Assembly: GCA_022414725.1 (NCBI GenBank)
Contig: CM039462.1
Span: forward strand, 122,532,984 to 122,596,983
From: Microglena sp. YARC
Taxonomy: Eukaryota; Chlorophyta; Chlorophyceae; Chlamydomonadales; Chlamydomonadaceae
DNA: 64,000 nt
Direction: 5' to 3'
The notes under the pieces: generated by a model
Databases searched by the model: none
Seen by the model: only the letters and a program-made list of their open reading frames with translations
Told to the model about the DNA's origin: nothing
Position numbers and translations under genes: made by a program
Shown: piece by piece, positions 1-64,000 of the stretch
Numbering within the stretch: position 1 is the first letter of the stretch
How the letters are laid out: the number at the start of each line of letters is the position of its first letter

Positions 1-425
1 GCGGGGTGGTGTGTGGTGTGTGGGGTGTGGGGTGTGGGGTGTAGGGTGTGGGGTGTGCGGGGTGGGTGTCATGTGTGGGGTGCGGGGTGTGCAAGGTGGG
101 TGTGGGGTGTGGGTTGTGTGGCGTGTGGGGTTGGGGTGTGAGGTGTGCAGGGTGGGTCTGGAGTGTGGGGGTTGCGGGGTGGGTGTGGGGTGTGGGGTGT
201 GCGGGGTGGGTGTCATGTGTGGGGTGCGGGGTGTGCAAGGTGGGTGTGGGGTGTGGGTTGTGTGGCGTGTGGGGTTGGGGGTGTGAGGTGTGCGGGGTGG
301 GTGTGGGGTGTGGGGGTTGCGGGGTGGGTGTGGGGTGTGGGGTGTGGGGTGTGGGGTGTGGGGTTTTGTGGTGTAGTGTAGTGTTGTGTGGTGTGGTGTA
401 GGGTAGTGGGGTGTGAGTTGGAATG
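1..425. repeat. GT-rich minisatellite
   Basis: The stretch is built from variants of a short G/T unit (GGGGTGTGGGGTGT and similar), with a longer period near 145 bp visible where a block containing GTGTCATGTGTGGGG recurs at about 66 and 211. Open frames here are by-products of the repeat. The gene at 1846-2299 (minus) may run through it as intron, but no exon is visible. Confidence 0.85.
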
Positions 426-530
426 GGTGGCAGAAAATAGCCATCGGACTCATCCCGTCATATCTAAGCACGGACCTTCGGAACAAGTGGAGAGCAGTGC
501 ACCTTCAAGGGCTGGACTCCAAGCAAAACC

Positions 531-735
531 AAATGAATCTGGGACCACTGAGCCCTCCATAGTGTAGGTGGCAATTGGAGGGGCTGAGGCAACTGAAGGA
601 AGGGGAAGCACAACAGAAAATGGATGGGGGACTGTGATGCCCAACCATGTGAATCTGGGACCGTTGAGCCCTCATGGTGTATGTTGCAATTGGTGAGGTA
701 GATTCAACTGAATGAAGGGGCACAGAAAATGAATG
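531..735. repeat. two-copy direct repeat, period about 118 bp
   Basis: The segment beginning GAATCTGGGACCACTGAGCC is repeated with changes about 118 bp later (GAATCTGGGACCGTTGAGCC), each copy continuing to a CACAGAAAATG motif. There is no convincing coding signal in either copy. Confidence 0.7.
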
Positions 736-780
736 AAACAATTGGTGAAGATCAATTATCTGGGAACATGATCCTCACAG

Positions 781-870
781 CCCCCCCCCCCCCCCCCCCC
801 CCCCCCCCAGCTCTCTCTCCCCCCCCACACATACACACACCCTCCAGCTCCCCCCCACCCACACACATTT
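781..870. repeat. poly-C run and C/A-rich low complexity
   Basis: About 29 consecutive C residues followed by CCCC/ACAC-rich sequence. Homopolymers of this length recur through the window and are likely places for length error in the assembly. Confidence 0.8.
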
Positions 871-902
871 CTCTAGCTCCCATCCCCACTCCCCAACGTT
901 TC

Positions 903-1482
903 TTGTGTGTGATGTTCAGCACTCCCCCTTGTGTGATGTTCAGCACTCCCCTTTGTGTGATGTTCAGCACTCCCCCTTGTGTGATGTTCAGCACTCCCCC
1001 TTGTGTGATGTTCAGCACTCCCCCTTGTGTGATGTTCAGCACTCCCCCTTGTGTGATGTTCAGCACTCCCCCTTGTGTGATGTTCAGCACTCCCCCTTGT
1101 GTGATGTTCAGCACTCCCCCTTGTGTGATGTTCAGCACTCCCCCTTGTGTGATGTTCAGCACTCCCCCTTGTGTGATGTTCAGCACTCCCCCTTGTGTGA
1201 TGTTCAGCACTCCCCCTTGTGTGATGTTCAGCACTCCCCCTTGTGTGATGTTCAGCACTCCCCCTTGTGTGATGTTCAGCACTCCCCCTTGTGTGATGTT
1301 CAGCACTCCCCCTTGTGTGATGTTCAGCACTCCCCCTTGTGTGATGTTCAGCACTCCCCCTTGTGTGATGTTCAGCACTCCCCCTTGTGTGATGTTCAGC
1401 ACTCCCCTTTGTGTGATGTTCAGCACTCCCCCTTGTGTGATGTTCAGCACTCCCCCTTGTGTGATGTTCAGCACTCCCCCTT
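903..1482. repeat. 24-bp minisatellite, about 24 copies
   Basis: The unit TGTGTGATGTTCAGCACTCCCCCT is repeated about 24 times with almost no divergence; two copies carry T for C in the C run. Because 24 is a multiple of three and the unit lacks stops in several frames, frames on both strands stay open and give artificial peptides such as CVMFSTPP repeats. Its place downstream of the RBBP4-like exon on the minus strand suggests an intronic location. The near identity implies recent amplification or active homogenisation. Confidence 0.95.
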
Positions 1483-1584
1483 GGCGGAGACAAGCTGCAA
1501 ACTGCCAGTCAAGCAGGGAAGCAGGGCAAAGCAACCATAATACCATATCTATCATATTACCAGATACAACAACATCCTTATCCG

Positions 1585-1840
1585 CATTGTCATGTTCTTA
1601 CTCCTCCTCCTCCTCCTCTTCTTCATCATCATCGTCACCATCCCCACCACCAACACCAACACAACAACCACCACCACCACCCTCATCCTGCTCTCATACT
1701 CGTCCTCATCCCCATCCCCATCTTCATCATCATTCTCATCATCACAAACCTCCCCGTCCCTTCCCCTCCTCCTTTCCCTCCCCCTCCCCCTCCCCCCCCA
1801 CCCCCTCCTCCTTTCCCTCCCCCCCCCCCCCCCCCCCCCC
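1585..1840. repeat. CT/TCA-rich low-complexity tract
   Basis: Runs of TCC, TCA and CCACCA units end in a poly-C stretch at about 1819-1840. On the minus strand this lies directly after the splice donor at 1845-1844, so it is probably the start of an intron. Apparent Ser/Pro open frames are not credible proteins. Confidence 0.75.
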
Positions 1841-1845
1841 CTCAC

Positions 1846-2299
1846 CTCCATCTGCAGCCGATATGCGGTACAGACTGATGTGCGATCCAATACACTTGGT
1901 GGCGACGAGATCAGGGTTTTGCGGCATGGCCCTAGCTCGATCCACATCTCCCTCATGCTGAAATACGCTTTCGACACGCAGTACCGGGCCCCCCTGGTCC
2001 CCGCAATTGTCCAAATCCCCCTTGGACAAACTACACACCATCAGCACATTTGGCTCCTGACCACTGGTCTGGGTCCCCACCACCAGCTTAACTGGATGTT
2101 GGCCCTGGCTGGCTTGTGTTGGCCCTGGCTGCCCCCCTGGGTGGGCTGGGATCCAGTCTACAGTAAGGCTAGGCCAATCAAGGTTCTTCTGGATGAAAAA
2201 GGTGTAGAGGAGGGGGATGTTCTCTTCCCATGCAGTGAGCCGCCCCTTGCGTTTGCTCAGCGACTCCACCTCCCCATCATCAGAATCACTTTGATTCAT
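1846..2299 (-). CDS. RBBP4/MSI1-like histone-binding WD40 protein, first exon
   Basis: Partial gene. The translation starts MNQSDSDDGE and carries the N-terminal histone-H4-binding helix of the RBAP48/MSI1/CAF1 family: WEENIPLLYTFFIQKNLDWP, then SLTVDWIP, a Gly/Pro/Gln-rich insert, KLVVGTQTS and RARAMPQNPDLVATK. Family members are subunits of CAF-1, PRC2, NURF and histone deacetylase complexes in the nucleus and bind histones H3-H4. The reading frame leaves homology at a good donor (GAG then GTGAGG, GT at 1845-1844), so the exon is taken to end at 1846. The WD40 blades that should follow are not visible between 1 and 1845, which is all repeats; they must lie beyond the window start or be lost. 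The ATG at 2299 is the first in frame and fits family length. Confidence 0.75.
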
Positions 2300-2545
2300 G
2301 GGTAGCTATCTAGCTACAGATATGTATGTAGCTAAATAGCTACAGGTCTGTAATAAGCGTGCTGACTACAGATCCGTACGTAAGAGCCGTAAGTAGCTAA
2401 TTAGCTACAGAACCGCAAGTAGTTAACTAGCTACATATCTGTAAGTAGTTAGCTAGCCACAGGTCTGTAAGTAGCTAGCAAGCCACAGATTTGCAAGTAG
2501 CTAACAACAGATCTGAAAGTAGACAAGAAGCTTCAGATGCTAGCA
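2300..2545. repeat. degenerate TAGCTA-type tandem repeat
   Basis: A roughly 30-bp unit containing GTAGCTAGCTACAGATCTGTAA is repeated about eight times with heavy divergence. It lies immediately upstream of the ATG of the minus-strand RBBP4-like exon, where its promoter and 5' leader should be. I see no defined promoter element. Confidence 0.7.
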
Positions 2546-2599
2546 GTTGCAAGCTAGGTAGTCGCAGCTTGCTTGCTTGCTTCCATATCCCTGTGTACA

Positions 2600-2925
2600 T
2601 GTTTGGGGGGAAGGGGGGGGGGGGAGGGGGGAAGGGGTTTTCGTGTTAACTACTTCATTGGGGGGGGGGGGGGGGGGGAGGGGGGAATGGTTTTTTTGTG
2701 TGGACTGCTTCATGGGGGGGGGGGGGGAGGGGGGGTCCAGGGGGTGAGGGGGGAATGGGTTTTTTGTGAGTACTACTTCTTCTGTGGCTGAGTGGTTAGG
2801 TGGGGCAGGAATTTATATTTGCTCTGCTTGGTTGGGTTGTTGGATAGTTGGGTGGGGTAGGAAATGTTGTGTGCACTGTTTCTAAGGTGGGTGGGTGGGT
2901 GGGTGGGTGGGTGGGGCAGGAATTG
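2600..2925. repeat. G-run low complexity with weak 110-bp periodicity
   Basis: Long G runs (up to about 20) are interspersed with copies of a segment like GGAATGGTTTTTTTGTG followed by ACT(A/G)CTTC. These run into a GGGTGGGTGGGTGG tract. There is no coding signal. Confidence 0.75.
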
Positions 2926-2926
2926 T

Positions 2927-3255
2927 TACATTACATTACATAACGTTACGTTACGTTACGTTACACTACATTACGTTACACTACATTACGTTACGTTACG
3001 TCTATACGTTACGTCACGTTACATTACATTACATTACATTACATTACATTACATTACATTACACTGCATTGCACTACACTACACTACACTACACTACACT
3101 ACACTACGCTACACTGCACTACATTACACTACACTACACTACACTACGCAACGCTACGCTACGCTACGCTACGCTACCCTACCCTACCCTACCCTACCCT
3201 ACCCTACCCTACCCTACCCTTCCCTACCCCACCCTACACTACCCTACCCTACACT
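2927..3255. repeat. pentanucleotide array with stepwise unit change
   Basis: About 65 units of 5 bp. The unit shifts along the array from TTACA and TTACG through CTACA and CTACG to CCCTA, each version forming its own block. It is not a plant (CCCTAAA) or Chlamydomonas (CCCTAAAA) telomere repeat. All frames stay open, giving artificial TLHYITLHY peptides. Confidence 0.9.
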
Positions 3256-4003
3256 AAATTTTTGACCCAAGAAAAGCCCTCCGAACAGCATCCAGGGGAT
3301 GGGGGTGAGGGGTGGTGTTGGTGGTGGTGGGGGGCTTCCCTCCATCCTAAAAATCACTGAGTACAAGCAATAAAGCGATGAGGCCGAGATGAGGCATTGA
3401 AGAAGCAATAAGTATGAGTATGCGCATGCGCACCATGTTCATTTAGCTCTGTTTGGTGGCTCTCGGTGCTGGCCAGAAGCTGCTGAAACAAGAAGCAGTG
3501 GTCTTTAGCCAGAAGCCATGCACAGATCAGCTACTTATGCTGACTTGGCATGAAAGTCAGATATTTCCTCCCTGTCGTTCTCACTGCATGGTTCGTGATC
3601 TAGCTTTCTGGCAGCGCAGTTTAGAACGATGCGGCCTGACACTGCGTCTATGGACATGCGAGGAGGGAAGTGGCCATTTCGGTAGACGCCAGACTGGCAG
3701 CCCCACGCCTAATTTTGAACCCCCTAGGTCCAACATTGCTCGTCCGCAGCCCCCCTGCTGGGAAGCCCGAGCCGCGAGCCGAGCCTGAGGGGACGATGTA
3801 CGTGTACTGCTAGCCTTATTTTTTTCTTCGACATGCTGCGCATCGCACATCTACCGCCCAGCTCCAATTTGAACCACCGACTACCAGAACTAACCGAGCT
3901 AATTACACTTGCCGCTTGGTGGGCTTCGCTTTCCGTCGCGGGCCGTATTCTCGTACTCCCGCCATTTCTGCTGTTCTAGCATTCTTTTCTGTTTCCGCCC
4001 CAG
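3256..4003. other. region upstream of the BET gene, no gene seen
   Basis: The stretch lies between the pentanucleotide array and the proposed start of the BET gene at 4004. It has normal base composition from about 3360 and probably holds its promoter and 5' leader. I could not define a TATA box or transcription start. Short open frames on both strands lack recognisable domains. Confidence 0.4.
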
Positions 4004-7000
4004 ATGCACCAGAGCAAAAAGATGCTGCTGCGATTAGACGATGGCTCTCTGATTGGTGCGTATCGCACATGCCCCATAATGCGGACGAAATAAGTGTGCT
4101 ACCATTTCTCGTCCCAGATGGTCCTCCGCCCCCTTTCCCCCTGGAAATCATGCATGTGTGTGCATGTATGTGTGTGAGATAGAGTGCCAGAGCTTTTGCA
4201 TCCCATCTAAGATGATCATCAGGCCCTATTGGCCCTTCTCGCCATGCAGATGGGGTTTATTACAGTCCAGGGGTAACCCAACTAAGCTAACTGGCATGGT
4301 CTTGGCCGAGCAACAGCTTGTAGCGCATCCCACAACAGTAGCAGTGATTACAGTCCAGGGGTGGCCAACTAGGCCAATTGACATGTTCTTGGCAGAGCAG
4401 CAGCTTCTAGCGCACCCCAAAGCAGTAGCAGTGATTACAGGCCAGGGGTCTGCCACTGAGCTAACTGGCATGTCCTTGCCCTGCTGCAGGTCCCAGCTCA
4501 GTGCTTGGTGATATCAGCACCAGCAGTGACATGAAGCTGACACTGCCTGTGCCTCTGTGTTTATGTAAACACACATTTCAGACCCATATGCACAAGCAGT
4601 ACCACCAGCGCTACCACAGAGCTGACAGTGCTTGTGAGTTTGCATTAACACTCATATGCCCATGCACCACCCAAATACCCATGCATCCATTCACAGCCCC
4701 CTCTCCACCAACCATTTGTTCCATGCTGCAGGTCCCACGTCAGTGCTTGGTGGTGGCAACACCAGCAGTGCCATAAAGCTGACCGTGGATAAAGCCATCC
4801 GCATGAACCCACCTAGGGCGGGTGCCAAGGATGTGGCGCGGCTTGAAAGGCTCATTGCATCTGTCAAGACTGCCATGCCTCATAGTTCTCTCGACCACTT
4901 CGCATTGGTAGGGGGGACATGCATGGCTGTATGTGTGTTTGTGTTTGTGTGTGTGTGCGTGTGTGTGCATGCAACTGCATGTATAGCCTCATAGTGCTCT
5001 GAACCAGTTTGCTTCGGTAGAGGGCACATGCTTGTCCGTGTGTGCGTGTGTGTATGTGTTTGTTTGTGAAGGGGCACATGCCCGGCTGTGTGTGTGCATA
5101 CTTGTGTATGTTTGGGAGGGGGCAAATGCAAAGCTGTGTGTGTTAGCATGTTTGTGTTTGTTTGGGAGGGGGCACATGCACGTCTGTATGTGTGTTAGCA
5201 TGTTTGTGTTTGTTTGGGAGGGGGCACATGCACAGCTGTGTGTGTGTATGTTTGGGAGGGGGCAAATGCAAAGCTGTGTGTGTGCATGTTTGTGTTTGTT
5301 TGGGAGGGGGCACATGCATGGCTGTGTGTGTGCGCATGTGTGTGCATGTTTGTGTGTTTTGGGGAGAGGGCACATGGGTGGCTGTGTGTGTGTTCATGTA
5401 CCTGCGTGATGCCTGCGCACGAGTGTGTGTATGTGTGCGTATATGTGTGTGGTGTCACAGAGTGTCTACTCCTTTTCGTTACCTCATCTTCATCTTCACT
5501 GGATATCTGAATCCTGATTATCTAAATTCCGATCATCTCAACCCTGACTGTATTGATCACAACTGTGTAGGAAGAGCATGACAGCAAGCGAGCTAGGGTG
5601 GATATTTCACCAATTACTGAAGCAGGTGGGTTGATCGCCTTTTTTCAATGACGCGTCACCATTCTGTTGCTGCATGGCGATGCATGGGTCTGGCTAAACT
5701 AGGCAGAAATGGCCCCACAAACTCCCCAGGCTCCACGCTTCCCACTCCGTGGGGTTCAGGGGGCAGTGCGTCACACTGAGGTCGCACCGAGTTGCTCAAT
5801 TTGCGACGCGTTACACACAAAAAAGTGGTTGATCAGTGGTATAAGTTGCGGTGGGGTGTGGGGCAAGGAACGAATAGATACTGTGTCTGTGTGTAAAGCT
5901 TCAATTTGTTGCCATGTGCTGAGTATGTCAAAGTATGGTGGGATCCTGAAGAAGTGTCTTACCCTCCTTACTCAGCCCCATGCCTCCCCACACCACTCCA
6001 CTCCACACTAACCCACCCGACCCCTCGCCCTCCCGCCCTCCCTCCTCCTCCGTTGCAATGGACAGACTACGCCAAGTGCAGTGCAATTTTGAAGAAGTGT
6101 GTCTCTTGGTTGGGCAGTCTCAGGGAACCTATGGATGCCAAGGTTGCCTTCTACAAGCCTGTCAATAGAGAGTGAGTGGAGTATAGAGTATATGGTGAAC
6201 ATGATTATGCAAATGGACATACTATTGATTGATTTATTGATGATTGTGTAAATGTGCATTGGCTTGTCTCAGGGACCTACCTGATGCCAACATTGCCTTC
6301 TACAAGCCAGTCAATAAAGAGTGAGTAGTATGTGGAGTCAATAAAGAGAAGGATAAAGATTCAAAATAGAGTGATTAGAGTGAAGAGTTAATAGTGGCAA
6401 GGAATTGGTTCCCAAATGATCTGCTGAATGGCTATAATAGAGAGTGAGTTGATTGGATTGGATTGTTACATAGTTTCTCAGCCAACTCTAGGTTTCCCAC
6501 TGTCTTCCAATTCCAAGTCCCCTCATACCAGAAGCACACCACAAACACACCACAAACACCACCACACTACAAGCACACCACAAATCAGCACTAACACATA
6601 ACAAAGACACTCCCACACGACAAACACACGCACCACAAACACACCACAAACACACCACAAGCACACCACGAACACACCACACACACACCACACACGCACC
6701 ACAAATACATACACCACAAACACACTACATACACACCACAAACACTCCACAAACACACCACACACACACACACGCACACCACAAACACACCACAAACATT
6801 AACACACACAAAAAAATACAGACACACCACAGACACACCACAAACAAACCACAGACACGACACAAACACACACACTCTACAAACACACGACAAACAAACC
6901 ACAAACACACCACAAACAGACACACATACCACAAACACACGACAAACACACCACAAACAGACACACACCACAAACACGCCACAAACACACACACACCACA

Positions 7001-10000
7001 AACACGCCACAAACACACACACACCACGAACACACCACAAACATTTCCGCCCTGACCTGCAGGGTGCTGGTAGACTACGACCTAATTGTAAACAACCCCA
7101 TCTGCTTGCAACAAATTGAAGAGAAGTTGAAGATGCGAAGATACTCATGTGTGCACGACTTCAGTGATGACATGAAGCTGTTAGACAGCAACTGCAAGCT
7201 TTACAATGTGAGTGGTGGGCGGAGACAGAATGTTGGTGTATGTTACAGCTTACCTGGGACCCTGTCTGGGCAAAACATTCTGCTACCCAGACAACCGAAC
7301 CCCGAGACAGGCTCGTGCTTACATATATATATGTTTGTATGATCTTATGCATAATATAATGCATGCGCATGATTTGAGTGATGACATGAAGCTTCTTGAC
7401 AGCAACTGCAAGCTGTACAATGCGAGTGGTAGACGGAGACATGATGTTGGTGTATGTTACAGGTTCATGTGCCTACATGTTCATGCTATATGGAAGCTGC
7501 AAGCTGTAATATGTGAGTGGTAGATGGAGACCTTTTTGTATTTATATATTTGTGTGTACGAGCAACGGCAACTGACAGCAACTGACAGCTGTACTACGTG
7601 AGCCGTAATTAGGGGCCAGCTTATCATATGATGTTGGCCAAAGGCGGGTATGATATCATATGATGTTGACCAAAGGCGAGTATGATATGATATGATATCA
7701 TGAAAACTGCATCATATGATTCAGCATGTAAAGGCTTACTTTAGCCTAGTCAGGCTGCAGGCATATTATGATATCATATGATGACATGTTATCATATGAT
7801 ATCATATATTGCCGTTCCCTTCATAATTAACATGATAATTTTAAATTGAATCTACAAACTGAATCACCCGCTTGAAGCCTCCGCATCCTGTAAACAATCC
7901 CTACTGTAAGGAGGGGGACAGGCTGGCCGGCGTGTCCAGGCAATAACTTGAGGTATCCTCAGCTGTCACCACAGAGCGTGTTTAAATGTTAAAATTAACC
8001 AATAAATTAAATCAATGGACGCATAATTTGTATATTTAATCGAATCAATTAGTTAAATCAACTGCTTGTAGCCCATGCAGCCTGTTAACAATCCCTATCA
8101 AAAGGTGGGGGACAAGCTGGCAGGGTTGTTCTTGTAGCTCTGGGTCTCCTCAGGTCTCATCACAGTGCGTGTTTAAATGTTAAAATGGACAAATTAATTC
8201 AATCAAATGAAACATAATGTATGTATATTAAATTGAATGGATGAATTAAATCACCCACTTTAAACCCATGCAGACCGAGAACAATCCCTGCCTATAAGTG
8301 TGAGACAAGCTGGGCAGTGTGTTTGAGTTACTATGCGTATCCCTCGGTATCAGCACAGAGCTCGCAAAATGAACCAATTAACAAAATAACAATGAGCGGA
8401 AATATGTTTGTTTGCTTTTTTGGTATATGTTTTTGTTTCGTTCACTCAACGGTTGAATGATTTACTTGGAACCCATGCAGCCTGAGAACGATCCCTACCG
8501 AAAGGTGGGGGACAGGCTGGCCACCATGTTTGAGCAGCTATGGGTATCCTCAGGTATGAGTGGGGAGCGCGGAAAGAGGGCCACGGCAGGAGTGGCAGCT
8601 CCTAAATATGACCCGGAAGTGTTTGAACCCCTGCCGGTTCCCAAGGCCAGCGGGGTGTCAAAGAGCGGAGGCAAGAAGGTGAGCACAATGTGGTTTGTAC
8701 ATACTGACTGCGCCCCACCCGCACACCACATCATCCCACACCACACCACTCTAGCACTATGTGGTTTGTACATACTGACTGCGCCCCACCCGCACACCAC
8801 ATCATCCCACACCACACCACCCAAGCACTATGTGGCTTGTACATACTGACTGCGCCCCACCCGCACACCACATCATCCCACACCACACCATCCAAGCACT
8901 ATGTGGCTTGTACATACTGACTGCGCCCCACCCCCACTCACCTACAGCCCCTGCCCAAGCACTATGGCGCTTGCTCATACTAAAGGTGCAAAGTTCAGTG
9001 CGATCCTGAATATGTGCCCCCCACCCCCACCCCCCCCACCCCCACCCCCTTCACTCACGTACACCCCTCAACCAAGCACTATTGGGCTTGTACATCCAGC
9101 CTATGTGTCTACCCTTGGACTGCAACAGACAAACAAACAGGCAAACAAACAGACAAACATATAGACAGACAGACGAACAGAGCAACAAATGGTCAGACAG
9201 GCGAACAGACTGACAGACAGGCAAGCAAGCGAACAAAAAGATAGACAGACAAACTGACTGAGACATACAGAAAAAACAGACAAAAAGATGGATGGACAGA
9301 GAAAGACAGACAGGCAGACAGACAAATTAACTAACAGATCAACAGACAGAGACAGACAGACAAATTGACAAACAGATCAACAGACAGAGACAGACAGACA
9401 AATTGACAGACAGATCAACAGACAGAGACAGACAGACAAATTGACAAACAGATCAACAGACAGAAACAGACAGATAGACAGACACTGTAGGAGTGGCAGC
9501 TCCTGAAAATGCCGCAGTGCTTTTCCCAAGGCCAGGGGGGTGAGGCACAAGAGCGGAAGCACAAAGTTGAGCTCTGTGGGGCTTGTACATACTGACTGTG
9601 CCAAGTTCAAAAAAGTTGCAACAGATAGACAGACAGGCAGACAGACAGGCAGACAGACAGGAAAACATAATAAGGTATTAATTTCTACTGTGCGGCTGGA
9701 CCGCAACGGAGTTGTGTACAGCTGTTCACCAGGCAGACAGACTGACTGACAGACAGACAGAATAAGGCGCTATTTTTTCTCAGAGGCTTGACCGCAATTT
9801 AGTTGTGTACAACAGTTTTACAGGCAGGCAGGCAGAAAGACAGAGTAAGGCGTTAATGTGCGGCTAGAGCGCGACCCACTTGTGTACAAGTGCTTACCAA
9901 AGAGAGAGGGGGAGAGAGAAAGAGGGGGGGGGGGGGGTAGATGGTGGACCAGCGTGATGAGCGACTGTTATTTGTTGCAATTGGGTAAATAAGGAGCATG

Positions 10001-12168
10001 GCTGCAGGAACAAATACCCATCCGTGGAGTTGCTTATCGAGTACAAAACTATGTCTTGGATCAGCTTGGATTCGCAAATAGATTTAACAAGCATGCATCT
10101 GCCTTTCTGCCTGCTGGCTGCTGGTGGGAAAGTTTCTTCACCTACACACACACCAACACACACACCACTGGAATCCAAGTTAACCCTGTATGTTGGTATG
10201 TATGTTACAGTCCAGGGGTGGACTGCTAGGCTAAGGGGGCTTGCCAAACCTCGAAGAATCAAGAAACTTCCAGGAGGACATGAAAAGAAAAAAGCTCCTG
10301 GCGGGGTCGAAACAAATGAAATATTTATGAGGGGGGGGGCATGAAATGAACTGTTAGTTAGCTCATCTGACATCAAATGATCATCCCTTTCACATTACAT
10401 CCGTGAACCCCCATTATATCAAGTGAGTGGAACCAGGGAAAACATAACATTCTAGCTTCACATAGCCAACCCATAGCCAGCCAGCCAAGTTGGGTGATCT
10501 CATGGGAGTGCTGAAAGTCGATTAAGATGATAACGAGATAGTTCACCAAGCCCATTGTATATCTTTAGGGATGGCAACTTATGGATGGCAAGTCAACAAC
10601 CTTGCCTCCTGAGAGTCATTGTGAAGCCCTCGAGCAGTACCCCTTGTCCAGCCTCGGCCCACATGGTCGGGACCCCCCCCCCCCCCCATATGTAATGCAT
10701 GTCGACCGCGCAAGTGCCAGTGGGCTCCCCTCGCCGAGACGCTTCAATCTGTCGAATTCCGAAGTGAAACTTCTCACTCAGTAAAAAGTCAGAAATACCT
10801 TGACAAAAGTTGATAAGGGTCTGGAAAAGGGGGGGGGGGGGGGGGGGGGGAGAAAAGGGTCCCCAGAATTTAACCAGATTTCTGGGATCAACCACTTACA
10901 CCCTCCTCTAACCGCTACCACCTCCCGATACCCGCACACCGACCCTGCCAGACTTTTTTATGGCGTTTTGTCGCACCCTAAAACTTCCCACCACTAGATT
11001 AACCGAGGGGTTGATTGATAGTACCACTAGTCATGAACTGGTCCCCAACCCTACATCTGCCCTTTCTCCTATAGGATGTAACTAACACACACATACACCA
11101 ATACCACCACCACCCAAATTCAACCCAACCCTACATCTGCCCTTTTGCCTGCAGGCTGTAACCAACACACGCACACACCAACACCCGCACTAAACCAAAG
11201 CCTACATCTACCCTTTCGCCTGCAAGCTGCCACCAGCACACACGCACACACACGTGCACACACTCACACACCAACACCACCCAAATCCAACCAAACCCTG
11301 CATCTCCCCTTTTTTGCCTGCAAGCTGCCACCTACACACACTCACACACGCCAACACCACCTGAACCCAACCCAACCCTACACCTACCCTGTTGCATGAA
11401 GGCTGCTGGTGGTGAGGTATCGTCAGGCGCCCGAGGTCCTAAGAATATGAGCCAGGAGCATCGGGGAATGATTGCAGAGCAGCTGGGCGAATTGAGTGAA
11501 GAGCATATGGAAGGTGACTGCCCACAACCACAACCACCTTGGGAACGGCAATGTGATCTTATGATGTTATGTCATCATTTGATATCATATGATGCCGGCA
11601 GTCTGACTGAGCTTAAGATACAATTTATATACAAAATCATATGTTGCAATCTGTTTGATATTATATGGTATCATACTCGCCTTCATTGTCAACATCAAAT
11701 GATTTGCAGGTCTTTACAACCACCACTATCACACACACACACACACACACTGCTCCTCTCTGTGTTTTGTTGCATCAGCCTTCCCCTGTGCCTTTCTTCC
11801 CCTCTGCGCTGTTCCTTTTTTCGGCTACGTGTAGCAGCTTCTAGGCAGCTCCCTTTTCCTGTCATTTTGCCAAACATAAAGCTAGCTAGTGTGCCTGAAA
11901 GCTTTAGTAAAGGGCATTGGAATGCAACTGAAAGCTTTGGGATTGGCCCAGTGGCTGTCTAATAGAGCTGACTGGAAGTTGCCATGCGAAGCCCAAAAAA
12001 TAAACACTGCCCCTCTGCCTCTTACGGATACCCACACCAGAACCAAATCACTAACCACCCTTACCACACGCACCTGCACCCACACCCATTCTCCCCCTAC
12101 ACACACACAAATACACACCTATACACATACCACACACACATACCCCCCCCCCACCACCACCACCACCA

Positions 12169-12202
<34 letters not shown>

Positions 12203-12542
12203 GACCCTGTTTCTCTCTCGGGCCTCATGCAGCTGCTGCCCCCATCCAAAACCGCACCTGCACCCACACCCGTACCAACACATACACTCACACCACGTTT
12301 CCCTCACAGGTCTCATGCAGCTGCTGCCCCCAGAGATGCTGGACGGAGCTGACGGAGAGTTCGAGTTGGACTTTGAGGCACTCGAGTTGGACACACTCTG
12401 GAAGATCGACGCCTTCCTCAAAAACATCAAGGCACAGGCCAACTCAGCACACCAAGGTTTTGGAGACGGTGGAACTGGGCTACGTCTGGAAGCGGATTCT
12501 GATGCGGAGGATGACAACGACCCCGATGATGATTCCGACTAG
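4004..12542 (+). CDS. BET-family protein: one bromodomain plus ET domain
   Basis: Eight exons: 4004-4055, 4732-4907, 5571-5625, 6066-6171, 7063-7207, 8481-8678, 11402-11513 and 12310-12542. Every junction has GT-AG ends and matching phase; total 1077 nt, 358 codons plus TAG. Residues about 95-205 form a bromodomain: helix Z (AILKKCVSWLGSL), ZA loop AFYKPVNRE with VAF where WPF is usual, YDLIVNNPICLQQIEEKL, then NCKLYN whose last Asn (about residue 178, last codon of its exon) is the acetyl-lysine-binding residue, and helix C (DPYRKVGDRLATMFEQLW). Residues about 261-322 are an extraterminal domain (EFELDFEALELDTLWKID), followed by an acidic tail. Such proteins read acetylated histones and recruit transcription factors in the nucleus. 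One bromodomain plus ET matches plant GTE proteins rather than two-bromodomain animal BETs. Exon 1 rests on phase and context only. An alternative 3' end is described at 13285-13547. Confidence 0.88.
4257..4485. repeat. intronic tandem repeat, about 88-bp unit, 2.5 copies
   Basis: Units begin TTACAGTCCAGGGGTAACCC or close variants at about 4259, 4349 and 4436 and include GAGCAACAGCTTGTAGCGCA. The last unit runs into the echoed acceptor at 4484. The opening motif belongs to a dispersed family also seen near 10206, 21430, 31917, 48175 and 63425. Confidence 0.8.
4484..5400 (+). repeat. echoes of BET exon 2 on both sides
   Basis: Upstream, 4484-4545 repeats the acceptor and start of exon 2 (GCTGCAG, GTCCCA, TCAGTGCTTGGTG), and 4585-4640 holds a weaker copy. 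Downstream, 4985-5030 repeats the exon end and donor (GCCTCATAGTGCTCTG, then GGTAGAGGGCACATGC against the real GGTAGGGGGGACATGC). From 5080 to 5400 a unit of about 60 bp with TTTGGGAGGGGGCACATGC recurs about seven times, apparently an amplified relic of the same donor region. Confidence 0.75.
5637..5826. mobile_element. MITE with ACTTTTTTGTG ends and exact 8-bp TSD
   Basis: A 190-bp element with imperfect inverted ends (GCCTTTTTTCAATGACGCGT, and the complement of GACGCGTTACACACAAAAAA) is flanked by the exact direct repeat GGTTGATC at 5629-5636 and 5827-5834. An 8-bp target duplication points to the hAT superfamily. It sits 11 bp downstream of the exon 3 donor of the BET gene. Related copies are at about 16950-17120 and 33493-33683. 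Confidence 0.8.
5917..6330 (+). repeat. echoes of BET exon 4 (bromodomain start)
   Basis: The segment at 5917-5960 resembles the exon 4 start (ATCCTGAAGAAGTGTCTTAC against ATTTTGAAGAAGTGTGTCTC) but carries a one-base shift. The segment at 6268-6330 repeats the exon end and donor (GCCTTCTACAAGCCAGTCAA, then AAAGAGTGAGTA). The real exon between them is the only copy with both sites and an open frame in phase with its neighbours. Confidence 0.8.
6525..7050. repeat. intronic CACCACAAACA minisatellite
   Basis: The tract consists of variants of an 11-bp unit, ACACACCACAA, directly before the acceptor of BET exon 5 at 7061-7062. Minus-strand frames (VFVVCVWC-type peptides) are artefacts. Confidence 0.9.
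7163..7600 (+). repeat. echoes of the end of BET exon 5
   Basis: The exon end (GACATGAAGCT, AGCAACTGCAAGCT, ACAAT then GTGAGTGG) is repeated at 7371-7465 with GC in place of the donor GT. It recurs as shorter relics near 7490-7530 and 7565-7600. The first copy also keeps about 40 bp of intron (GGAGACA, TGTTGGTGTATGTTACAG). Only the copy ending at 7207 joins in phase with exon 6. Confidence 0.85.
7609..7821. mobile_element. ATCATATGAT-family MITE, intronic copy
   Basis: The element starts TTAGGGGCCAGC and ends GCCGTTCCCT, and its termini and interior are rich in ATCATATGAT and TGATATCATATGATG. Relative to the copy at 16656 it is inverted and has an internal duplication. It lies between the echoes of exon 5 and those of exon 6. 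Confidence 0.75.
7889..8367 (+). repeat. three decayed tandem copies of BET exon 6
   Basis: Copies of the exon 6 start lie at about 7889, 8081 and 8274, before the real exon at 8481, so the period is 192-207 bp. Each copy includes intron upstream (GTTTAAATGTTAAAAT, TTAAATCA). Each is broken differently: the first has lost its AG acceptor and meets TAA; the second keeps CCCATGCAG and 18 codons before a TAG; the third meets TAA after seven codons. The copied protein is bromodomain helix C (PENDPYRKVGDRLA in the real exon). Confidence 0.92.
8690..8945. repeat. 67-bp tandem repeat, about four copies
   Basis: The unit begins AGCACTATGTGGCTTGTACA and continues through CACCACATCATCCCACACCA. It starts 11 bp after the exon 6 donor and later relics (near 9060 and 9570) carry GGGCTTGTACAT, so the array seems to have grown out of the donor-proximal intron. 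Confidence 0.9.
9118..9480. repeat. GACA/CAAA microsatellite in BET intron 6
   Basis: Imperfect (GACA)n and (CAAA)n sequence with a higher-order unit of about 50 bp (AACAGATCAACAGACAGA). A second patch lies at 9620-9760. The open frames are artefacts. Confidence 0.9.
9484..9600 (+). repeat. echo of the end of BET exon 6
   Basis: The segment repeats the last part of exon 6 with its donor region: GGAGTGGCAGCTCCTGAAAA, CCCAAGGCCAGGGGGGTG, AAGAGCGGAAGCAC, then GTTGAGC where the real exon has GTGAGC. It lies about 800 bp downstream of the exon, with the 67-bp and GACA arrays between. Confidence 0.8.
11040..11400 (+). repeat. tandem echoes of the BET exon 7 acceptor
   Basis: Units of about 90 bp contain CTACATCTGCCCTTTTGCCT and GCAGGCTGTAACC, then CACAC runs, and repeat about four times before the real acceptor at 11400-11401. 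A further copy at about 10100-10165 includes GCTGCTGGTGGGAAAG, matching the first codons of exon 7. Several echoes have a better polypyrimidine-CAG acceptor than the real TGAAG site. Confidence 0.8.
11540..11712. mobile_element. ATCATATGAT-family MITE, degraded
   Basis: It carries the family core (CATATGATGCCGGCAGTCTG, ATACTCGCCTTC) and partial ends (GGGAACGGCAATG). It lies in BET intron 7, 27 bp after the donor of exon 7. No clear target duplication is seen. Confidence 0.65.
11816..12000. mobile_element. CACTG-family MITE in BET intron 7
   Basis: Left end TTCGGCTACGTGTAGCAGCT, right end with GAGCTGACTGGAAGTTGCC. The interior keeps the family motifs AAAGCTTT and GGCCCAGTGGCTG. The ends have diverged more than in the copy at 23511-23709. 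Confidence 0.65.
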
Positions 12543-12569
12543 TTGTGCAAGCACCATGTTAAACCTAGG

Positions 12570-12735
12570 AGAAGGGCGCAGGCCAACTCAGCACACCTTG
12601 GTTTCGGAGACGGTGGGCCTGGGCTCTGTCTGGAGGCGGATTCTGATACAGAGGGTGACAACGACCCCGGTGATGATGATTCCAACTGGCAGTGTGAGCG
12701 CCATGTTCCAGCTAGAAGTAGGGCTGAAGATATGT
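12570..12735 (+). repeat. echo of the end of BET exon 8; partner at 12216-12260
   Basis: The downstream part repeats the last 150 bp of exon 8 (CAGGCCAACTCAGCACACC, GAGACGGTGG, TGACAACGACCCC). The stop is not conserved: the real copy ends GATTCCGACTAG, the echo GATTCCAACTGG. Upstream, 12216-12260 repeats the exon start (CTCATGCAGCTGCTGCCCCC) and then departs. The last exon is therefore flanked by partial copies on both sides, as internal exons are. Confidence 0.85.
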
Positions 12736-12946
12736 GGAGGGGATGATCTAGATTGGATTGTTACTCGGTTGTCAGCCAACTCTGGGCTGCTCACCGCCTT
12801 CCATTTCCAAGCCCCCCCGTGAGATACCCACGGAAAGCAGGGAGGCAACTATGTGGATGGGAAGCTCCCATGCATAGCCAAACAAATAAAGAGTGACATG
12901 AGTGGACAAGTGTAGACTAGGGGCTGCGTGCTCTACTGCTTCCCAC

Positions 12947-13146
12947 CAGTGTTTTCTTGTCAGCTACGAGCAGCAGCAGCTTCTAGACAGCTCCCATGAC
13001 TGGCTATTCTGCCAAACCTGGCACAACCTCGAGCACCTTGGTGCTGTCATAATCAGCTGACCAGAAGTGCTGAAATAGTTCAGTGCAGCCCAGTGGCCGG
13101 CTCAGGGAGCTGCCAAGAAGCTGCGTTGAAAAGCCGAAAAGAAAAA
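12947..13146. mobile_element. CACTG-family MITE
   Basis: The ends CAGTGTTTTCTTGTCAGCTA and GCCGAAAAGAAAAACCCAGT are inverted-repeat related; next to them lie AGCAGCTTCTAGACAGCTCC and GGAGCTGCCAAGAAGCTGC. It follows the BET gene and may form part of its 3' flank. Confidence 0.75.
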
Positions 13147-13284
13147 CCCAGTTCCTGTCCTACCATTCAAGTGCATGCGTGCTTCACTTGTGTTATCGAT
13201 TGCATGTTCTATCAGCCTTCAGTCTGCTCACCGTCTGCTGGCAGTGTAAACATGCGTAGTATTGACACTGCTACACCACACTCT

Positions 13285-13547
13285 TGAGTACAAGATGCAA
13301 TCACATAGGTAGCATAATCACTAATGCACCACACCCCTGAGTGCAGAATGCAATCACATGGGTACTACAATTACTACTGTACCACCCTCAAGAGTGCAGA
13401 ATGCAATCACATGAGAAGAACAGTCACTACTACGCCACCCTCAAGAGTGCAGAACGGAATCGCATGGATGTAGAAAGCGGCAGTAAATCTGCCAAAGCCC
13501 TCCTGCATAACTCGGTCCAATTGGATATGAATGAAATTGACTTCTGA
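13285..13547 (+). other. candidate alternative last exon of the BET gene, with acceptor echoes
   Basis: About 63-bp units with GAGTGCAG followed by AATGCAATCACATG recur three to four times and lead to a final copy. From 13451 that copy is open to a TGA at 13545-13547 (ending LLHNSVQLDMNEIDF). A weak donor inside BET exon 8 (CACCAAG then GTTTTG, near 12465) would join it in phase and replace the acidic tail. The echo pattern here and the echo over the donor argue for real splice sites. The unspliced end at 12542 is simpler and kept as the main model. Confidence 0.35.
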
Positions 13548-14904
13548 CAAGTGTCTGGATCTATAAGTCTGTCTTATTTTATTCTACATTCTACACCTGT
13601 TCTACACTTATTATATGGTTTGGATCAGATTTATATGATGTGTATTTTGTGTAGCTGTGTATGATGTTAATTTTGTTATGCACTGCGTAGCACAATGTAC
13701 GTATTGTATGCATGTTCAAGTCCTGGGGCAGCCTAATAATGTGCTAAGGGGATTATAGAGTTTTAGCCAAATAAGTATTATGCGTGATGTGAGTGCGTGA
13801 CATGTACTTCGATAGGACTTGTACTTCTTGGTTCAGTTTCAAAACTGTTTTGTACCGGAATACCCAACATAGTGAAGCAAATGAAGTGTGAAGTGTATTT
13901 CCATATTATTATATTAAGTAAACAATGTTTTACTATCCCCTGTCGTGTCCGCAGCATGGTATATACGTAATAATGTACATTTCATGAGCAATGAAATTGT
14001 TTTGGCTTCGTTTGATTACATGGTCTATGACTTCAAGCCGCTCACTGTTTGGCTTGGCTTGATTATATTGGTCTATCAGACGTCAGGCCGCTGACTGTTT
14101 GGTGTAGTAGCCTGGCCGACCACCGACCACTGAGCACCGACCAGCTACCTCACACAGGACAACTAGCACTGACCCTGAACCCATTCCCGCCGCCGATCCG
14201 ATAAATACCGAAGCCGAATCCCTGGAGGTCAGTCTACGTGCGCTGAGTATACTTAGGTAAACGAGAATCACAATCTCCCTCCAGGATTGCTGAATCCTTT
14301 CAGTATTACCTCTCTGTTTCCCGAACCCCGTCGCCGGCATTTACGTTTGGATCGTGTTGATTACATGGTCAATCAGCCTGCAGCCTTGCCTTCTTGAACT
14401 TGAACGTGATTACATAGCTTCAGCCAGCAATTTGGTTGCTCGCCGTCTTTGGCAGTAAAAATAAATCTACCAGGGGGGGAAATGTAAACACGAACGAGAG
14501 ATAGTAATTTTTAAAATAATATTTAATTTTCTTTTATTTTCCGTTTTTGATTCTTTATCTGAACGATCAAGAAATCAATGCAACATTCTTTCTATGAAAA
14601 CTTAGTCAATCTAATTTCTTCATACATTCATGGATAAACAAAGGAATATTTACTCGACCTTCCACTTCTGCACCTCAGATAATGTAGAGGAATAATTGTA
14701 TTATTAGATTGGGAAATCGGGTTCTGGGACTTCATTCTCGAATTCAGTTAATCTTCGTCAGTACATTCAAAGACCACATGGTGTTCATCTTAAACGGTTC
14801 CAGAATCACATAGATGACACACTCGATCCTTTCAATGGACAATGTGCCGTTTCCATCTATCAGTTCCCATCTTTTGTAGAGGGAGAAAGTTATAAATCGA
14901 GATA
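13548..14904. other. spacer, no gene seen
   Basis: A/T-rich spacer of ordinary composition. Two or three diverged repeats of GATTACATGGTCTATGA with GCCGCTGACTGTTTGG lie at about 14010-14105 and 14340. The segment at 14390-14470 (CTTGAACTTGAACGTGATTA, CGTCTTTGGCAGTAAA) is related to 51580-51660, so it is a dispersed repeat. No open frame with recognisable features. Confidence 0.5.
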
Positions 14905-15420
14905 TTACGCACTACCGTGTGAGGTAGGTCTCTGGTGAGATAAGAAGGCATCTCTTGTTTGCCACCTCATCCCATGAAGAGGACATCCAAGTATGATACT
15001 CAGCATTCTTCCTTTCATCTTTAGGGCGCGTACCTGATGACTTCGTGCTAAAGTAAAAGAAAATATGATTGGATAATTTGACTTTCTCAACTTTGTACCA
15101 GTTGACTGGTTTAAGTTGCCAAGGTATTTCACAACGGAGTTCCAAAATTGGATTACTGATTTCAACCAGTAATAGTGAATTGGGAATTGACCAGTTCCTT
15201 TCAGAGCAATGTGTCGGGGGACGGATGGCTTCACTCCTATAACTCGCTTCATATGAATATCATGCCTCATATGAATATCTGTAGGTGCCGCTTGGTCTCT
15301 GCTGGTAGCATCAAGTAAATATTGAATGTGACCAGTGCTCCAGATTTGAGAGCCGTACATTCCAGCAGTAGAGAGGGTGAAGGACTGGAACAACCAAAGC
15401 ATGGCGTGCTGTCTTTCCTT
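14905..15420 (-). pseudogene. LINE-type retrotransposon fragment (post-RT part of ORF2)
   Basis: The minus-strand frame at 15402-14905 reads like the region after the reverse transcriptase of non-LTR retrotransposon ORF2: TLSTAGMYGSQIWSTG, then RVIGVKPSVPRHIALKGTGQ and FPIHYYWLKSVIQFWNSV. The catalytic polymerase motifs and endonuclease are absent, so this is a truncated 3' remnant. No poly-A tail or target duplication was found. The neighbouring minus-strand frames at 15267-15883 show no domain I know. Confidence 0.55.
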
Positions 15421-15589
15421 AACTGCGTACTCTTAACCCATATATGTAACCCGCTCGATCCCGGCAAAAAAGGTCGTGCTGCGTATCCATAAGAATATTT
15501 CATGCATCCCTTCTCATGAAAAAAACTCATCAAGGTACCGGTAAAGGGACATATGTTATTGTCACATTTCCTTGTTACATGTTCACCAA

Positions 15590-15835
15590 GTAGTCTGCCC
15601 AAATTTTCTGTAAAACCATGTAACAATTCAAAACAGGAGCATTAAACTTGCTAGGGCTTAGTAGCCAGACCGATACATGGCTCCAGCCAGACAAATTGCT
15701 TGCTGGAGCCATGTAACCAAGTTCAAGGTCAAATACATATTCACAAAGTAGTCTGCCCAAGCTTGCTGAAAATAAAACCATGTAGCAATTCAAATCAGGA
15801 ACATTTAACTTGCTAGGGCTTAGTAGACAGGGTAC
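15590..15835. repeat. two-copy direct repeat, period about 175 bp
   Basis: Blocks with AGTCTGCCCAA, AAAACCATGTA(A/G)CAATTCAAA and ACTTGCTAGGGCTTAGTAG appear at about 15590-15665 and 15750-15835. The middle holds a short inverted repeat, ATGGCTCCAGCCA(G) against CTGGAGCCAT, at 15677-15715. Confidence 0.75.
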
Positions 15836-16167
15836 CATGGTAACCATAACTTGGCAAAGGCCAACCCCCCGGAGTGGTCTCAAGCTGGATCCCTAATCCG
15901 GTTTGGCAAAGGGTCGTTTGCCAAATCGTTTGCCAATACTTAAGGCGCGTACGGTAACTAACGGACACACTAACGGACATTTTAATTGGTGTAATCCCTT
16001 CTTCCGAAAATCTGGAGATTGTTTTCATTCGGGTGCAGATATGAACATTGTTTACAGTGTTTTACTATGTTCTGCTCTTAAAAACGTTATTCCCGTGAGG
16101 GGTGTCCTATTGATACAAGCTCTTGCTGACACAACCCGGCAGACAACAGTGCAATAGAGAAGAGAAG

Positions 16168-16254
16168 TGTCAGAACTACTAGGCTATGGGAGCTCTGAGG
16201 ACATCTTGCAAGATGTCTACCGTATTGAGCATTCGTAGCCTAGTAGTTCTGACA
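16168..16254. repeat. 87-nt perfect-arm hairpin
   Basis: Arms TGTCAGAACTACTAGGCTA (16168-16186) and its exact complement (16236-16254) enclose about 49 nt. The loop holds a second palindrome, GACATCTTGCAAGATGTC (16201-16217 region). The size and 19-nt perfect arms would suit a small-RNA precursor or a foldback element. No promoter is evident. Confidence 0.7.
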
Positions 16255-16655
16255 AGAAGAATACCAGGACTCCTATCCAGCGATTCAAGGCTGCCGGAAA
16301 GAATTTGTTGAGAGTGCAAACTTTTCTGATTTCTAATATAGCCACAGTGGTAGACTATGTTCTGCACTCACTTTTGGGCTGCTTGGTATACCGCAGTGGA
16401 AATTGAGAATCCCGCAATGCCGATTGGATTGACCCTGGAAATGTCATTGGAACTGCCTGACAATCGCCTGGCAATTATAATTGCCTGGTAATGTCAGTAG
16501 AAGTCAGATGAATCTATACACGAATAAATGACTGAACACATGGGCCACGTGCTCCTACGATTGTTGTATGAGGCAACAGGCATAGAGTAAACACATCACC
16601 TCACGAGTTATCGGGTTCATTATTATATGAAATGGGTGGAACTCTTAGATTTAAT

Positions 16656-16832
16656 TAGGGATAGGCAATATGATATCATATGATATCATGTCATCACATA
16701 ATATCATATGATGCTCACGGCCTGGCTAGGCTAAAGTTACCATTGAAATAAATATCATGTGATGCAATTTGTGTGATATCATATGATATCATACTCACCT
16801 TTGGCCAAAATCATATGATATGCTGATCCCTA
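16656..16832. mobile_element. ATCATATGAT-family MITE, most complete copy
   Basis: 177-bp element from TAGGGATAGGCA to TGCTGATCCCTA. Subterminal TATGATATCATATGAT is present at both ends, with the core CTGGCTAGGCTAAAGTTACC and CATACTCACCTTTGGCCA. The TAGGGA termini resemble hAT ends. The flanks (GATTTAAT, AATATAAT) are only partly alike. It has no coding capacity. Confidence 0.8.
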
Positions 16833-16949
16833 AATATAATAATAAAACCTGATAATATAAAATAAGAAATATGTGACCATGTAAAGACATCTCATGGATA
16901 TCCAACATTTCAGCGATATACACAGGATCACAAGATACAAAGAAACATG

Positions 16950-17120
16950 ATCACTGTTTTTTGTGTGCCACGAGTCACGAATTGAGCGAATCGGTGCGAC
17001 CCCAGTGCGACGCACTGCCCCCCTGAACCCTAGGGGGGCCATTTCGGGGGGCAATTTCTGACTAGTTTAGCCAGACCCGTGTGTTGCTATGCAGCAACAG
17101 GATGATGACAGAATAGCGTC
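16950..17120. mobile_element. MITE with ACTGTTTTTTGTG end, second copy
   Basis: The left end ACTGTTTTTTGTGTGCCACG is well kept; the interior matches the copies at 5637 and 33493 (GCGACCCCAGTGCGAC, CTGACTAGTTTAGCCAGACC, GCTATGCAGCAACAG). The right end is lost near 17120. Confidence 0.7.
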
Positions 17121-17439
17121 GCGTCTTCGAAGAACAATCCAGTGGACATGATGCACACACAATAACCACCACTCCATTGCAGCTATAGATGTATGAAGAA
17201 GAAATGCACAGGAGGGGTAGGTAGGTAGATGGTAGATCTGCTACGAAGCTAAAGAGAACAGCAACTTAAGGCACCCTTTACCTGTGCATGGAAATGAATA
17301 AGGAATGCGCAAGAGGGGTAGGTAGGTAGGTAAGTAGGTAGTTGATCTGCAACCAAGCCAAAGAGGACATAGACTAAAGACACCCTTAACCTGCAGTGTC
17401 TCTCTTTCTGTTTCTGAACAGACACATTATAGCTTTTAA

Positions 17440-17935
17440 ATGCACATTTTATGGTGCATAAATGATCAGGCACCTTGATCAGGCACGTTGTAGCACCTGG
17501 CTGTATACCTCATGGTGCCTGATTAGGAACATTATAGCACCTGCATATACACCTCATGGTGCCTGATTCAACACATCATGAAGCCTGTCTAGGAACATCA
17601 TGGCGTATGAACATAAATGTTGTAGCTTTTTACTGAACACCTCATGGTGCCTGATTAGGAACGTTGTAGCACCTGACTGAACAGCTCGTGGTGCCTGATT
17701 AGAAACATCACAGAAAATGGATGCACGTCTCATAGTGCCTGATTTGACACATCATGATGCCTGGCCTGGCTCGTCATGGCGTCTGAAGAGTCACTTTGTG
17801 GCACCTGACTGTACTCTTCATGGCGCCTTTTTTTACTCGTCACATTATGAACAGACACATTGTAGCTCCTGACTGCATACCTCATGGTGCCTGATTATAC
17901 ACGCCATAGCTTCATCATATATCGAGACTACTCGG
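17440..17935. repeat. degenerate tandem repeat, roughly 55-60 bp unit
   Basis: Variants of CCTCATGGTGCCTGATTAGG followed by AACATTGTAGCACCTGACTG recur about nine times, heavily diverged. There is no coding signal. Confidence 0.75.
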
Positions 17936-18169
17936 ATATTGGAGCTCTCACGTGACGTTTGAAGGAAGGCTGGGACAAAGAAATGACCTCAATTTCGGTC
18001 TGCGGGCACCAAACAAAAGATGTCCGTGGGTTGAGAGAAGTGTGGGTAAGAGAGGATGAGAGGATATTTGTGTGTAATTGAAGTGCATTGCATAACGTTG
18101 AAGATTGGTTAAAGGCGAATAAACATGATTATGCTCTGCAATCCGGAAAGAAAGGATATTGTGGTGATG

Positions 18170-18375
18170 ACAAGTCCTAGGCAGCGTCGCAAGCGACGCA
18201 GAAAATTGGCGGAGAGTGTTGGCAAAGGAACGACAGGTGGCAACGGAATGGAGCGGACCAAAGCCAGTTAGTTACGAGACAGTTGGCTTACGTGTCCGGC
18301 TACATGTTGGTCTCGGTTGGTCGCACAAACGGACAATGGGGTGGCACTGATACTGGGGGCCCCGCCTAAAAGCGC
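18170..18375. repeat. dispersed repeat D, copy 1 (about 205 bp)
   Basis: Starts CAAGTCCTAGGCAGCGTCGC and includes CGACAGGTGGCAACGGAATG, GAGACAGTTGGCTTACGTGT and GGACAATG. Ends near GGCCCCGCCTAAAAGCG. Other copies: 21047-21262, 30430-30600 (opposite strand) and 63497-63712. No terminal inverted repeats or Pol III boxes found. Confidence 0.75.
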
Positions 18376-18957
18376 ATGGTGATACTTTAAAGATTGGTTA
18401 GAGCTGGGCTAGAGGTAATGGACATGATTATCTCCAGCAGGCAAGAAACACGTTATGTTGTGGTAATGATACGCGCGTGGCCAGCCTTTGATGTATGTAT
18501 GTACGTAATGCCAGTGAAGGTCTCGAGAAATTCGAATATCTAGCGAAGCCTAACTAACTGCCTGACGGCCATGACGAAGGCGATGCGAAGGAATGACATT
18601 CAATGATTGAAGGAAAGGGTGATAACGAATCAATTGCAAATTGCGTCCTGGGGTAGGCCCAATATACTTAAGGGACTTGCTCAACCGTGATAGGAAGGGC
18701 TACACAGAAAAGACATTGATGAACTGAACCCCAAACAAACGTTATACCGACTGAGGCCCTAAGTTTGTGCTACAGTGAAAATTGAATCGAAGATCGGTCG
18801 GAGGAGGAGACAGGCAGTCAACCCACCTCATCTGTGTCGAACAGGTCACCACAGACAGTAGGACAGGTGAACAAACAGTCCTATAGGTCACCACACACAG
18901 TCAGACAGGTCATCACACATAGCCAGACAGGTCACCACACACAGCCAGGCAACCCAC

Positions 18958-21626
18958 CTCATCAGTGTCTGACAATTCAGGGGCATGGTCAGGACGATTG
19001 AACTTGTGTCGGCCGCCTGTTGACGACGTCGCCCTGGAGCTGGCAGTAGAGGTGGAAGCAGACCCAGGAGGACTTTGAAACCATGCTCCAGGCTTTCCAT
19101 TCGGCTTGTTTGCTCCCTGGCGGCTGGTTGGGGGCGAGGGTAAGTAGGACGTGCCAACTGGCCTTGGTTTTGTCTTGGATGCGGGGTTGTGGGAGTAGCG
19201 AGCGGTCAGTGATGCTGGGGTAGGGTTGCAGGGTGCAGGGTTGTAGGAGGAGCGAGCGGGCAGTGATGGAGGGCCAGGGTTGTTGCCTGGGAGAGAGGGG
19301 CGCTCGATGGGGATGCTATGGGCGCTGTGGTGACTTCGCAGCCCGGGGCGCTCCGTGGGCTTGTCACCCTCCTTGCCCTGTGAGTGGGACTCGGACCTTG
19401 ACTTGATTTGCATGGCCAGGCGGTCTGGAGGGAATTGGGGGATGGGGGAGGGCAGGGTTGGGGCAATCAGGGAGGTGGGGATGGGTTGGTGGGGGGAAGG
19501 GGGGTCTAGATGGAAAGCAAGGAGACAAGATGGCTGGGGTAGGATTGATCGCGTGGTTTACATCAATTCAAAGAGGATATCAGAGTATATGATAATTATG
19601 TGGTTGAAGTAAAATCAAGCAATATGTGATGGATGGTGAGTGAATGGGACCTGGAGCCTGCCTTCACTTGCAAGGCCCAAGGGTCTGGATGGGAAGCAAG
19701 GAAACATAAATAAATGGTATGCCTTATTACTAGGTGTGATATTGAGGGGGCCAGCCTGTTTGCTTGCACTGGAGCCGACCACCAAACAAGGAGACATGGT
19801 AGTTGAAGTTGGATTGATAAGATGGTCAAAGCCAATTAAAACAGTACATGAAGGAGTTGTGAGCCCCCCCCCCCCCCCCTCCAAGTCCTCCCCCTCTTTC
19901 TCCCCTGCTCCCCTCCCCTCTCACGCTCCCCTCCCAACAAGTCCTCCCCCTCCCCTCCCAGGCTCCCCCCCCTACCCTCCCACGCTCCCCCCCCCCCCCC
20001 CCCGCTCCCCCTCCCCCCCTCGAAATCCTGCCCCTCTTCCTCCCCCCCCCGCTCCCCTCCCCCCCCCCCCTCCAAGTCCTCCCCTCCCCTCCCCCCCCAC
20101 ACACCTAACAGCTGACTCACCATGCTGAGACAGTGTGCCCCCATCCAGTTTTGGTGCGCCCGCCTGTGCTTTCTTGTCTCCTTTAAGAAACTGATGCCAG
20201 AAGGTCTTCTCCACCGTAGGTCGCTCCTCCTCCTCACGCGGCGGTGCCACGAACGGCTTGGGCATCGCAATCTCTCCGGTCCCTCTGCGCTGGAACAAGC
20301 TGCTGTTGTCCGCATCGACGCTCTTGTGAGATTGCAGGCCTATCGGTTTATGGTAGTTGGGTGGTGAATCAGTGGGGGAGCAGCTTAGTTGGGTCTTCGG
20401 GTAGATGGGTGGCTGGGTAGTAGGGGGGTGGGTAGTTGGTTGGGTGGTATGGTCCTTTGCTGCTGGAACAAGCTTCTGTTGGCGGCATCGTAACTCTCGT
20501 GATATTGTAGGCCTGTGGCTCAAGGGTGGTTGGGTAGTGAGTCAGTGGGGTAGTTGGGTGGCTGGGTAGGTAGTAGGGTATCTGGGCAGTAGGGGGTTGG
20601 GTAGTAGGGAAGTTGGGTAGTAGGGGGTTAGGTAGTTGGGTAGTAGGGCAGTGAGTCAGTGAATTAGTTGGGTAGTTGGGTAGGTGGTTGGGTGGGCACG
20701 TATTTTGCGAGGTGATAGAATTCAAAAATTAAATTGAAATATTTAATGGTTGGCTGCTTGGGCAGTTTGTGGCAATGCGACAAGCGGATTGTACAATTTG
20801 TCGTTGACAAACAAAACAAAAATATTGGGAAGCCAAGCCCATGACCAACCCATGCACTGTTTCATTTTTGGGCTACTCAAGGCAGCTTCCCGCCAGCTCT
20901 ATTAGCCAGCCACTGGGGCTAGCCAAAAGCTTTCAGCTGCATTTTAACCCCTGTCATGCCAGCTTTCAGACACACTGGCTAGCTTTAGGTTTGGCTCAAG
21001 GACAGGGAAAGCGAGCTGCCTAGAAGCTGCTACTCGTAGCTCAAACAAGTCCTACGCAGCGTCGCAAGCGACGCGGAAATTGGCGAAGTGTGTTGACCAT
21101 GGAACGACAGGTGGCAACAATGGAGCTGACCGAAGCCAGTTCGTTATGAGACAGCTGGCTTACGTGTCAGGCTTCAATTGTGTGGTCGGTCGGTTGAACG
21201 GACAAATGGGTAACCCTGGGGGCTCCTGCCCCTCAGAAAGGGGGGCTCCGCTAAAAATAAAGTGACCCTTGCCCTACCTTGGTCATAAAGCCCGTCCAAA
21301 ACGATGGCAGCACAGGGTTGGCTGCTTGGGTAGTTGCATGATCTTATACTGGTGACGCATATTGATGTATACAAAATGGGAAGCCCGACCCATGCCTAAC
21401 CCATGCTCAACCCATGTATGAATGTAAGTTACAGTCCAGGAATAGGCCAAGTAGGCTTAAGAGACTTGCTCAACCGTGACAGGACGGGCTAAAAAGAAAA
21501 GGCATTGATAAACCCATGCCCAAGCCAAGCCATACCTTGTTCCGCAAGGCTGTCAAAGAAGGATGGCATCGAAGAGTGATTAGCTCGGCTGTGAGACACT
21601 CGCGCAACACGTGGGGCGGCAGACAT
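18958..21626 (-). CDS. unrecognised Ser/Pro-rich protein, three exons, 3' incomplete
   Basis: Exons 21626-21536, 20339-20121 and 19424-18958 have GT-AG borders and matching phases, giving 259 codons without a stop. The start MSAAPRVARVSHSRANHS is the first ATG of the open stretch. Exon 2 is charged (PPREEEERPTVEKTFWHQFL, KGDKKAQAG). Exon 3 is Ser/Pro/Asn-rich with a basic start (QIKSRSESHSQGKEGDKPTE) and an acidic end (APELSDTDE). I recognise no domain, signal peptide or membrane segment; it looks largely disordered. Exon ends are echoed: the exon 2 start at 20455-20520 and the exon 3 end at about 18820-18840. The next exon should lie below 18958 but I could not find it. The gene may be longer or truncated. 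Confidence 0.6.
19866..20100. repeat. C/T-rich low complexity in an intron
   Basis: CCCCTCCC-type sequence with C runs lies in the intron between exons 2 and 3 of the 18958-21626 gene, just after the donor at 20120-20119. Pro-rich and Gly-rich frames here are artefacts. Confidence 0.85.
20866..21045. mobile_element. CACTG-family MITE, intronic copy
   Basis: Inverted ends: GGCTACTCAAGGCAGCTTCC against GAAGCTGCTACTCGTAGC. An inner inverted pair AAAGCTTTCAGCTG and CCAGCTTTCAGAC is also present. It lies in intron 1 of the 18958-21626 gene, directly before dispersed repeat D. Confidence 0.7.
21047..21262. repeat. dispersed repeat D, copy 2
   Basis: Begins CAAGTCCTACGCAGCGTCGC, close to the copy at 18170, and ends GGGGGCTCCGCTAAAAAT. 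It lies in intron 1 of the minus-strand gene. A TTACAGTCCAGG-type repeat follows at 21430-21500. Confidence 0.75.
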
Positions 21627-21688
21627 CCGGGTTTTTATTCCAGGATTTGTCTGCAAAGCATAGAGGAGTCTTTTGTGTGTGGTGATGA

Positions 21689-21733
<45 letters not shown>
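21689..21733. repeat. (GTT)n microsatellite, about 15 units
   Basis: Uninterrupted GTT repeats follow GATGATG, upstream of the proposed start codon of the minus-strand gene at 21626. Confidence 0.95.
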
Positions 21734-21735
<2 letters not shown>

Positions 21736-21764
21736 TGTTATTTTGTATGCAGAGCATAGAGCAG

Positions 21765-22373
21765 TGTTTTGTATTTCAGATTTCTGTAGGCCAGGTTGAG
21801 TAGCAACTTGGGCTACTCCTGATTTAGCCTGATTTCAGGATTGTTGCATTCAAAATACATTAAAGTGCGGAGCTCTGGGGGCGACGCATGTGCAGGTTTT
21901 TATTTGTTTCAGAAAGGGGTTCTTCTGGTAGCAATCAGGGATTTTGTGTCTTTCAAGGGTGGGCTCCAGGTAGTGATTTGGGAAAAACAGGGTCCCTGTA
22001 GCGATCGCTATAGGTAGCGGAGGAAAACAAAACCTGATTGGGACGAGGATGAGGATGCCAGTGAGCATAAGGAATGTAAATAGAAAATAAACAACATAAA
22101 TAATAATAATAACAATTATAAACAAAACAGCAAGAAACCGGTGCAGAGGACTGAGAAATCAGGACAGACTGGAAAATAACGGTTGAGCGTAAGGATGGGG
22201 ATTTGCATGTGTTTGCTTGTTTGCTTGTTTGTTTTTTAGTTAGTTATTTAATTTGTTAGTTAGGTTGTTAGTTAGTTTCACTTCATCAAATCAAATTCGC
22301 AAAATTATCTCTCTTGAACTCTTTGATTTAATTCCTTTTTTGACGTTACTTGCCGATACATGCCGATACAATA
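21765..22373. other. intergenic stretch between two minus-strand genes
   Basis: It separates the 3' end of the membrane-protein gene (stop at 22374) from the start of the gene at 21626. The segment at 21765-21850 (GTAGGCCAGGTTGAGTAGCA, GATTTAGCCTGATTTCAGGA) is a dispersed repeat also present near 35035-35105 and, inverted, near 58435-58500. No gene seen. Confidence 0.5.
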
Positions 22374-23780
22374 TTAATTCATTTCATCACTCACGCTAGA
22401 GCGGGTGTCCTTGGCTTCCCTTACCCACTCCGCCCCGTTCTCCGATAAAATCCGCATCTTAGATTGTGTCTCCCCGACTTGGAAATGATCATCCCGCCAC
22501 ATCATGCTAGCCGATGGGAGGATGCCTGGCATCGACGTCAGAATGGGGAGTGGGACAACCCTCGCGGATTCGAGTTCATCCTGTAAAGAGGGGGCGTGGG
22601 AGTGGGCTGCTGTGCCAGCGCTGCTTCCACTGCCTGCCCAGTTGGTGTATTGCATGGGGGGCTGGGCCATGGAGATGGACTCTGAAGGGCTGAGGCTGGT
22701 GGCGAGGCCTGAGCGGGCACTTGGGCGGGAATGCGGCAGGGGCTCGTCTAGAGGGCAGGTGGTGAGTGTGGGTGGGGCTTTAGATTTAGATTTAACGAGT
22801 TGGCGTGGGAGTGGGAGTACATGCCAGTTGGTGTATTGCATGGATGAAGGGGGGGGAGGGGGGGGGCATGGAGATCCGAAGAGTACTATTTAACTATATG
22901 CTGCCACAGGGGCACTGGGGGCTAATGGTAATAACAGTTCTCTTAGTATCCTAGTTCCCTTCCATGACTGCTTGCCCGGTTTAAATGCATTGGAACTAGC
23001 ATGGTCTCAATGGCAGTGAATCATGATCTGAGACCGGAGACTCTTCGGGGCTGAGGCTGGTGCTGAGGCTTGAACTGGCACTGAACGGTGTGTGCGGCAG
23101 GGGCTCGTATGGAGGGTAGGTGGCGAGGGTGTGGGTAATAGATTTCTTTTCAACTACGAGAAGCAGCTTCCAGGCAGCTCTCTGGGCTGCCTCTTCATCC
23201 AACCTAGGCACTTGGAAGCTGATATCGTCAGCTTTCCAGTGCTACTGGAATCTTTGGGTTTGCCCCAGTGGCAGTCTCAGGGAGCTGCCTAGAAGCTGGT
23301 GCTGGTAGCCCAAGATAAAAAGTGGTGTGGGTGACTGGGTGTCCTTCATTGTGGCCCACTGGCTACATCAAGAAGGAAAAGAAGCTGACAAACTTAGAAC
23401 TTGCAACTGAGCTTGTATGTCTAGACGATCCTAGTAGTGTAGATGTCCGGTGAAAAAATATACAAATAAGAAAAAGAAGCTGAACAACTTATAACTAGCA
23501 TGTTTTTTAGCACTGTTTTCCCCAGCTACTAGCAGCAGCTTCTAGGCAGCTCCCTGAGCCAGCAACTGGGCCAATCCTCAAAAATTCAGCAGCGGTAGAA
23601 AGCTGATTACGTCAGCTTCAAGGTGCACTAGGTTGCTTTAGGTTTGGCTGATTAGCCAGCCAGGGGAGCTGCCTTGAAGCTGCCGTTGTAGCCGAAAAGG
23701 AAAACAGTGTTTTTGAGAGACTGATTAAAGCTTGTGGCTCTGGAGGATCCTGGAGGACCCTTGGTGTATTGCATGGGGGG

Positions 23781-23813
<33 letters not shown>

Positions 23814-24483
23814 TCATATGATGTTATATTGCCCTTCCCTACTTAAGAGTAGCATGTTTTTGAGAGGCTCACCAAAGCTTGCGGCAGTTAAGGATCCTGG
23901 GACCCTCTGCTGCAAGGAAGAAAAAAGGGGCTGGCCATGGTCCCTATGGTGCCCCGCCTCATCATGAACCACTAGTTGCACAGTACCAAGGACCACTGGC
24001 TACATCAAGAAGGAAAAGAAGCTGACAAACTTAGAACTCACCTGAGCTTGTGTGTATAGACGATCTTGGCATCCTTTGCTGGGGGGAAGGAATAAGGGGT
24101 TGGCTACATTGCCCTGCCTCATGAGGAAACACGGCTTCGACCTCATCATGGGCCACGGCTGAGACTTCACTGGGGTCTACTGACTCCACTTTGTCGTGGA
24201 CCACTGCCGCCGCCACCACAGGCTCATTGCCTGACGATGCAGTCCTATCGGCGTCGTGCTTATCGCTAGGGGGTGTTGTGTCAACCAGTACCGCGGCTTT
24301 ACCGCGGGGTATGTCTCCGTGTGCTTCATTTTCGGATCTGAAGGCTTGCTTCTTTGCCTCCTCCTCCTCCTCCTGCTCTTGTTTCTGCTTCTTCTTCTTC
24401 TGAAAGTGGCAGTGAGGTTGTGCAAGGTCGGCAGGGGGTGGTGGAGTGTGTGTGAATGTGTGTGCATATGTGTGTGTGTGTGT

Positions 24484-24571
<88 letters not shown>

Positions 24572-26926
24572 ACTTCATGTATTTATGCAACATTAGGACA
24601 AACCTTCTTCCACCGGAAGAATCCAAATCCCCAAGAGTAGCAGCAAGATAGTGCAGCCGGCATGTGAGTGAGGGCTATATCCAGCAATGCCTTTATGTAT
24701 GTACATACCTAGGCAACAGAACGAGCAACATTTTTCCACCAGAGGAATCCAAATCCCCAACAGCAGCAGCACGATAGTGCACCATAGGGACCATATCAAT
24801 GAGGGCTACAGCCAGCAATGCCTGTAGGTATATATGTCTCTATATATACACACAAATACATGCATACATACATACCTAGGCAACAGAACGAGCAACATTT
24901 TTCCACCAGAGGAATCCAAATCCCCAACAGCAGCAGCACGATAGTGCACCATAGGGACCATATCAATGAGGGCTACAGCCAGCAATGCCTTTATGTATAT
25001 ATGTCTGTATGTATACACACAAATACATGCGTACATACATACCTAGGCAACAGAACGACCAACATTTCCCCCCCAAAGGAATCCGAATCGGAATCCCCAG
25101 CAGCAGCAGGTAAAGGAAAGAAAGCTCTAACAACTGACCTTCTTCCACCAGAAGAAGCCAAATCCCCAGCAGCAGCAGCAAGATAGTGCACCCAGCACAG
25201 CAATGAGGATTATAGCCCATAAGGGGAAATGATCACTGCCACCGTCATCAGATGGGGGGGTCAGAGGTAGGACGAGATCTCGAGAGGCAGTGCCAGGGGA
25301 GGAAGGGGTAAGACTGCGGGTTTCCTCATTGCCGTCATTGGGTACCTCAACAAGAGAGCAGCTGCTGGAAGTTGGTGTGATCCCCATGGCACTCTGCAGC
25401 ATGGCCAGAGCAGCAGCTTCAGCGTCATTACAGCTCAATAGGGCGCCATCAACATCCGTGTCTTGGCTGCTAACCAGAAGCTCTGTTTCGATCCCAAAAC
25501 CCGTTTCTGGGTTGAAGCACTGGTTGCCCATGGCGGAAATGGCTTCGGCCAAGTCACTCTTGAACTGCTCAACATCTGCATCGGCTGATAATTCAAAGTC
25601 CAGAAACATCTGTAGGACGATAGGGCAGTCTGGGTCAACTTGCAGCAGTCGGCGGGTCAAGCGGCGGGCCATTGCACAGGTAGAAGTCACATTTTCCTGA
25701 GGAAATGTCATGAAATCAGCCAGGAATTCCCTTACGGACTGCTGGTTGCCAGCTGAACAGTCTTGGATAGGAGAGTCTTGGTTGAAGCCGACCGTTGCCG
25801 AAACAACATATCCACCCACCTGATGTTAAGACATTGGTAGTGGTAGTGGTGTTGGTGGCTTGGGAGTTGTTGTTGTTCGTGGTGGTGGTGGCTTGGGTGG
25901 TGTTGGTGTTGGTGGCGGAGGCGGCTTGGGTTAGGAGCCCCATATCCCCCCACCTGAGTGCATCCATACAAGGGGGTAGTCAGTATTGGAAATCATTGCT
26001 AAAGCTTAAAATATGCTGCTGCATCCACACCTGGGCCATATCTGCAATCGCATCCATATACAGTGATAGACAGTATCCCTACGGCAGCCTGCACCAGTTC
26101 AGGCTGTTAAACAGGTGTACAGGCTCTTAAACTCTCTGCTGTTAAACACCTGTTAAACAACTACGTGTTTAACCAATGGTGTACATAAACAGGTGTTTAA
26201 CTGCCTGAACGCCTGTTTTTCAACCTGACGAGGGTGCCGGCTGCAGGCTGCCGTAGGGTATTGCGGAAACAACATGTCCCCTAAACTGATGATAAGACAT
26301 TGGTTGGTGGCTTGGGCAAGGAGCATGGAGGCGATAAATGCGGCAAACACATATATCATAGCTTTTATCTTCTGCTACCAGTAGCAGATTCTAGGCAGCT
26401 CCCCTGGCTCACCACCCAGCCAAACCAGTAGCAATGCAGTGATTCTGGAAGGTGGCGAAATAGTCTGTCCAATGCTTTTGATATGTTGTGGCTTAGCCCA
26501 GTGTATGGATCAGGGAACTGCCAAGAAGCTGCTGCTCGTGGCGGAAAAGAAACTTAGTACTGACTCAGATTCCGTACATAGGAACTATGGTCCTGCCGCA
26601 AATTGAACCCCTGGTTGATTGACAATACTACACCACACTCTTTAGTACAGCACGCAATACTTACCTTCATGCCTGCTAACATTGCTGTAGCTCTGCTGGC
26701 CGTCAATTAATAATACTAATACTGATACTAATATTGATGATGATGACACTAAAAATAAATTTAATGATGATGATGATGATGATATGATGATGATGATAAC
26801 GATGATGATAAAAATAATGATAATAATAATGATAATAATCGTAAGAATCATCATCATCATCATCACTTTAATAATGCTGGTCCTGATAATAAGTATAATT
26901 ATAATAATATTATTATTATTATTATT

Positions 26927-26987
<61 letters not shown>

Positions 26988-27139
26988 TCCTACAGGATCA
27001 GGCTGTCAGGCATCACAGCACCAGGCTGGCAGTGCTATGGTGCCTGCCAGCCTGGTGCTATGATGCCTGTCAGCCTGGACCTGTAGGATCTTACCATTAT
27101 TATTATTTTTATTATTAGTATTACATATATATATATTGA

Positions 27140-27206
<67 letters not shown>

Positions 27207-27422
27207 ATTGATGTATATATATTGATATAGGCTCTGGTGCCTGCCAGCCTGGTACTATGATGCCTGACAGCCTGGACCTGTAGGATCTTATTATTGTTTT
27301 TTATTTTAATCATTATTATTATTATTTCATATATAAGTATAATAATAATAATAATAAGTATAATAAGTATAATACTAATACTAATACTAAAAATAACACT
27401 ATAATTATAATAATACTAATAC

Positions 27423-27459
<37 letters not shown>

Positions 27460-27462
27460 ACT

Positions 27463-27509
<47 letters not shown>

Positions 27510-27550
27510 TGATGATGATGATGACAATAATGATAATAATGATAATAATG

Positions 27551-27600
<50 letters not shown>

Positions 27601-30600
27601 TATGATGCTACCTTCATGTCTGGTGACATTGCTGTAGCTCTGCTGGCTGACACATATTCTGGGACACTGATTCGAGTCTCAGTTGCAGGTGATGATGGCG
27701 GTGGAGGCGGAGGGGGAGGAGGAAGGGGTAGGGGGCCAAGGGTTGAGCAGATAGCGAAGGGACGAGAGGGAGAGGAGGAGGGGGAGGGGGAGAGGAAGGA
27801 GAGGGAGAGGAGGGAGGGGGGAGGAAGGAGAGGGGGGGAGGGAGGGGGGGGAGGAGGAGAGGAGGGGAAGGGAATGAAGGAGGGGGGGAAGGTGGAGTTG
27901 TAGGGGGGGGAGGGGATGGAGATGGCGAGGGGGACGGTGGAGGGAAAGGAGGTGGGGGAGGAGGAGGGTAGGTGGGGGAAGGGGAGGTGGAGGGGGAGGT
28001 GGAGGAGGGGAAGGAGGAGGTGGGGGGGGAGGCAGAGGGGGGGAAGGAGGAAAAGGGGAGGAGGGGGTGGAGGAGGAGGGGGAGGAGAAGGGGGAGGGGA
28101 GGGGGGGGGGAGGAAAAGGGGAGGAGGGGGAGGAGGAGGGGGAAGGAGGTGGGGAGGGGGTGGTGGAGGAGGCGAGGGGGGGGAGGGGGGGAGGGGAGGG
28201 GGAGGGGAGAGGGAGGAGGAGGGGGAGGAGGGGAGGAGGGGAGGAGAGGGAGGAGGTAGGGGGGCGGAGGGGGTGAAGGGGGGGGGGGGGAGGAGGGGGG
28301 GGGGGGAAGGGGGGGGGGAGGGGGGGGCGGAGGAAAAGGGGAGGGGGGGAGGGAGGAGGGGGAGGAGGAGGGGGAGGAGGGGGAGGTGAAGGGGGTGGAG
28401 GAGGGGTAGGTGGGGGAAGGGGAGGTGGAGGGGGAGGTGGAGGAGGGGAAGGAGGAGGTGGGGGGGGAGGCAGAGGGGGGAAGGAGGAAAAGGGGAGGAG
28501 GGGGTGGAGGAGGAGGGGAGGAGAAGGGGGAGGGGAGGGGGGGGGGAGGAAAAGGGGGAGGAGGGGGAGGAGGAGGGGGGGAAGGAGGTGGGGGAGGGGT
28601 GGTGGAGGAGGCGAGGGGGGGAGGGGGGGAGGGGGAGGGGGAGGGGAGAGGGAGGAGGAGGGGGAGGAGGGGGAGGAGGGGGAGGAGAGGAGGAGGTAGG
28701 GGGGCGGAGGGGGGGGTGAAGGGGGGGGGGGAGGAGGGGGGGGGGTGAAGGGGGGGGGAGGGGGGGCGGAGGAAAAGGGGGAGGGGGGGAGGGAGGAGGG
28801 GAGGAGGAGGGGGAGGAGGGGAGGTGAAGGGGGTGGAGGAGGGGAGGGGGGGAGGGAGGAGGGGGAGGAGGGGGAGGAGGGGGAGGAGGGGGAGAGGGAG
28901 GAGGAGGGGTGGGGGAGGAGGAGGAGGGCGGAGGGAGAGGAGGGGGAGACGGAGGAGGGGGTGGAGGGGAGGAGGGGGGGGAGAGGGGGGAGGGGGGGGG
29001 AGGAGGGGAGGGGAGAGGGAGGAGGGGGAGGAGGGGGAGGAGGGGAGGAGGGGGAGAGGGAGGAGGGGAGGAGGAGGGGGGGTGAGGGGGGAGGAGGGGG
29101 GGAGGGGGAGGGGGGAGGACTTGGAGGGGGGGGAGGGGGAGAGGGAGGAGGGGAGGAGGTGGGGGTGGAGAGGGGGAGGAGGAGGGGGGGAGGACTTGGA
29201 GGAGGGGGAGGAGGAGGAGGAGGAGAGGGGGGGGGGGGGGGGGGGAGGCGGTGGTGGTGGTGAGATTGGCATATAAGGAGGGTATGGATATTCAGGAGGG
29301 ATAGATGGAGGGTCATACAAGAAGCCCGGTGTGCCTATGGGAGGTCTGGGAGGGGGCCTAGGGGGCCAAGGGGGTGGGTAAGGACGACGGGGTCTATACG
29401 GCTGTCTGGGTGGGGGCACTGGGGGTGAAGGGGGAGGGCTGGGTGGTAGGGGGGGCTGGGAGGGGGGTGAAGGGGGAGGACTTGGTGGGCTGGGAGGGGG
29501 GGGGGCTGGGAGGGGGGGTGGGGGCTGGGAGGGGCGGTGGCTGGGAGGGGGTGGCGGGGAGGAGGGGGACTGGGTGGAGGGGGGGGGAAGGAGGGGGGCT
29601 TGGAGGTAGAGGGGGGCTTGGAGGGGAAGGGGGAGGAGATGGAGGAGAGGGTGGCGGACTGGGCGGGGTGGGGAGCAGGTGGGGGAGGAGGGGGTGGAGG
29701 AGGTGAGGGTGGAGGGCTTGGGGGCGGGGCAGGGGATTGGGAGGGCCGGGAGGTGGAGGGGGAGAGGGTGGGGTGGGGGGCTTGGGGAGGGTGGGGGGGA
29801 GGTGGGGGGGTGGTGCAGGGGGGGGAGAAGGAGGGCTAGGAGGACTAGGTGGGGGTGATGGTGGAAGAGGAGGCGAAGGAGGGACGGTGGAGGTGATGGC
29901 GGAGGTGGCTGCGGGCTTGGTGGGGGGGAGGGAAGGGTGGTGAGGTGTGGGAGCGGGTGGGGGGGTGTTGGAGGAGGGGGGGAGCAGGAGGAGAGGGGAG
30001 GGGGACACTGGGGGGAGGAGGAGGTAGTGAGGGGGAGGGCTGGGGCTAGGAGGGATATTTGGGGGGGGTGGAGGGGGGTGGAAGGGGATGGGGACAAACA
30101 CCTGAGTCACAGTGACCTGGGTACCGTCAGAGGCAGGGTCCAGGACATCGCACGTGGTCAGGTTCGATGCTGTCACAGAGCGGACGAAGAAATCCACTGT
30201 CAGGGAGATGGTGCTTGTTCGGCATGGATCGAAAGTGTCCATCGCAAAGGCCCAGGAGGAGCAGGTCCTGTGGGTGGCGGGTGGTTTAGGGATGGGTAAA
30301 GAAGGAGCAGGTCCTGTGGGTGGTTAGTGGTGGGTGGTGGGTAGTTTTTGGTTCAGGGTTCAGAAGGAGGAGCAGGTCCTATGGGTGGTAGGCCAGAGTG
30401 TTTGAGGAAAGGACGGAGTGTTCTTACAAAGCACCATGATGCCTGATATCACTGCTTTTGAGCGGAGCCCCCCATTCTGGAGGGACGGGAGCCCCCAGAG
30501 TCTCCGCGTTGTCCGTCTGTGCAACCACACGAAGCCAAGTCACCCTGGCCCTAACTGTCTCGTAAAGCGTGGCTTTGGTTTGCTGCACTCCATTCCTGCA

Positions 30601-33600
30601 GAGTGATCTGTTATCTGTTGCGGTGACCCAATGAGTGTTTGACCCAGTTGATGATTTTGTGACACTGTTGTCAACGTACACACCCACACCCACAGTCCCA
30701 CTCCTACACCTCACACTCAAACCCACCCACACCCACACCAACGACTTCGTTGCGCACCTGTATCCGTTATCAGTTGTGGTGATCCGCTGAGTGTTTGACC
30801 CATTTGCTGAGTTCGTGACACTGAAGTCAATGTACTGCCCAGCTGTAGAGTTCACTAACATCATCCATGGGCAGTTTAGTCGAATGCTTCCGGTCCACCT
30901 GTTAGTGGGGAGGGAGAGGGTGAGGGTGGGGGGGATGGTGTGTGTGTGTGTGTGTGTGTGGGGGGTCTGACAAGGGAATGAGCTGCAAAGTTAGAACTTA
31001 GCACGAACATGAGACCATAAGGACACGACACATACCACATTACGTTTTGTCAACCAGACTTACTTTCCGCTATTTGTCATTCGTTGAAAGAAGTAGCCGA
31101 TGCGTTCTGTTGTCATGCCTCCAGCACCACCACCCAACTCTATAGTTAGCTCAGTCCCAACAATGTTAATAGAGGACACATATAGTCAAACCAATACTAC
31201 AGATACAAACAAACCAACAAAAATGCCCAGCAGACTTACTTTCCGCTATATGTCATGAATTGAAATAGGAAGCCGATGCGTTATGTTGTCATGCCTCCAG
31301 CACTATCATCCCTAAACAAATGAAGGTTCCACGTTTTGCAAGGCATGAGGTTGGGAGCGCCAGCCCGTAGGCTTGCGCTGGGGCCAACCAGCAAAAGGCA
31401 CAATCATACACATTCATAGTCAGCTCAGTCCCAGTAATGTTATTAGAGGAGAGAAAGAAAAAGCAGTACGCCAAGAAGGCGTGGATTGGAAGCTGTCCAA
31501 AGGAGATCCTCTGACAACTCCGACCATGTGATGGATGGACAAAACACATAAGCACATACCAAAACGTTTACCAAACAGACTTACGTTCCGCTATATGTCA
31601 TGAATTGGAAGAGGCGGCCGATGCTTTCTGTGGTCGTGCCTCCAGCACCATCATCCACCTCTATGGTTAGCTCAGTCTCGGCAATGTTAATAGGGGTGAC
31701 TTCTGACCTGCAATGTAGTTCATGTTTGTTACAGTTCAGGAGTATATGCATGTATATAAGTATATTACAGTCCAGAGGTAGATAAGGTGAATGGGGGAAA
31801 TGTCTAACCTGCAGTACAGTGTATGTACACAACAGTCCAGAGGTAGAAAAGGTGAATGTGGGCAATGTCGGGCCTGCAGTGTACTGTATGTATGCATGCA
31901 TGTATGCATGTAAGGATGTTACAGTCCAGGGGCAGGCCAAAAAGGCTAAAGGGACTTGCCCAACCGTGACAGGAAAGGCTAACAAAGAATGGATTCAATT
32001 ATTCTACATGTAAAGCATTGAAGCTAATGACACACACAGCAGATACGCGCAGAGGACGCAAGGACCCGCATTCATAGGGAACTGCTATATGACGACAAAT
32101 GATGCCGGCAGTCTGACTAGGCTAAAATATACCGTTCATGTACAATATCATTTGATGCACTTTGTATGATATCATACTCGCCTTTGGTCGGCATCATATG
32201 GTATGCCGGTCCCTACTCATTCTTAAAGTGAAACAAAGTGCAAAGGAGGCATCCTACTTGCACAAGCTATGGTACATGCAGGTGTTAGCTTACGTCACAT
32301 GCACGCAACATGTAACATGAAACATGAAGAGGAGACATGAAACATGAAACATGAAGAGGAGCAGAGGAGGCAACTAGCATGTACAAGCTATCGGATGTGC
32401 AAGTGTTTGCTTGCGTCCTATCCACAAGTGAAATACGAATGAATATGAACTCAAGCAAAAAAGAGCAGAGGAGACAACCTACCCGCACAAACTGTTATCA
32501 TCCACATTTCCGTCAAAGAAGAAAGGGAGAGAGCACTTATTCTCATCCCGGCCGTCATCGTCATCATTCTACAGGTGGGGGTTGGGTGGGGGTTGAGGGT
32601 GAGGGGTCAGAGGTGAGGGGTGGGGCTGTGGGATGGGGGTTGGGGTTGGGGGTTGAGGGGTGGGGGTGAGGAGTGAGCACGTAATCTCATCCAGACCATC
32701 ATTGTCATCATTCTGCAGGTGAGGGTGGGTGGGGGGCCGAGGTGGGGGGTGGGTGGATGAGGCGGGTGGGGTGGGGAGGTGGATGGGGAGGGTGGAGGGA
32801 GGGGGAACCCTAAACCATAAACCCTATTTGTAGATGTTTACCCTAAATTGTTCAGCTCTGACTAACGGCATTCAGCTATATTAAATATCCTTGGTTGTAG
32901 GAACGGCATTAAGTCATATTAGCAGTACACCTCTCACTAACAACATTAAGTCATACTACAGCAATTCAGCATATGATTTGGAATCAACAGCCGTAGATCA
33001 TACTTCATATATACCCCAAATTTTGCAGGCCAAATTTACGGCCATTCTCCCATAATTCTCACAATTCTCGGAATTTCAGGCCAAATCATAAGTACGACCT
33101 GTTTTGAAAGATCAAAATCCAAAGCATCCGCTGAATCCCCATAACGATCACATTACTCACCACACAGGTGCTGTCATCCCCAAGCTCACAAGGGAGGCAT
33201 GCCCCATCCAAACAATCTTTACTATTACCTCTAGCAACGATATGGCTCACAGGAACGGTATGAAGGCATGCTGACAATACAGCTCTCAATAACAGCATTA
33301 ACTCTTATTAATATAATAACGATCGCTGCCAATTTGGGGGGTCTACGGCAACCTTTCCTTTGGCTCATAAGGGTGCCTTATGGGTGGGAAGGGTGCATTA
33401 TCGCTCATAAGGGTGCATTATGGGTAAGAAGGGTGACGTGGAGGTGCAGGAAAGGGTACCAAAGACCCCCAACATTTGCAGGGGATAATGTCACTGTTTT
33501 TATTTTGTGCGATGCGTCGCAAATTGAGCAACTCAATGCGACCCCAGTGCGACCCCAGTCCCGAACCCTGCATAGTGCGAAGAAAGGAACCAAGGGGGGG

Positions 33601-36372
33601 TTGGGCATTACTGACTAGTTTAGGTGGACCCATGCATCACCATGCAGCGACAGAATGGCGACTCGTTTCACACAAAAAAGTGGCAAATGTCTCATACTAA
33701 CGATCTTTCACACCACACTGGGTTTGTCATCCCCAAGCTCATAAGGGGGGCATGCCCCGTCCAAACAATCTTAACTCATAGTAACCATGTTGATCATAGG
33801 ACAACACAGTCATATTACCTCATATTAGTATAATAACAATAATGACTTATTTAGTCCTATTAATAGGAATGGAAATATGATATCATATGATGCCTGCAGT
33901 CTGACTAGTTACCATTTATATACAATATCATATGATGCAATTTGTATGATATCCTACGAGATCATACTCGCCTTTGGTCCACATCATATGAAGGGTTGGG
34001 AAGCAAACGTATATTTTTATTTGTATAAGCCGTATAAACGTATAAACGTATAAACGAATACATATAAATGCATAAAAACGTATATACAAATTAGGCACTT
34101 CTTGAGAAAATATTTTTACATGGGTTTAAAGGTATTGCCGCGTAGCTAATTTAATTGGCCTCGTATATCAACAATTAGAACAATAATCTGGCAAGTTTAG
34201 GTTGTCAAAATTTCAGAATAGAAATCACGACCAAGAAGCGCGGAGCCAATCTAAGGGAGCCATTAAATGCCAGTTGGTCTATTATATAACTGTATGAGAG
34301 TATAAAATAAAAGTACATAACGGTATTGCAATATTGTCCATGTTCACATTGCACTAGACTTGCACCATCAATCCTTCAAGCCCACGTAGGAGCACAGCTT
34401 GTGGAATGGAAGGCTAGGTGGCGCTCTGATATGCGTGCCATCCTGGCTATCTAGATCAACCATTAGGCCAAATGTTTATAAAATGGTGCAAGTGAATGTT
34501 GAATTTTATTGCATATTGTGATAGAGGAGGTCAAAATCTTTCCAATGAGCTATCTAAATCAAAAATATAATGAAAACCAAGAAAGTTAAGTGCCGGGACG
34601 TGTGCTGTACTTCTCAAAGTACAGACTATACGTTTTGTATACGACGTATATAAGGTCCATTTGAGAAAAACTATACGGCGTATTTATACGTATAAACGTA
34701 TAAACGTATATTATACGTTTATATGTCGGCCCAACCCTAATCATATGACATGCCGCCCCCTACCCATATAGTCATATTAACGATCTTACTCACTACACAG
34801 GGTTTGTCATTCCCAAGCTGACAAGGAGGGCATGTCCCATCTGACCCTGACAGGCAGTAGTACCAGTAGTTGTCCGCCAGTAGGTCACGTCCTTGGCGTG
34901 CCCTCCTTATTATCCCCATAAGATCGGAGGACTCTCGGGGGTCTGCAGGGCGGGGTGCATAGTGTTGTTTAATCTCAGGGCACAGTGTTTTATTGCAGGG
35001 CGGGGTGAACAGCGTTTTTTTATTTCATGTCTATGTAGGCCAGGTTTAGTGGCTACTCAGGCTACTCAAGCCTGATCTCAGGAATTTTGGAACACAAAGC
35101 ACGGAGCCTGGGGGATTGGGGGGCAGTGCAGCACTGTCTGTCCGGTAGTTACTTAGTCCGTCACAAAATAACATTTCAGGTTTGACAAATAACAAAAATA
35201 AATTTGATACAAATATTATATGCATAAATTCTATACATATATTATATGCGATTATGCGATTTTCCATTGGGTGGAGGTTTCGTAATCATTGTCCATAGGG
35301 TAGAATTTGGGTTGCCAGGTTTCATACCGGTATGGTGAAGGTTGGGTTTCCATTTTGCATATGATGGAATTTGGGATGTCACTTTCAATAGGGTTGGGGT
35401 TGGGTAATCATTTTCCATTGGGTGGAGGTTGGGTTGTGATTTTCCAAATGGTGGAATTTGGGTAATCATTTTCCAATAGGTGGAGGTTGGGTAGTGATTG
35501 TTCATACTATAGAGAGGAGGTTCCGTAACTATTGTCCATATGTTGGAATTGGGGTTGTCATTTTCCATAAGGTGGAGGTTGGGTTGTCGTTTTATATGTT
35601 GTAATTTGGGCTGCCACTTTCTATAGGGTTAATGTGGGGTATTCATTTTCTATATGGTGTAATTTGAGTAATCCTTTTCAAAAGGTGGAATTTGGGTCAT
35701 CATTGTCCATAGGGTGGAGGTTGGATTTTCATTAACAATGTGGTGGAATTTGGGTAATCATTGTCCATGCGGTGGAGCAGGGGTGGAGGTTGGGTTGTCA
35801 TTTTCCATGTGGGTTCCAGATCAGCAAGAACCACAAAGCTGACATACACAATTTAGTACGATTTAGCACAATTAGCACAAGTTGTGCTACATATGGCACC
35901 GTCATGAATACCCAGGCCCCCAAGGACTCCAACAAAGCACCCTCAAAACACTGGGGGATGTAATTGAACCCGCATGCTCCATGTACCACCTTTAAGACAC
36001 CCCTGGTTGTGTTGCACATTTATTTAACGTGAATAATGTTTGCACTTGTGCTACACGTAGTACCTTCAAGAAAGTCCTGTGTCTGTGGCACATTCAGAGA
36101 TTATGGGGGGGGGGGAAGTGTGACCATGCCCCGCGTGTCGCATGCGTCATGCCGTCATGCGTGTCTTACATATACAGGTGTCAGCGTGCCAGACATTGCA
36201 TCGACCCACCTTGCTTCTCACCATGCTGCCGGCGCTGGCTACGCTGCTTCTGGAAATGCGTCGTAGCATTTTCGGAAATCCCTGTCAGACCTCCCGAGCT
36301 TCCGGAACGACCGTCTGTCACAGATACCAGGATAAGTGGAAGGAGCCCCCATAGCAAAAGCCAGCAGCCCAT
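22374..36372 (-). CDS. large single-pass membrane protein, CUB-like and Pro-rich ectodomain
   Basis: Exon 1 (36372-36210) encodes a signal peptide (MGCWLLLWGLLPLILVSV) and NATTHFQKQ. After an unresolved part, phase-matched exons 32568-32483, 31707-31585, 30898-30758 and 30267 onward follow. They encode NDDDDGRDENKCSLPFFFDG, a TIEVDDGAGGTT segment, then SIRLNCPWMMLVNSTAGQYI, which resembles a CUB domain. About 2.5 kb of Ser/Pro-rich sequence follows (frame unstable around 27.7-29.4 kb), then exon 25819-25139: an ectodomain of about 190 residues, a helix (FPLWAIILIAVLGALSCCCC) and FWWKK. Exons 24399-24042 and 22777-22374 give a charged tail (KKKKQKQEQEEEEEAKK) ending DEMN and TAA. A surface receptor or cell-wall-linked protein is likely; the ligand is unknown. 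A Cys-rich exon ending PCQLGNDKPCV lies near 34800-34900 with copies at 33.2 and 33.7 kb. A decayed paralogue runs from 56273. Confidence 0.7.
23146..23322. mobile_element. CACTG-family MITE
   Basis: Inverted ends TTTTCAACTACGAGAAGCAG and GAAGCTGGTGCTGGTAGCCC; next to them CAGGCAGCTCTCTGGGCTGC and CAGGGAGCTGCCTAGAAGCT. The centre has the pair GGAAGCTGATATCGTCAGCTTTCC, which is itself a hairpin. It lies in the last intron of the membrane-protein gene. Confidence 0.75.
23345..23990 (-). repeat. echoes of the first cytoplasmic exon (24399-24042) end and donor
   Basis: On the minus strand these lie downstream of the exon. 23345-23440 repeats TGGCTACATCAAGAAGGAAA and GACGATCCTAG, matching the sequence around the real donor. 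23850-23990 repeats part of the exon (GGATCCTGGGACCCTCTGCT, GCCCCGCCTCATCATGAACC). 23705-23765 is a third, shorter relic. Confidence 0.75.
23511..23709. mobile_element. CACTG-family MITE, best-preserved copy
   Basis: 199 bp with termini CACTGTTTTC and GAAAACAGTG, followed inward by AGCAGCAGCTTCTAGGCAGC and its counterpart GGGGAGCTGCCTTGAAGCTG. Flanks TTTTTTAG and TTTTTGAG match at 7 of 8 positions, so an 8-bp target duplication is likely. CACTG termini plus 8-bp duplication fit a non-autonomous hAT element. Other copies: 11816, 12947, 20866, 23146, 26366, 52004 and 56668. Confidence 0.85.
24487..24569. repeat. (GA)n microsatellite, about 41 units
   Basis: Uninterrupted GA dinucleotides lie in the intron between the transmembrane exon and the first cytoplasmic exon of the membrane-protein gene. 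Confidence 0.98.
24600..25110 (-). repeat. four tandem echoes of the transmembrane exon end
   Basis: The last 60-80 bp of exon 25819-25139 recur downstream of its donor at about 25065-25110, 24890-24975, 24725-24805 and 24600-24665. The exon end encodes the helix, Cys run and WWKK. The unit is about 165 bp and includes intron (CATACATACCTAGGCAACAG). The copies keep CAGCAGCAGCA and GGAATCCAAATCCCCAA but have lost the frame or the donor. Arrangement and decay mirror the BET echoes. Confidence 0.9.
26366..26556. mobile_element. CACTG-family MITE
   Basis: Inverted ends GCTACCAGTAGCAGATTCTA and AAGAAGCTGCTGCTCGTGGC; it also has GGCAGCTCCCCTGGC and CAGGGAACTGCC. It lies in the intron upstream (minus sense) of the transmembrane exon. 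Just before it, 26250-26330 echoes the acceptor of that exon (AAACAACAT, CTGATGATAAGACATTGGT). Confidence 0.7.
26640..27610. repeat. TAA/GAT/TATC microsatellite block with two hairpins
   Basis: (TAA)n, (GAT)n and about 18 copies of TATC (27136-27206) enclose an imperfect hairpin at 26990-27095. Its arms are GCTGTCAGGCATCACAGCAC and the complement of GTGCTATGATGCCTGTCAGC. A half copy lies at 27228-27290. The segment 26645-26695 echoes 27612-27660 (TTCATGCCTGCTAACATTGC). On the minus strand both carry ATGAAG before GTAAGT or GTAGCA, a likely exon end of the membrane-protein gene. Confidence 0.85.
27690..29260. repeat. 1.5-kb purine-only tract (GGA/GGGG)
   Basis: Almost uninterrupted purine sequence on the + strand, made of GGAGGAGGGGG-type units with a higher-order repeat of about 430-450 bp (the block AAGGAGGAGGTGGGGGGGGA recurs at about 28009 and 28448). 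On the minus strand it encodes the Pro/Ser-rich ectodomain of the membrane protein, but all frames are open, so the true frame cannot be read through it. Confidence 0.9.
30430..30600 (-). repeat. dispersed repeat D, copy 3, in an intron of the membrane gene
   Basis: On the minus strand it contains AATGGAGTGCAGCAAACC, GAGACAGTTAGGGCCAGGGT and GGGGGGCTCCGCTCAAAAG, matching copies at 18170 and 21047. It lies between exons 30898-30758 and 30267. The frame across it (to a TAA at 30424) is therefore treated as intronic, although a CTGCAG acceptor in phase precedes it. Confidence 0.7.
31070..31440 (-). repeat. two extra copies of exon 31707-31585
   Basis: The exon encoding ETELTIEVDDGAGG recurs at 31165-31070 and, split, at 31440-31412 plus 31310-31235. 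The first copy is fully open (GTELTIELGGGAGGMTTERI) but ends AGCGGAAAGTAAG, where the real exon has AGCGGAACGTAAG. The second is interrupted by about 100 bp of a dispersed repeat (GTAGGCTTGCGCTGGGGCCA). The first copy could be an alternative or mutually exclusive exon. Confidence 0.85.
31735..31990 (-). repeat. acceptor echoes upstream of exon 31707-31585
   Basis: CTTCTGACCTGCAATGTAG around the real acceptor is echoed by TGTCTAACCTGCAGTACAG (about 31800) and TGTCGGGCCTGCAGTGTAC (about 31866), with AGTCCAGAGGTAGA(T/A)AAGGTG in each unit. 31917-31985 is a copy of the dispersed TTACAGTCCAGGGG repeat. Confidence 0.75.
32075..32215. mobile_element. ATCATATGAT-family MITE
   Basis: From TAGGGAACTGC to GCCGGTCCCTA, 141 bp, with the core GATGCCGGCAGTCTGACTAG and CATACTCGCCTTTGGTCG. 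The flanks CGCATTCA and CTCATTCT match at six of eight positions, consistent with an old 8-bp duplication. Confidence 0.75.
32280..32810 (-). repeat. echoes around exon 32568-32483
   Basis: Downstream (minus sense), the donor region GAGGAGACAACCTACCCGC (+ strand) is echoed at about 32367-32425 and 32243-32300 as GAGGAGGCAACTAGCATGTA and GGAGGCATCCTACTTGCACA. Upstream, 32690-32722 echoes the exon start (CCAGACCATCATTGTCATCA). The rest of 32580-32810 is GGGTGGGGG low complexity. Confidence 0.75.
33493..33683. mobile_element. MITE with ACTGTTTTT / AAAAAAGTG ends, third copy
   Basis: Starts ACTGTTTTTATTTTGTGCGA and ends CGTTTCACACAAAAAAGTGG, with interior GCGACCCCAGTGCGACCCCA. Flanks ATAATGTC and CAAATGTC match at six of eight positions. 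It lies in an intron of the membrane-protein gene. Confidence 0.75.
33864..34762. mobile_element. ATCATATGAT-family MITE split by a hAT-type element
   Basis: Left part 33864-33990 (TAGGAATGG, GATGCCTGCAGTCTGACTAG) and right part 34740-34762 (ATCATATGACATGCCGCCCC). Joined across the insertion they form one typical family member. This dates the ATCATATGAT element as older than the inserted element. Confidence 0.85.
33991..34739. mobile_element. hAT-type non-autonomous element, 749 bp, TSD ATCATATG
   Basis: Begins AAGGGTTGGGAAGCAAACGT and ends TATGTCGGCCCAACCCTA. It is flanked by the exact repeat ATCATATG (33983-33990 and 34740-34747). Subterminal TATACGTTTATACGT repeats are abundant; the interior (GGTGGCGCTCTGATATGCGT, CTCACTGAG-free) is unique. 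There is no transposase frame. A second copy, inverted, lies at 50014-50754. Confidence 0.92.
35250..35815. repeat. degenerate minisatellite, about 55-60 bp unit
   Basis: Variants of TTTCCATTGGGTGGAGGTTG, then GGTTGTCATTTTCCATATGG and GGAATTTGGGTAATCAT alternate for about ten units. The minus-strand frame across it (NDYPTPTLLK-type repeats) is probably not translated. Confidence 0.85.
35816..36209 (-). other. intron 1 region of the membrane gene, unresolved exons
   Basis: After the donor at 36209-36208 at least one exon should lie between here and 34.9 kb. Two related blocks (36000-36075 and 35870-35945: TTGTGCTACA(C/T), CC(T/C)TCAAGAA or CCAAGGACTCC) look like an exon and its echo, but I could not fix borders or frame. 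Confidence 0.3.
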
Positions 36373-36776
36373 CGCTCGCTCTGGAATTCAATTCGTGCGC
36401 GAGATTAGTTCATGCAGGCTGACTGCTATTAGGTTGGAGGGATTTTGCATTCTCGCATTGTCTTCAAAGGAAAAGGGAGTGTTAGTGGTACGCGTGAGGT
36501 GGTGGAGAGAAGGGGAGAGGAACTGAGGGAGGTGTGTTGAAAATGAGTTGGCCAGTTGGGTGTGCGTCAAAATGAGGGGGGCAAGAGGAGGGGCGGGACC
36601 ACAGTACACAGGCAAGTACTGGGCAGGAGGAGGAGGGGAAGTGCCAGCGAAGTTCGTTTTAGTGGTGTACTTTATTATCCAAGTGATCGCGCGTGGGTGA
36701 TCACGGCTGCGGCTGCTTGGCCACGAATCCACCTGAAAGCCTTGACACTGTTTAATTGAATGCAAGCAATAAGCTT

Positions 36777-36965
36777 ATGAGTGTTTGTGTATACTCCTTG
36801 CACTCAGGAGTGCGGTGTGGTTGTGACCAATGGGGAACACGTTGTTTCGGGGGCTCCATCTACTGCAGTAATAGTGTGCGTCGTATCAACGCACTACCGA
36901 GTGGCGTATGCTTGTGTGGAAGCGGATGCATTGCATGTATCCGCGGACGGAGGATTATCGTGAGT
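36777..36965 (+). other. possible exon, function unknown
   Basis: The frame from about 36781 reads VFVYTPCTQECGVVVTNGEH and continues to HVSADGGLS before a good donor (TTATC then GTGAGT, near 36959). It looks more protein-like than its surroundings and points away from the membrane gene. No start, partner exon or family could be fixed, so this is a weak call. Confidence 0.25.
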
Positions 36966-37470
36966 GTGGTCGCGGGCAGAGGGTGCGGGTGGGCAGCGTC
37001 GGCCACACCTGGACCGTTTTCTGTAGGATACACCGGGCCCTCTGCACCGGGTGCACACGCGGGCCTTCGATGACCTGGAAGTCACTCACAATTGTCACAC
37101 ATTGTACTACTGAGATCGAGGGTATAGTCACTTCACTCGACCTTCTTGGTATTGTGGTAGCATACAGCTACTATTTCCTTCTCTTTCTGCCCCCGATAGA
37201 AAACTTCCCCCTACAGCCCCTAGCCCACGGAAACCTCCGTCGACGTTCCCATGGCTTCAAAATATCTGGGTTTTGTAGCACTGCGAATCTCTCCAGCACT
37301 GTTCCAGCCTGTCGGTTGAGTCCAGCCTGTCGGTAAGTATAGCTACCACCTACCGCGGTAGGTGGTAGCTACACTCCGGCCAGAGCAGGGCCCCCTGGGC
37401 CAGAGCCCTCTGACTCCGGCTACACTCGCACTCGTACCCCGTAAGATCGTACTCATTAGCCAGAAGCGCG

Positions 37471-37537
37471 CCCCCCCCCCCCCCCCCCCCCCCCCCACCC
37501 ACCCACCCACACACACCCACACACACACCCACCCACC

Positions 37538-37580
<43 letters not shown>
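37471..37580. repeat. poly-C, (CCCA)n and (AC)n tract
   Basis: About 26 C residues followed by CCCACCCACCCACACA repeats and (AC)15 or so. It lies just before the TIR transposon at 37657. Confidence 0.95.
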
Positions 37581-37581
<1 letters not shown>

Positions 37582-37656
37582 CACGCCCGCCCCACGCCCA
37601 GGGTCCCGGGGCTGAAGCCGGCTGAAGCGAAGCCCTAAGGCGGGGGGGTTAAGTTA

Positions 37657-40234
37657 GGGTGGATTCCCATTGGACTGGATGGGTAAAGTCGGTTGTAGTA
37701 CTGGATGGGTCGGTATTTGTCGGTTGGGCCCTTTGGATGGGTCGTTGAGCTCTTTGGATGGTTCGTGCATCCGTACACGGCCACCCATCCAAAACGCACT
37801 ACCATTGCAAGCGACTGGATGGGTGCAGCAATACACGCATGTACCACCGGGAACCTTCGCAGGTACTTTCAATCAATAGTCGCAAGAAAAGACGGATCGA
37901 TCGTTGACAGTTCAATTTCTTGCGCTGATCCATCCTAGATCCATCTATTCCTCTTCTCAAGGCCGCACTCCGCGACCTGAAGTCATACCTCGCGGCGTCC
38001 ATTTCTTTCTTTCAATCTTTCCACGCGATGAGCATGTCAGCCATGGAGCTATTCCGGCTCCTTTTCTTCATAATTATTCCTGCTGTAAACCGTTCTCGAT
38101 CGGGCGCCATGGCTTGTTCTACGGTAGCCTCTCTTCCGGGGAATGAGCATGAACGTCTAGCCACTACCGTGGCATAATCCCACAAGCCTTCCGTCGCCAT
38201 GTTGCAGAGCGATGAAAGACGAAAAAGAAAAGTAGAATGAAGAAGGGGCGTCGAATGGAGAAGAAATTGTTAGAATGTCCCAGATTCTGTCTTGCTCGAA
38301 GATGATCTGTGATCCAAAAGTTCGGAAACTCCTGGCTAATGAAACTAGCAGGTCGGTTGAAGAAAGCAATACGCGTCAGTTGCGCGACCGTCGCCGGATC
38401 AATGCCGGACTGTGCCGGAAGGAGCCGGATATTTTGCGACCCATCCAGAGCCATCCAACCCACACCTCGGTCGAGGGCCTGGATGGATTTTGGCTTTTGG
38501 ATGGGTCGTCTGGAAGGATATTTCGTCAGTACATCCGTACAAATACGAACCATCCAAAACCCCTATCTTATTATTTAAAGTAGCATGGCCGTGATATGGT
38601 TTAGCCTTTTTGGCCCAGGCAGTTGGGCTTTTGGTTTCAGTGGTTTCGGATCTCGATTTTCGGAGCCACAGGAACGATTGCCTCCTGCCGTCCACCCACC
38701 CGCAGTCCCGCACACGTCCAAGGTTACCCGGTTTGGCGCCCGAATTTTCCTGCGACCTTTTCACCCCCTGCGCTGCTTTGCGCTGCTCTGATGAAGCCGG
38801 TGTCGTTTTCAACTCCTTCTCACTGCTCTTCTATGAAGTTCTCTTGCATTTCCTGGGCCAAGCCGTTCTGATAAGCGGATTTTCCTTCGCACTTCTGCTA
38901 TTTCCGGTGCTCGCTGCCTGAATCGCCCTATATTCAACGGTGTAGCCTCCCTCTGTCTGCCCAAACTCTTTCCCACAAATTTCGCTGCCACTGTCAATAC
39001 CTTCGCATGCAGCTTCCCCCGTCGCAGCATTCCCTTGGCCTTCTCCTGCGCTCTCACGCACTCTTGCCCGCTCGCTGACTGCCATTCGCTGACATGGCCA
39101 GGGGCAGTGGTTTCGGGATAACCCGTTTCGGAGTTGCCCGTTTTCGGATCTCGATTTTCCGAGGCCTGTCGCTGACGTGGCCACGGGGGTCGAGACCTGT
39201 CGCTGACGTGGCCACGGGGGTGGTCCTCCCGTCGGTACGACGGGCTCAGATGCTAGTCTTATTATATAAAGTAGAGCGGCCGTGATATGGTTTAGCCCTT
39301 TTGGCCCAGGCAGTTAGGTTTTTGGTTTCAGTGGTTTCGGATCTCGATTTTTCGTGACCTTTCGCTGACGTGGCCACGGGGGTGGTCCTCCCGTCGGAAC
39401 GGGCTCAGATGCTAGTCCTATTCAGAATAGCGCGTTGATGGTGATATGGTTTAGCCCTTTTGGCCCAGGCGGTTAGGCTTTTGGTTTCAGTGGTTTCGGA
39501 TCTCGATTTTCCGGAGCCACAGGAACGATTGCCTCCTGCCGTCCACCCACCCGCAGTCCCGCACACGTCCAAGGTTACCCGGTTTGGCGCCCGAATTTTC
39601 CTGCGACCTGTTCACCCCCTGCGCTGCTTTGCGCTGCTCTGATGAAGCCGGTGTCGTTTTCAACTCCTTCTCACTGCTCTTCTGTGAAGTTCTCTTGCAT
39701 TTCCTGGGCCAAGCCGTTCTGATACCCGAATTTTCCTTCGCACTTCTGCTATTTCCGGTGCTCGCTGCCTGAACCGCCCTATATTCAACGGTGTAGCCTC
39801 CCTCTGTCCATCTGCCCAAACTCTTTCCCACAAATTTCGCTGCCACTGTCAATACCTTCGCATGCAGCTCCCCCCGTCGCAGCATTCCCCCGGGTGGCAG
39901 CGAGTCTCGGATCTCGATTTCCCCAGACCTGTCGCTGACGTGGCCACGGGGGTCTGCCCGTCGATACGACGGGCTCAGATGCTAGCCATTTTGGCCCAGG
40001 CATGCCTGCAGGCAGTTGGGTCTTTGGTTTCATCTTTTGCTGACCTGTCGCCCAGGAGGCAGCGATTCTCGGATCTCGATTTCCGACACCTGTCGCTGAC
40101 GTGGCCACGGGGGTGGTCCTCCCGTCGGAACGACGGGCTCAGATGCTAGTGGGAAGGTAAACACTGGATGGGTCGTCGGTTATCCGTACTTAACGACCCA
40201 TCCAGACCCATCCTGCCCCAATGGGAATCCACCC
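37657..40234. mobile_element. 2.6-kb TIR transposon with TTA target duplication (PIF/Harbinger-like)
   Basis: Begins GGGTGGATTCCCATTGGACT and ends AATGGGAATCCACCC, an inverted repeat, flanked by TTA at 37654-37656 and 40235-40237. A 3-bp TTA duplication and GGG-starting ends suggest PIF/Harbinger. Motifs TGGATGGGTCG and its complement recur near both ends and at 38440-38510. The rest is non-coding, apart from small unrecognised minus-strand frames near 37800-38200 and 38164-38553, so it is probably non-autonomous. Confidence 0.8.
38585..40145. repeat. internal direct repeats of the 37657-40234 element
   Basis: A block of about 455 bp starting GTGATATGGTTTAGCC at 38591 is repeated from 39441 with few changes; a shortened copy starts at 39282. 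A second motif (CGCTGACGTGGCCACGGGGG, then GACGGGCTCAGATGCTAG) ends each block at about 39250, 39415, 39985 and 40150. The element has grown by internal tandem duplication. Confidence 0.85.
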
Positions 40235-40239
40235 TTAGA

Positions 40240-41067
40240 GCCAGATCTGGTTACACGTTTTGGCGTGTCTCTAAGCCGGTTCTGGTTCGAATGGCATTAG
40301 CTATTTTGTTGGTAGAGTTTCAGTCGCCCCCCTCGTGGTGAAGTTTCGCAAAAAATTAACCGATGCCACCTGAAACAGCACCTTCAAATAGTGGCCTCAA
40401 CAGGCCCCAAATAAACGAAAATCGGGCAAAAAAGTTGCACTTTTTCCCTTTTTTTTTGAACCAAAATTTTCAGCTCGACTTCAAAACACCCTTAGCCAAG
40501 GTGCAAAACATTATTGAAAAAGACAAACCTTCCCGTTCTGGGCTACAGATAGGATTTGGTCAAAATCATATAATTTGACCGAAAATGTGCCCAACATGGC
40601 ACATATCTTATGTTTCAAGAGTCTCATACAAGTTGGAAACTCAATCCAAGTTGCAGATGACTAGTTTTCACCCTCCCAGCATATTCTACACAGATGGATT
40701 TGGTGAAGAAGTTAAGGAGGTCACCCATTTGACCTACGCAAGTACCAAGCCAGGCCATTCCTAGCCCTTACAGGCTGGCATACCGACCCGCAGGCCGCAG
40801 CAGTCCGAACGAGAGGCAAGATCATGCAAATTCTGACAATTCAACTTCAAGCATTATGATGGATGGCACAATTCAATGGCGATTGATCGATTCCCTGGCT
40901 CGATCTGTGCTCTGTTGAGCTCGCGGCAGTCACGTACGTACGATCGTGTACCCTTAGGACTTCCGGGAAGCTTTCTCCACAGGCCACGGCAGGATGCAAA
41001 AATACTATGTAAACTCCGGCTATGTCAACTCCGAAGGCCAAAAATTCCTGTGGAAACACACCCTGTG
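40240..41067. other. spacer between two transposons, no gene seen
   Basis: Ordinary unique-looking sequence. The minus-strand frame at 40847-41098 and plus-strand frame at 40876-41112 overlap and neither has a known domain. GAAGC at 41068-41072 is the left target duplication of the LTR element. Confidence 0.4.
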
Positions 41068-41072
41068 GAAGC

Positions 41073-41367
41073 TGTGGTATATGAATACCTTGTAACACGG
41101 AGTGTCTTGTAACTGGAAGCCTAAGAAATGATCTCAGGAGTTTAGACGGCCCTAAGAGTCAGAAGCACGGCTTAAGACTCCCTTCCCGCTTCCAGCGCGT
41201 CTAGACCCTAATGGAACCCTCGTTTTAGGTATTCCCGAGTAGCTGATCAGACACTGATCAGTAGGTCAATTCGCTCGGTTTCAACTGCCTACAGAAGTCG
41301 TTCGTCATCTGTCGGAAAGTCGTCACCACCGCGTGGCAACTCAGTGGGAGGATCGTTATCCACCACA
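41073..41367 (-). repeat. 3' LTR
   Basis: 295 bp. In the transcribed sense it starts TGTGGTGGATAACGATCC and ends GGTATTCATATACCACA. The pol frame runs 79 bp into it before stopping at 41289, so the last 26 or so residues of pol (ending DDERLL) are LTR-encoded. Confidence 0.95.
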
Positions 41368-43028
41368 ATTCCCCCTTCTCTAGCCCTAGCCTTCTCCTGA
41401 AGTCTAGTACTCTTTCGAATGAGAAACTCATCAGGGGTTACAGTCGCATAATCCCTGTGAGTAGGTTTTTTAACCGTTTTAGGTTTTGGGTCGTTGGCAC
41501 CTATCACGGGTCGTACCCGAGAAGGGTGTTGTCTCCAATACAAATCGATTTGTTCAGAGCACATAGGTAACAACTCTTCTTCGAGTTCCCAAGAGTGAAC
41601 ATGGTCTGAGTGTAACCATTGTACAAAGTAATACACCGTACCAGACTGTATCTTGTGATCAACAACGTTGCTAATCTCGTAGATAGGTTCACCGCATGTG
41701 CGTAACAATTCCGGATTTGGTCTAATAAACCCAGTCCCGTCGGATAGGTATTCTTTGACAAGAGATACGTGAAACGTTGGATGAATCTTCCATCCTTCGG
41801 GGAGGGATAGAGTCACTGCAATGGTCTCCCCCCTCTGTTGGATAGTGTGAGAGATTTCGTAGGGACCAACGAATCTGGGCATGAGCTTCCGAGTCATACC
41901 AGGCCAGTATTTGATGTTCTTCGAGTTCAACAAAACTTCCTGACCGTGAGTATACTTCACCGGTCGACGGTGCAAGTCTGCATACGTTTTTTGACGATCC
42001 TTCGCGTCGTCTGTCGTTTTGCATGGGATAAGTTTGACCATCTTCGTAAGGCGATCAACGATCACGTAGATCTGATCAAAACCATTCGATTTCGGTAGCC
42101 CAACGATGAAGTCCATGGACAGTGAATCGAAGGGGGCGGTCGGAATCGAAAGGGGTTGAAGGTTACCCTGCGGGTTCTGATGTGAAATTTTTACCCGTTG
42201 GCAAGAATCACAGTGGCGTACGTAATCAACGACATCGAGTCGCATGGCAGGCCACCAATAGTAGCGTGCAACAGATCGAAAAGTTCGGTCGATGCCTCCA
42301 TGTCCACTTCGTTGGGTATCGTGGAAAGCAAACAAAATCCGAGCTTTGAGCGAATTACCATTCGGTACAACGATCTGCGACTCAGATGCTGCTCGTATGG
42401 ATTTGCCGGTGCCAACCCAGAAACCATCTGCCCGTTTGGAGAGGTGCTTGGTATTGTGCGGATTATCGAACCACAAGTCTTCCGTGTAACCATGCAGAAT
42501 ATCTGGGGCTATTTCGCGCATGTGGAGTGGGTCATTTGCGGACAGCCTCTGAATGAACAAAGCCGTAGCCTCTGAGAAGGCTGGATTCCTACTCAGAGGG
42601 TCAGCTACGTTAGTACGGCCCGCGATATGAGCCCACTTCATGTTCGTGAAGCGCGAGAAAAACTCAAGATATCGTGCCTGCTTTCTGCTCAGCATGGGCT
42701 GATTTGCAAGGTAGACGAGGGGTTCGTGGACGGTGTCAAGTTCGAACTTGCCAGTGCAACCTTCGAGGTAGCATCGCCATTCTTTCAAGGCCAAGTACAC
42801 TGCGAGTAATTCTTGCTCGCCCGTGGAGTAGTTTCGTTCAGCGCTTGAGAATTTGTGAGAGTGGTACGCGATGGGTCGCCCATCTTGCATGAGAACGCCC
42901 CCTGTACCAACGACAGAAGCATCGGATACCGCCCGATAGTCCTTTGCTGGGTCAGGGTGTGCAAGCAAAGGAGCCTTTGAAGACTTTCTTTGATGCCGAG
43001 GAATGCCTCCTGGCAGGCTTGGGTCCAA
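41289..43028 (-). pseudogene. pol 3' part: RNase H, truncated integrase, chromodomain
   Basis: The first part is RNase H (AVSDASVVGTGGVLMQDG, EQELLAVYLALKEW). Then the integrase zinc-binding region HX6HX~30CX2C (HDTQRSGH, CDSCQRVK) and the first catalytic Asp in LSMDFIVGLP. After CKTTDDAK the frame jumps straight to DRQKTYADLH, which normally lies near the integrase C-terminus. Roughly 150-200 residues with the second Asp and the Glu of the DDE triad are missing (junction near 42000). A chromodomain (YEISNVVDHKIQSGTVYYFV, SWELEEELL) ends the protein. The N-terminal end is offset by a frameshift from the RT frame near 42980. Confidence 0.9.
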
Positions 43029-43966
43029 ACATTTTGAAATGCAGGTCCCTTGAGCCCTGCCTGTCGTTTTCCGAGTGGTTTCGGACTTGGTGTCACCGTC
43101 GGTGATTTTGTCAGTCCTGGCGGTTTCAATTTCGGTGAAATCGGTGCTGGCCTGTCTGTTAGATTCGAAATCTGGATTAGAGGGGCTGCGAGCGTCGAGT
43201 AACCTTGGATAAACTTTCTGAAAAAGTTAGAGAGTCCTAGGAACTGCTGAACTTCCTTCGAGGAGGTAGGTGTGGGCCAATCTGCAACTGCTTTCACCTT
43301 CGTTTCGTTGACTCGGACGCCTTCACCGGAGAGCACATGCCCTAGGTATTTAACTTCCGGTCTATAGAAGAAACACTTTTCTCGTTTAAGAAAGAGGTGG
43401 TTATCTTCAAGACGTTGTAACACAATTCGAATGTGTTTTTCGTGTTCTTCATCATTACTGCTGTAGATGAGAATATCATCCAAGTAAATGACGACGAATT
43501 TGCCAATTAAATCTCTGAACACGGTGTTCATGACTTTTGTAAAGGCCGAGGGTGCATTTGCTAGCCCAAAAGGGAGAACCTTGAATTCATAGAGTCCCAT
43601 CGGGGTTATGAACGCAGTTTTCGGGACGTCTGAATCATGTAACCGTATGTTGTGGTATGCATTACGTAAATCCAGATTTGAGAACACACTAGCTCCTCGA
43701 ACTGAGTCAAACAGATCGTCAATTCGTGGGAGGGGATAGCGATTTGGTACCGTGACCTTGTTCAATTTACGATAGTCGATAGCCATCCTCCAAGAGCCAT
43801 CGGGTTTGGCGATGAAAAGGACTGGTGCGCCCCACGGGCTCGAGCTAGGGCTGATGTAGCCTTTGGCCAACAAGTCTTTAACTTGGTTTTGGACCTCTAG
43901 CAGTTCTGCGGGGGACAACCGGTGTCCTCGAGAGAATTGTGGGATGCCGCCTCCGTGAGGGGGCAT
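42980..43966 (-). pseudogene. pol 5' part: reverse transcriptase
   Basis: The frame contains the conserved RT blocks: KGYISPSSSPWGAPVLFIAK, WRMAIDYRKLNKVTVPNRYP, LDLRNAYHNIRL, FKVLPFGLANAPSAF, VIYLDDILIYS (catalytic YLDD near 43479-43490) and YLGHVLSGEGV. The RT core looks intact. The upstream junction near 43940 and the downstream one near 42980 are frame breaks. In a cell this part would copy the element's RNA into cDNA. Confidence 0.92.
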
Positions 43967-44850
43967 ACGAATGGGGTGTCAGCCCTAAGGTCAGAAATCT
44001 TGTCTGCCGGGGCGAAGACCTTTTTTAAGTCCGTTTCGCAACCCGAGATTGTCCGTTCGTGTTTCGTTTGTTGCACCGTGTTTGCTTGTGCGGCCGTTAC
44101 TCGAATTGTAAAGGCATCGTCGTCTTGGTCCACTGATGTGACTAGGACTTCGAAACAATTGAGTTTTTGTTTTGATTTGCGGATAAACTTTTTAAGTGCT
44201 CTGATCGACAGGACTCCTGGCGTTTTTCGCTGTGCTGTGTCAAAAAATTCGATACGTGCCGAAGTATAAGCAACCAATTCCTTGATGGAGAGAGGTTCCG
44301 ACTCGAGTCGGGTGGAGTACAGTTCGACTGCTACTCTACGTTTATGCTTTTTAGCTATTTTTGAAACTGGCTCTGAGACGTGTCTCTTCAAAACCAATGC
44401 AGCACCCCGTCTGCATCATCCAACTTCTTCCGAGAAGTGCGGTGGTGCCGGGCCCTAGCGTAGGGAGGACATAAGCAGATTTAATTTCTGACCTATGTTT
44501 GCCTAAGTTCAGGACAAAACTCGTTCTCGTAGTAGTGAGGACTTGGGATCCATCAGCTACCCACACCATGACTGGTGAGCCCGTAAAGGTGGCTAAACTT
44601 GCCCTAGCACAGAATTCTGCGTCTACGAAGACAGAGTCTGCTCCACTGTCAATGAGAACTTTGCCAGATACCCCCGATAGGGTGGCCTCAAAGTGTGCGG
44701 TAGCTTGGTCCGCGTGGACACAAGCTGTTGTGCAAGCAGATATGCATGGAATGGCAGGAGGCGGGGGCAGGGTCGGAAGGCAAGGAGGGGATGTGGTCTG
44801 TGCTGTAGATGGTGTTACACAGATAGTAGGGGACGGAAACTGAAACAGAA
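43940..44850 (-). pseudogene. retroviral-type aspartic protease and linker
   Basis: The protease has the active-site motif LIDSGAD (GAC AGT GGA GCA GAC near 44636-44650), then VMVWVADGSQVLTTTR and the family C-terminal motif ALLGRSWM near 44425. The linker that follows (frame 44397-43897) is Lys-rich (VSKIAKKHKRRVAVELY) and leads to the RT after a frame change. It would process the Gag-Pol polyprotein. Confidence 0.8.
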
Positions 44851-44884
44851 CATCCCTATCTATGTCTACAAGCAGACCTACATC

Positions 44885-46560
44885 CTACTTCCTAACGGTA
44901 GGGCAGCTAGGGCACTTGGAGGGGGCAGTGGCTGTAGCGGTCGTGCGCTTCGTACCACACTTGTAACATAAGTTACCCTCCTTAGCTAGTTTAATAGCAT
45001 CCGGTGTCCAGGGCTGACCGTCAGCCTGCTTCCACTTATGCTTTTCAGCAAATTGTAGCTGTCCCGCAGGGCTGGAAAAGGGCGGCGGGCCCGTTGTAGC
45101 TGGAGTCTGGGCCGTGCCCTTCTTGTGCTTGTGCTGGGTGGACCCCTCGTGAGGTCCACCAGGCCGTTTGCCTTTTGCCTGGACGTACATGGCCGAGGTA
45201 GGGGTTGGTGTTTTGGTGGCAGCAAGTTCAGTTTCAATGGCAGCAGCATGTTCGACAAGCTCGTCTAAAGAGGAAAAATCGGCCTCCTTGTGCAGCAGTA
45301 CGTCTGCGGCATCGTGCCTCGATGGTTGGAATCAGACCAAACCGAAACAGAACTAGCTGATCATCCAATTGCATACCCCCCGGCAATGCGCACTTCGTTT
45401 TGGAAAGCCATAGCGTAATGCCAAACCGTCGAGGTCTGCCGAATCGAGTTGGCATGCAGCCGTTGGCATGCATTAATGTCGTCGTTAGCATGGTAGGGGT
45501 CATAGAATTTTAGGAACTGAGTTTTTATCTCAGCCCACGTAATGGCCGGTGACGCGGTCATGAGGTGGTCTAGCCACTCGGCAGCTACCCCACCAAAGAA
45601 GTTTGGTATGTTGGATGGTACTAACATATGGTGCAACGTGCAATATGACTCTAGCAACTTCCACCAAATCCTACCCCTCGGGAGCTTCTTATCTTCTACC
45701 CCAGTCCAAAGGGATGGACGTTCATACTTGCCAACTAAGGGCCTCGGGACCAAGGGCAAAACATGTGACTCTACCTTAGCTGCCGCAGCTTGTAGCTCAG
45801 CCACTTTGGCCTTGGCCTCCAGCAGCTCAATCTGGGCACGTAGAGCCATTAAAGCGTCCGAATGAGGTCCAGCGGGAGGGCCAACAGCGGGCGGTCCTGC
45901 AGCGGGCGCTTCAGCAGCGGGCTGGCCAGCAGCAGGCGATCCATCAGCAGGGGGGCCCGCAGGCAGTCCAGCTGTGGGGCCGCGGGTTGTCCAGCGGGGG
46001 CGGGGGGCGTTGCAGGCAATCCAGCAGCGGGGCCATCCGGTGGTCCAGCGGGGGCGGGGGCGTTGCAGGCGATCCAGCAACGGGGCCCTCAGGTGGTCCA
46101 GCGGGGGCGTTTGCTGGGCCTTCAGGAGAGCGGAAACTCGAAGTGTCTCCTGTTCGGCATCCCTCATTCGCATTTGGAGCCGAGCCATCTCCTCAAGGTG
46201 CTTGGATGCGGTGGCCTCGGCCTCGTGATGGTGAAGAAGTTCGAGGCTAGCGATAACCCTGTCCTTCTCCACGAGGGCAACGTGCGCGGCAGCCTTGCCA
46301 AGCGGCGTGGAGTCAGGCCTTGTGGCGACCTTCTTGCCATTGACTTTGACAGCCATCCGCGCTTCCTTCAGCTCCTTCTCGGTAGCTGAGAGGTCGGGAG
46401 GCGAAGGTGCCGGCCCTCCAGCGCCTTTTCTTTTCTCCTTGGAGAGCTTGTGCAGCTCCCAAGCCTTGACTTGCTGGACGAGCTCCTCGTGGTCCATGTC
46501 GTCAACATCCGGGACCTCAGAAAGTGGAGCCGCAGCAGCTTGGGCTGAAGAAGAGGCCAT
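44885..46560 (-). pseudogene. gag, frameshifted
   Basis: The start is the first ATG after the 5' LTR at 46560 (MASSSAQAAAAPLSEV). A coiled-coil-like charged region (LEEMARLQMRMRDAEQETL) is followed by an Ala/Pro-rich repeat around 45880-46100 (GPPA, GRPAAG). The capsid-like core follows (WWKLLESYCTLHHMLV, WAEIKTQFLKFYDPYHANDD). The frame breaks near 45390 and again near 45320; the later frame carries DELVEHAAAIETELA and a knuckle-like CYKCGTK...CPSC that lacks the usual His spacing. It ends at a TAG near 44887. Gag would form the particle. Confidence 0.8.
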
Positions 46561-46650
46561 ACTCGGTGATGGTGGGCTCGAGGGGACGTCGGGGTGGGGA
46601 GTAAAGCGAGTGGCGCGGTTTGAAAGCGCGACCAGGCTCAAGAAACCAAT

Positions 46651-46945
46651 TGTGGTATATGAATACCTTGTAACACGGAGTGTCTTGTAACTGGAAGCCT
46701 AAGAAATGATCTGAGGAGTTTAGACGGCCCTAAGAGTCAGAAGCACGGCTTAAGACTCCCTTCCCGCTTCCAGCGCGTCTAGACCCTAATGGAACCCTCG
46801 TTTTAGGTATTCCCGAGTAGCTGATCAGATACTGATCAGTAGGTCAATTCGCTCGGTTTCAACTGCCTACAGAAGTCGTTCGTCATCTGTCGGAAAGTCG
46901 TCACCACCGCGTGGCAACTCAGTGGGAGGATCGTTATCCACCACA
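46651..46945 (-). repeat. 5' LTR
   Basis: 295 bp, equal to the LTR at 41073 except G for C in GATCTGAGGAG and T for C in CAGATACTGATC. It holds the promoter of the element in the minus sense. The target duplication GAAGC follows at 46946-46950. Confidence 0.95.
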
Positions 46946-46950
46946 GAAGC

Positions 46951-48290
46951 GGCCCGGGCCGCGGCCCTAAGTTCCCCCGAGTTCCCCCCGTGTCTCTCTC
47001 CGTCTCCGCGCCACCGTCTGTCCAAGCGTTTGGACGATCCCGGGCACCTCCGCACCCAAACATTTTGGCTCATAGTTGGAGTGCGCATGACTAGAGTTAT
47101 CAGCATCGCAGCGGTCAATATCCTCCGCAAACGTTGTTCAATGTTTTGTAGCTACGAGTAGTTACTTTATCCACTACTTTCGAAACACCCAGCCTCCCTC
47201 CTCGCCACGGACCTGCTCCTCGCCCTTTCTCGCAGTCTGCAGATCAAGTTTCTTAGCTATTCCAACCATGCCCTGCCCGTGACTGCTAAAGCGTTTTTCC
47301 TTGTCGCTTGCGACACGCGCTTAGTGTTGTAAGTAGTAACTCATCAGTGCTACATTACCGCATCCCACTGGCGTGTTACGGAACACTATGCTGCGGAGCC
47401 GCGTCCCACTATCGGGGTTTCTTATCTTGTTATCCTCAAGCCGTTATAATAGGCTTGACTCACTGTAACATTTGCCTTTGCCATTATCCCTCGGCACCTT
47501 GTCAGGTCCCTGCTTCGTCCGCTCCCTCTTGCGACAGATACTACTGTCAATTACTTAGGACTTGTTCCTCGAGGTCTCCAACGTCCTTCTTGAACTCCCG
47601 CTACAACAACCCTCATGCTACCCCGAAAAAAGGATTGCGCATGGTGCTAATTTCTGTATCACTAGCTCTGGACCCTCGCGGTACCTCGTACAGCTCACCT
47701 TCCTTACACAAGCGCTCTGTGTATCTGGCGTCCTGCTCGCCTCGCACTACTCTCTTTTCCCATTAGCACGCTTCCCACGAGAACCTTGCTTTCCATTCCC
47801 GACCTATACGCGCCACGTGGCAAGAACCTGCAAAATGAGACCAGACATCAAAGCAATGCTGAAGGAAGTGGAAGAGGTGAAGTTCCCTGCTTGGGTGGGG
47901 GTGAGGAGGGGAGGGAGTATTCATGCTTATGTATGTCCCATGGGGTAGGTAATTAGTCTGAAAGGACTTGCCCATCCTCATATAGACTTGCCTATCCTCA
48001 ATGGATGGATGGATAAAGATAATTCTGTACTGATAGAAGGGATTTATATATGTGTTTTTGCTTTTGCAAAATTTTCTCTTGCGTGCATATCTAATGCATT
48101 TCAATAGGAGAGGAGCTCCGGGAGTAGGACTTGGCAATGGGACTGTGGTCAATGCCTCCGTGTGTGTTTGTGGGTATATGCTACAGTCCTGTGGTAGCCG
48201 ATTAGACTGCAGGGACTTGCCAAATTGCCCTTGGAATAATCAAGAAATAAAGTCTGAACTATCAGGAGCAGCTGGATGAAAAGGCACTTC
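46951..48290. other. spacer with weak exon candidates, no firm gene
   Basis: Two stretches look exon-like on the + strand. At about 47241-47330 a CTGCAG acceptor is followed by IKFLSYSNHALPVTAKAFFL and a GTAAGT donor. At 47835-47876 MRPDIKAMLKEVEE ends at a GTGAAG donor and could be the first exon of the broken gene at 48290. 48175-48250 is a TACAGTCC dispersed repeat. None of these can be joined with confidence. Confidence 0.25.
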
Positions 48291-49139
48291 ATTTGACCTG
48301 ATCGCATTATCCAAATTGTATGCCGTACAGGAGGAGAGTCATGAAAAGAAAGCAAATAGAATCATCGACTTTGGAATCTAAAGGAACAGGGGCATCTCAT
48401 TCGGCGAGCAACTCAAAAATGCCGGCTATGTTAAGTGGATGTTAGAAAACGTGCAAAAACCCGGTGCTGGTCTGAAGGATTTCTATGACTTTGTTGTGAA
48501 AGAGCAAACCCCAAGCTGCGACAGTCCCACCCAACTGCTATCTGAGAGCTCTTCCACGGGCCCATCTCAGCCCAGCCCTGGTGATGGTCGTGGTCATGGG
48601 CATGCATTTCCATCCCCTGATCAGCCCAGTCCTCAAAGCCCAAGAACTCCTACGAAGCGGCAAAGAGAGCATGGTATAAAGCAGGAGGAAGCACAGGAGT
48701 CGCATACAAAACCTCGGATTTCACCTACACTGCCTCAGCTCTCACAAAGAAAGACGCTTGACCTCAACCCTCAAGATCTTGCAGCGCGTGGGTCCACCCC
48801 CATAGGCTTTGGGCATTATCACAAGGAGACCATGGGAACAATTTATGACACTGACCCAGCTTACTCTATTACATGGGCGCTGGGGAAGGATCCCACCAAC
48901 GCTGAGCTGAAGCTGTTCCAGGAGTAAGTTTGGTTTAGGAGGGCGGCAGAAGAGAAGGCAGCTGGGGGGAATGAAGAGGAGGAGACGTCTGGAGAGGAGA
49001 CTTCTGGAGAAGATACTGGTACAGAGGTGAAGGTTTCTCCTCAGAAGCATGCTACTAGAGCAAAGAAGTATGAGAAACGAATGATATCGTGTTGGAAATG
49101 CCACACGAGTACACCTGTTTACTCATGGGAGGGGCAAAT

Positions 49140-49445
49140 ATGGATGCAGGTGGGTGCCTACAAGGAACTTGGGTCCTATGTATCATTGAAACTAGTACAA
49201 GGATATCTCATGTTGCCTTTTTATATTAGGTCATAGTGCTTATACCTTGATTTGAGTACGCGTATTGGGAGTATATAACACATATGGATGCAGGTGGGTG
49301 CCTACAAGGAACTTGGGTCTTACATACCAGTGAAACTAGTACTTCGGCATCCCCTGTTGCCTTTTTATATAAGGTCACAGTGCTTGTGCCTTGATTGGGG
49401 TACGCCTGTGCTGGGACGATGGAACACGTGTGGATGCAGGTGGGT
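49140..49445 (+). repeat. tandem echoes of a splice donor, about 148-bp unit
   Basis: TATGGATGCAG followed by GTGGGTGCCTACAAGGAACT occurs at about 49140 and 49283, and TGGATGCAGGTGGGTTTG at about 49432. The first is the real exon end, joined in phase to 49784. Each unit also repeats TTGCCTTTTTATATTAGGTC. Confidence 0.9.
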
Positions 49446-49449
49446 TTGT

Positions 49450-49775
49450 GCCACCCTGTCATCTTCCTTGCCTCCCTGTTATCCTCCTTACCCCCCTGGC
49501 ATCCTCCTTGCCCTCCTGATTTCTTCCTTTTCTCCTTGTCATCCTCATGGCCTGCTCGTCATCCTCCTCACCTCCCGCTTTTCCACATTGCTTCCCCGTT
49601 ATCCTCCTTGTCATCCTCCTTCCCTCCTGTCATCCTCATGGCCTCCCTGTCACTCTCGTTGCCCCTCTGGCATCCCCCTTGCTTATCTGTCATCCTCTTT
49701 GCTTCGCTGTCAACATCCTTGCCTCCTTGTCATATTAATGGCCGCATTATCATTCTCATAGCCTCCTTGACTACT
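49450..49775. repeat. CCTCCTTGTCATCCTCCTTG minisatellite
   Basis: Imperfect 15-24 bp units of TCATCCTCCTTGCCTCCCTG type fill the rest of the intron before the acceptor at 49783. Open frames on the + strand are artefacts. Confidence 0.9.
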
Positions 49776-50013
49776 TACATGCAGACGGAGGGCCCACCCC
49801 CTGAACCCAAGCCGGGGTCTGTGCAATGGAGCTACACCAGAATGCCATACGTCTGTTACTGGGCAAATACCTGCGCGCGCTGTACAGCGGTTCTAGGTAA
49901 GGTTGATGCCAGCAATCCATATGACTTGGACCTCTATTTTATCTAAAGATAGGTCTTACCTGGGTCTTACTGACCTTTGGTATGTTTTAATCGCATTGCT
50001 TAGGTCTTATATT

Positions 50014-50754
50014 TAGGGTTGGGCCAACATATAAACATATACTATACGTTTATACGTTTGTACGTATAAATACGCGGTATAGTTTTTCTCAAATCGACCT
50101 TATATACGTCGTATAAAAAACGTATAGTAGTACTTCGAGAAGTACAGCACACGTCCTGGCACTTAACTTTCTTGGTTTTAATTATATTTTGATTTATATA
50201 GCTCATTGGAAAGATTTTGACCTCCTCTATCACAATATGCAATAAAATGCACTATTCACTTGCAGCATTTTAAAAACATTTGGCATTAAGGTTGATCTAG
50301 ATAGCCAGGATGGCACACATATCAGAGCACCACATAGCCTTCCATTCCACAAGCTGTGCTCCTACGTGGGCTTGAAGCATTGATGGTGCAAGCCTAGTGC
50401 AATGTAAACATGGACAATATTGCAATACCGTTATGTACTTATATTATTATACACTTATACAGTTATATAACAGACCAACTGGCATGGCTCTCTTAGATTG
50501 GCACCGCGCTTCTTGGTCGACGGGCTTTCTGGTCGTGATTTATTTTCTGAGATTTGGACAACCTAAACTGGCCAGATTATTTTTCTGAGAGTTGATATGT
50601 GATGCCAATGAAATTAGCTAAGCGGCAATACCTTTAAACCCATGTAAAAGTATTTTCTCAAGAAGTGCCTAATTTTCATAGACGTTTATATGCATACGTT
50701 TTTACGTTTATACGGCTTATAAAAATAAAACTATACGTTTGCTTCCCAACCCTA
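50014..50754. mobile_element. hAT-type non-autonomous element, 741 bp, TSD CTTATATT
   Basis: Begins TAGGGTTGGGCCAACATATA and ends GTTTGCTTCCCAACCCTA, with the exact 8-bp repeat CTTATATT at 50006-50013 and 50755-50762. It is the inverted counterpart of 33991-34739 and similar along its whole length, so both derive from one source. It inserted 68 bp after the stop of the broken gene at 49946. Confidence 0.95.
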
Positions 50755-50762
50755 CTTATATT

Positions 50763-52003
50763 ACTTGGGTCCCTTTATATCTCTCAGTGCCTGAATATTA
50801 TATTGCTTAGGTTTCTTAATCTTATATTCATTGATTCTTTCATTTATTGTGTCTTCTATTGATCATGTCTCTTCTTCTTCCTCTTCCTCTTTCCTTCCGG
50901 TCCAAGAGCATCAAATGAAATACTAGAAGGGTCTTACAATAGTGTGTGTATTAGGGAGGTCTAACCTGGCCGGTGGTTCAAAATTTTGCACTGGCCCAGG
51001 CAATGCTTTATTTTTTGTCGGGACCTTCCTCTAAGCTCCCCAAAGTTGGCTGGCCAATAGGCGCACTGGAAAGCTCTAGGGCACAGAGACCTAAGACGAG
51101 GCTGCACAACTCTTAGTCACAGAGGCCTGAGTAGGACCACTGTAGGCTCGCTGTCCCTTGCTACAGCAGTCTGACGTGAGTATTTTCTATCCATCATGCC
51201 TGGCAGGAGAGAATTCCGTCTACGAGCCTGTGGGGGCTCTGCCATATTCAATGCGAGGAGAAGGAGATGGCGAAGGAGATAGCTGTAGTGACCAATGTAG
51301 TGGCCAATGAATGGTGAAGAGGCTCATGGTTTATGGCGATGACCTCTGCCATGCGCTTGCACATCTTGGCCATCTCCCAAAACCCCATTCCACCCCATCT
51401 CCCCACTCTACACAGACTTGGACTTGGGCACGGTCACCCTGTAGGCTGCTCGCCAGTAAAAACAGAAGCCATAAATAATCCACCTTTTTCAAAACAGATT
51501 GTATCCAGTCTCTTCATGCAATATCTGATCGAAGCCAAGGCAACTGCCCATGATTGCCGCTGCACATAAAATATTGAAGCGGGACTTGAACTTGAACTTG
51601 TTTACATGGCTCCACTCAACGATTTGGATGCTCGCCATCTTTGGCAGTAAATAAAAGTAGTCAACATAATGGATGAAATTAATATGGGGAAACCAATATG
51701 TTGACTTCGGTAACAGGACTCTGCTATATTCACCTCCCATTCAAAGCACATCACCACTAAAGAAAGGATGGGACCATCGGATGGGTGAGGCTAGTGTACT
51801 CCGTTGTTTTTGTCTGAAAGGATAGTAGTCACACCTGTGCACATGTGCAAGCTTTCTGAAATGCAAGCTATGTGCAAGCTTTCTGAGATGAATGGTACGC
51901 TATTATTTTATTTGTTTGCCATTTCTTTTTGCAGTGCATGTATGTGAGATATTTCAATGTATGCTGTTTGGTCTAGTGTGGTAAACACATTTTCCATTGC
52001 TTT
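50763..52003. other. spacer, no gene seen
   Basis: No domain-bearing frame. Short frames at 51333-51569 (+) and 51489-51740 (-) are unsupported. 51580-51660 (GAACTTGAACTTGTTTACAT, CGCCATCTTTGGCAGTAAA) is a dispersed repeat shared with 14390-14470. Confidence 0.45.
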
Positions 52004-52196
52004 TTTTTTCAGCTACCAGCAGCAGCTTCTAGGCCTATCCTTTCGCTTGCTATTCAGCCAGACCTACAGCAACATAGTGCATATGGAAGCCGACAGAATT
52101 CTCTTTCCACTTATGTTGAAATCTTGCGGCATTGCCCAGTGGCTGGCTCAGGGATCTGCCTGGAAGGTGCTACCCGTAGCTGAAAATAAAATCTGA
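52004..52196. mobile_element. CACTG-family MITE
   Basis: The ends TTTTTCAGCTACCAGCAGCA and GGTGCTACCCGTAGCTGAAA are inverted; interior GGCATTGCCCAGTGGCTGGC matches the other family members. Confidence 0.7.
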
Positions 52197-53059
52197 GGTC
52201 TTATTTTCGCCCCCCCACCCCACGCCACTCCCTCATGTAAATTAATGACATCTTGTCACTCATGGACATATTTATTTAGTTTGGGCAGATATGTGGTGTC
52301 TAACTAGTATTGCACTGTCACTAGTCCACTACACTACCCCAGCCATTCAAGCCCATTTGATAAAGTGCTGGACATTAAGCAGTTAACTTCCAAAACGTGC
52401 TGGAGGAGCTTTAATCACCTGCCTGAAATGTGTGGGATTCTGTCTCATGCCCTGCGGACCCTTACAAGGTGAACTACCTTACTGCACTTGGTTGATGTCA
52501 GATGATAGCAACTATAGTTCCTCCTAGACTGACTTGAATAAAACGGCTGATATTATATGGAAATAGCACTGCCCGATAGGGCAAGTCCTACCATATCCTT
52601 CCACCAGGTAGTAAAACATGTGAGATGCATCTCACATTACAGTGCTGCCCGATAGGACAGTGCCGCCCTCACAGCTATCAAAGACTCTCGGGGGCAGTAC
52701 GGATATGTCTTCCATGATGCGGCTTGAAACACACCTGCCGTCAACATATGATTCATAGACTAGTTCCTTAGTCCCCACTACTTAACTAGTTGTAGTTTTA
52801 AGCCATTAGCCCCTCCTGTTAATCTGAGCATGTTCTTGATTGTTCGAGGTTGGGCAAGCAATTCAAATCTAGGGCCTAGATTGTAGGCTACCTGTGGCGA
52901 GCAGGGGTTGTTATACTGACCGCTGCGTTTTCGTGACGCACTAAGATTTTGGGCAGTCCGTTCCGTTGATGAAGCACATTGTGAAAGCAGTTTGGTCTCA
53001 TGATGCAGATTTGGGAGTCCCTCAGAACAACCCTGGTGGCCAGGACTGCGGCAAACCGG
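52197..53059. other. spacer with a short palindrome
   Basis: No gene seen. A duplicated motif CACTGCCCGATAGGGCAAG / GTGCTGCCCGATAGGACAG (about 52567 and 52643) brackets the perfect palindrome TGTGAGATGCATCTCACA near 52619-52636. The minus-strand frame at 52778-53083 has no recognisable domain. Confidence 0.45.
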
Positions 53060-53237
53060 TAGGGAATGGCAATATGGTATCATTTCATATCATATCGTTC
53101 ATATGATGTCATATGATGCCGGCAGTCTGATTAGGCTAACCGTTATGTGTAGTACAATATCATGATGCAATTTGCTATGATGTCGTATGATATCATACTC
53201 GCCCTTTGGTCAACATTCATATGCATATGCGTCCCTA
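53060..53237. mobile_element. ATCATATGAT-family MITE
   Basis: From TAGGGAATGGCAATATGG to TATGCGTCCCTA, 178 bp, with core GATGCCGGCAGTCTGATTAG and ATCATACTCGCCCTTTGG. The left end has an extra TCATTTCATATCATATCG block. Confidence 0.75.
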
Positions 53238-53764
53238 ATACGGTACACACATATTACACGGTGTGACCTGCTACCAATAAACGATACACTTGTGCGGTCA
53301 TACATCGGTACACACATATTTACAGCCAGTGCGATATGGTGCGCTGCTACTCACCTAGAGCCTCCCCCAGGACTATGTAACTATATCCTTGATATTGCAT
53401 GTTGTTCTTGCACTGTGAGGAGGCCAGGAGGGTGTCTGACAGGCTTTCCTTCAAGGTGCTACTTATAGGCGCATCATAGTGCTAAATTATTAACCTTGTC
53501 CGTATTGACGGTGGCTACGTTGGACTATTGGAGCATATTGGGGTTGCTTTTGGGGGCTAAACAGCTGCAAGTAGCACTCCAAAAGCTGCTAGGAGCACCA
53601 TGGTTTATTTCCTTAGAAAAAAAGGTGGTGCCTGAGTGGAGGGAGTCCGCCTGTGTATAACATATATGAAATTGATGGTGATGATGATAATATGAACATT
53701 AATGATGAAGTTAGTGCTGAAACAATGCTTGCTCTGCTCACAATCAACTGCCTTACCTTATTTG
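53238..53764. other. spacer, no gene seen
   Basis: A short repeated motif GTACACACATATT (53242, 53309) is visible. Otherwise ordinary sequence with no supported frame. The last 8 bp (CTTATTTG) are the target duplication of the next element. Confidence 0.45.
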
Positions 53765-54766
53765 TAGGGGTGTCAATATCGTACGGTATTTTCAATTACC
53801 CGTACGATATAATCGTGATATATCGTACAGTAATTCGAATACGTACGATATTTTTTTAGACCCCTTTTTTTTTGGAAAACTAGTAGAAGACCAAGGGATA
53901 TAACAGAAATACCGTTTACACGTCCGTTACACTTCAAATCAAGTCAATGAACCAATACTGGGGGGAGATAGAAACACGGTAAATATCGTGGTCTATTACC
54001 GTACGATATATATCACGATTATATCGTACGGTACAAGGCGATATACTGATTCCCTGGCCAGACCCAGTGCAAGGAAATCCCTTAGGCAAATCTGCTAATC
54101 ATACCACTTGACAAACTTCACCATCAACTCTTCGAACGCCCCAAACTATACGCTTCCACCTATAGCACCCACCCTATAGCACAGAAGTGCATGGAGAATC
54201 ACGCTCACCACTCTCATTGCTGCTTTTTATGCCTTGTGAGTGTGCTGCCCTCGAGAGCAGCATCTGCGAGCGAGCAAAAATGTGGCGCGCAGAGAGGTGT
54301 GTCTGCCCTGCAGGGATATAAACCGCGACCCTGAAAAATATAGGCTCAGTTGTCTAAGCCGATCTGACATGATGAGAGCTATTCCACTCATCATGATACA
54401 GCCTATCGTACGAATATTAAACCGCTAAAACTCTACACAGTATGATATATCTGGTACGATATTAAACATCTTAAACTCTACACCCAGTACGATATATCCC
54501 GGTTTTTGCCCAGTCTGGAGGGCGGTATGGTCCAGACCCTGTGGTTAAGGCTTCGGCACCGGATCACCAAGTTCGAGCCCCGCAGGGGTTGCCGGAAGAC
54601 GGCGGGTGGTTTCTCGAGTCCGACCTAAGGGCGGTGTTGTTTCGCTGCTAGGACATGAGCCCCTTGTTATCTTTCTTTCCCGTAAACACGATATATCGTA
54701 CGGTAATCCCGAAAATACCGTACACGGTAAAATAAATATCGGGCGATATAAAGCTTGACAGCCCTA
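53765..54766. mobile_element. second hAT-type non-autonomous element, 1.0 kb, TSD CTTATTTG
   Basis: Begins TAGGGGTGTCAATATCGTAC and ends GCTTGACAGCCCTA, with exact 8-bp repeats CTTATTTG at 53757-53764 and 54767-54774. Subterminal TATCGTACGGTA and its complement are frequent over the outer 200-300 bp at each end. There is no transposase frame. It shares TAGGG ends and target-site length with the 740-bp family but not its sequence. Confidence 0.92.
54518..54605 (+). other. tRNA-like segment inside the 1-kb element
   Basis: GGCGGTATGGTCCAGACCCT, then TGTGGTTAAGGC (A-box-like, D-arm-like) and AGTTCGAGCCCC (B-box-like), are spaced as in a tRNA or the head of a tRNA-derived SINE. The acceptor stem does not pair well, so it is not a working tRNA. 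It may be a captured tRNA fragment or SINE. Confidence 0.4.
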
Positions 54767-54774
54767 CTTATTTG

Positions 54775-56270
54775 AGAATTTGTTGGAAGACCCCTCCCAG
54801 ATGTTGTGGAGCTGGCTTGTCTTGGATTAGCAATGGCCTGATGATGTCGACGTTATGTAATGTAATAGTAATCAAATTGGCAGTTTGATGATCCAAAGTA
54901 CGTTGGAGCAAGTGAGACCAATGAATCATGGACACAATTACGGGGAAGGAGCACTAGAATCAATGCCTTATAGGTCGCTCCTCACCTTGGGAGACAACTC
55001 GAAATCATATTTCTAGCTCAGGAGCCCAGGAGCCTGTCGGTTCTTTTCAATCCGACTGGAATAACGATCGGGCGAGGGTTTTTGGACTACTTCATCGAGG
55101 GCATAGAGAGAAGGGGGTCTTTGGTTTGGAGGTGGTGGTGGTGGTTGTAACGTATAGAATACGTATTAATAAAACAGGGTAGAATGAATAATGAATCTTC
55201 GGGAAGGCAAAGATGAAAATCTGCTGCTGTTGCGTAGCCTTAGAGCATGCTGCTCGTCTGAAGAACCCTCCTTTACTTCTTCCAGCTCGTCTCTAAGCCT
55301 TGGGTAGACCCTATCCGTTGGTCTACTTCTAGTCAACTGTTCGGTCGCTGCGTGTTTGAATACCACGTCTGACCTACGTCTGCGTCCTGCTCTTCGTCAG
55401 CCAGGGAAGTTGTCGCCTCCTCGACGGGGTGCGGAGTGCTATCGCTATCCGTCACAGTGGTGGTGGTGGTGGGTGGTGGTGGTGTCTGGATGTGTTGTGT
55501 GGGTGGGGTGGGGTGGGGGTGGGGGTGGGGGGATTTGCACATGCATGTGCATGTGACTGGGGAAAATGCTGGTTAATGGTGGGGGGCAGGTGAAGGTCCT
55601 GTAGGAGCTAAGTTTTTATATTGGTCTGAGGGGAATTTCAGGGTGAACGGCATGCACTCCGCGGATGAACGCCGCATGAGCGTTTATGGACGCCAGCAAC
55701 GGCATAGGACAGTCAGGAGTCGTACACAATGGGGGGGGAGCTTACAAAACCAGGGTACAAACCTGCTTTCTTTTCGTTTCGTCCGAAACGCAATCAAACT
55801 CAGCAGATAAACTGCCTATACCTGCAAGTTATGATAACATGATCTAACATTCAGAGGCTCTACAAGCCTACGAACACACGCAACGTCCGCGTTCGACGCG
55901 ATTCCCAATCGACAGCCTGCACCGGCCCCCTGAAGCCAGAGGACCAACCGACACCTGATGTAGTATGATGTACATCGGCAGGAATGGAAACCGTAAACAT
56001 ACTGCTGGATCGCTGGGGACAACCCCGCTACTGTTTCGCCGGGGGTGAAACGCTACCTCCGTTTCCATCCCTCTGCATCCCTCGACAATTTCCTGTTTCC
56101 TGTTTCACGTAAGCCTCTAGTAAACTATGCAAAACTACTCTTCCCCTGTAGGCAACGTTCGAGAATAGACGCCTGCTTTTCACTGGATTCTGATTGCGTA
56201 GACCCGGCCAACCTGATGTGTCGCCCTTCATGAACTAAACCCTGCGCGAAATAATGATGCCAGTGCGAGC
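54775..56270. other. spacer and leader of the plus-strand paralogue, no firm gene
   Basis: A minus-strand frame at about 55376-55166 (VYPRLRDELEEVKEGSSDEQ) has no start or partner exon. GGTGG and GGGTGG runs lie at 55455-55540. The last 50 bp before 56273 (CATGAACTAA, GCGCGAA) match the leader of the minus-strand gene before 36372, so the paralogy extends into the 5' flank. Confidence 0.4.
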
Positions 56271-56667
56271 CCATGAGGAGCCCGCTTTTTCCCTGGGTGA
56301 TTTTCCAGTTGCTCCTTGGGGCACTGTCAACAGAACAATACGCTGGCGGTTCGACAGCAGCCCCTGGGAATGCGACAACGCAGTTTCGGAATCGGCAAAT
56401 AGAGCGCAGCCATTACGGGGAGAAGCAAGGTGAGGCGATGCGTGGCCTTAGCGCTCGACACGCGATGCACGCCTGCCTTCTATTGTTTAGCCACTGCAAC
56501 GTGGTCGACGGTCACACACCTGTCCACGCATAAGTACGGTTTGGTGGTTGTGAGAGTGCTTCTTCTGGTGGGGAGAGTGCTGCTTCTGCCCCCCTCCACC
56601 TTGGTAAGTTAGGTAGTGAAACATTAGGATTCCAAAGGTTTGAATTCGGAGCACTGTTATTCCTTTC

Positions 56668-57215
56668 TGGCCTACCAAGCAGCAGCTTCTAGAATAGCTC
56701 TCAAGCCCAAGGCATTGGGCCCACCCTAAAGATTTGGCATTGCAGTGTGTAATTTTAAACACGTCCAGGGGTAGCCAGAATAACAGGCCAAGGGTAGAGA
56801 TTGCCAAGCTGAAGCTATTTCACAACCATCATTTAAATTTGTATGTAGTTTGTATAAAATATTATTATGATAAGGTAAGTACCAGGCTTACGCTACTCAA
56901 TAATAATAAGTCAAGTAAATAAAACAAACAGTAATAGAAGTCCTCACTCTTACTTATACTTCTTTAGTCGCTATTAAAAACAGGAAAGATGCAAGTTAGA
57001 AATCAAGCATTGGTGGACTGAACCCAACAAACTCATAAACGACAAGGAGTCCCCGAGATTTTCGTGCTATGCAAATAATTGAACATTTATTTCTAGAAAG
57101 CTGAATTAATGCCAAAGGGTCAAGTAAAAGCGCTTTGGTTTGCTTTTGGTTTTGTCTGAATGGCCCAAACCAGGGAGCTGAACCAGAAGCTTGATGCACG
57201 TAGCCGAAAAGAAAA
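56668..57215. mobile_element. CACTG-family MITE, split
   Basis: The left half at 56668-56770 (CTACCAAGCAGCAGCTTCTA, GCATTGCAGTG) and the right half at 57150-57215 (CAGGGAGCTGAACCAGAAGC, CACGTAGCCGAAAAGAAAAG) are separated by about 380 bp of A/T-rich sequence. Confidence 0.5.
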
Positions 57216-57219
57216 GAAA

Positions 57220-58380
57220 GTGTGTGTGTGTATGTGTGTTATGGTGTGTGTGTATGTTTTTGTGTGGAGAGGATTCTCCCAGACCTAAAGTTTGGGATTA
57301 GAGGCCGAGGGGTCGTTTTGGTGGTATTAGGGAGGGTGGGGGGAATGAGTTTCCGTTTTGTATGTGTGTGTGTTGTTTGTGAGTTAGGAGTAGTGTATTT
57401 AAGCTTCGAAGTGGTGTGCCAAACATCACTTCCATAAGCTTTGCTTAGCTCTGTCCTTATTGCATGGTACGAGTGCTGATCCTCTCACGGGTGGCACAAA
57501 CGTCCATACACAGCTTAACTGGGTGGGCAGTGCATCGATGGTCGGGTGTAACGTGTCATTAGTGGATGGATGTGTGTGTTTTGTTCTAATGGGTGTGTGT
57601 GTGGTTTGTGGTGGTAGTGTGTTGCTTCAGCAGGAGGGGGGGGGTTATGTGTGTGTGTGTGTGGTTTGGTTGGTGTGGTGTTGTTTAGGGGGGTAATGGT
57701 GTGGTTGTTGCAGTTGGTATGTGTTGTTTAATGGGTGTGTGTCATTTGGTGTTGTGTTGTTGTTTTGTTGTGGTGGTGTGTGTTGTTTAGGGGTGGGGGG
57801 TATGAATGAGTTATGTTGTGTACGTGGTGTGTGTGTGTGAGGGGTGGGGGGGGGGGGGGGTGGGGGGGGGGGGGGGGGGGTATGGTGGGTATGCTTGGTG
57901 TACGTGTTGTGTTGTGTAGGTGGGTGGGTGAGTGGTTGTCGGGGGGGTAATGAGTGAGTATCCGTTGTGTACGTGTGTGTGTGTGTAAGGGGGGGGGGGG
58001 GGGGGGGGGGGGGGTATGTGTGTGTGTGTTGATTGTGGTGGTGTATGGTGTTTGTTTATGTGTGTTTCCATTTGTTGCAGTGTGTGTTGTTTATGTGTGG
58101 GTGCGTGTGTAGCGCCGGTGGGTGCGTGCGTGGTGGGTGTGGGTGGGGTGGGGGGTGGGGGGGGTAATGTTTTGTGTGTTGAATTGGGTGTGTTGGTGTT
58201 GTTGTTTTAGCGTGTGTTTTGTCATTTTTTTTTGTTGGGGGTGTGTTTGTGTAGTAGGTGTGTGATGTAAGTCGTGTGTGTTTAGTGGGGTGGGGGGTGG
58301 GGGGTGTGGGGTGATGGGTTTGTGTGTTTTGATATGTGGTGGCCCGTGTGTGTTGTTTATCGGGTCTATGTGTCATTTTT
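57220..58380. repeat. GT-rich satellite with G runs
   Basis: GTGTGTTGTTTAGGGGTGGG-type units with (GT)n and G runs of up to about 25. It lies in an intron of the plus-strand paralogue. Minus-strand ACAC/CCCC frames are artefacts. The patch 57440-57550 is less repetitive and may hold an exon, but none could be defined. Confidence 0.85.
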
Positions 58381-58894
58381 GGTGGTGTGTATTTGTATGA
58401 GTTGTGTGGTGCTGTCCGTCCTTTTGCGCTCCAAGAAAATCTGAAATCAAGGCTTGAGTAGCCGCAAGAGCTGCTTCAACCCATGGCCTACACAACTCTG
58501 GGCAAAAGGTGACCCTGAGATACAAAAAACAAACCTGTGCCCTGCCGGCTTGGCAAGACCCCCTGAGAGTCCTCCGACCTTATGCGGGGATTAATAAGCG
58601 AGGGCACGCCAAGGACGTGACCCTTAACCTGGCAGACAACAATGGTACTACTGCCTTGGTCAGCGGCCGAACTTCCACATGCAAACCTTTTGTTCTCAGG
58701 GCACAACTAGTACCCCTGTGTGGTGAGTAAAGACCCGTTTACACATATCTCAATGTTGTTAAAGAACATCACATAAGTTTGACTAATATGATAACCCCCA
58801 CAAAATATACCAATCAACCCAAAACTATTGTTTTTACTGTACATAATAAGCATGGCATGTTTTACACTAAATGTGTGAGATACTGTCGTCGGTG

Positions 58895-60560
58895 TCCCAC
58901 TCACCCTCCCCACCATCCAACCACCTCCCCCCCCTCACTTTTCCCCTCACCCTCACATCTCCCCCCCCCCCCCCCTCCCCTCATCATCCCCTCACCCCCA
59001 GACCGCCCCGCATCATCACACCTCACCCCCCAACCCCAAACCTCACCCCTAATCTCCCCCCTCACTCCTGACACCCCCCCTCATGTCATCGCCCCACAAC
59101 ACACACAACCTTCCCCCCCCCCACCCTCCTCCCCTTCTAACACCCAACACAAACGCCACAACAGTCTCCCGCACACACCCTGATCCCAGGACCCCACAAC
59201 CTGACCCCCTAACCCACACCTCACCCACTTACCCGCCCCTCCCCCCAACCTACACCATCACCTCCTTAACCACCGCCCACACCTCAAACCCCTTAACCCC
59301 TACCCCAACGCCACACCTCCAACCTCCTAAACCCCACAAACCTCACCCCTTACCCTACACCGCCCAACACCCCACACCTCAACCGTCCTAACGCCACACC
59401 TCACCCTTACCCCACTACCCCCAACCCCATCACTCACCCCCTTAACCGGCCAACACCGTCACACCCCTTAACCCCCTAACCCCCAACCCCACAATTCACT
59501 CCCCCAACCACCACACCTCACCCCTAGCCCCTACCCCAACCCCACAACCTCACCCCTTACCCCTTACCCCAACCCCACACTTCACCCCAACCCACCCATT
59601 CACCCCTAACCCCCTAACCCCCAACCCCAAACACTCACCCCTTACTACCTACCCCACAACCACACCTCAACCCCTACCCCGCACACCTCACCCTTACCTC
59701 TCAACCCCCAAACCTCACAACTTCACCCTCCAAACCACACCTCACCCCTTACCCCCTACCCCCCCAACCCCACACAATCACGACACCCACCCACCACTCC
59801 TCACCCCTAAACCCACCTCACCTTAACTCCCTAGCCGAATACTACCCAATACCCACACTCCACACCTTCACATTCCCTCTCACACACCTCAACCTCCCTT
59901 ACGCCCTTCCCCCGACCCACACCTCACACCCTTATTCGCCCCAACCCACTCCCTGACCCCTCACCCCATTCCACACCTCACCCCTTATCCTCCAACCCTC
60001 ACCCCCGACCCCTCACCCCCCAACCCCACACCTCACCCCTTATCCCCCAACCTCAACCCTGACCTCACCCCCCAACCACACCTTCACCCATCCTTATCCC
60101 TCAACTCACCAAGACGGCCACGTACACCCCCCAACCCCACACCTCACCCTATCCCACCACTCACCCTGACCCCCTCACCCCAACCACACACCTCAAACCC
60201 CTTCATCCTCCAACCTCACCCCTGACCCCCCCCAGCCCCCTACTCCACCTCCTGCCCCCCATTCCCCCTCCCCCTGACCCAATCAACCCCAACAACCAAA
60301 TACACCACCTCACCCTCTACAGCCCCACCATCACCTCCACTATATCCCTTAACCTAACCCTTCACTCTCACCCTCCAACTCCCACACTCAACCTCATCCT
60401 TATCCTCCAACCTCACCCCTAGACCCCCGCCCCCCCTCCCCCCTCATTCATTCCATCCCCCTGACCTTCACCCACCCAACACATAACGCCTCAACCCACC
60501 ACCCCTAAACCCCGACACATCACAACATCCTTACCCCTAAGCCCCAACCCCACACGCCAT
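58895..60560. repeat. 1.65-kb C-rich satellite (CACCTCACCCCTTACCCC)
   Basis: Variants of AACCCCACACCTCACCCCTT, with CCCCCAACCCC and CCTGACCCC, repeat for about 1650 bp on the + strand with almost no G. The unit averages about 28-35 bp and is heavily diverged. There is no coding content. Confidence 0.92.
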
Positions 60561-60739
60561 CTACCCCTGTATCCCCCAAGCCCCACCTTGTAACGTGGCA
60601 GAACATGATGCACAATGACGGTCTGGGCATGAGAATATATGCTCATCGCATTTCTCTTTGAATTGGTCAAACACTTGATGACCCGATTCCCCTTATGCAG
60701 TGGATAGGTGTGGTGATGTCTATGGGAATGCTCGCTTAG

Positions 60740-60843
60740 CTGCTCGCTGATTGAATGATGAAATGTATGATGATGATGGAATGCCATGATGATGACATGC
60801 TGCGTGCTGGTGCTGCTGAATGGCTGATGTGATTGATGACTGG

Positions 60844-60874
<31 letters not shown>

Positions 60875-61090
60875 CGGTGGTGATGGTGACTGATCGATGA
60901 TTGAGTGATGATCGATATGATGGATGATGATGATGATGAATGATGATGATCGATGGGGATGATGATGGGGTAATTTTGGGATGATGGTTTGGGGATGAGG
61001 GATGATGGTGAGGATGTGGTGAGGATGGATGGTCATGACCTGGTCATCGATGGTTACTGATTATGATGAGGTGAGGATGAATGGATGAAT
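60740..61090. repeat. (GAT)n / GATGATGG microsatellite
   Basis: Imperfect GAT repeats with TGATCGATGATGG variants. The minus-strand frame with His/Ile runs (60491-61036) is an artefact of the repeat. Confidence 0.92.
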
Positions 61091-61239
61091 GGTGGTGATG
61101 ATAATGACATTTTTTTCCTGGTTGCCCTACTGGACTCAAATGTTGCCCGCGGCCTGATGAAATCAAGGGGGGATTATGAACACCACAAAATATTATATGC
61201 CGTGTGCATTTCAATTACACCTCCAGCTTATCTAGAGGT

Positions 61240-61310
61240 GGTCTTGCTTGCTCGAGGTTGGACAAGTCCAGGGCTAGCCAAGTTGGCTACCCCTGGACTG
61301 GCAAAAATGC
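61240..61310. repeat. inverted copy of the TCCAGGG dispersed repeat
   Basis: CAAGTCCAGGGCTAGCCAA and TTGGCTACCCCTGGACTGG form a short inverted repeat around 61263-61303, built from the same motif as the dispersed TTACAGTCCAGGGG family. Confidence 0.6.
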
Positions 61311-62339
61311 GTTCCATCTATGCATATACCCCCTTTTGGACTGGGGGAACATACCTACAATAAATACAATACATACAATAGATTAGCAATGCCTTTAATT
61401 TACGAGGGGTGTGTGTGAGGGCCACAGGCCCTGCTGCACTAGGGCCAACCCACCCAAACATACACTGTACCTACACTGTAACTGGCAGGTCTAAGTCACA
61501 CCCCCAATTCTCAGTGTCACCCCAGACTATCTGTCCATAACTAACACAACAACACTGCAGGTCTGAGTCACCCCCATTAACTTGCTGAGACTGTTTATTT
61601 CAAGTCATAAGTGTGGATGCTTGGTGGGGCTGTGGGGCACAACATCTGAAAACCATTTATATGGCAGCTCTTCCAATTCATGACAGAGAGTTTACCGGTA
61701 ACGTAAGTTTTTTTGTTTAATTTATTTTAAGGATTTCCACCCTGGAATGTTTGTATCTCTGTCCATACACAGAACACACAGTTCCAAAACTTGGAGACCA
61801 AGTTGTTGGCACCTGTTGTATACCTATTCGCTTTGTTGAACTGGAGCTGACTATTGGATGTGGAGTTGTGGCGTTTTGCTGGTTGGCCTCCTGGCGCAAA
61901 GCTATAGGCTGGCGCCCAACCTCATGGCCTTGCATAACATGGAACCTTAGTTGATTGATGATGATAGTTGCTGGAGGCATGACAAAAATGCATCGGCTTC
62001 CTCTTTCAATCATGACATAATAGCGAACGTAAGTCTGTTTGAGCATTTTGTTGTTCGTGCTTCAAGTCTGTGTTTGGTTCCTTGTGGGTCCTTTCCCACC
62101 CTCACGCCCCTCACTGGTGTCCTCCCCCACCCTCACCCTTCCACCCTCAATCATATGCCAGCACACCCTACCCTCACCCCACCTCCACCCCCCTGCTCCG
62201 TCCACGTCCCGTCCCCACCCTGCCCCTCCCTCACCCCCACCCAACCCACCCCCACTAACAGGTGGACCGGAAGCATTCGTCTAAAGTGCCCATGTTGATG
62301 TTATGTTGGCTATGTTCTGACTTGGCAGCTGACTTTCCT

Positions 62340-62519
62340 TTTCAGATCCTCACCCTCACCCTGCACCTTGACCCTTCACCTTTACCCTCACCCTCACCCT
62401 CAACCCCTCACCCTCACCCCCTCACCCTCACCCTCACCTCACCCTCACCCTCTCCTCACCCTCACTCTCAACTCTCACTCTCACCCTCACCCTCACTCTC
62501 ACTCTCACCCTCACTCTCA

Positions 62520-62554
<35 letters not shown>

Positions 62555-62610
62555 CACTCTCACTCTCACCCTCACCCTCTCACTCCCTCTCTCCCCCCCC
62601 CCCCCCTCCC
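62340..62610. repeat. (CTCACC/CTCACT)n minisatellite
   Basis: Six-base units CTCACC and CTCACT directly precede the acceptor of exon 62619-62765. A copy of that acceptor and exon start (ACTAACAGGTGGACCGGAAG) lies before the array at 62255-62300. Confidence 0.95.
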
Positions 62611-62839
62611 ACTAACAGGTGGACCGGAAGCATTCGACTTAACTGCCCATGGATGATGTTAGTGAACTCTACAGCTGGGCAGTTCATCGGCTACAGCGTC
62701 ACAAACTCAGCAACTGGGGCGAACACTCATAGCGTCACCGCAACAGAGAACGGTTCACTCTACAGGTGTGCATCAAAGTCCTCGTTGTAGGTGGGGTGGT
62801 GTGGGTGGGAGGTGAGGTGTGGACTGTGGGTGTGGGTGT

Positions 62840-62945
62840 GTAACGGCTGACCAACAGTGCCACAAACTCAGCAATGCTGGGTCTAACACTCCGTGGGTCA
62901 CCGCAACAGATATCGTTCACTCTAACCAGGTGCGCATCAAAGTCC
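62840..62945 (+). repeat. echo of the end of exon 62619-62765
   Basis: CACAAACTCAGCAATGCTGG, AACACTCCGTGGGTCACCGC and CACTCTAACCAGGTGCGCAT repeat the second half of the exon with its donor. The minus-strand paralogue has the same kind of echo at 30605-30665. Confidence 0.85.
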
Positions 62946-63115
62946 TTGATGTGTGTTGTGGGTGTGGGCGCGAGAATCACCGAGCATCACCACCCACGCC
63001 CACCACCCACCACCCGCCCACCCTCTGCCCACCACCAGGGTTGTATTACAGATGCTTCTTGTAGCAGAAGTGCTAAATTATGTACCTTAGTCACTTTGCC
63101 GGTCCGTTTTCAGTG

Positions 63116-63189
63116 ATACCATTCGGTTCTAGTGGTACACAAAATCGCTTAACGAAGCAGGGTCGGGGGTTCGATTCCCCTACGGTCTC
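63116..63189 (+). other. tRNA-like remnant
   Basis: GGGGGTTCGATTCCCC gives a good T-arm (63166-63181) and TCTAGTGGTA resembles a D-loop. The flanks ATACCAT and ACGGTCT pair at five of seven positions, for a total of 74 nt. The anticodon arm is not convincing, so this looks like a decayed tRNA gene or chance. Confidence 0.3.
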
Positions 63190-63424
63190 CCCTGAGTGTT
63201 GCAGGTCGTTGTCAATCGCGATGGTTAGCATGTCCAGTCGAGGTGGTAGACCCGTTCTCTGCCGCGTACGACGGTTCCTTAATACCAAGCCCACACAGGC
63301 ATTATCAATTATGATTTGGGGGTGCTATGTCAGAGTCTTTGGGGGGTGCTTTTTTAGGCCCCCATAGCCTGCTAGTCAGCAGCCCAAAAGCTTACTAGGG
63401 GCATCATGGTACTGTATGTATGTT

Positions 63425-63712
63425 GTTATAGTCCAAGGGTAGACCAAATAGGCTAAGAGACTTGCCCAACAATGACAAGAGGGCCATAATGAATGTCCTT
63501 GCGGTGTGCAAGCGATGCGGGAAATTGGTGGAGAGTGTTGGCTATCAAAGCGACAGGTGGCAATGGAATTTTTCAAGTCAGCAAAACCGAAGCCAGGGTT
63601 TAACAGACAGTTAAGGCCAGGAGTTAACTTGGCTCCGTGTGGTCACACAGATGGACAATGCGGTGACCCTGGGGGCTCCTGCCCCTCCAGAAGGGGGGGC
63701 TCCGACAAAAAA
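63425..63712. repeat. dispersed TTATAGTCCAAGG repeat followed by dispersed repeat D, copy 4
   Basis: 63425-63495 is a TTACAGTCCAGGGG-family copy (GGCTAAGAGACTTGCCCAAC). 63497-63712 is repeat D (TGTGCAAGCGATGCGGGAAA, GCGACAGGTGGCAATGGAAT, AGAAGGGGGGGCTCCGACAA). Repeat D also occupies the corresponding intron of the minus-strand paralogue (30430-30600), so its insertion there predates the duplication. Confidence 0.75.
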
Positions 63713-63779
63713 CACTAACATCAGACATTATGGATGTATGGTTCTTCGTAAAGATACTCGTTTCTTTCCTTATACACCC

Positions 63780-64000
63780 TGGCCCACCACCCACAGGAGC
63801 TGCTGCTCCTTCTTTGTCCTGAACCCTAAACCACCCACCACCCACCACTAACCACCCACATGACCTTCTCCTCCTCCTTTTTACCCTGAACCCTGAACCA
63901 CCCATCACCCACCACCCACCACCCGCACCCGCCACCGCACAGGACCTTCTCCTCCTCCTTTACCCTGAACCCTGAACCTGAAGCCACCCATCACCCACCA
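63780..64000. repeat. tandem acceptor echoes at the window end
   Basis: CACAGGACCTTCTCCTCCTC with CTGAACCCTGAACCACCC and CACCCACCACCC recur about every 75 bp. They match the acceptor of the minus-strand exon at 30267 and its echoes at 30295-30390, so the homologous exon of the paralogue should start just after 64000. Confidence 0.75.

What the first reader, a model, noticed from the sequence alone, without database searches (positions are those of the whole stretch)
4004..13547. Exon echoes: most exons of the BET gene are flanked by decayed tandem copies of their own splice junctions
Exons 2, 4, 5, 6, 7 and 8 each have one to several partial copies nearby that cover the exon edge plus 20-150 bp of intron. 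Upstream copies cover the exon start and acceptor; downstream copies cover the exon end and donor. The same pattern appears in the membrane gene, the 18958-21626 gene and the ExoX-like gene. This is more regular than random microsatellite growth and suggests a mechanism that repeatedly duplicates DNA at exon borders. Transcription-linked replication slippage, repair of breaks at splice sites, or templating by partly spliced RNA are possible.
Basis: partly seen in the sequence, partly recalled or inferred. Interest (0 to 1): 0.88.

Follow-up and report, generated by a model that had tools for sequence, protein, structure and literature searches.

The report
Decayed tandem copies at splice junctions
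In this green alga about half of the exon-intron borders examined have a decaying copy of themselves left behind in the neighbouring intron, most simply because the genome keeps duplicating short stretches of DNA in place and natural selection only lets the copy on the intron side rot.

Summary
In the BET gene, 7 of 14 splice junctions plus the stop codon have a copy 91-242 bp (once 901 bp) away, far above shuffled controls. Exon 7's array holds only 4-5 exon bases and does not count. In 16 genes of the same 568-Mb chlamydomonadalean genome (BET, ten chaperonins, five kinesins), 54 of 116 junctions are spanned. The functional copy is exon-proximal in 145 of 145 alignments; an exon-edge probe finds copies on the intron side in 55 of 116 cases, on the other side in 0 of 116. 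Copies are direct (503 direct, 14 inverted pairs), carry unspliced intron, and decay neutrally, splice sites included.

Best explanation: frequent local tandem duplication that enlarges introns. Selection holds the exon-side copy, so the spare is always intronic; the polarity needs no border-specific machinery, and stop codons are echoed too (3 of 8). One part stays open: spanning events are about twice as frequent as an intron-wide uniform rate predicts. Recent transposon insertion may or may not account for this, depending on its share. A junction-targeted process is neither shown nor excluded. The event type is known; this prevalence I found in no paper.

The parts
4004..12542 (+). BET (bromodomain + ET domain) gene, coding span, 8 exons, 358 aa
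4479..4541 (+). echo of exon 2 acceptor (copy of 4721-4783: 11 nt intron + 52 nt exon)
   Evidence: 54/63 identical, score 81 vs shuffled max 31; read as an exon in the same-species predicted protein P0001
4986..5066 (+). echo of exon 2 donor (31 nt exon + 50 nt intron)
   Evidence: 63/81 identical, score 72 vs shuffled max 33; missed by the BLAST criterion
6266..6331 (+). echo of exon 4 donor (copy of 6117-6184)
   Evidence: 59/65, score 77 vs max 24; part of it read as an exon in P0001
7364..7465 (+). echo of exon 5 donor (copy of 7150-7251); donor GT has become GC
   Evidence: 88/102, splice dinucleotide lost
7497..7531 (+). second, shorter echo of exon 5 donor
   Evidence: 83% over 35 nt
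7838..8353 (+). upstream copies, period about 194, of exon 6 acceptor and first part of exon 6
9483..9602 (+). echo of exon 6 end and donor (copy of 8582-8714), 901 bp away
   Evidence: 72% identical
11044..11406 (+). intronic array abutting exon 7; contains only 4-5 exon bases, so not a true junction echo
12148..12244 (+). echo of exon 8 acceptor (copy of 12239-12332); AG has become GG
   Evidence: 62/78
12575..12724 (+). copy of the stop-codon region (12431-12577): a coding/non-coding border without a splice site
   Evidence: 82% over 150 columns, score 97 vs max 29

Best explanation
The genome undergoes frequent local tandem duplication of short stretches (nearest copy 64-330 bp away in 53 of 54 spanning cases), in direct orientation, all along genes; 53% of the intron bases examined lie in detectable tandem copies, so this is probably a main way its introns grow. 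Where such a unit crosses a coding/non-coding border, purifying selection keeps the copy that leaves the protein unchanged (upstream copy at a donor or stop codon, downstream copy at an acceptor). The other copy falls inside the intron or 3' flank and decays neutrally, splice site included. Shown: copies, direction, orientation, contiguity of exon and intron, slower divergence of the exon part, neutral decay of spare splice sites, no pair lying wholly inside any of 47 complete exons. Inferred: that selection is what removes exon-internal units, replication slippage or unequal exchange as the DNA process, and that most of the remaining excess at junctions comes from transposon dilution of introns and easier detection.
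For: 54 of 116 junctions spanned in 16 genes (6/14 BET, 27/70 chaperonins, 21/32 kinesins). Polarity 145 of 145 alignments; exon-edge probe (score 34 or more) 55/116 right side, 0/116 wrong side; the best of 100 shuffles reaches that score for 1/116 and 0/116. Exon part diverges less than intron part: 0.117 vs 0.155, 39 of 54, p = 2e-4, as forward simulations with frozen exons give (0.104-0.114 vs 0.149-0.177). Splice dinucleotides in echoes retained 0.79 vs 0.77 for exon-part dinucleotides, difference 0.02 (-0.08 to 0.11): neutral. 503 direct vs 14 inverted pairs; 0 of 116 junctions spanned by an inverted copy. Raw duplicate coverage of introns is roughly flat with distance from the junction (0.33-0.51; first nine genes). 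0 of 47 complete exons contain an internal pair (periods under about 50 bp are not seen by the aligner). 53% of 71,532 intron bases are tandem, and only 5% of tandem intron resembles other loci, so copies are local. Non-splice borders do it too: stops 3 of 8. Gene models independently confirmed: same-species protein P0019 agrees with all 9 junctions of gene D, P0021 with 6 of 7 of gene C.
Against: In collapsed ('ancestral') coordinates the duplication probability peaks at the junction: 0.47 vs 0.17-0.27 beyond 150 nt. A uniform simulation without transposons predicts 0.22 and never reached 0.466 in 3000 resamples; with 15% recent insertions 0.31 (P = 0.006), with 30% 0.37 (P = 0.11) (those runs also differ in duplication rate and starting intron length, and their introns end longer than the real ones). 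Detection bias is only about 1.1-1.2x (spike-in). Junction-spanning and intron-only pairs have the same age distribution (median divergence 0.150 vs 0.152, n = 52 and 97, p = 0.91), which a pure survivorship account of the excess would not predict. More real pairs are shorter than 0.6 of their offset than in simulation (junctions 28% vs 12-14%, intron-only 55% vs 23-24%), so simple adjacent duplication is not the whole story.
Confidence: 0.68

Rival explanations
1. Duplication is actively targeted to splice junctions (for example breaks or stalled forks at R-loops, or at the C-rich acceptor and G/T-rich donor flanks), so borders are hot spots.
For: Collapsed profile peaks at junctions and the decay length is about one unit; simulations need a 2-3x junction boost unless introns hold much recent transposon DNA; equal ages of spanning and intron-only pairs; intron ends are C-rich before acceptors (0.45 C) and somewhat G/T-rich after donors (0.59).
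Against: Among the youngest pairs (age 0.05 or less) there is no excess: 0.052 at junctions vs 0.02-0.08 in introns, but that is 6 of 116. Exon-side ends are scattered over 25-98 nt (10-90%), not fixed. Transposon dilution is large: 20% of non-tandem intron already resembles other loci in a 0.29-Mb sample, and 2 of 3 segments tested genome-wide contain dispersed repeats. Stop codons are echoed at a similar rate (3 of 8).
Confidence: 0.22
2. Copies are templated by partly or fully spliced RNA.
For: None found beyond location at exon edges.
Against: The 54 spanning copies carry exon joined to its own unspliced intron; 49 exon-exon probes gave two hits, both in kinesin k5; the stronger is the exon itself (up to 45 of its 70 columns) extended weakly across the join. 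Intron-only and stop-codon duplications are of the same kind.
Confidence: 0.02
3. Echoes are functional: alternative or mutually exclusive exons, or decoy splice sites kept by selection.
For: P0001, the same-species predicted protein, includes echo-derived segments at exons 2 and 4; 44 of 54 nearest echoes keep an intact GT or AG.
Against: Splice dinucleotides decay at the neutral rate; the two inserted segments are absent from the 6 other homologues aligned; echoes are mostly partial and of variable extent; P0019 contains no echo though 5 of 9 junctions of its gene are echoed.
Confidence: 0.06
4. Assembly or sequencing artefact.
For: Tandem repeats are error-prone in assemblies; reads were not available.
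Against: Copies mostly differ by 5-30%, with intact coding copies and consistent polarity in 14 of 16 genes examined, on five contigs (genes F and H, 9 junctions, show none); divergence tracks exon/intron status.
Confidence: 0.02

Closest known systems
Tandem duplication crossing an intron-exon boundary, potato RdRp gene (Ma, Lan and Niu 2016, PMC4974935; abstract and introduction read)
   Same: A tandem genomic duplication spans the border of an intron and an exon, copying exon edge, splice site and intron together.
   Different: One case, in which the spare copy became part of a new intron with a cryptic donor; here about half of the junctions examined are affected, the spare copy lies in the old intron and decays, and no new intron is shown.
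Intron gain by tandem duplication of an AGGT-containing exon segment (Rogers 1989; Hellsten 2011, as cited in PMC4974935)
   Same: Local tandem duplication changes exon-intron structure while leaving the protein unchanged.
   Different: That model duplicates exon-only DNA to make a new intron; here existing introns are lengthened.
Internal gene duplication / tandem exon duplication (Gao and Lynch 2009, cited in PMC4974935; mutually exclusive exons, recalled)
   Same: Tandem copies of exons inside genes.
   Different: Usually whole exons with both splice sites, often retained as alternatives; here mostly exon edges, neutrally decaying.
Intronic minisatellites (general, recalled)
   Same: Direct tandem arrays, multi-copy, intron-enriched.
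   Different: Units are long (nearest offsets mostly 90-270 bp), often two to a few decayed copies, and extend into coding sequence.

Membership tests
Boundary-crossing tandem genomic duplication | direct copies close together | tested here: met
   503 direct vs 14 inverted pairs up to 1.5 kb apart; none of 116 junctions spanned by an inverted copy
Boundary-crossing tandem genomic duplication | unit contains exon edge plus adjoining intron | tested here: met
   54 of 116 junctions with about 10 nt or more on both sides
Boundary-crossing tandem genomic duplication | copies adjacent (aligned length about equal to offset) | tested here: inconclusive
   median length/offset 0.96, but 28% of spanning pairs are below 0.6 vs 12-14% in simulation
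Intron gain by tandem duplication | new functional intron created | not testable with these tools
   needs RNA-seq and an orthologue without the duplication
Tandem exon duplication / mutually exclusive exons | whole exon with both splice sites copied | tested here: not met
   exon parts of copies 25-98 nt (10-90%); exon 6 of BET is a partial exception
Tandem exon duplication / mutually exclusive exons | copies under selection | tested here: not met
   splice dinucleotides 0.79 retained vs 0.77 neutral
Introner or other mobile element | copies dispersed at many loci | tested here: not met
   only 5% of tandem intron DNA resembles other loci of a 0.29-Mb sample vs 20% of non-tandem; not searched genome-wide for the echoes themselves
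Spliced-RNA-templated copy | exons joined, introns absent | tested here: not met
   2 hits from 49 probes, both in one gene and weak across the join

The most novel reading that the evidence does not exclude
Splice junctions are true hot spots: a transcription- or splicing-coupled process in this alga duplicates 60-330 bp of DNA across exon borders 2-3 times more often than elsewhere in introns, so that introns grow from their ends and a record of each event is kept beside the exon.
Probability: 0.22. Interest if true: 0.85.

Novelty: new variant of a known kind. Interest (0 to 1): 0.6.

Why it matters
If about half of all splice junctions carry dated, decaying copies of themselves, this genome is a natural record of how introns lengthen. 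Event ages, rates and unit sizes can be read directly, and the rate at functional borders can be compared with neutral DNA. Some 80% of the copies still show an intact splice dinucleotide (44 of 54 nearest copies), so the alga is also a test of how the spliceosome ignores near-identical decoys. There is a practical side: gene predictors can take echoes for exons (P0001), so protein sets from such genomes may contain duplicated segments that are not real.

Tried and rejected
Considered and dropped: (1) 'No enrichment, because junctions (39%) are covered less than intron interiors (47%)' (47% vs 51% in the full set). This was my first reading; it ignores that a duplicated intron base is counted in both copies, and reversed it. 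(2) 'Enrichment is only easier detection': spike-ins show just 1.1-1.2x. (3) 'Enrichment is survivorship': ages do not differ, although the youngest pairs show no excess; both rest on few events. (4) A nucleosome- or Okazaki-sized unit: periods mostly lie between 60 and 220 bp and fall off above, but the lower edge is set by the aligner, so I do not claim it. (5) Codon-usage gene finding for the rest of the window gave nothing useful. (6) Species: closest named relatives are Chlamydomonadales. The size is near the 532 Mb reported for Chlamydomonas sp. ICE-L (PMC11228838, passages), but identity was not tested.

How the junction set was made and what was dropped: of 31 candidate introns in eight chaperonin genes, 10 with poor joint fits were not taken as pairs; 15 single ends were kept (10 from those introns, 5 acceptors of first matched exons). 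Two further chaperonins (13 junctions) were read by eye. The kinesin junctions (32) came from the script with hand changes: one intron of k3 and one acceptor of k4 replaced, terminal borders added, and k5's first intron kept although it adds about 13 residues to the fit. Genes were chosen by density of exon matches: 10 of the chaperonin genes and 5 of the kinesin clusters. Protein-level overlaps hinting at echoes were visible in both lists before fetching. The BLAST criterion misses some copies (BET exon 2 donor; and a tandem copy of one 'non-tandem' segment turned up). The simulations depend on assumed unit lengths, gene heterogeneity and insertion timing.

Papers: ten searches of open-access PMC papers. 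No title or abstract opening shown described genome-wide border echoes; some lists were capped (for example 15 of 84). PMC4974935: abstract and introduction read. PMC11228838: passages. Others: listings only.

Odds left as they were.
Full report
What is there. The gene at 4004-12542 is a single-bromodomain BET protein gene with eight exons and seven GT-AG introns, open for 358 aa, with Pfam Bromodomain and BET domains. Of 18 homologues, those with a named organism are green algae of the Chlamydomonadales. One, P0001 from EukProt, is identical to my model except for two insertions, so I take it as the same species' predicted protein. Both insertions are translations of echoes (exon 2 at about 4490, exon 4 at about 6275), and both are absent from the 6 other homologues aligned. 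The window lies in a 568-Mb assembly of 2390 contigs.

Check of the observation. BLAST of the window against itself finds 134 direct local pairs; three block-shuffled versions find none. Smith-Waterman of each BET border gives six clear spanning copies at splice junctions plus one at the stop codon, with scores of 65-134 against shuffled maxima of 24-33. BLAST adds the exon 6 donor. Thus 7 of 14 splice junctions. Exon 7's array barely touches the exon, and exons 1 and 3 have no spanning copy.

Is it general? I built gene models for ten chaperonin (Cpn60/CCT) genes and five kinesins from Pfam matches in the same genome. Two were checked against independent EukProt predictions: all 9 junctions of gene D and 6 of 7 of gene C agree. 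With one criterion (pair up to 1.5 kb apart, score 40 or more, about 10 nt or more on both sides), 33 of 84 junctions in the first eleven genes and 21 of 32 in the kinesins are spanned, 54 of 116 in all; donors 24 of 57, acceptors 30 of 59. Without BET it is 48 of 102. Genes differ: k5 has 5 of 5, H has 0 of 7 and F 0 of 2. The kinesin match list itself shows repeated partial exons with this polarity, e.g. C1:145291615-145292182 and C2:15919754-15920484.

Polarity. In all 145 spanning alignments the functional border is the first copy at donors and the last at acceptors. Probing with the terminal 50 exon bases finds a copy on the intron side in 55 of 116 and on the other side in 0 of 116. This follows from tandem duplication plus selection: using the other copy would put intron and duplicated exon into the message. 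No pair lies wholly inside any of 47 complete exons. The stop codon of BET, and two of seven others, shows the same at a border that has no splice site.

Decay. The exon-derived part of the pairs differs by 0.117, the intron part by 0.155 (39 of 54 junctions, p = 2e-4), as expected if only one exon copy is free to change. Forward simulations with frozen exons reproduce these values. Splice dinucleotides in echoes are kept at 0.79 against 0.77 for exon-part dinucleotides. The spare sites are therefore neither visibly preserved nor removed by selection, and 44 of 54 nearest copies still carry an intact GT or AG.

Nature of the copies. Pairs are direct (503 vs 14 inverted), and no junction is spanned by an inverted copy. 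They include contiguous intron; 49 spliced-join probes gave only two hits in one gene, weak across the join. Nearest offsets are 64-330 bp in 53 of 54 spanning cases, 901 bp in one. 53% of 71,532 intron bases lie in such pairs and a further 10% in short-period repeats. Copies are local: 5% of tandem intron resembles other loci of a 0.29-Mb sample, against 20% of non-tandem intron. About 28% of spanning pairs and 55% of intron-only pairs are shorter than 0.6 of their offset, more than in simulation (12-14% and 23-24%), so insertions, deletions or spaced copies occur as well.

Are junctions hot spots? Raw coverage is roughly flat with distance, and junctions are covered no more than intron interiors (0.39 vs 0.47; 0.47 vs 0.51 in the full set). 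But a duplicated intron base is counted twice, while a functional junction is counted once. With redundant copies collapsed, the probability is 0.47 at junctions, 0.37 at 50-100 nt, 0.17 at 150-250 nt and 0.18-0.27 further in. Uniform forward simulation without transposons gives 0.20-0.22 at junctions and no peak. Two things weaken the contrast. Detection is slightly easier at junctions (0.80-0.87 vs 0.67-0.79). And non-tandem intron is rich in dispersed repeats: 20% resembles other loci in a 0.29-Mb sample, rising about 4 points per doubling, and of 3 segments searched genome-wide 2 had 19 or more other matches over about half their length while 1 was unique. With 15% or 30% recent insertions the uniform model gives 0.31 (P = 0.006) or 0.37 (P = 0.11). 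Age evidence is mixed: spanning and intron-only pairs have equal ages, while the youngest pairs show no junction excess (6 of 116). Stop codons, borders without splicing, are spanned in 3 of 8, too few to separate from 54 of 116. I therefore hold uniform duplication plus selection as most likely (0.68) and junction targeting as a live minority view (0.22).

Comparison with what is known. The closest described event is a single boundary-crossing tandem duplication in a potato gene (PMC4974935, abstract and introduction read), which made a new intron. Tandem duplication as a source of introns and internal gene duplication are established ideas (cited there). I found no description of such copies at about half of the junctions of a genome; the ten searches and their limits are listed in Tried and rejected. 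The kind is known; the scale and the neutral record it leaves are what is new.

Noticed in passing
window 4490-4640 and 6275-6320; protein P0001: The same-species predicted protein (EukProt gene23334-30582_t) includes two echo-derived segments missing from the 6 other homologues aligned, probably gene-prediction errors; one would interrupt the bromodomain.
   Followed up: partly
window 42788-46698, - strand: Open frames resembling a retrotransposon: reverse-transcriptase-like (42788-43978) and a zinc-knuckle motif (44888-45331). Identified by eye (recalled), no family search run.
   Followed up: no
window 1745-2305, - strand: Reading frame resembling the start of an RbAp48/MSI1-type WD40 protein (recalled resemblance).
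   Followed up: no
window 7620-7830 and 11560-11720: Near-palindromic TATCATATGAT-rich sequence recurs in two BET introns, perhaps a small mobile element.
   Followed up: no
window 906-1483: 24 nearly perfect (99%) copies of a 24-bp unit, much more uniform than most other tandem repeats here.
   Followed up: no
window 27772-29225: 1.5 kb of purine-rich (GAG) sequence; GC skew 0.91 in the 28-30 kb block.
   Followed up: no
window 32526-32804: 144-bp tandem whose unit contains CTACAG|GTGAGG, possibly another donor echo.
   Followed up: no
L012 (C6:13962293-13963762): Intronless full-length Cpn60 frame of 544 aa, while most of its relatives in this genome are split into many exons; possible contaminant, transfer or retrocopy.
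   Followed up: no
L050 (C3:40000001-40010000): An arbitrarily chosen 10-kb stretch is 97% tandem repeat, probably satellite; L051 is 64% short-period repeat.
   Followed up: no
C1:190744341-190771344: Two kinesin-like gene copies about 26 kb apart with the same matched exons, including degraded ones.
   Followed up: no
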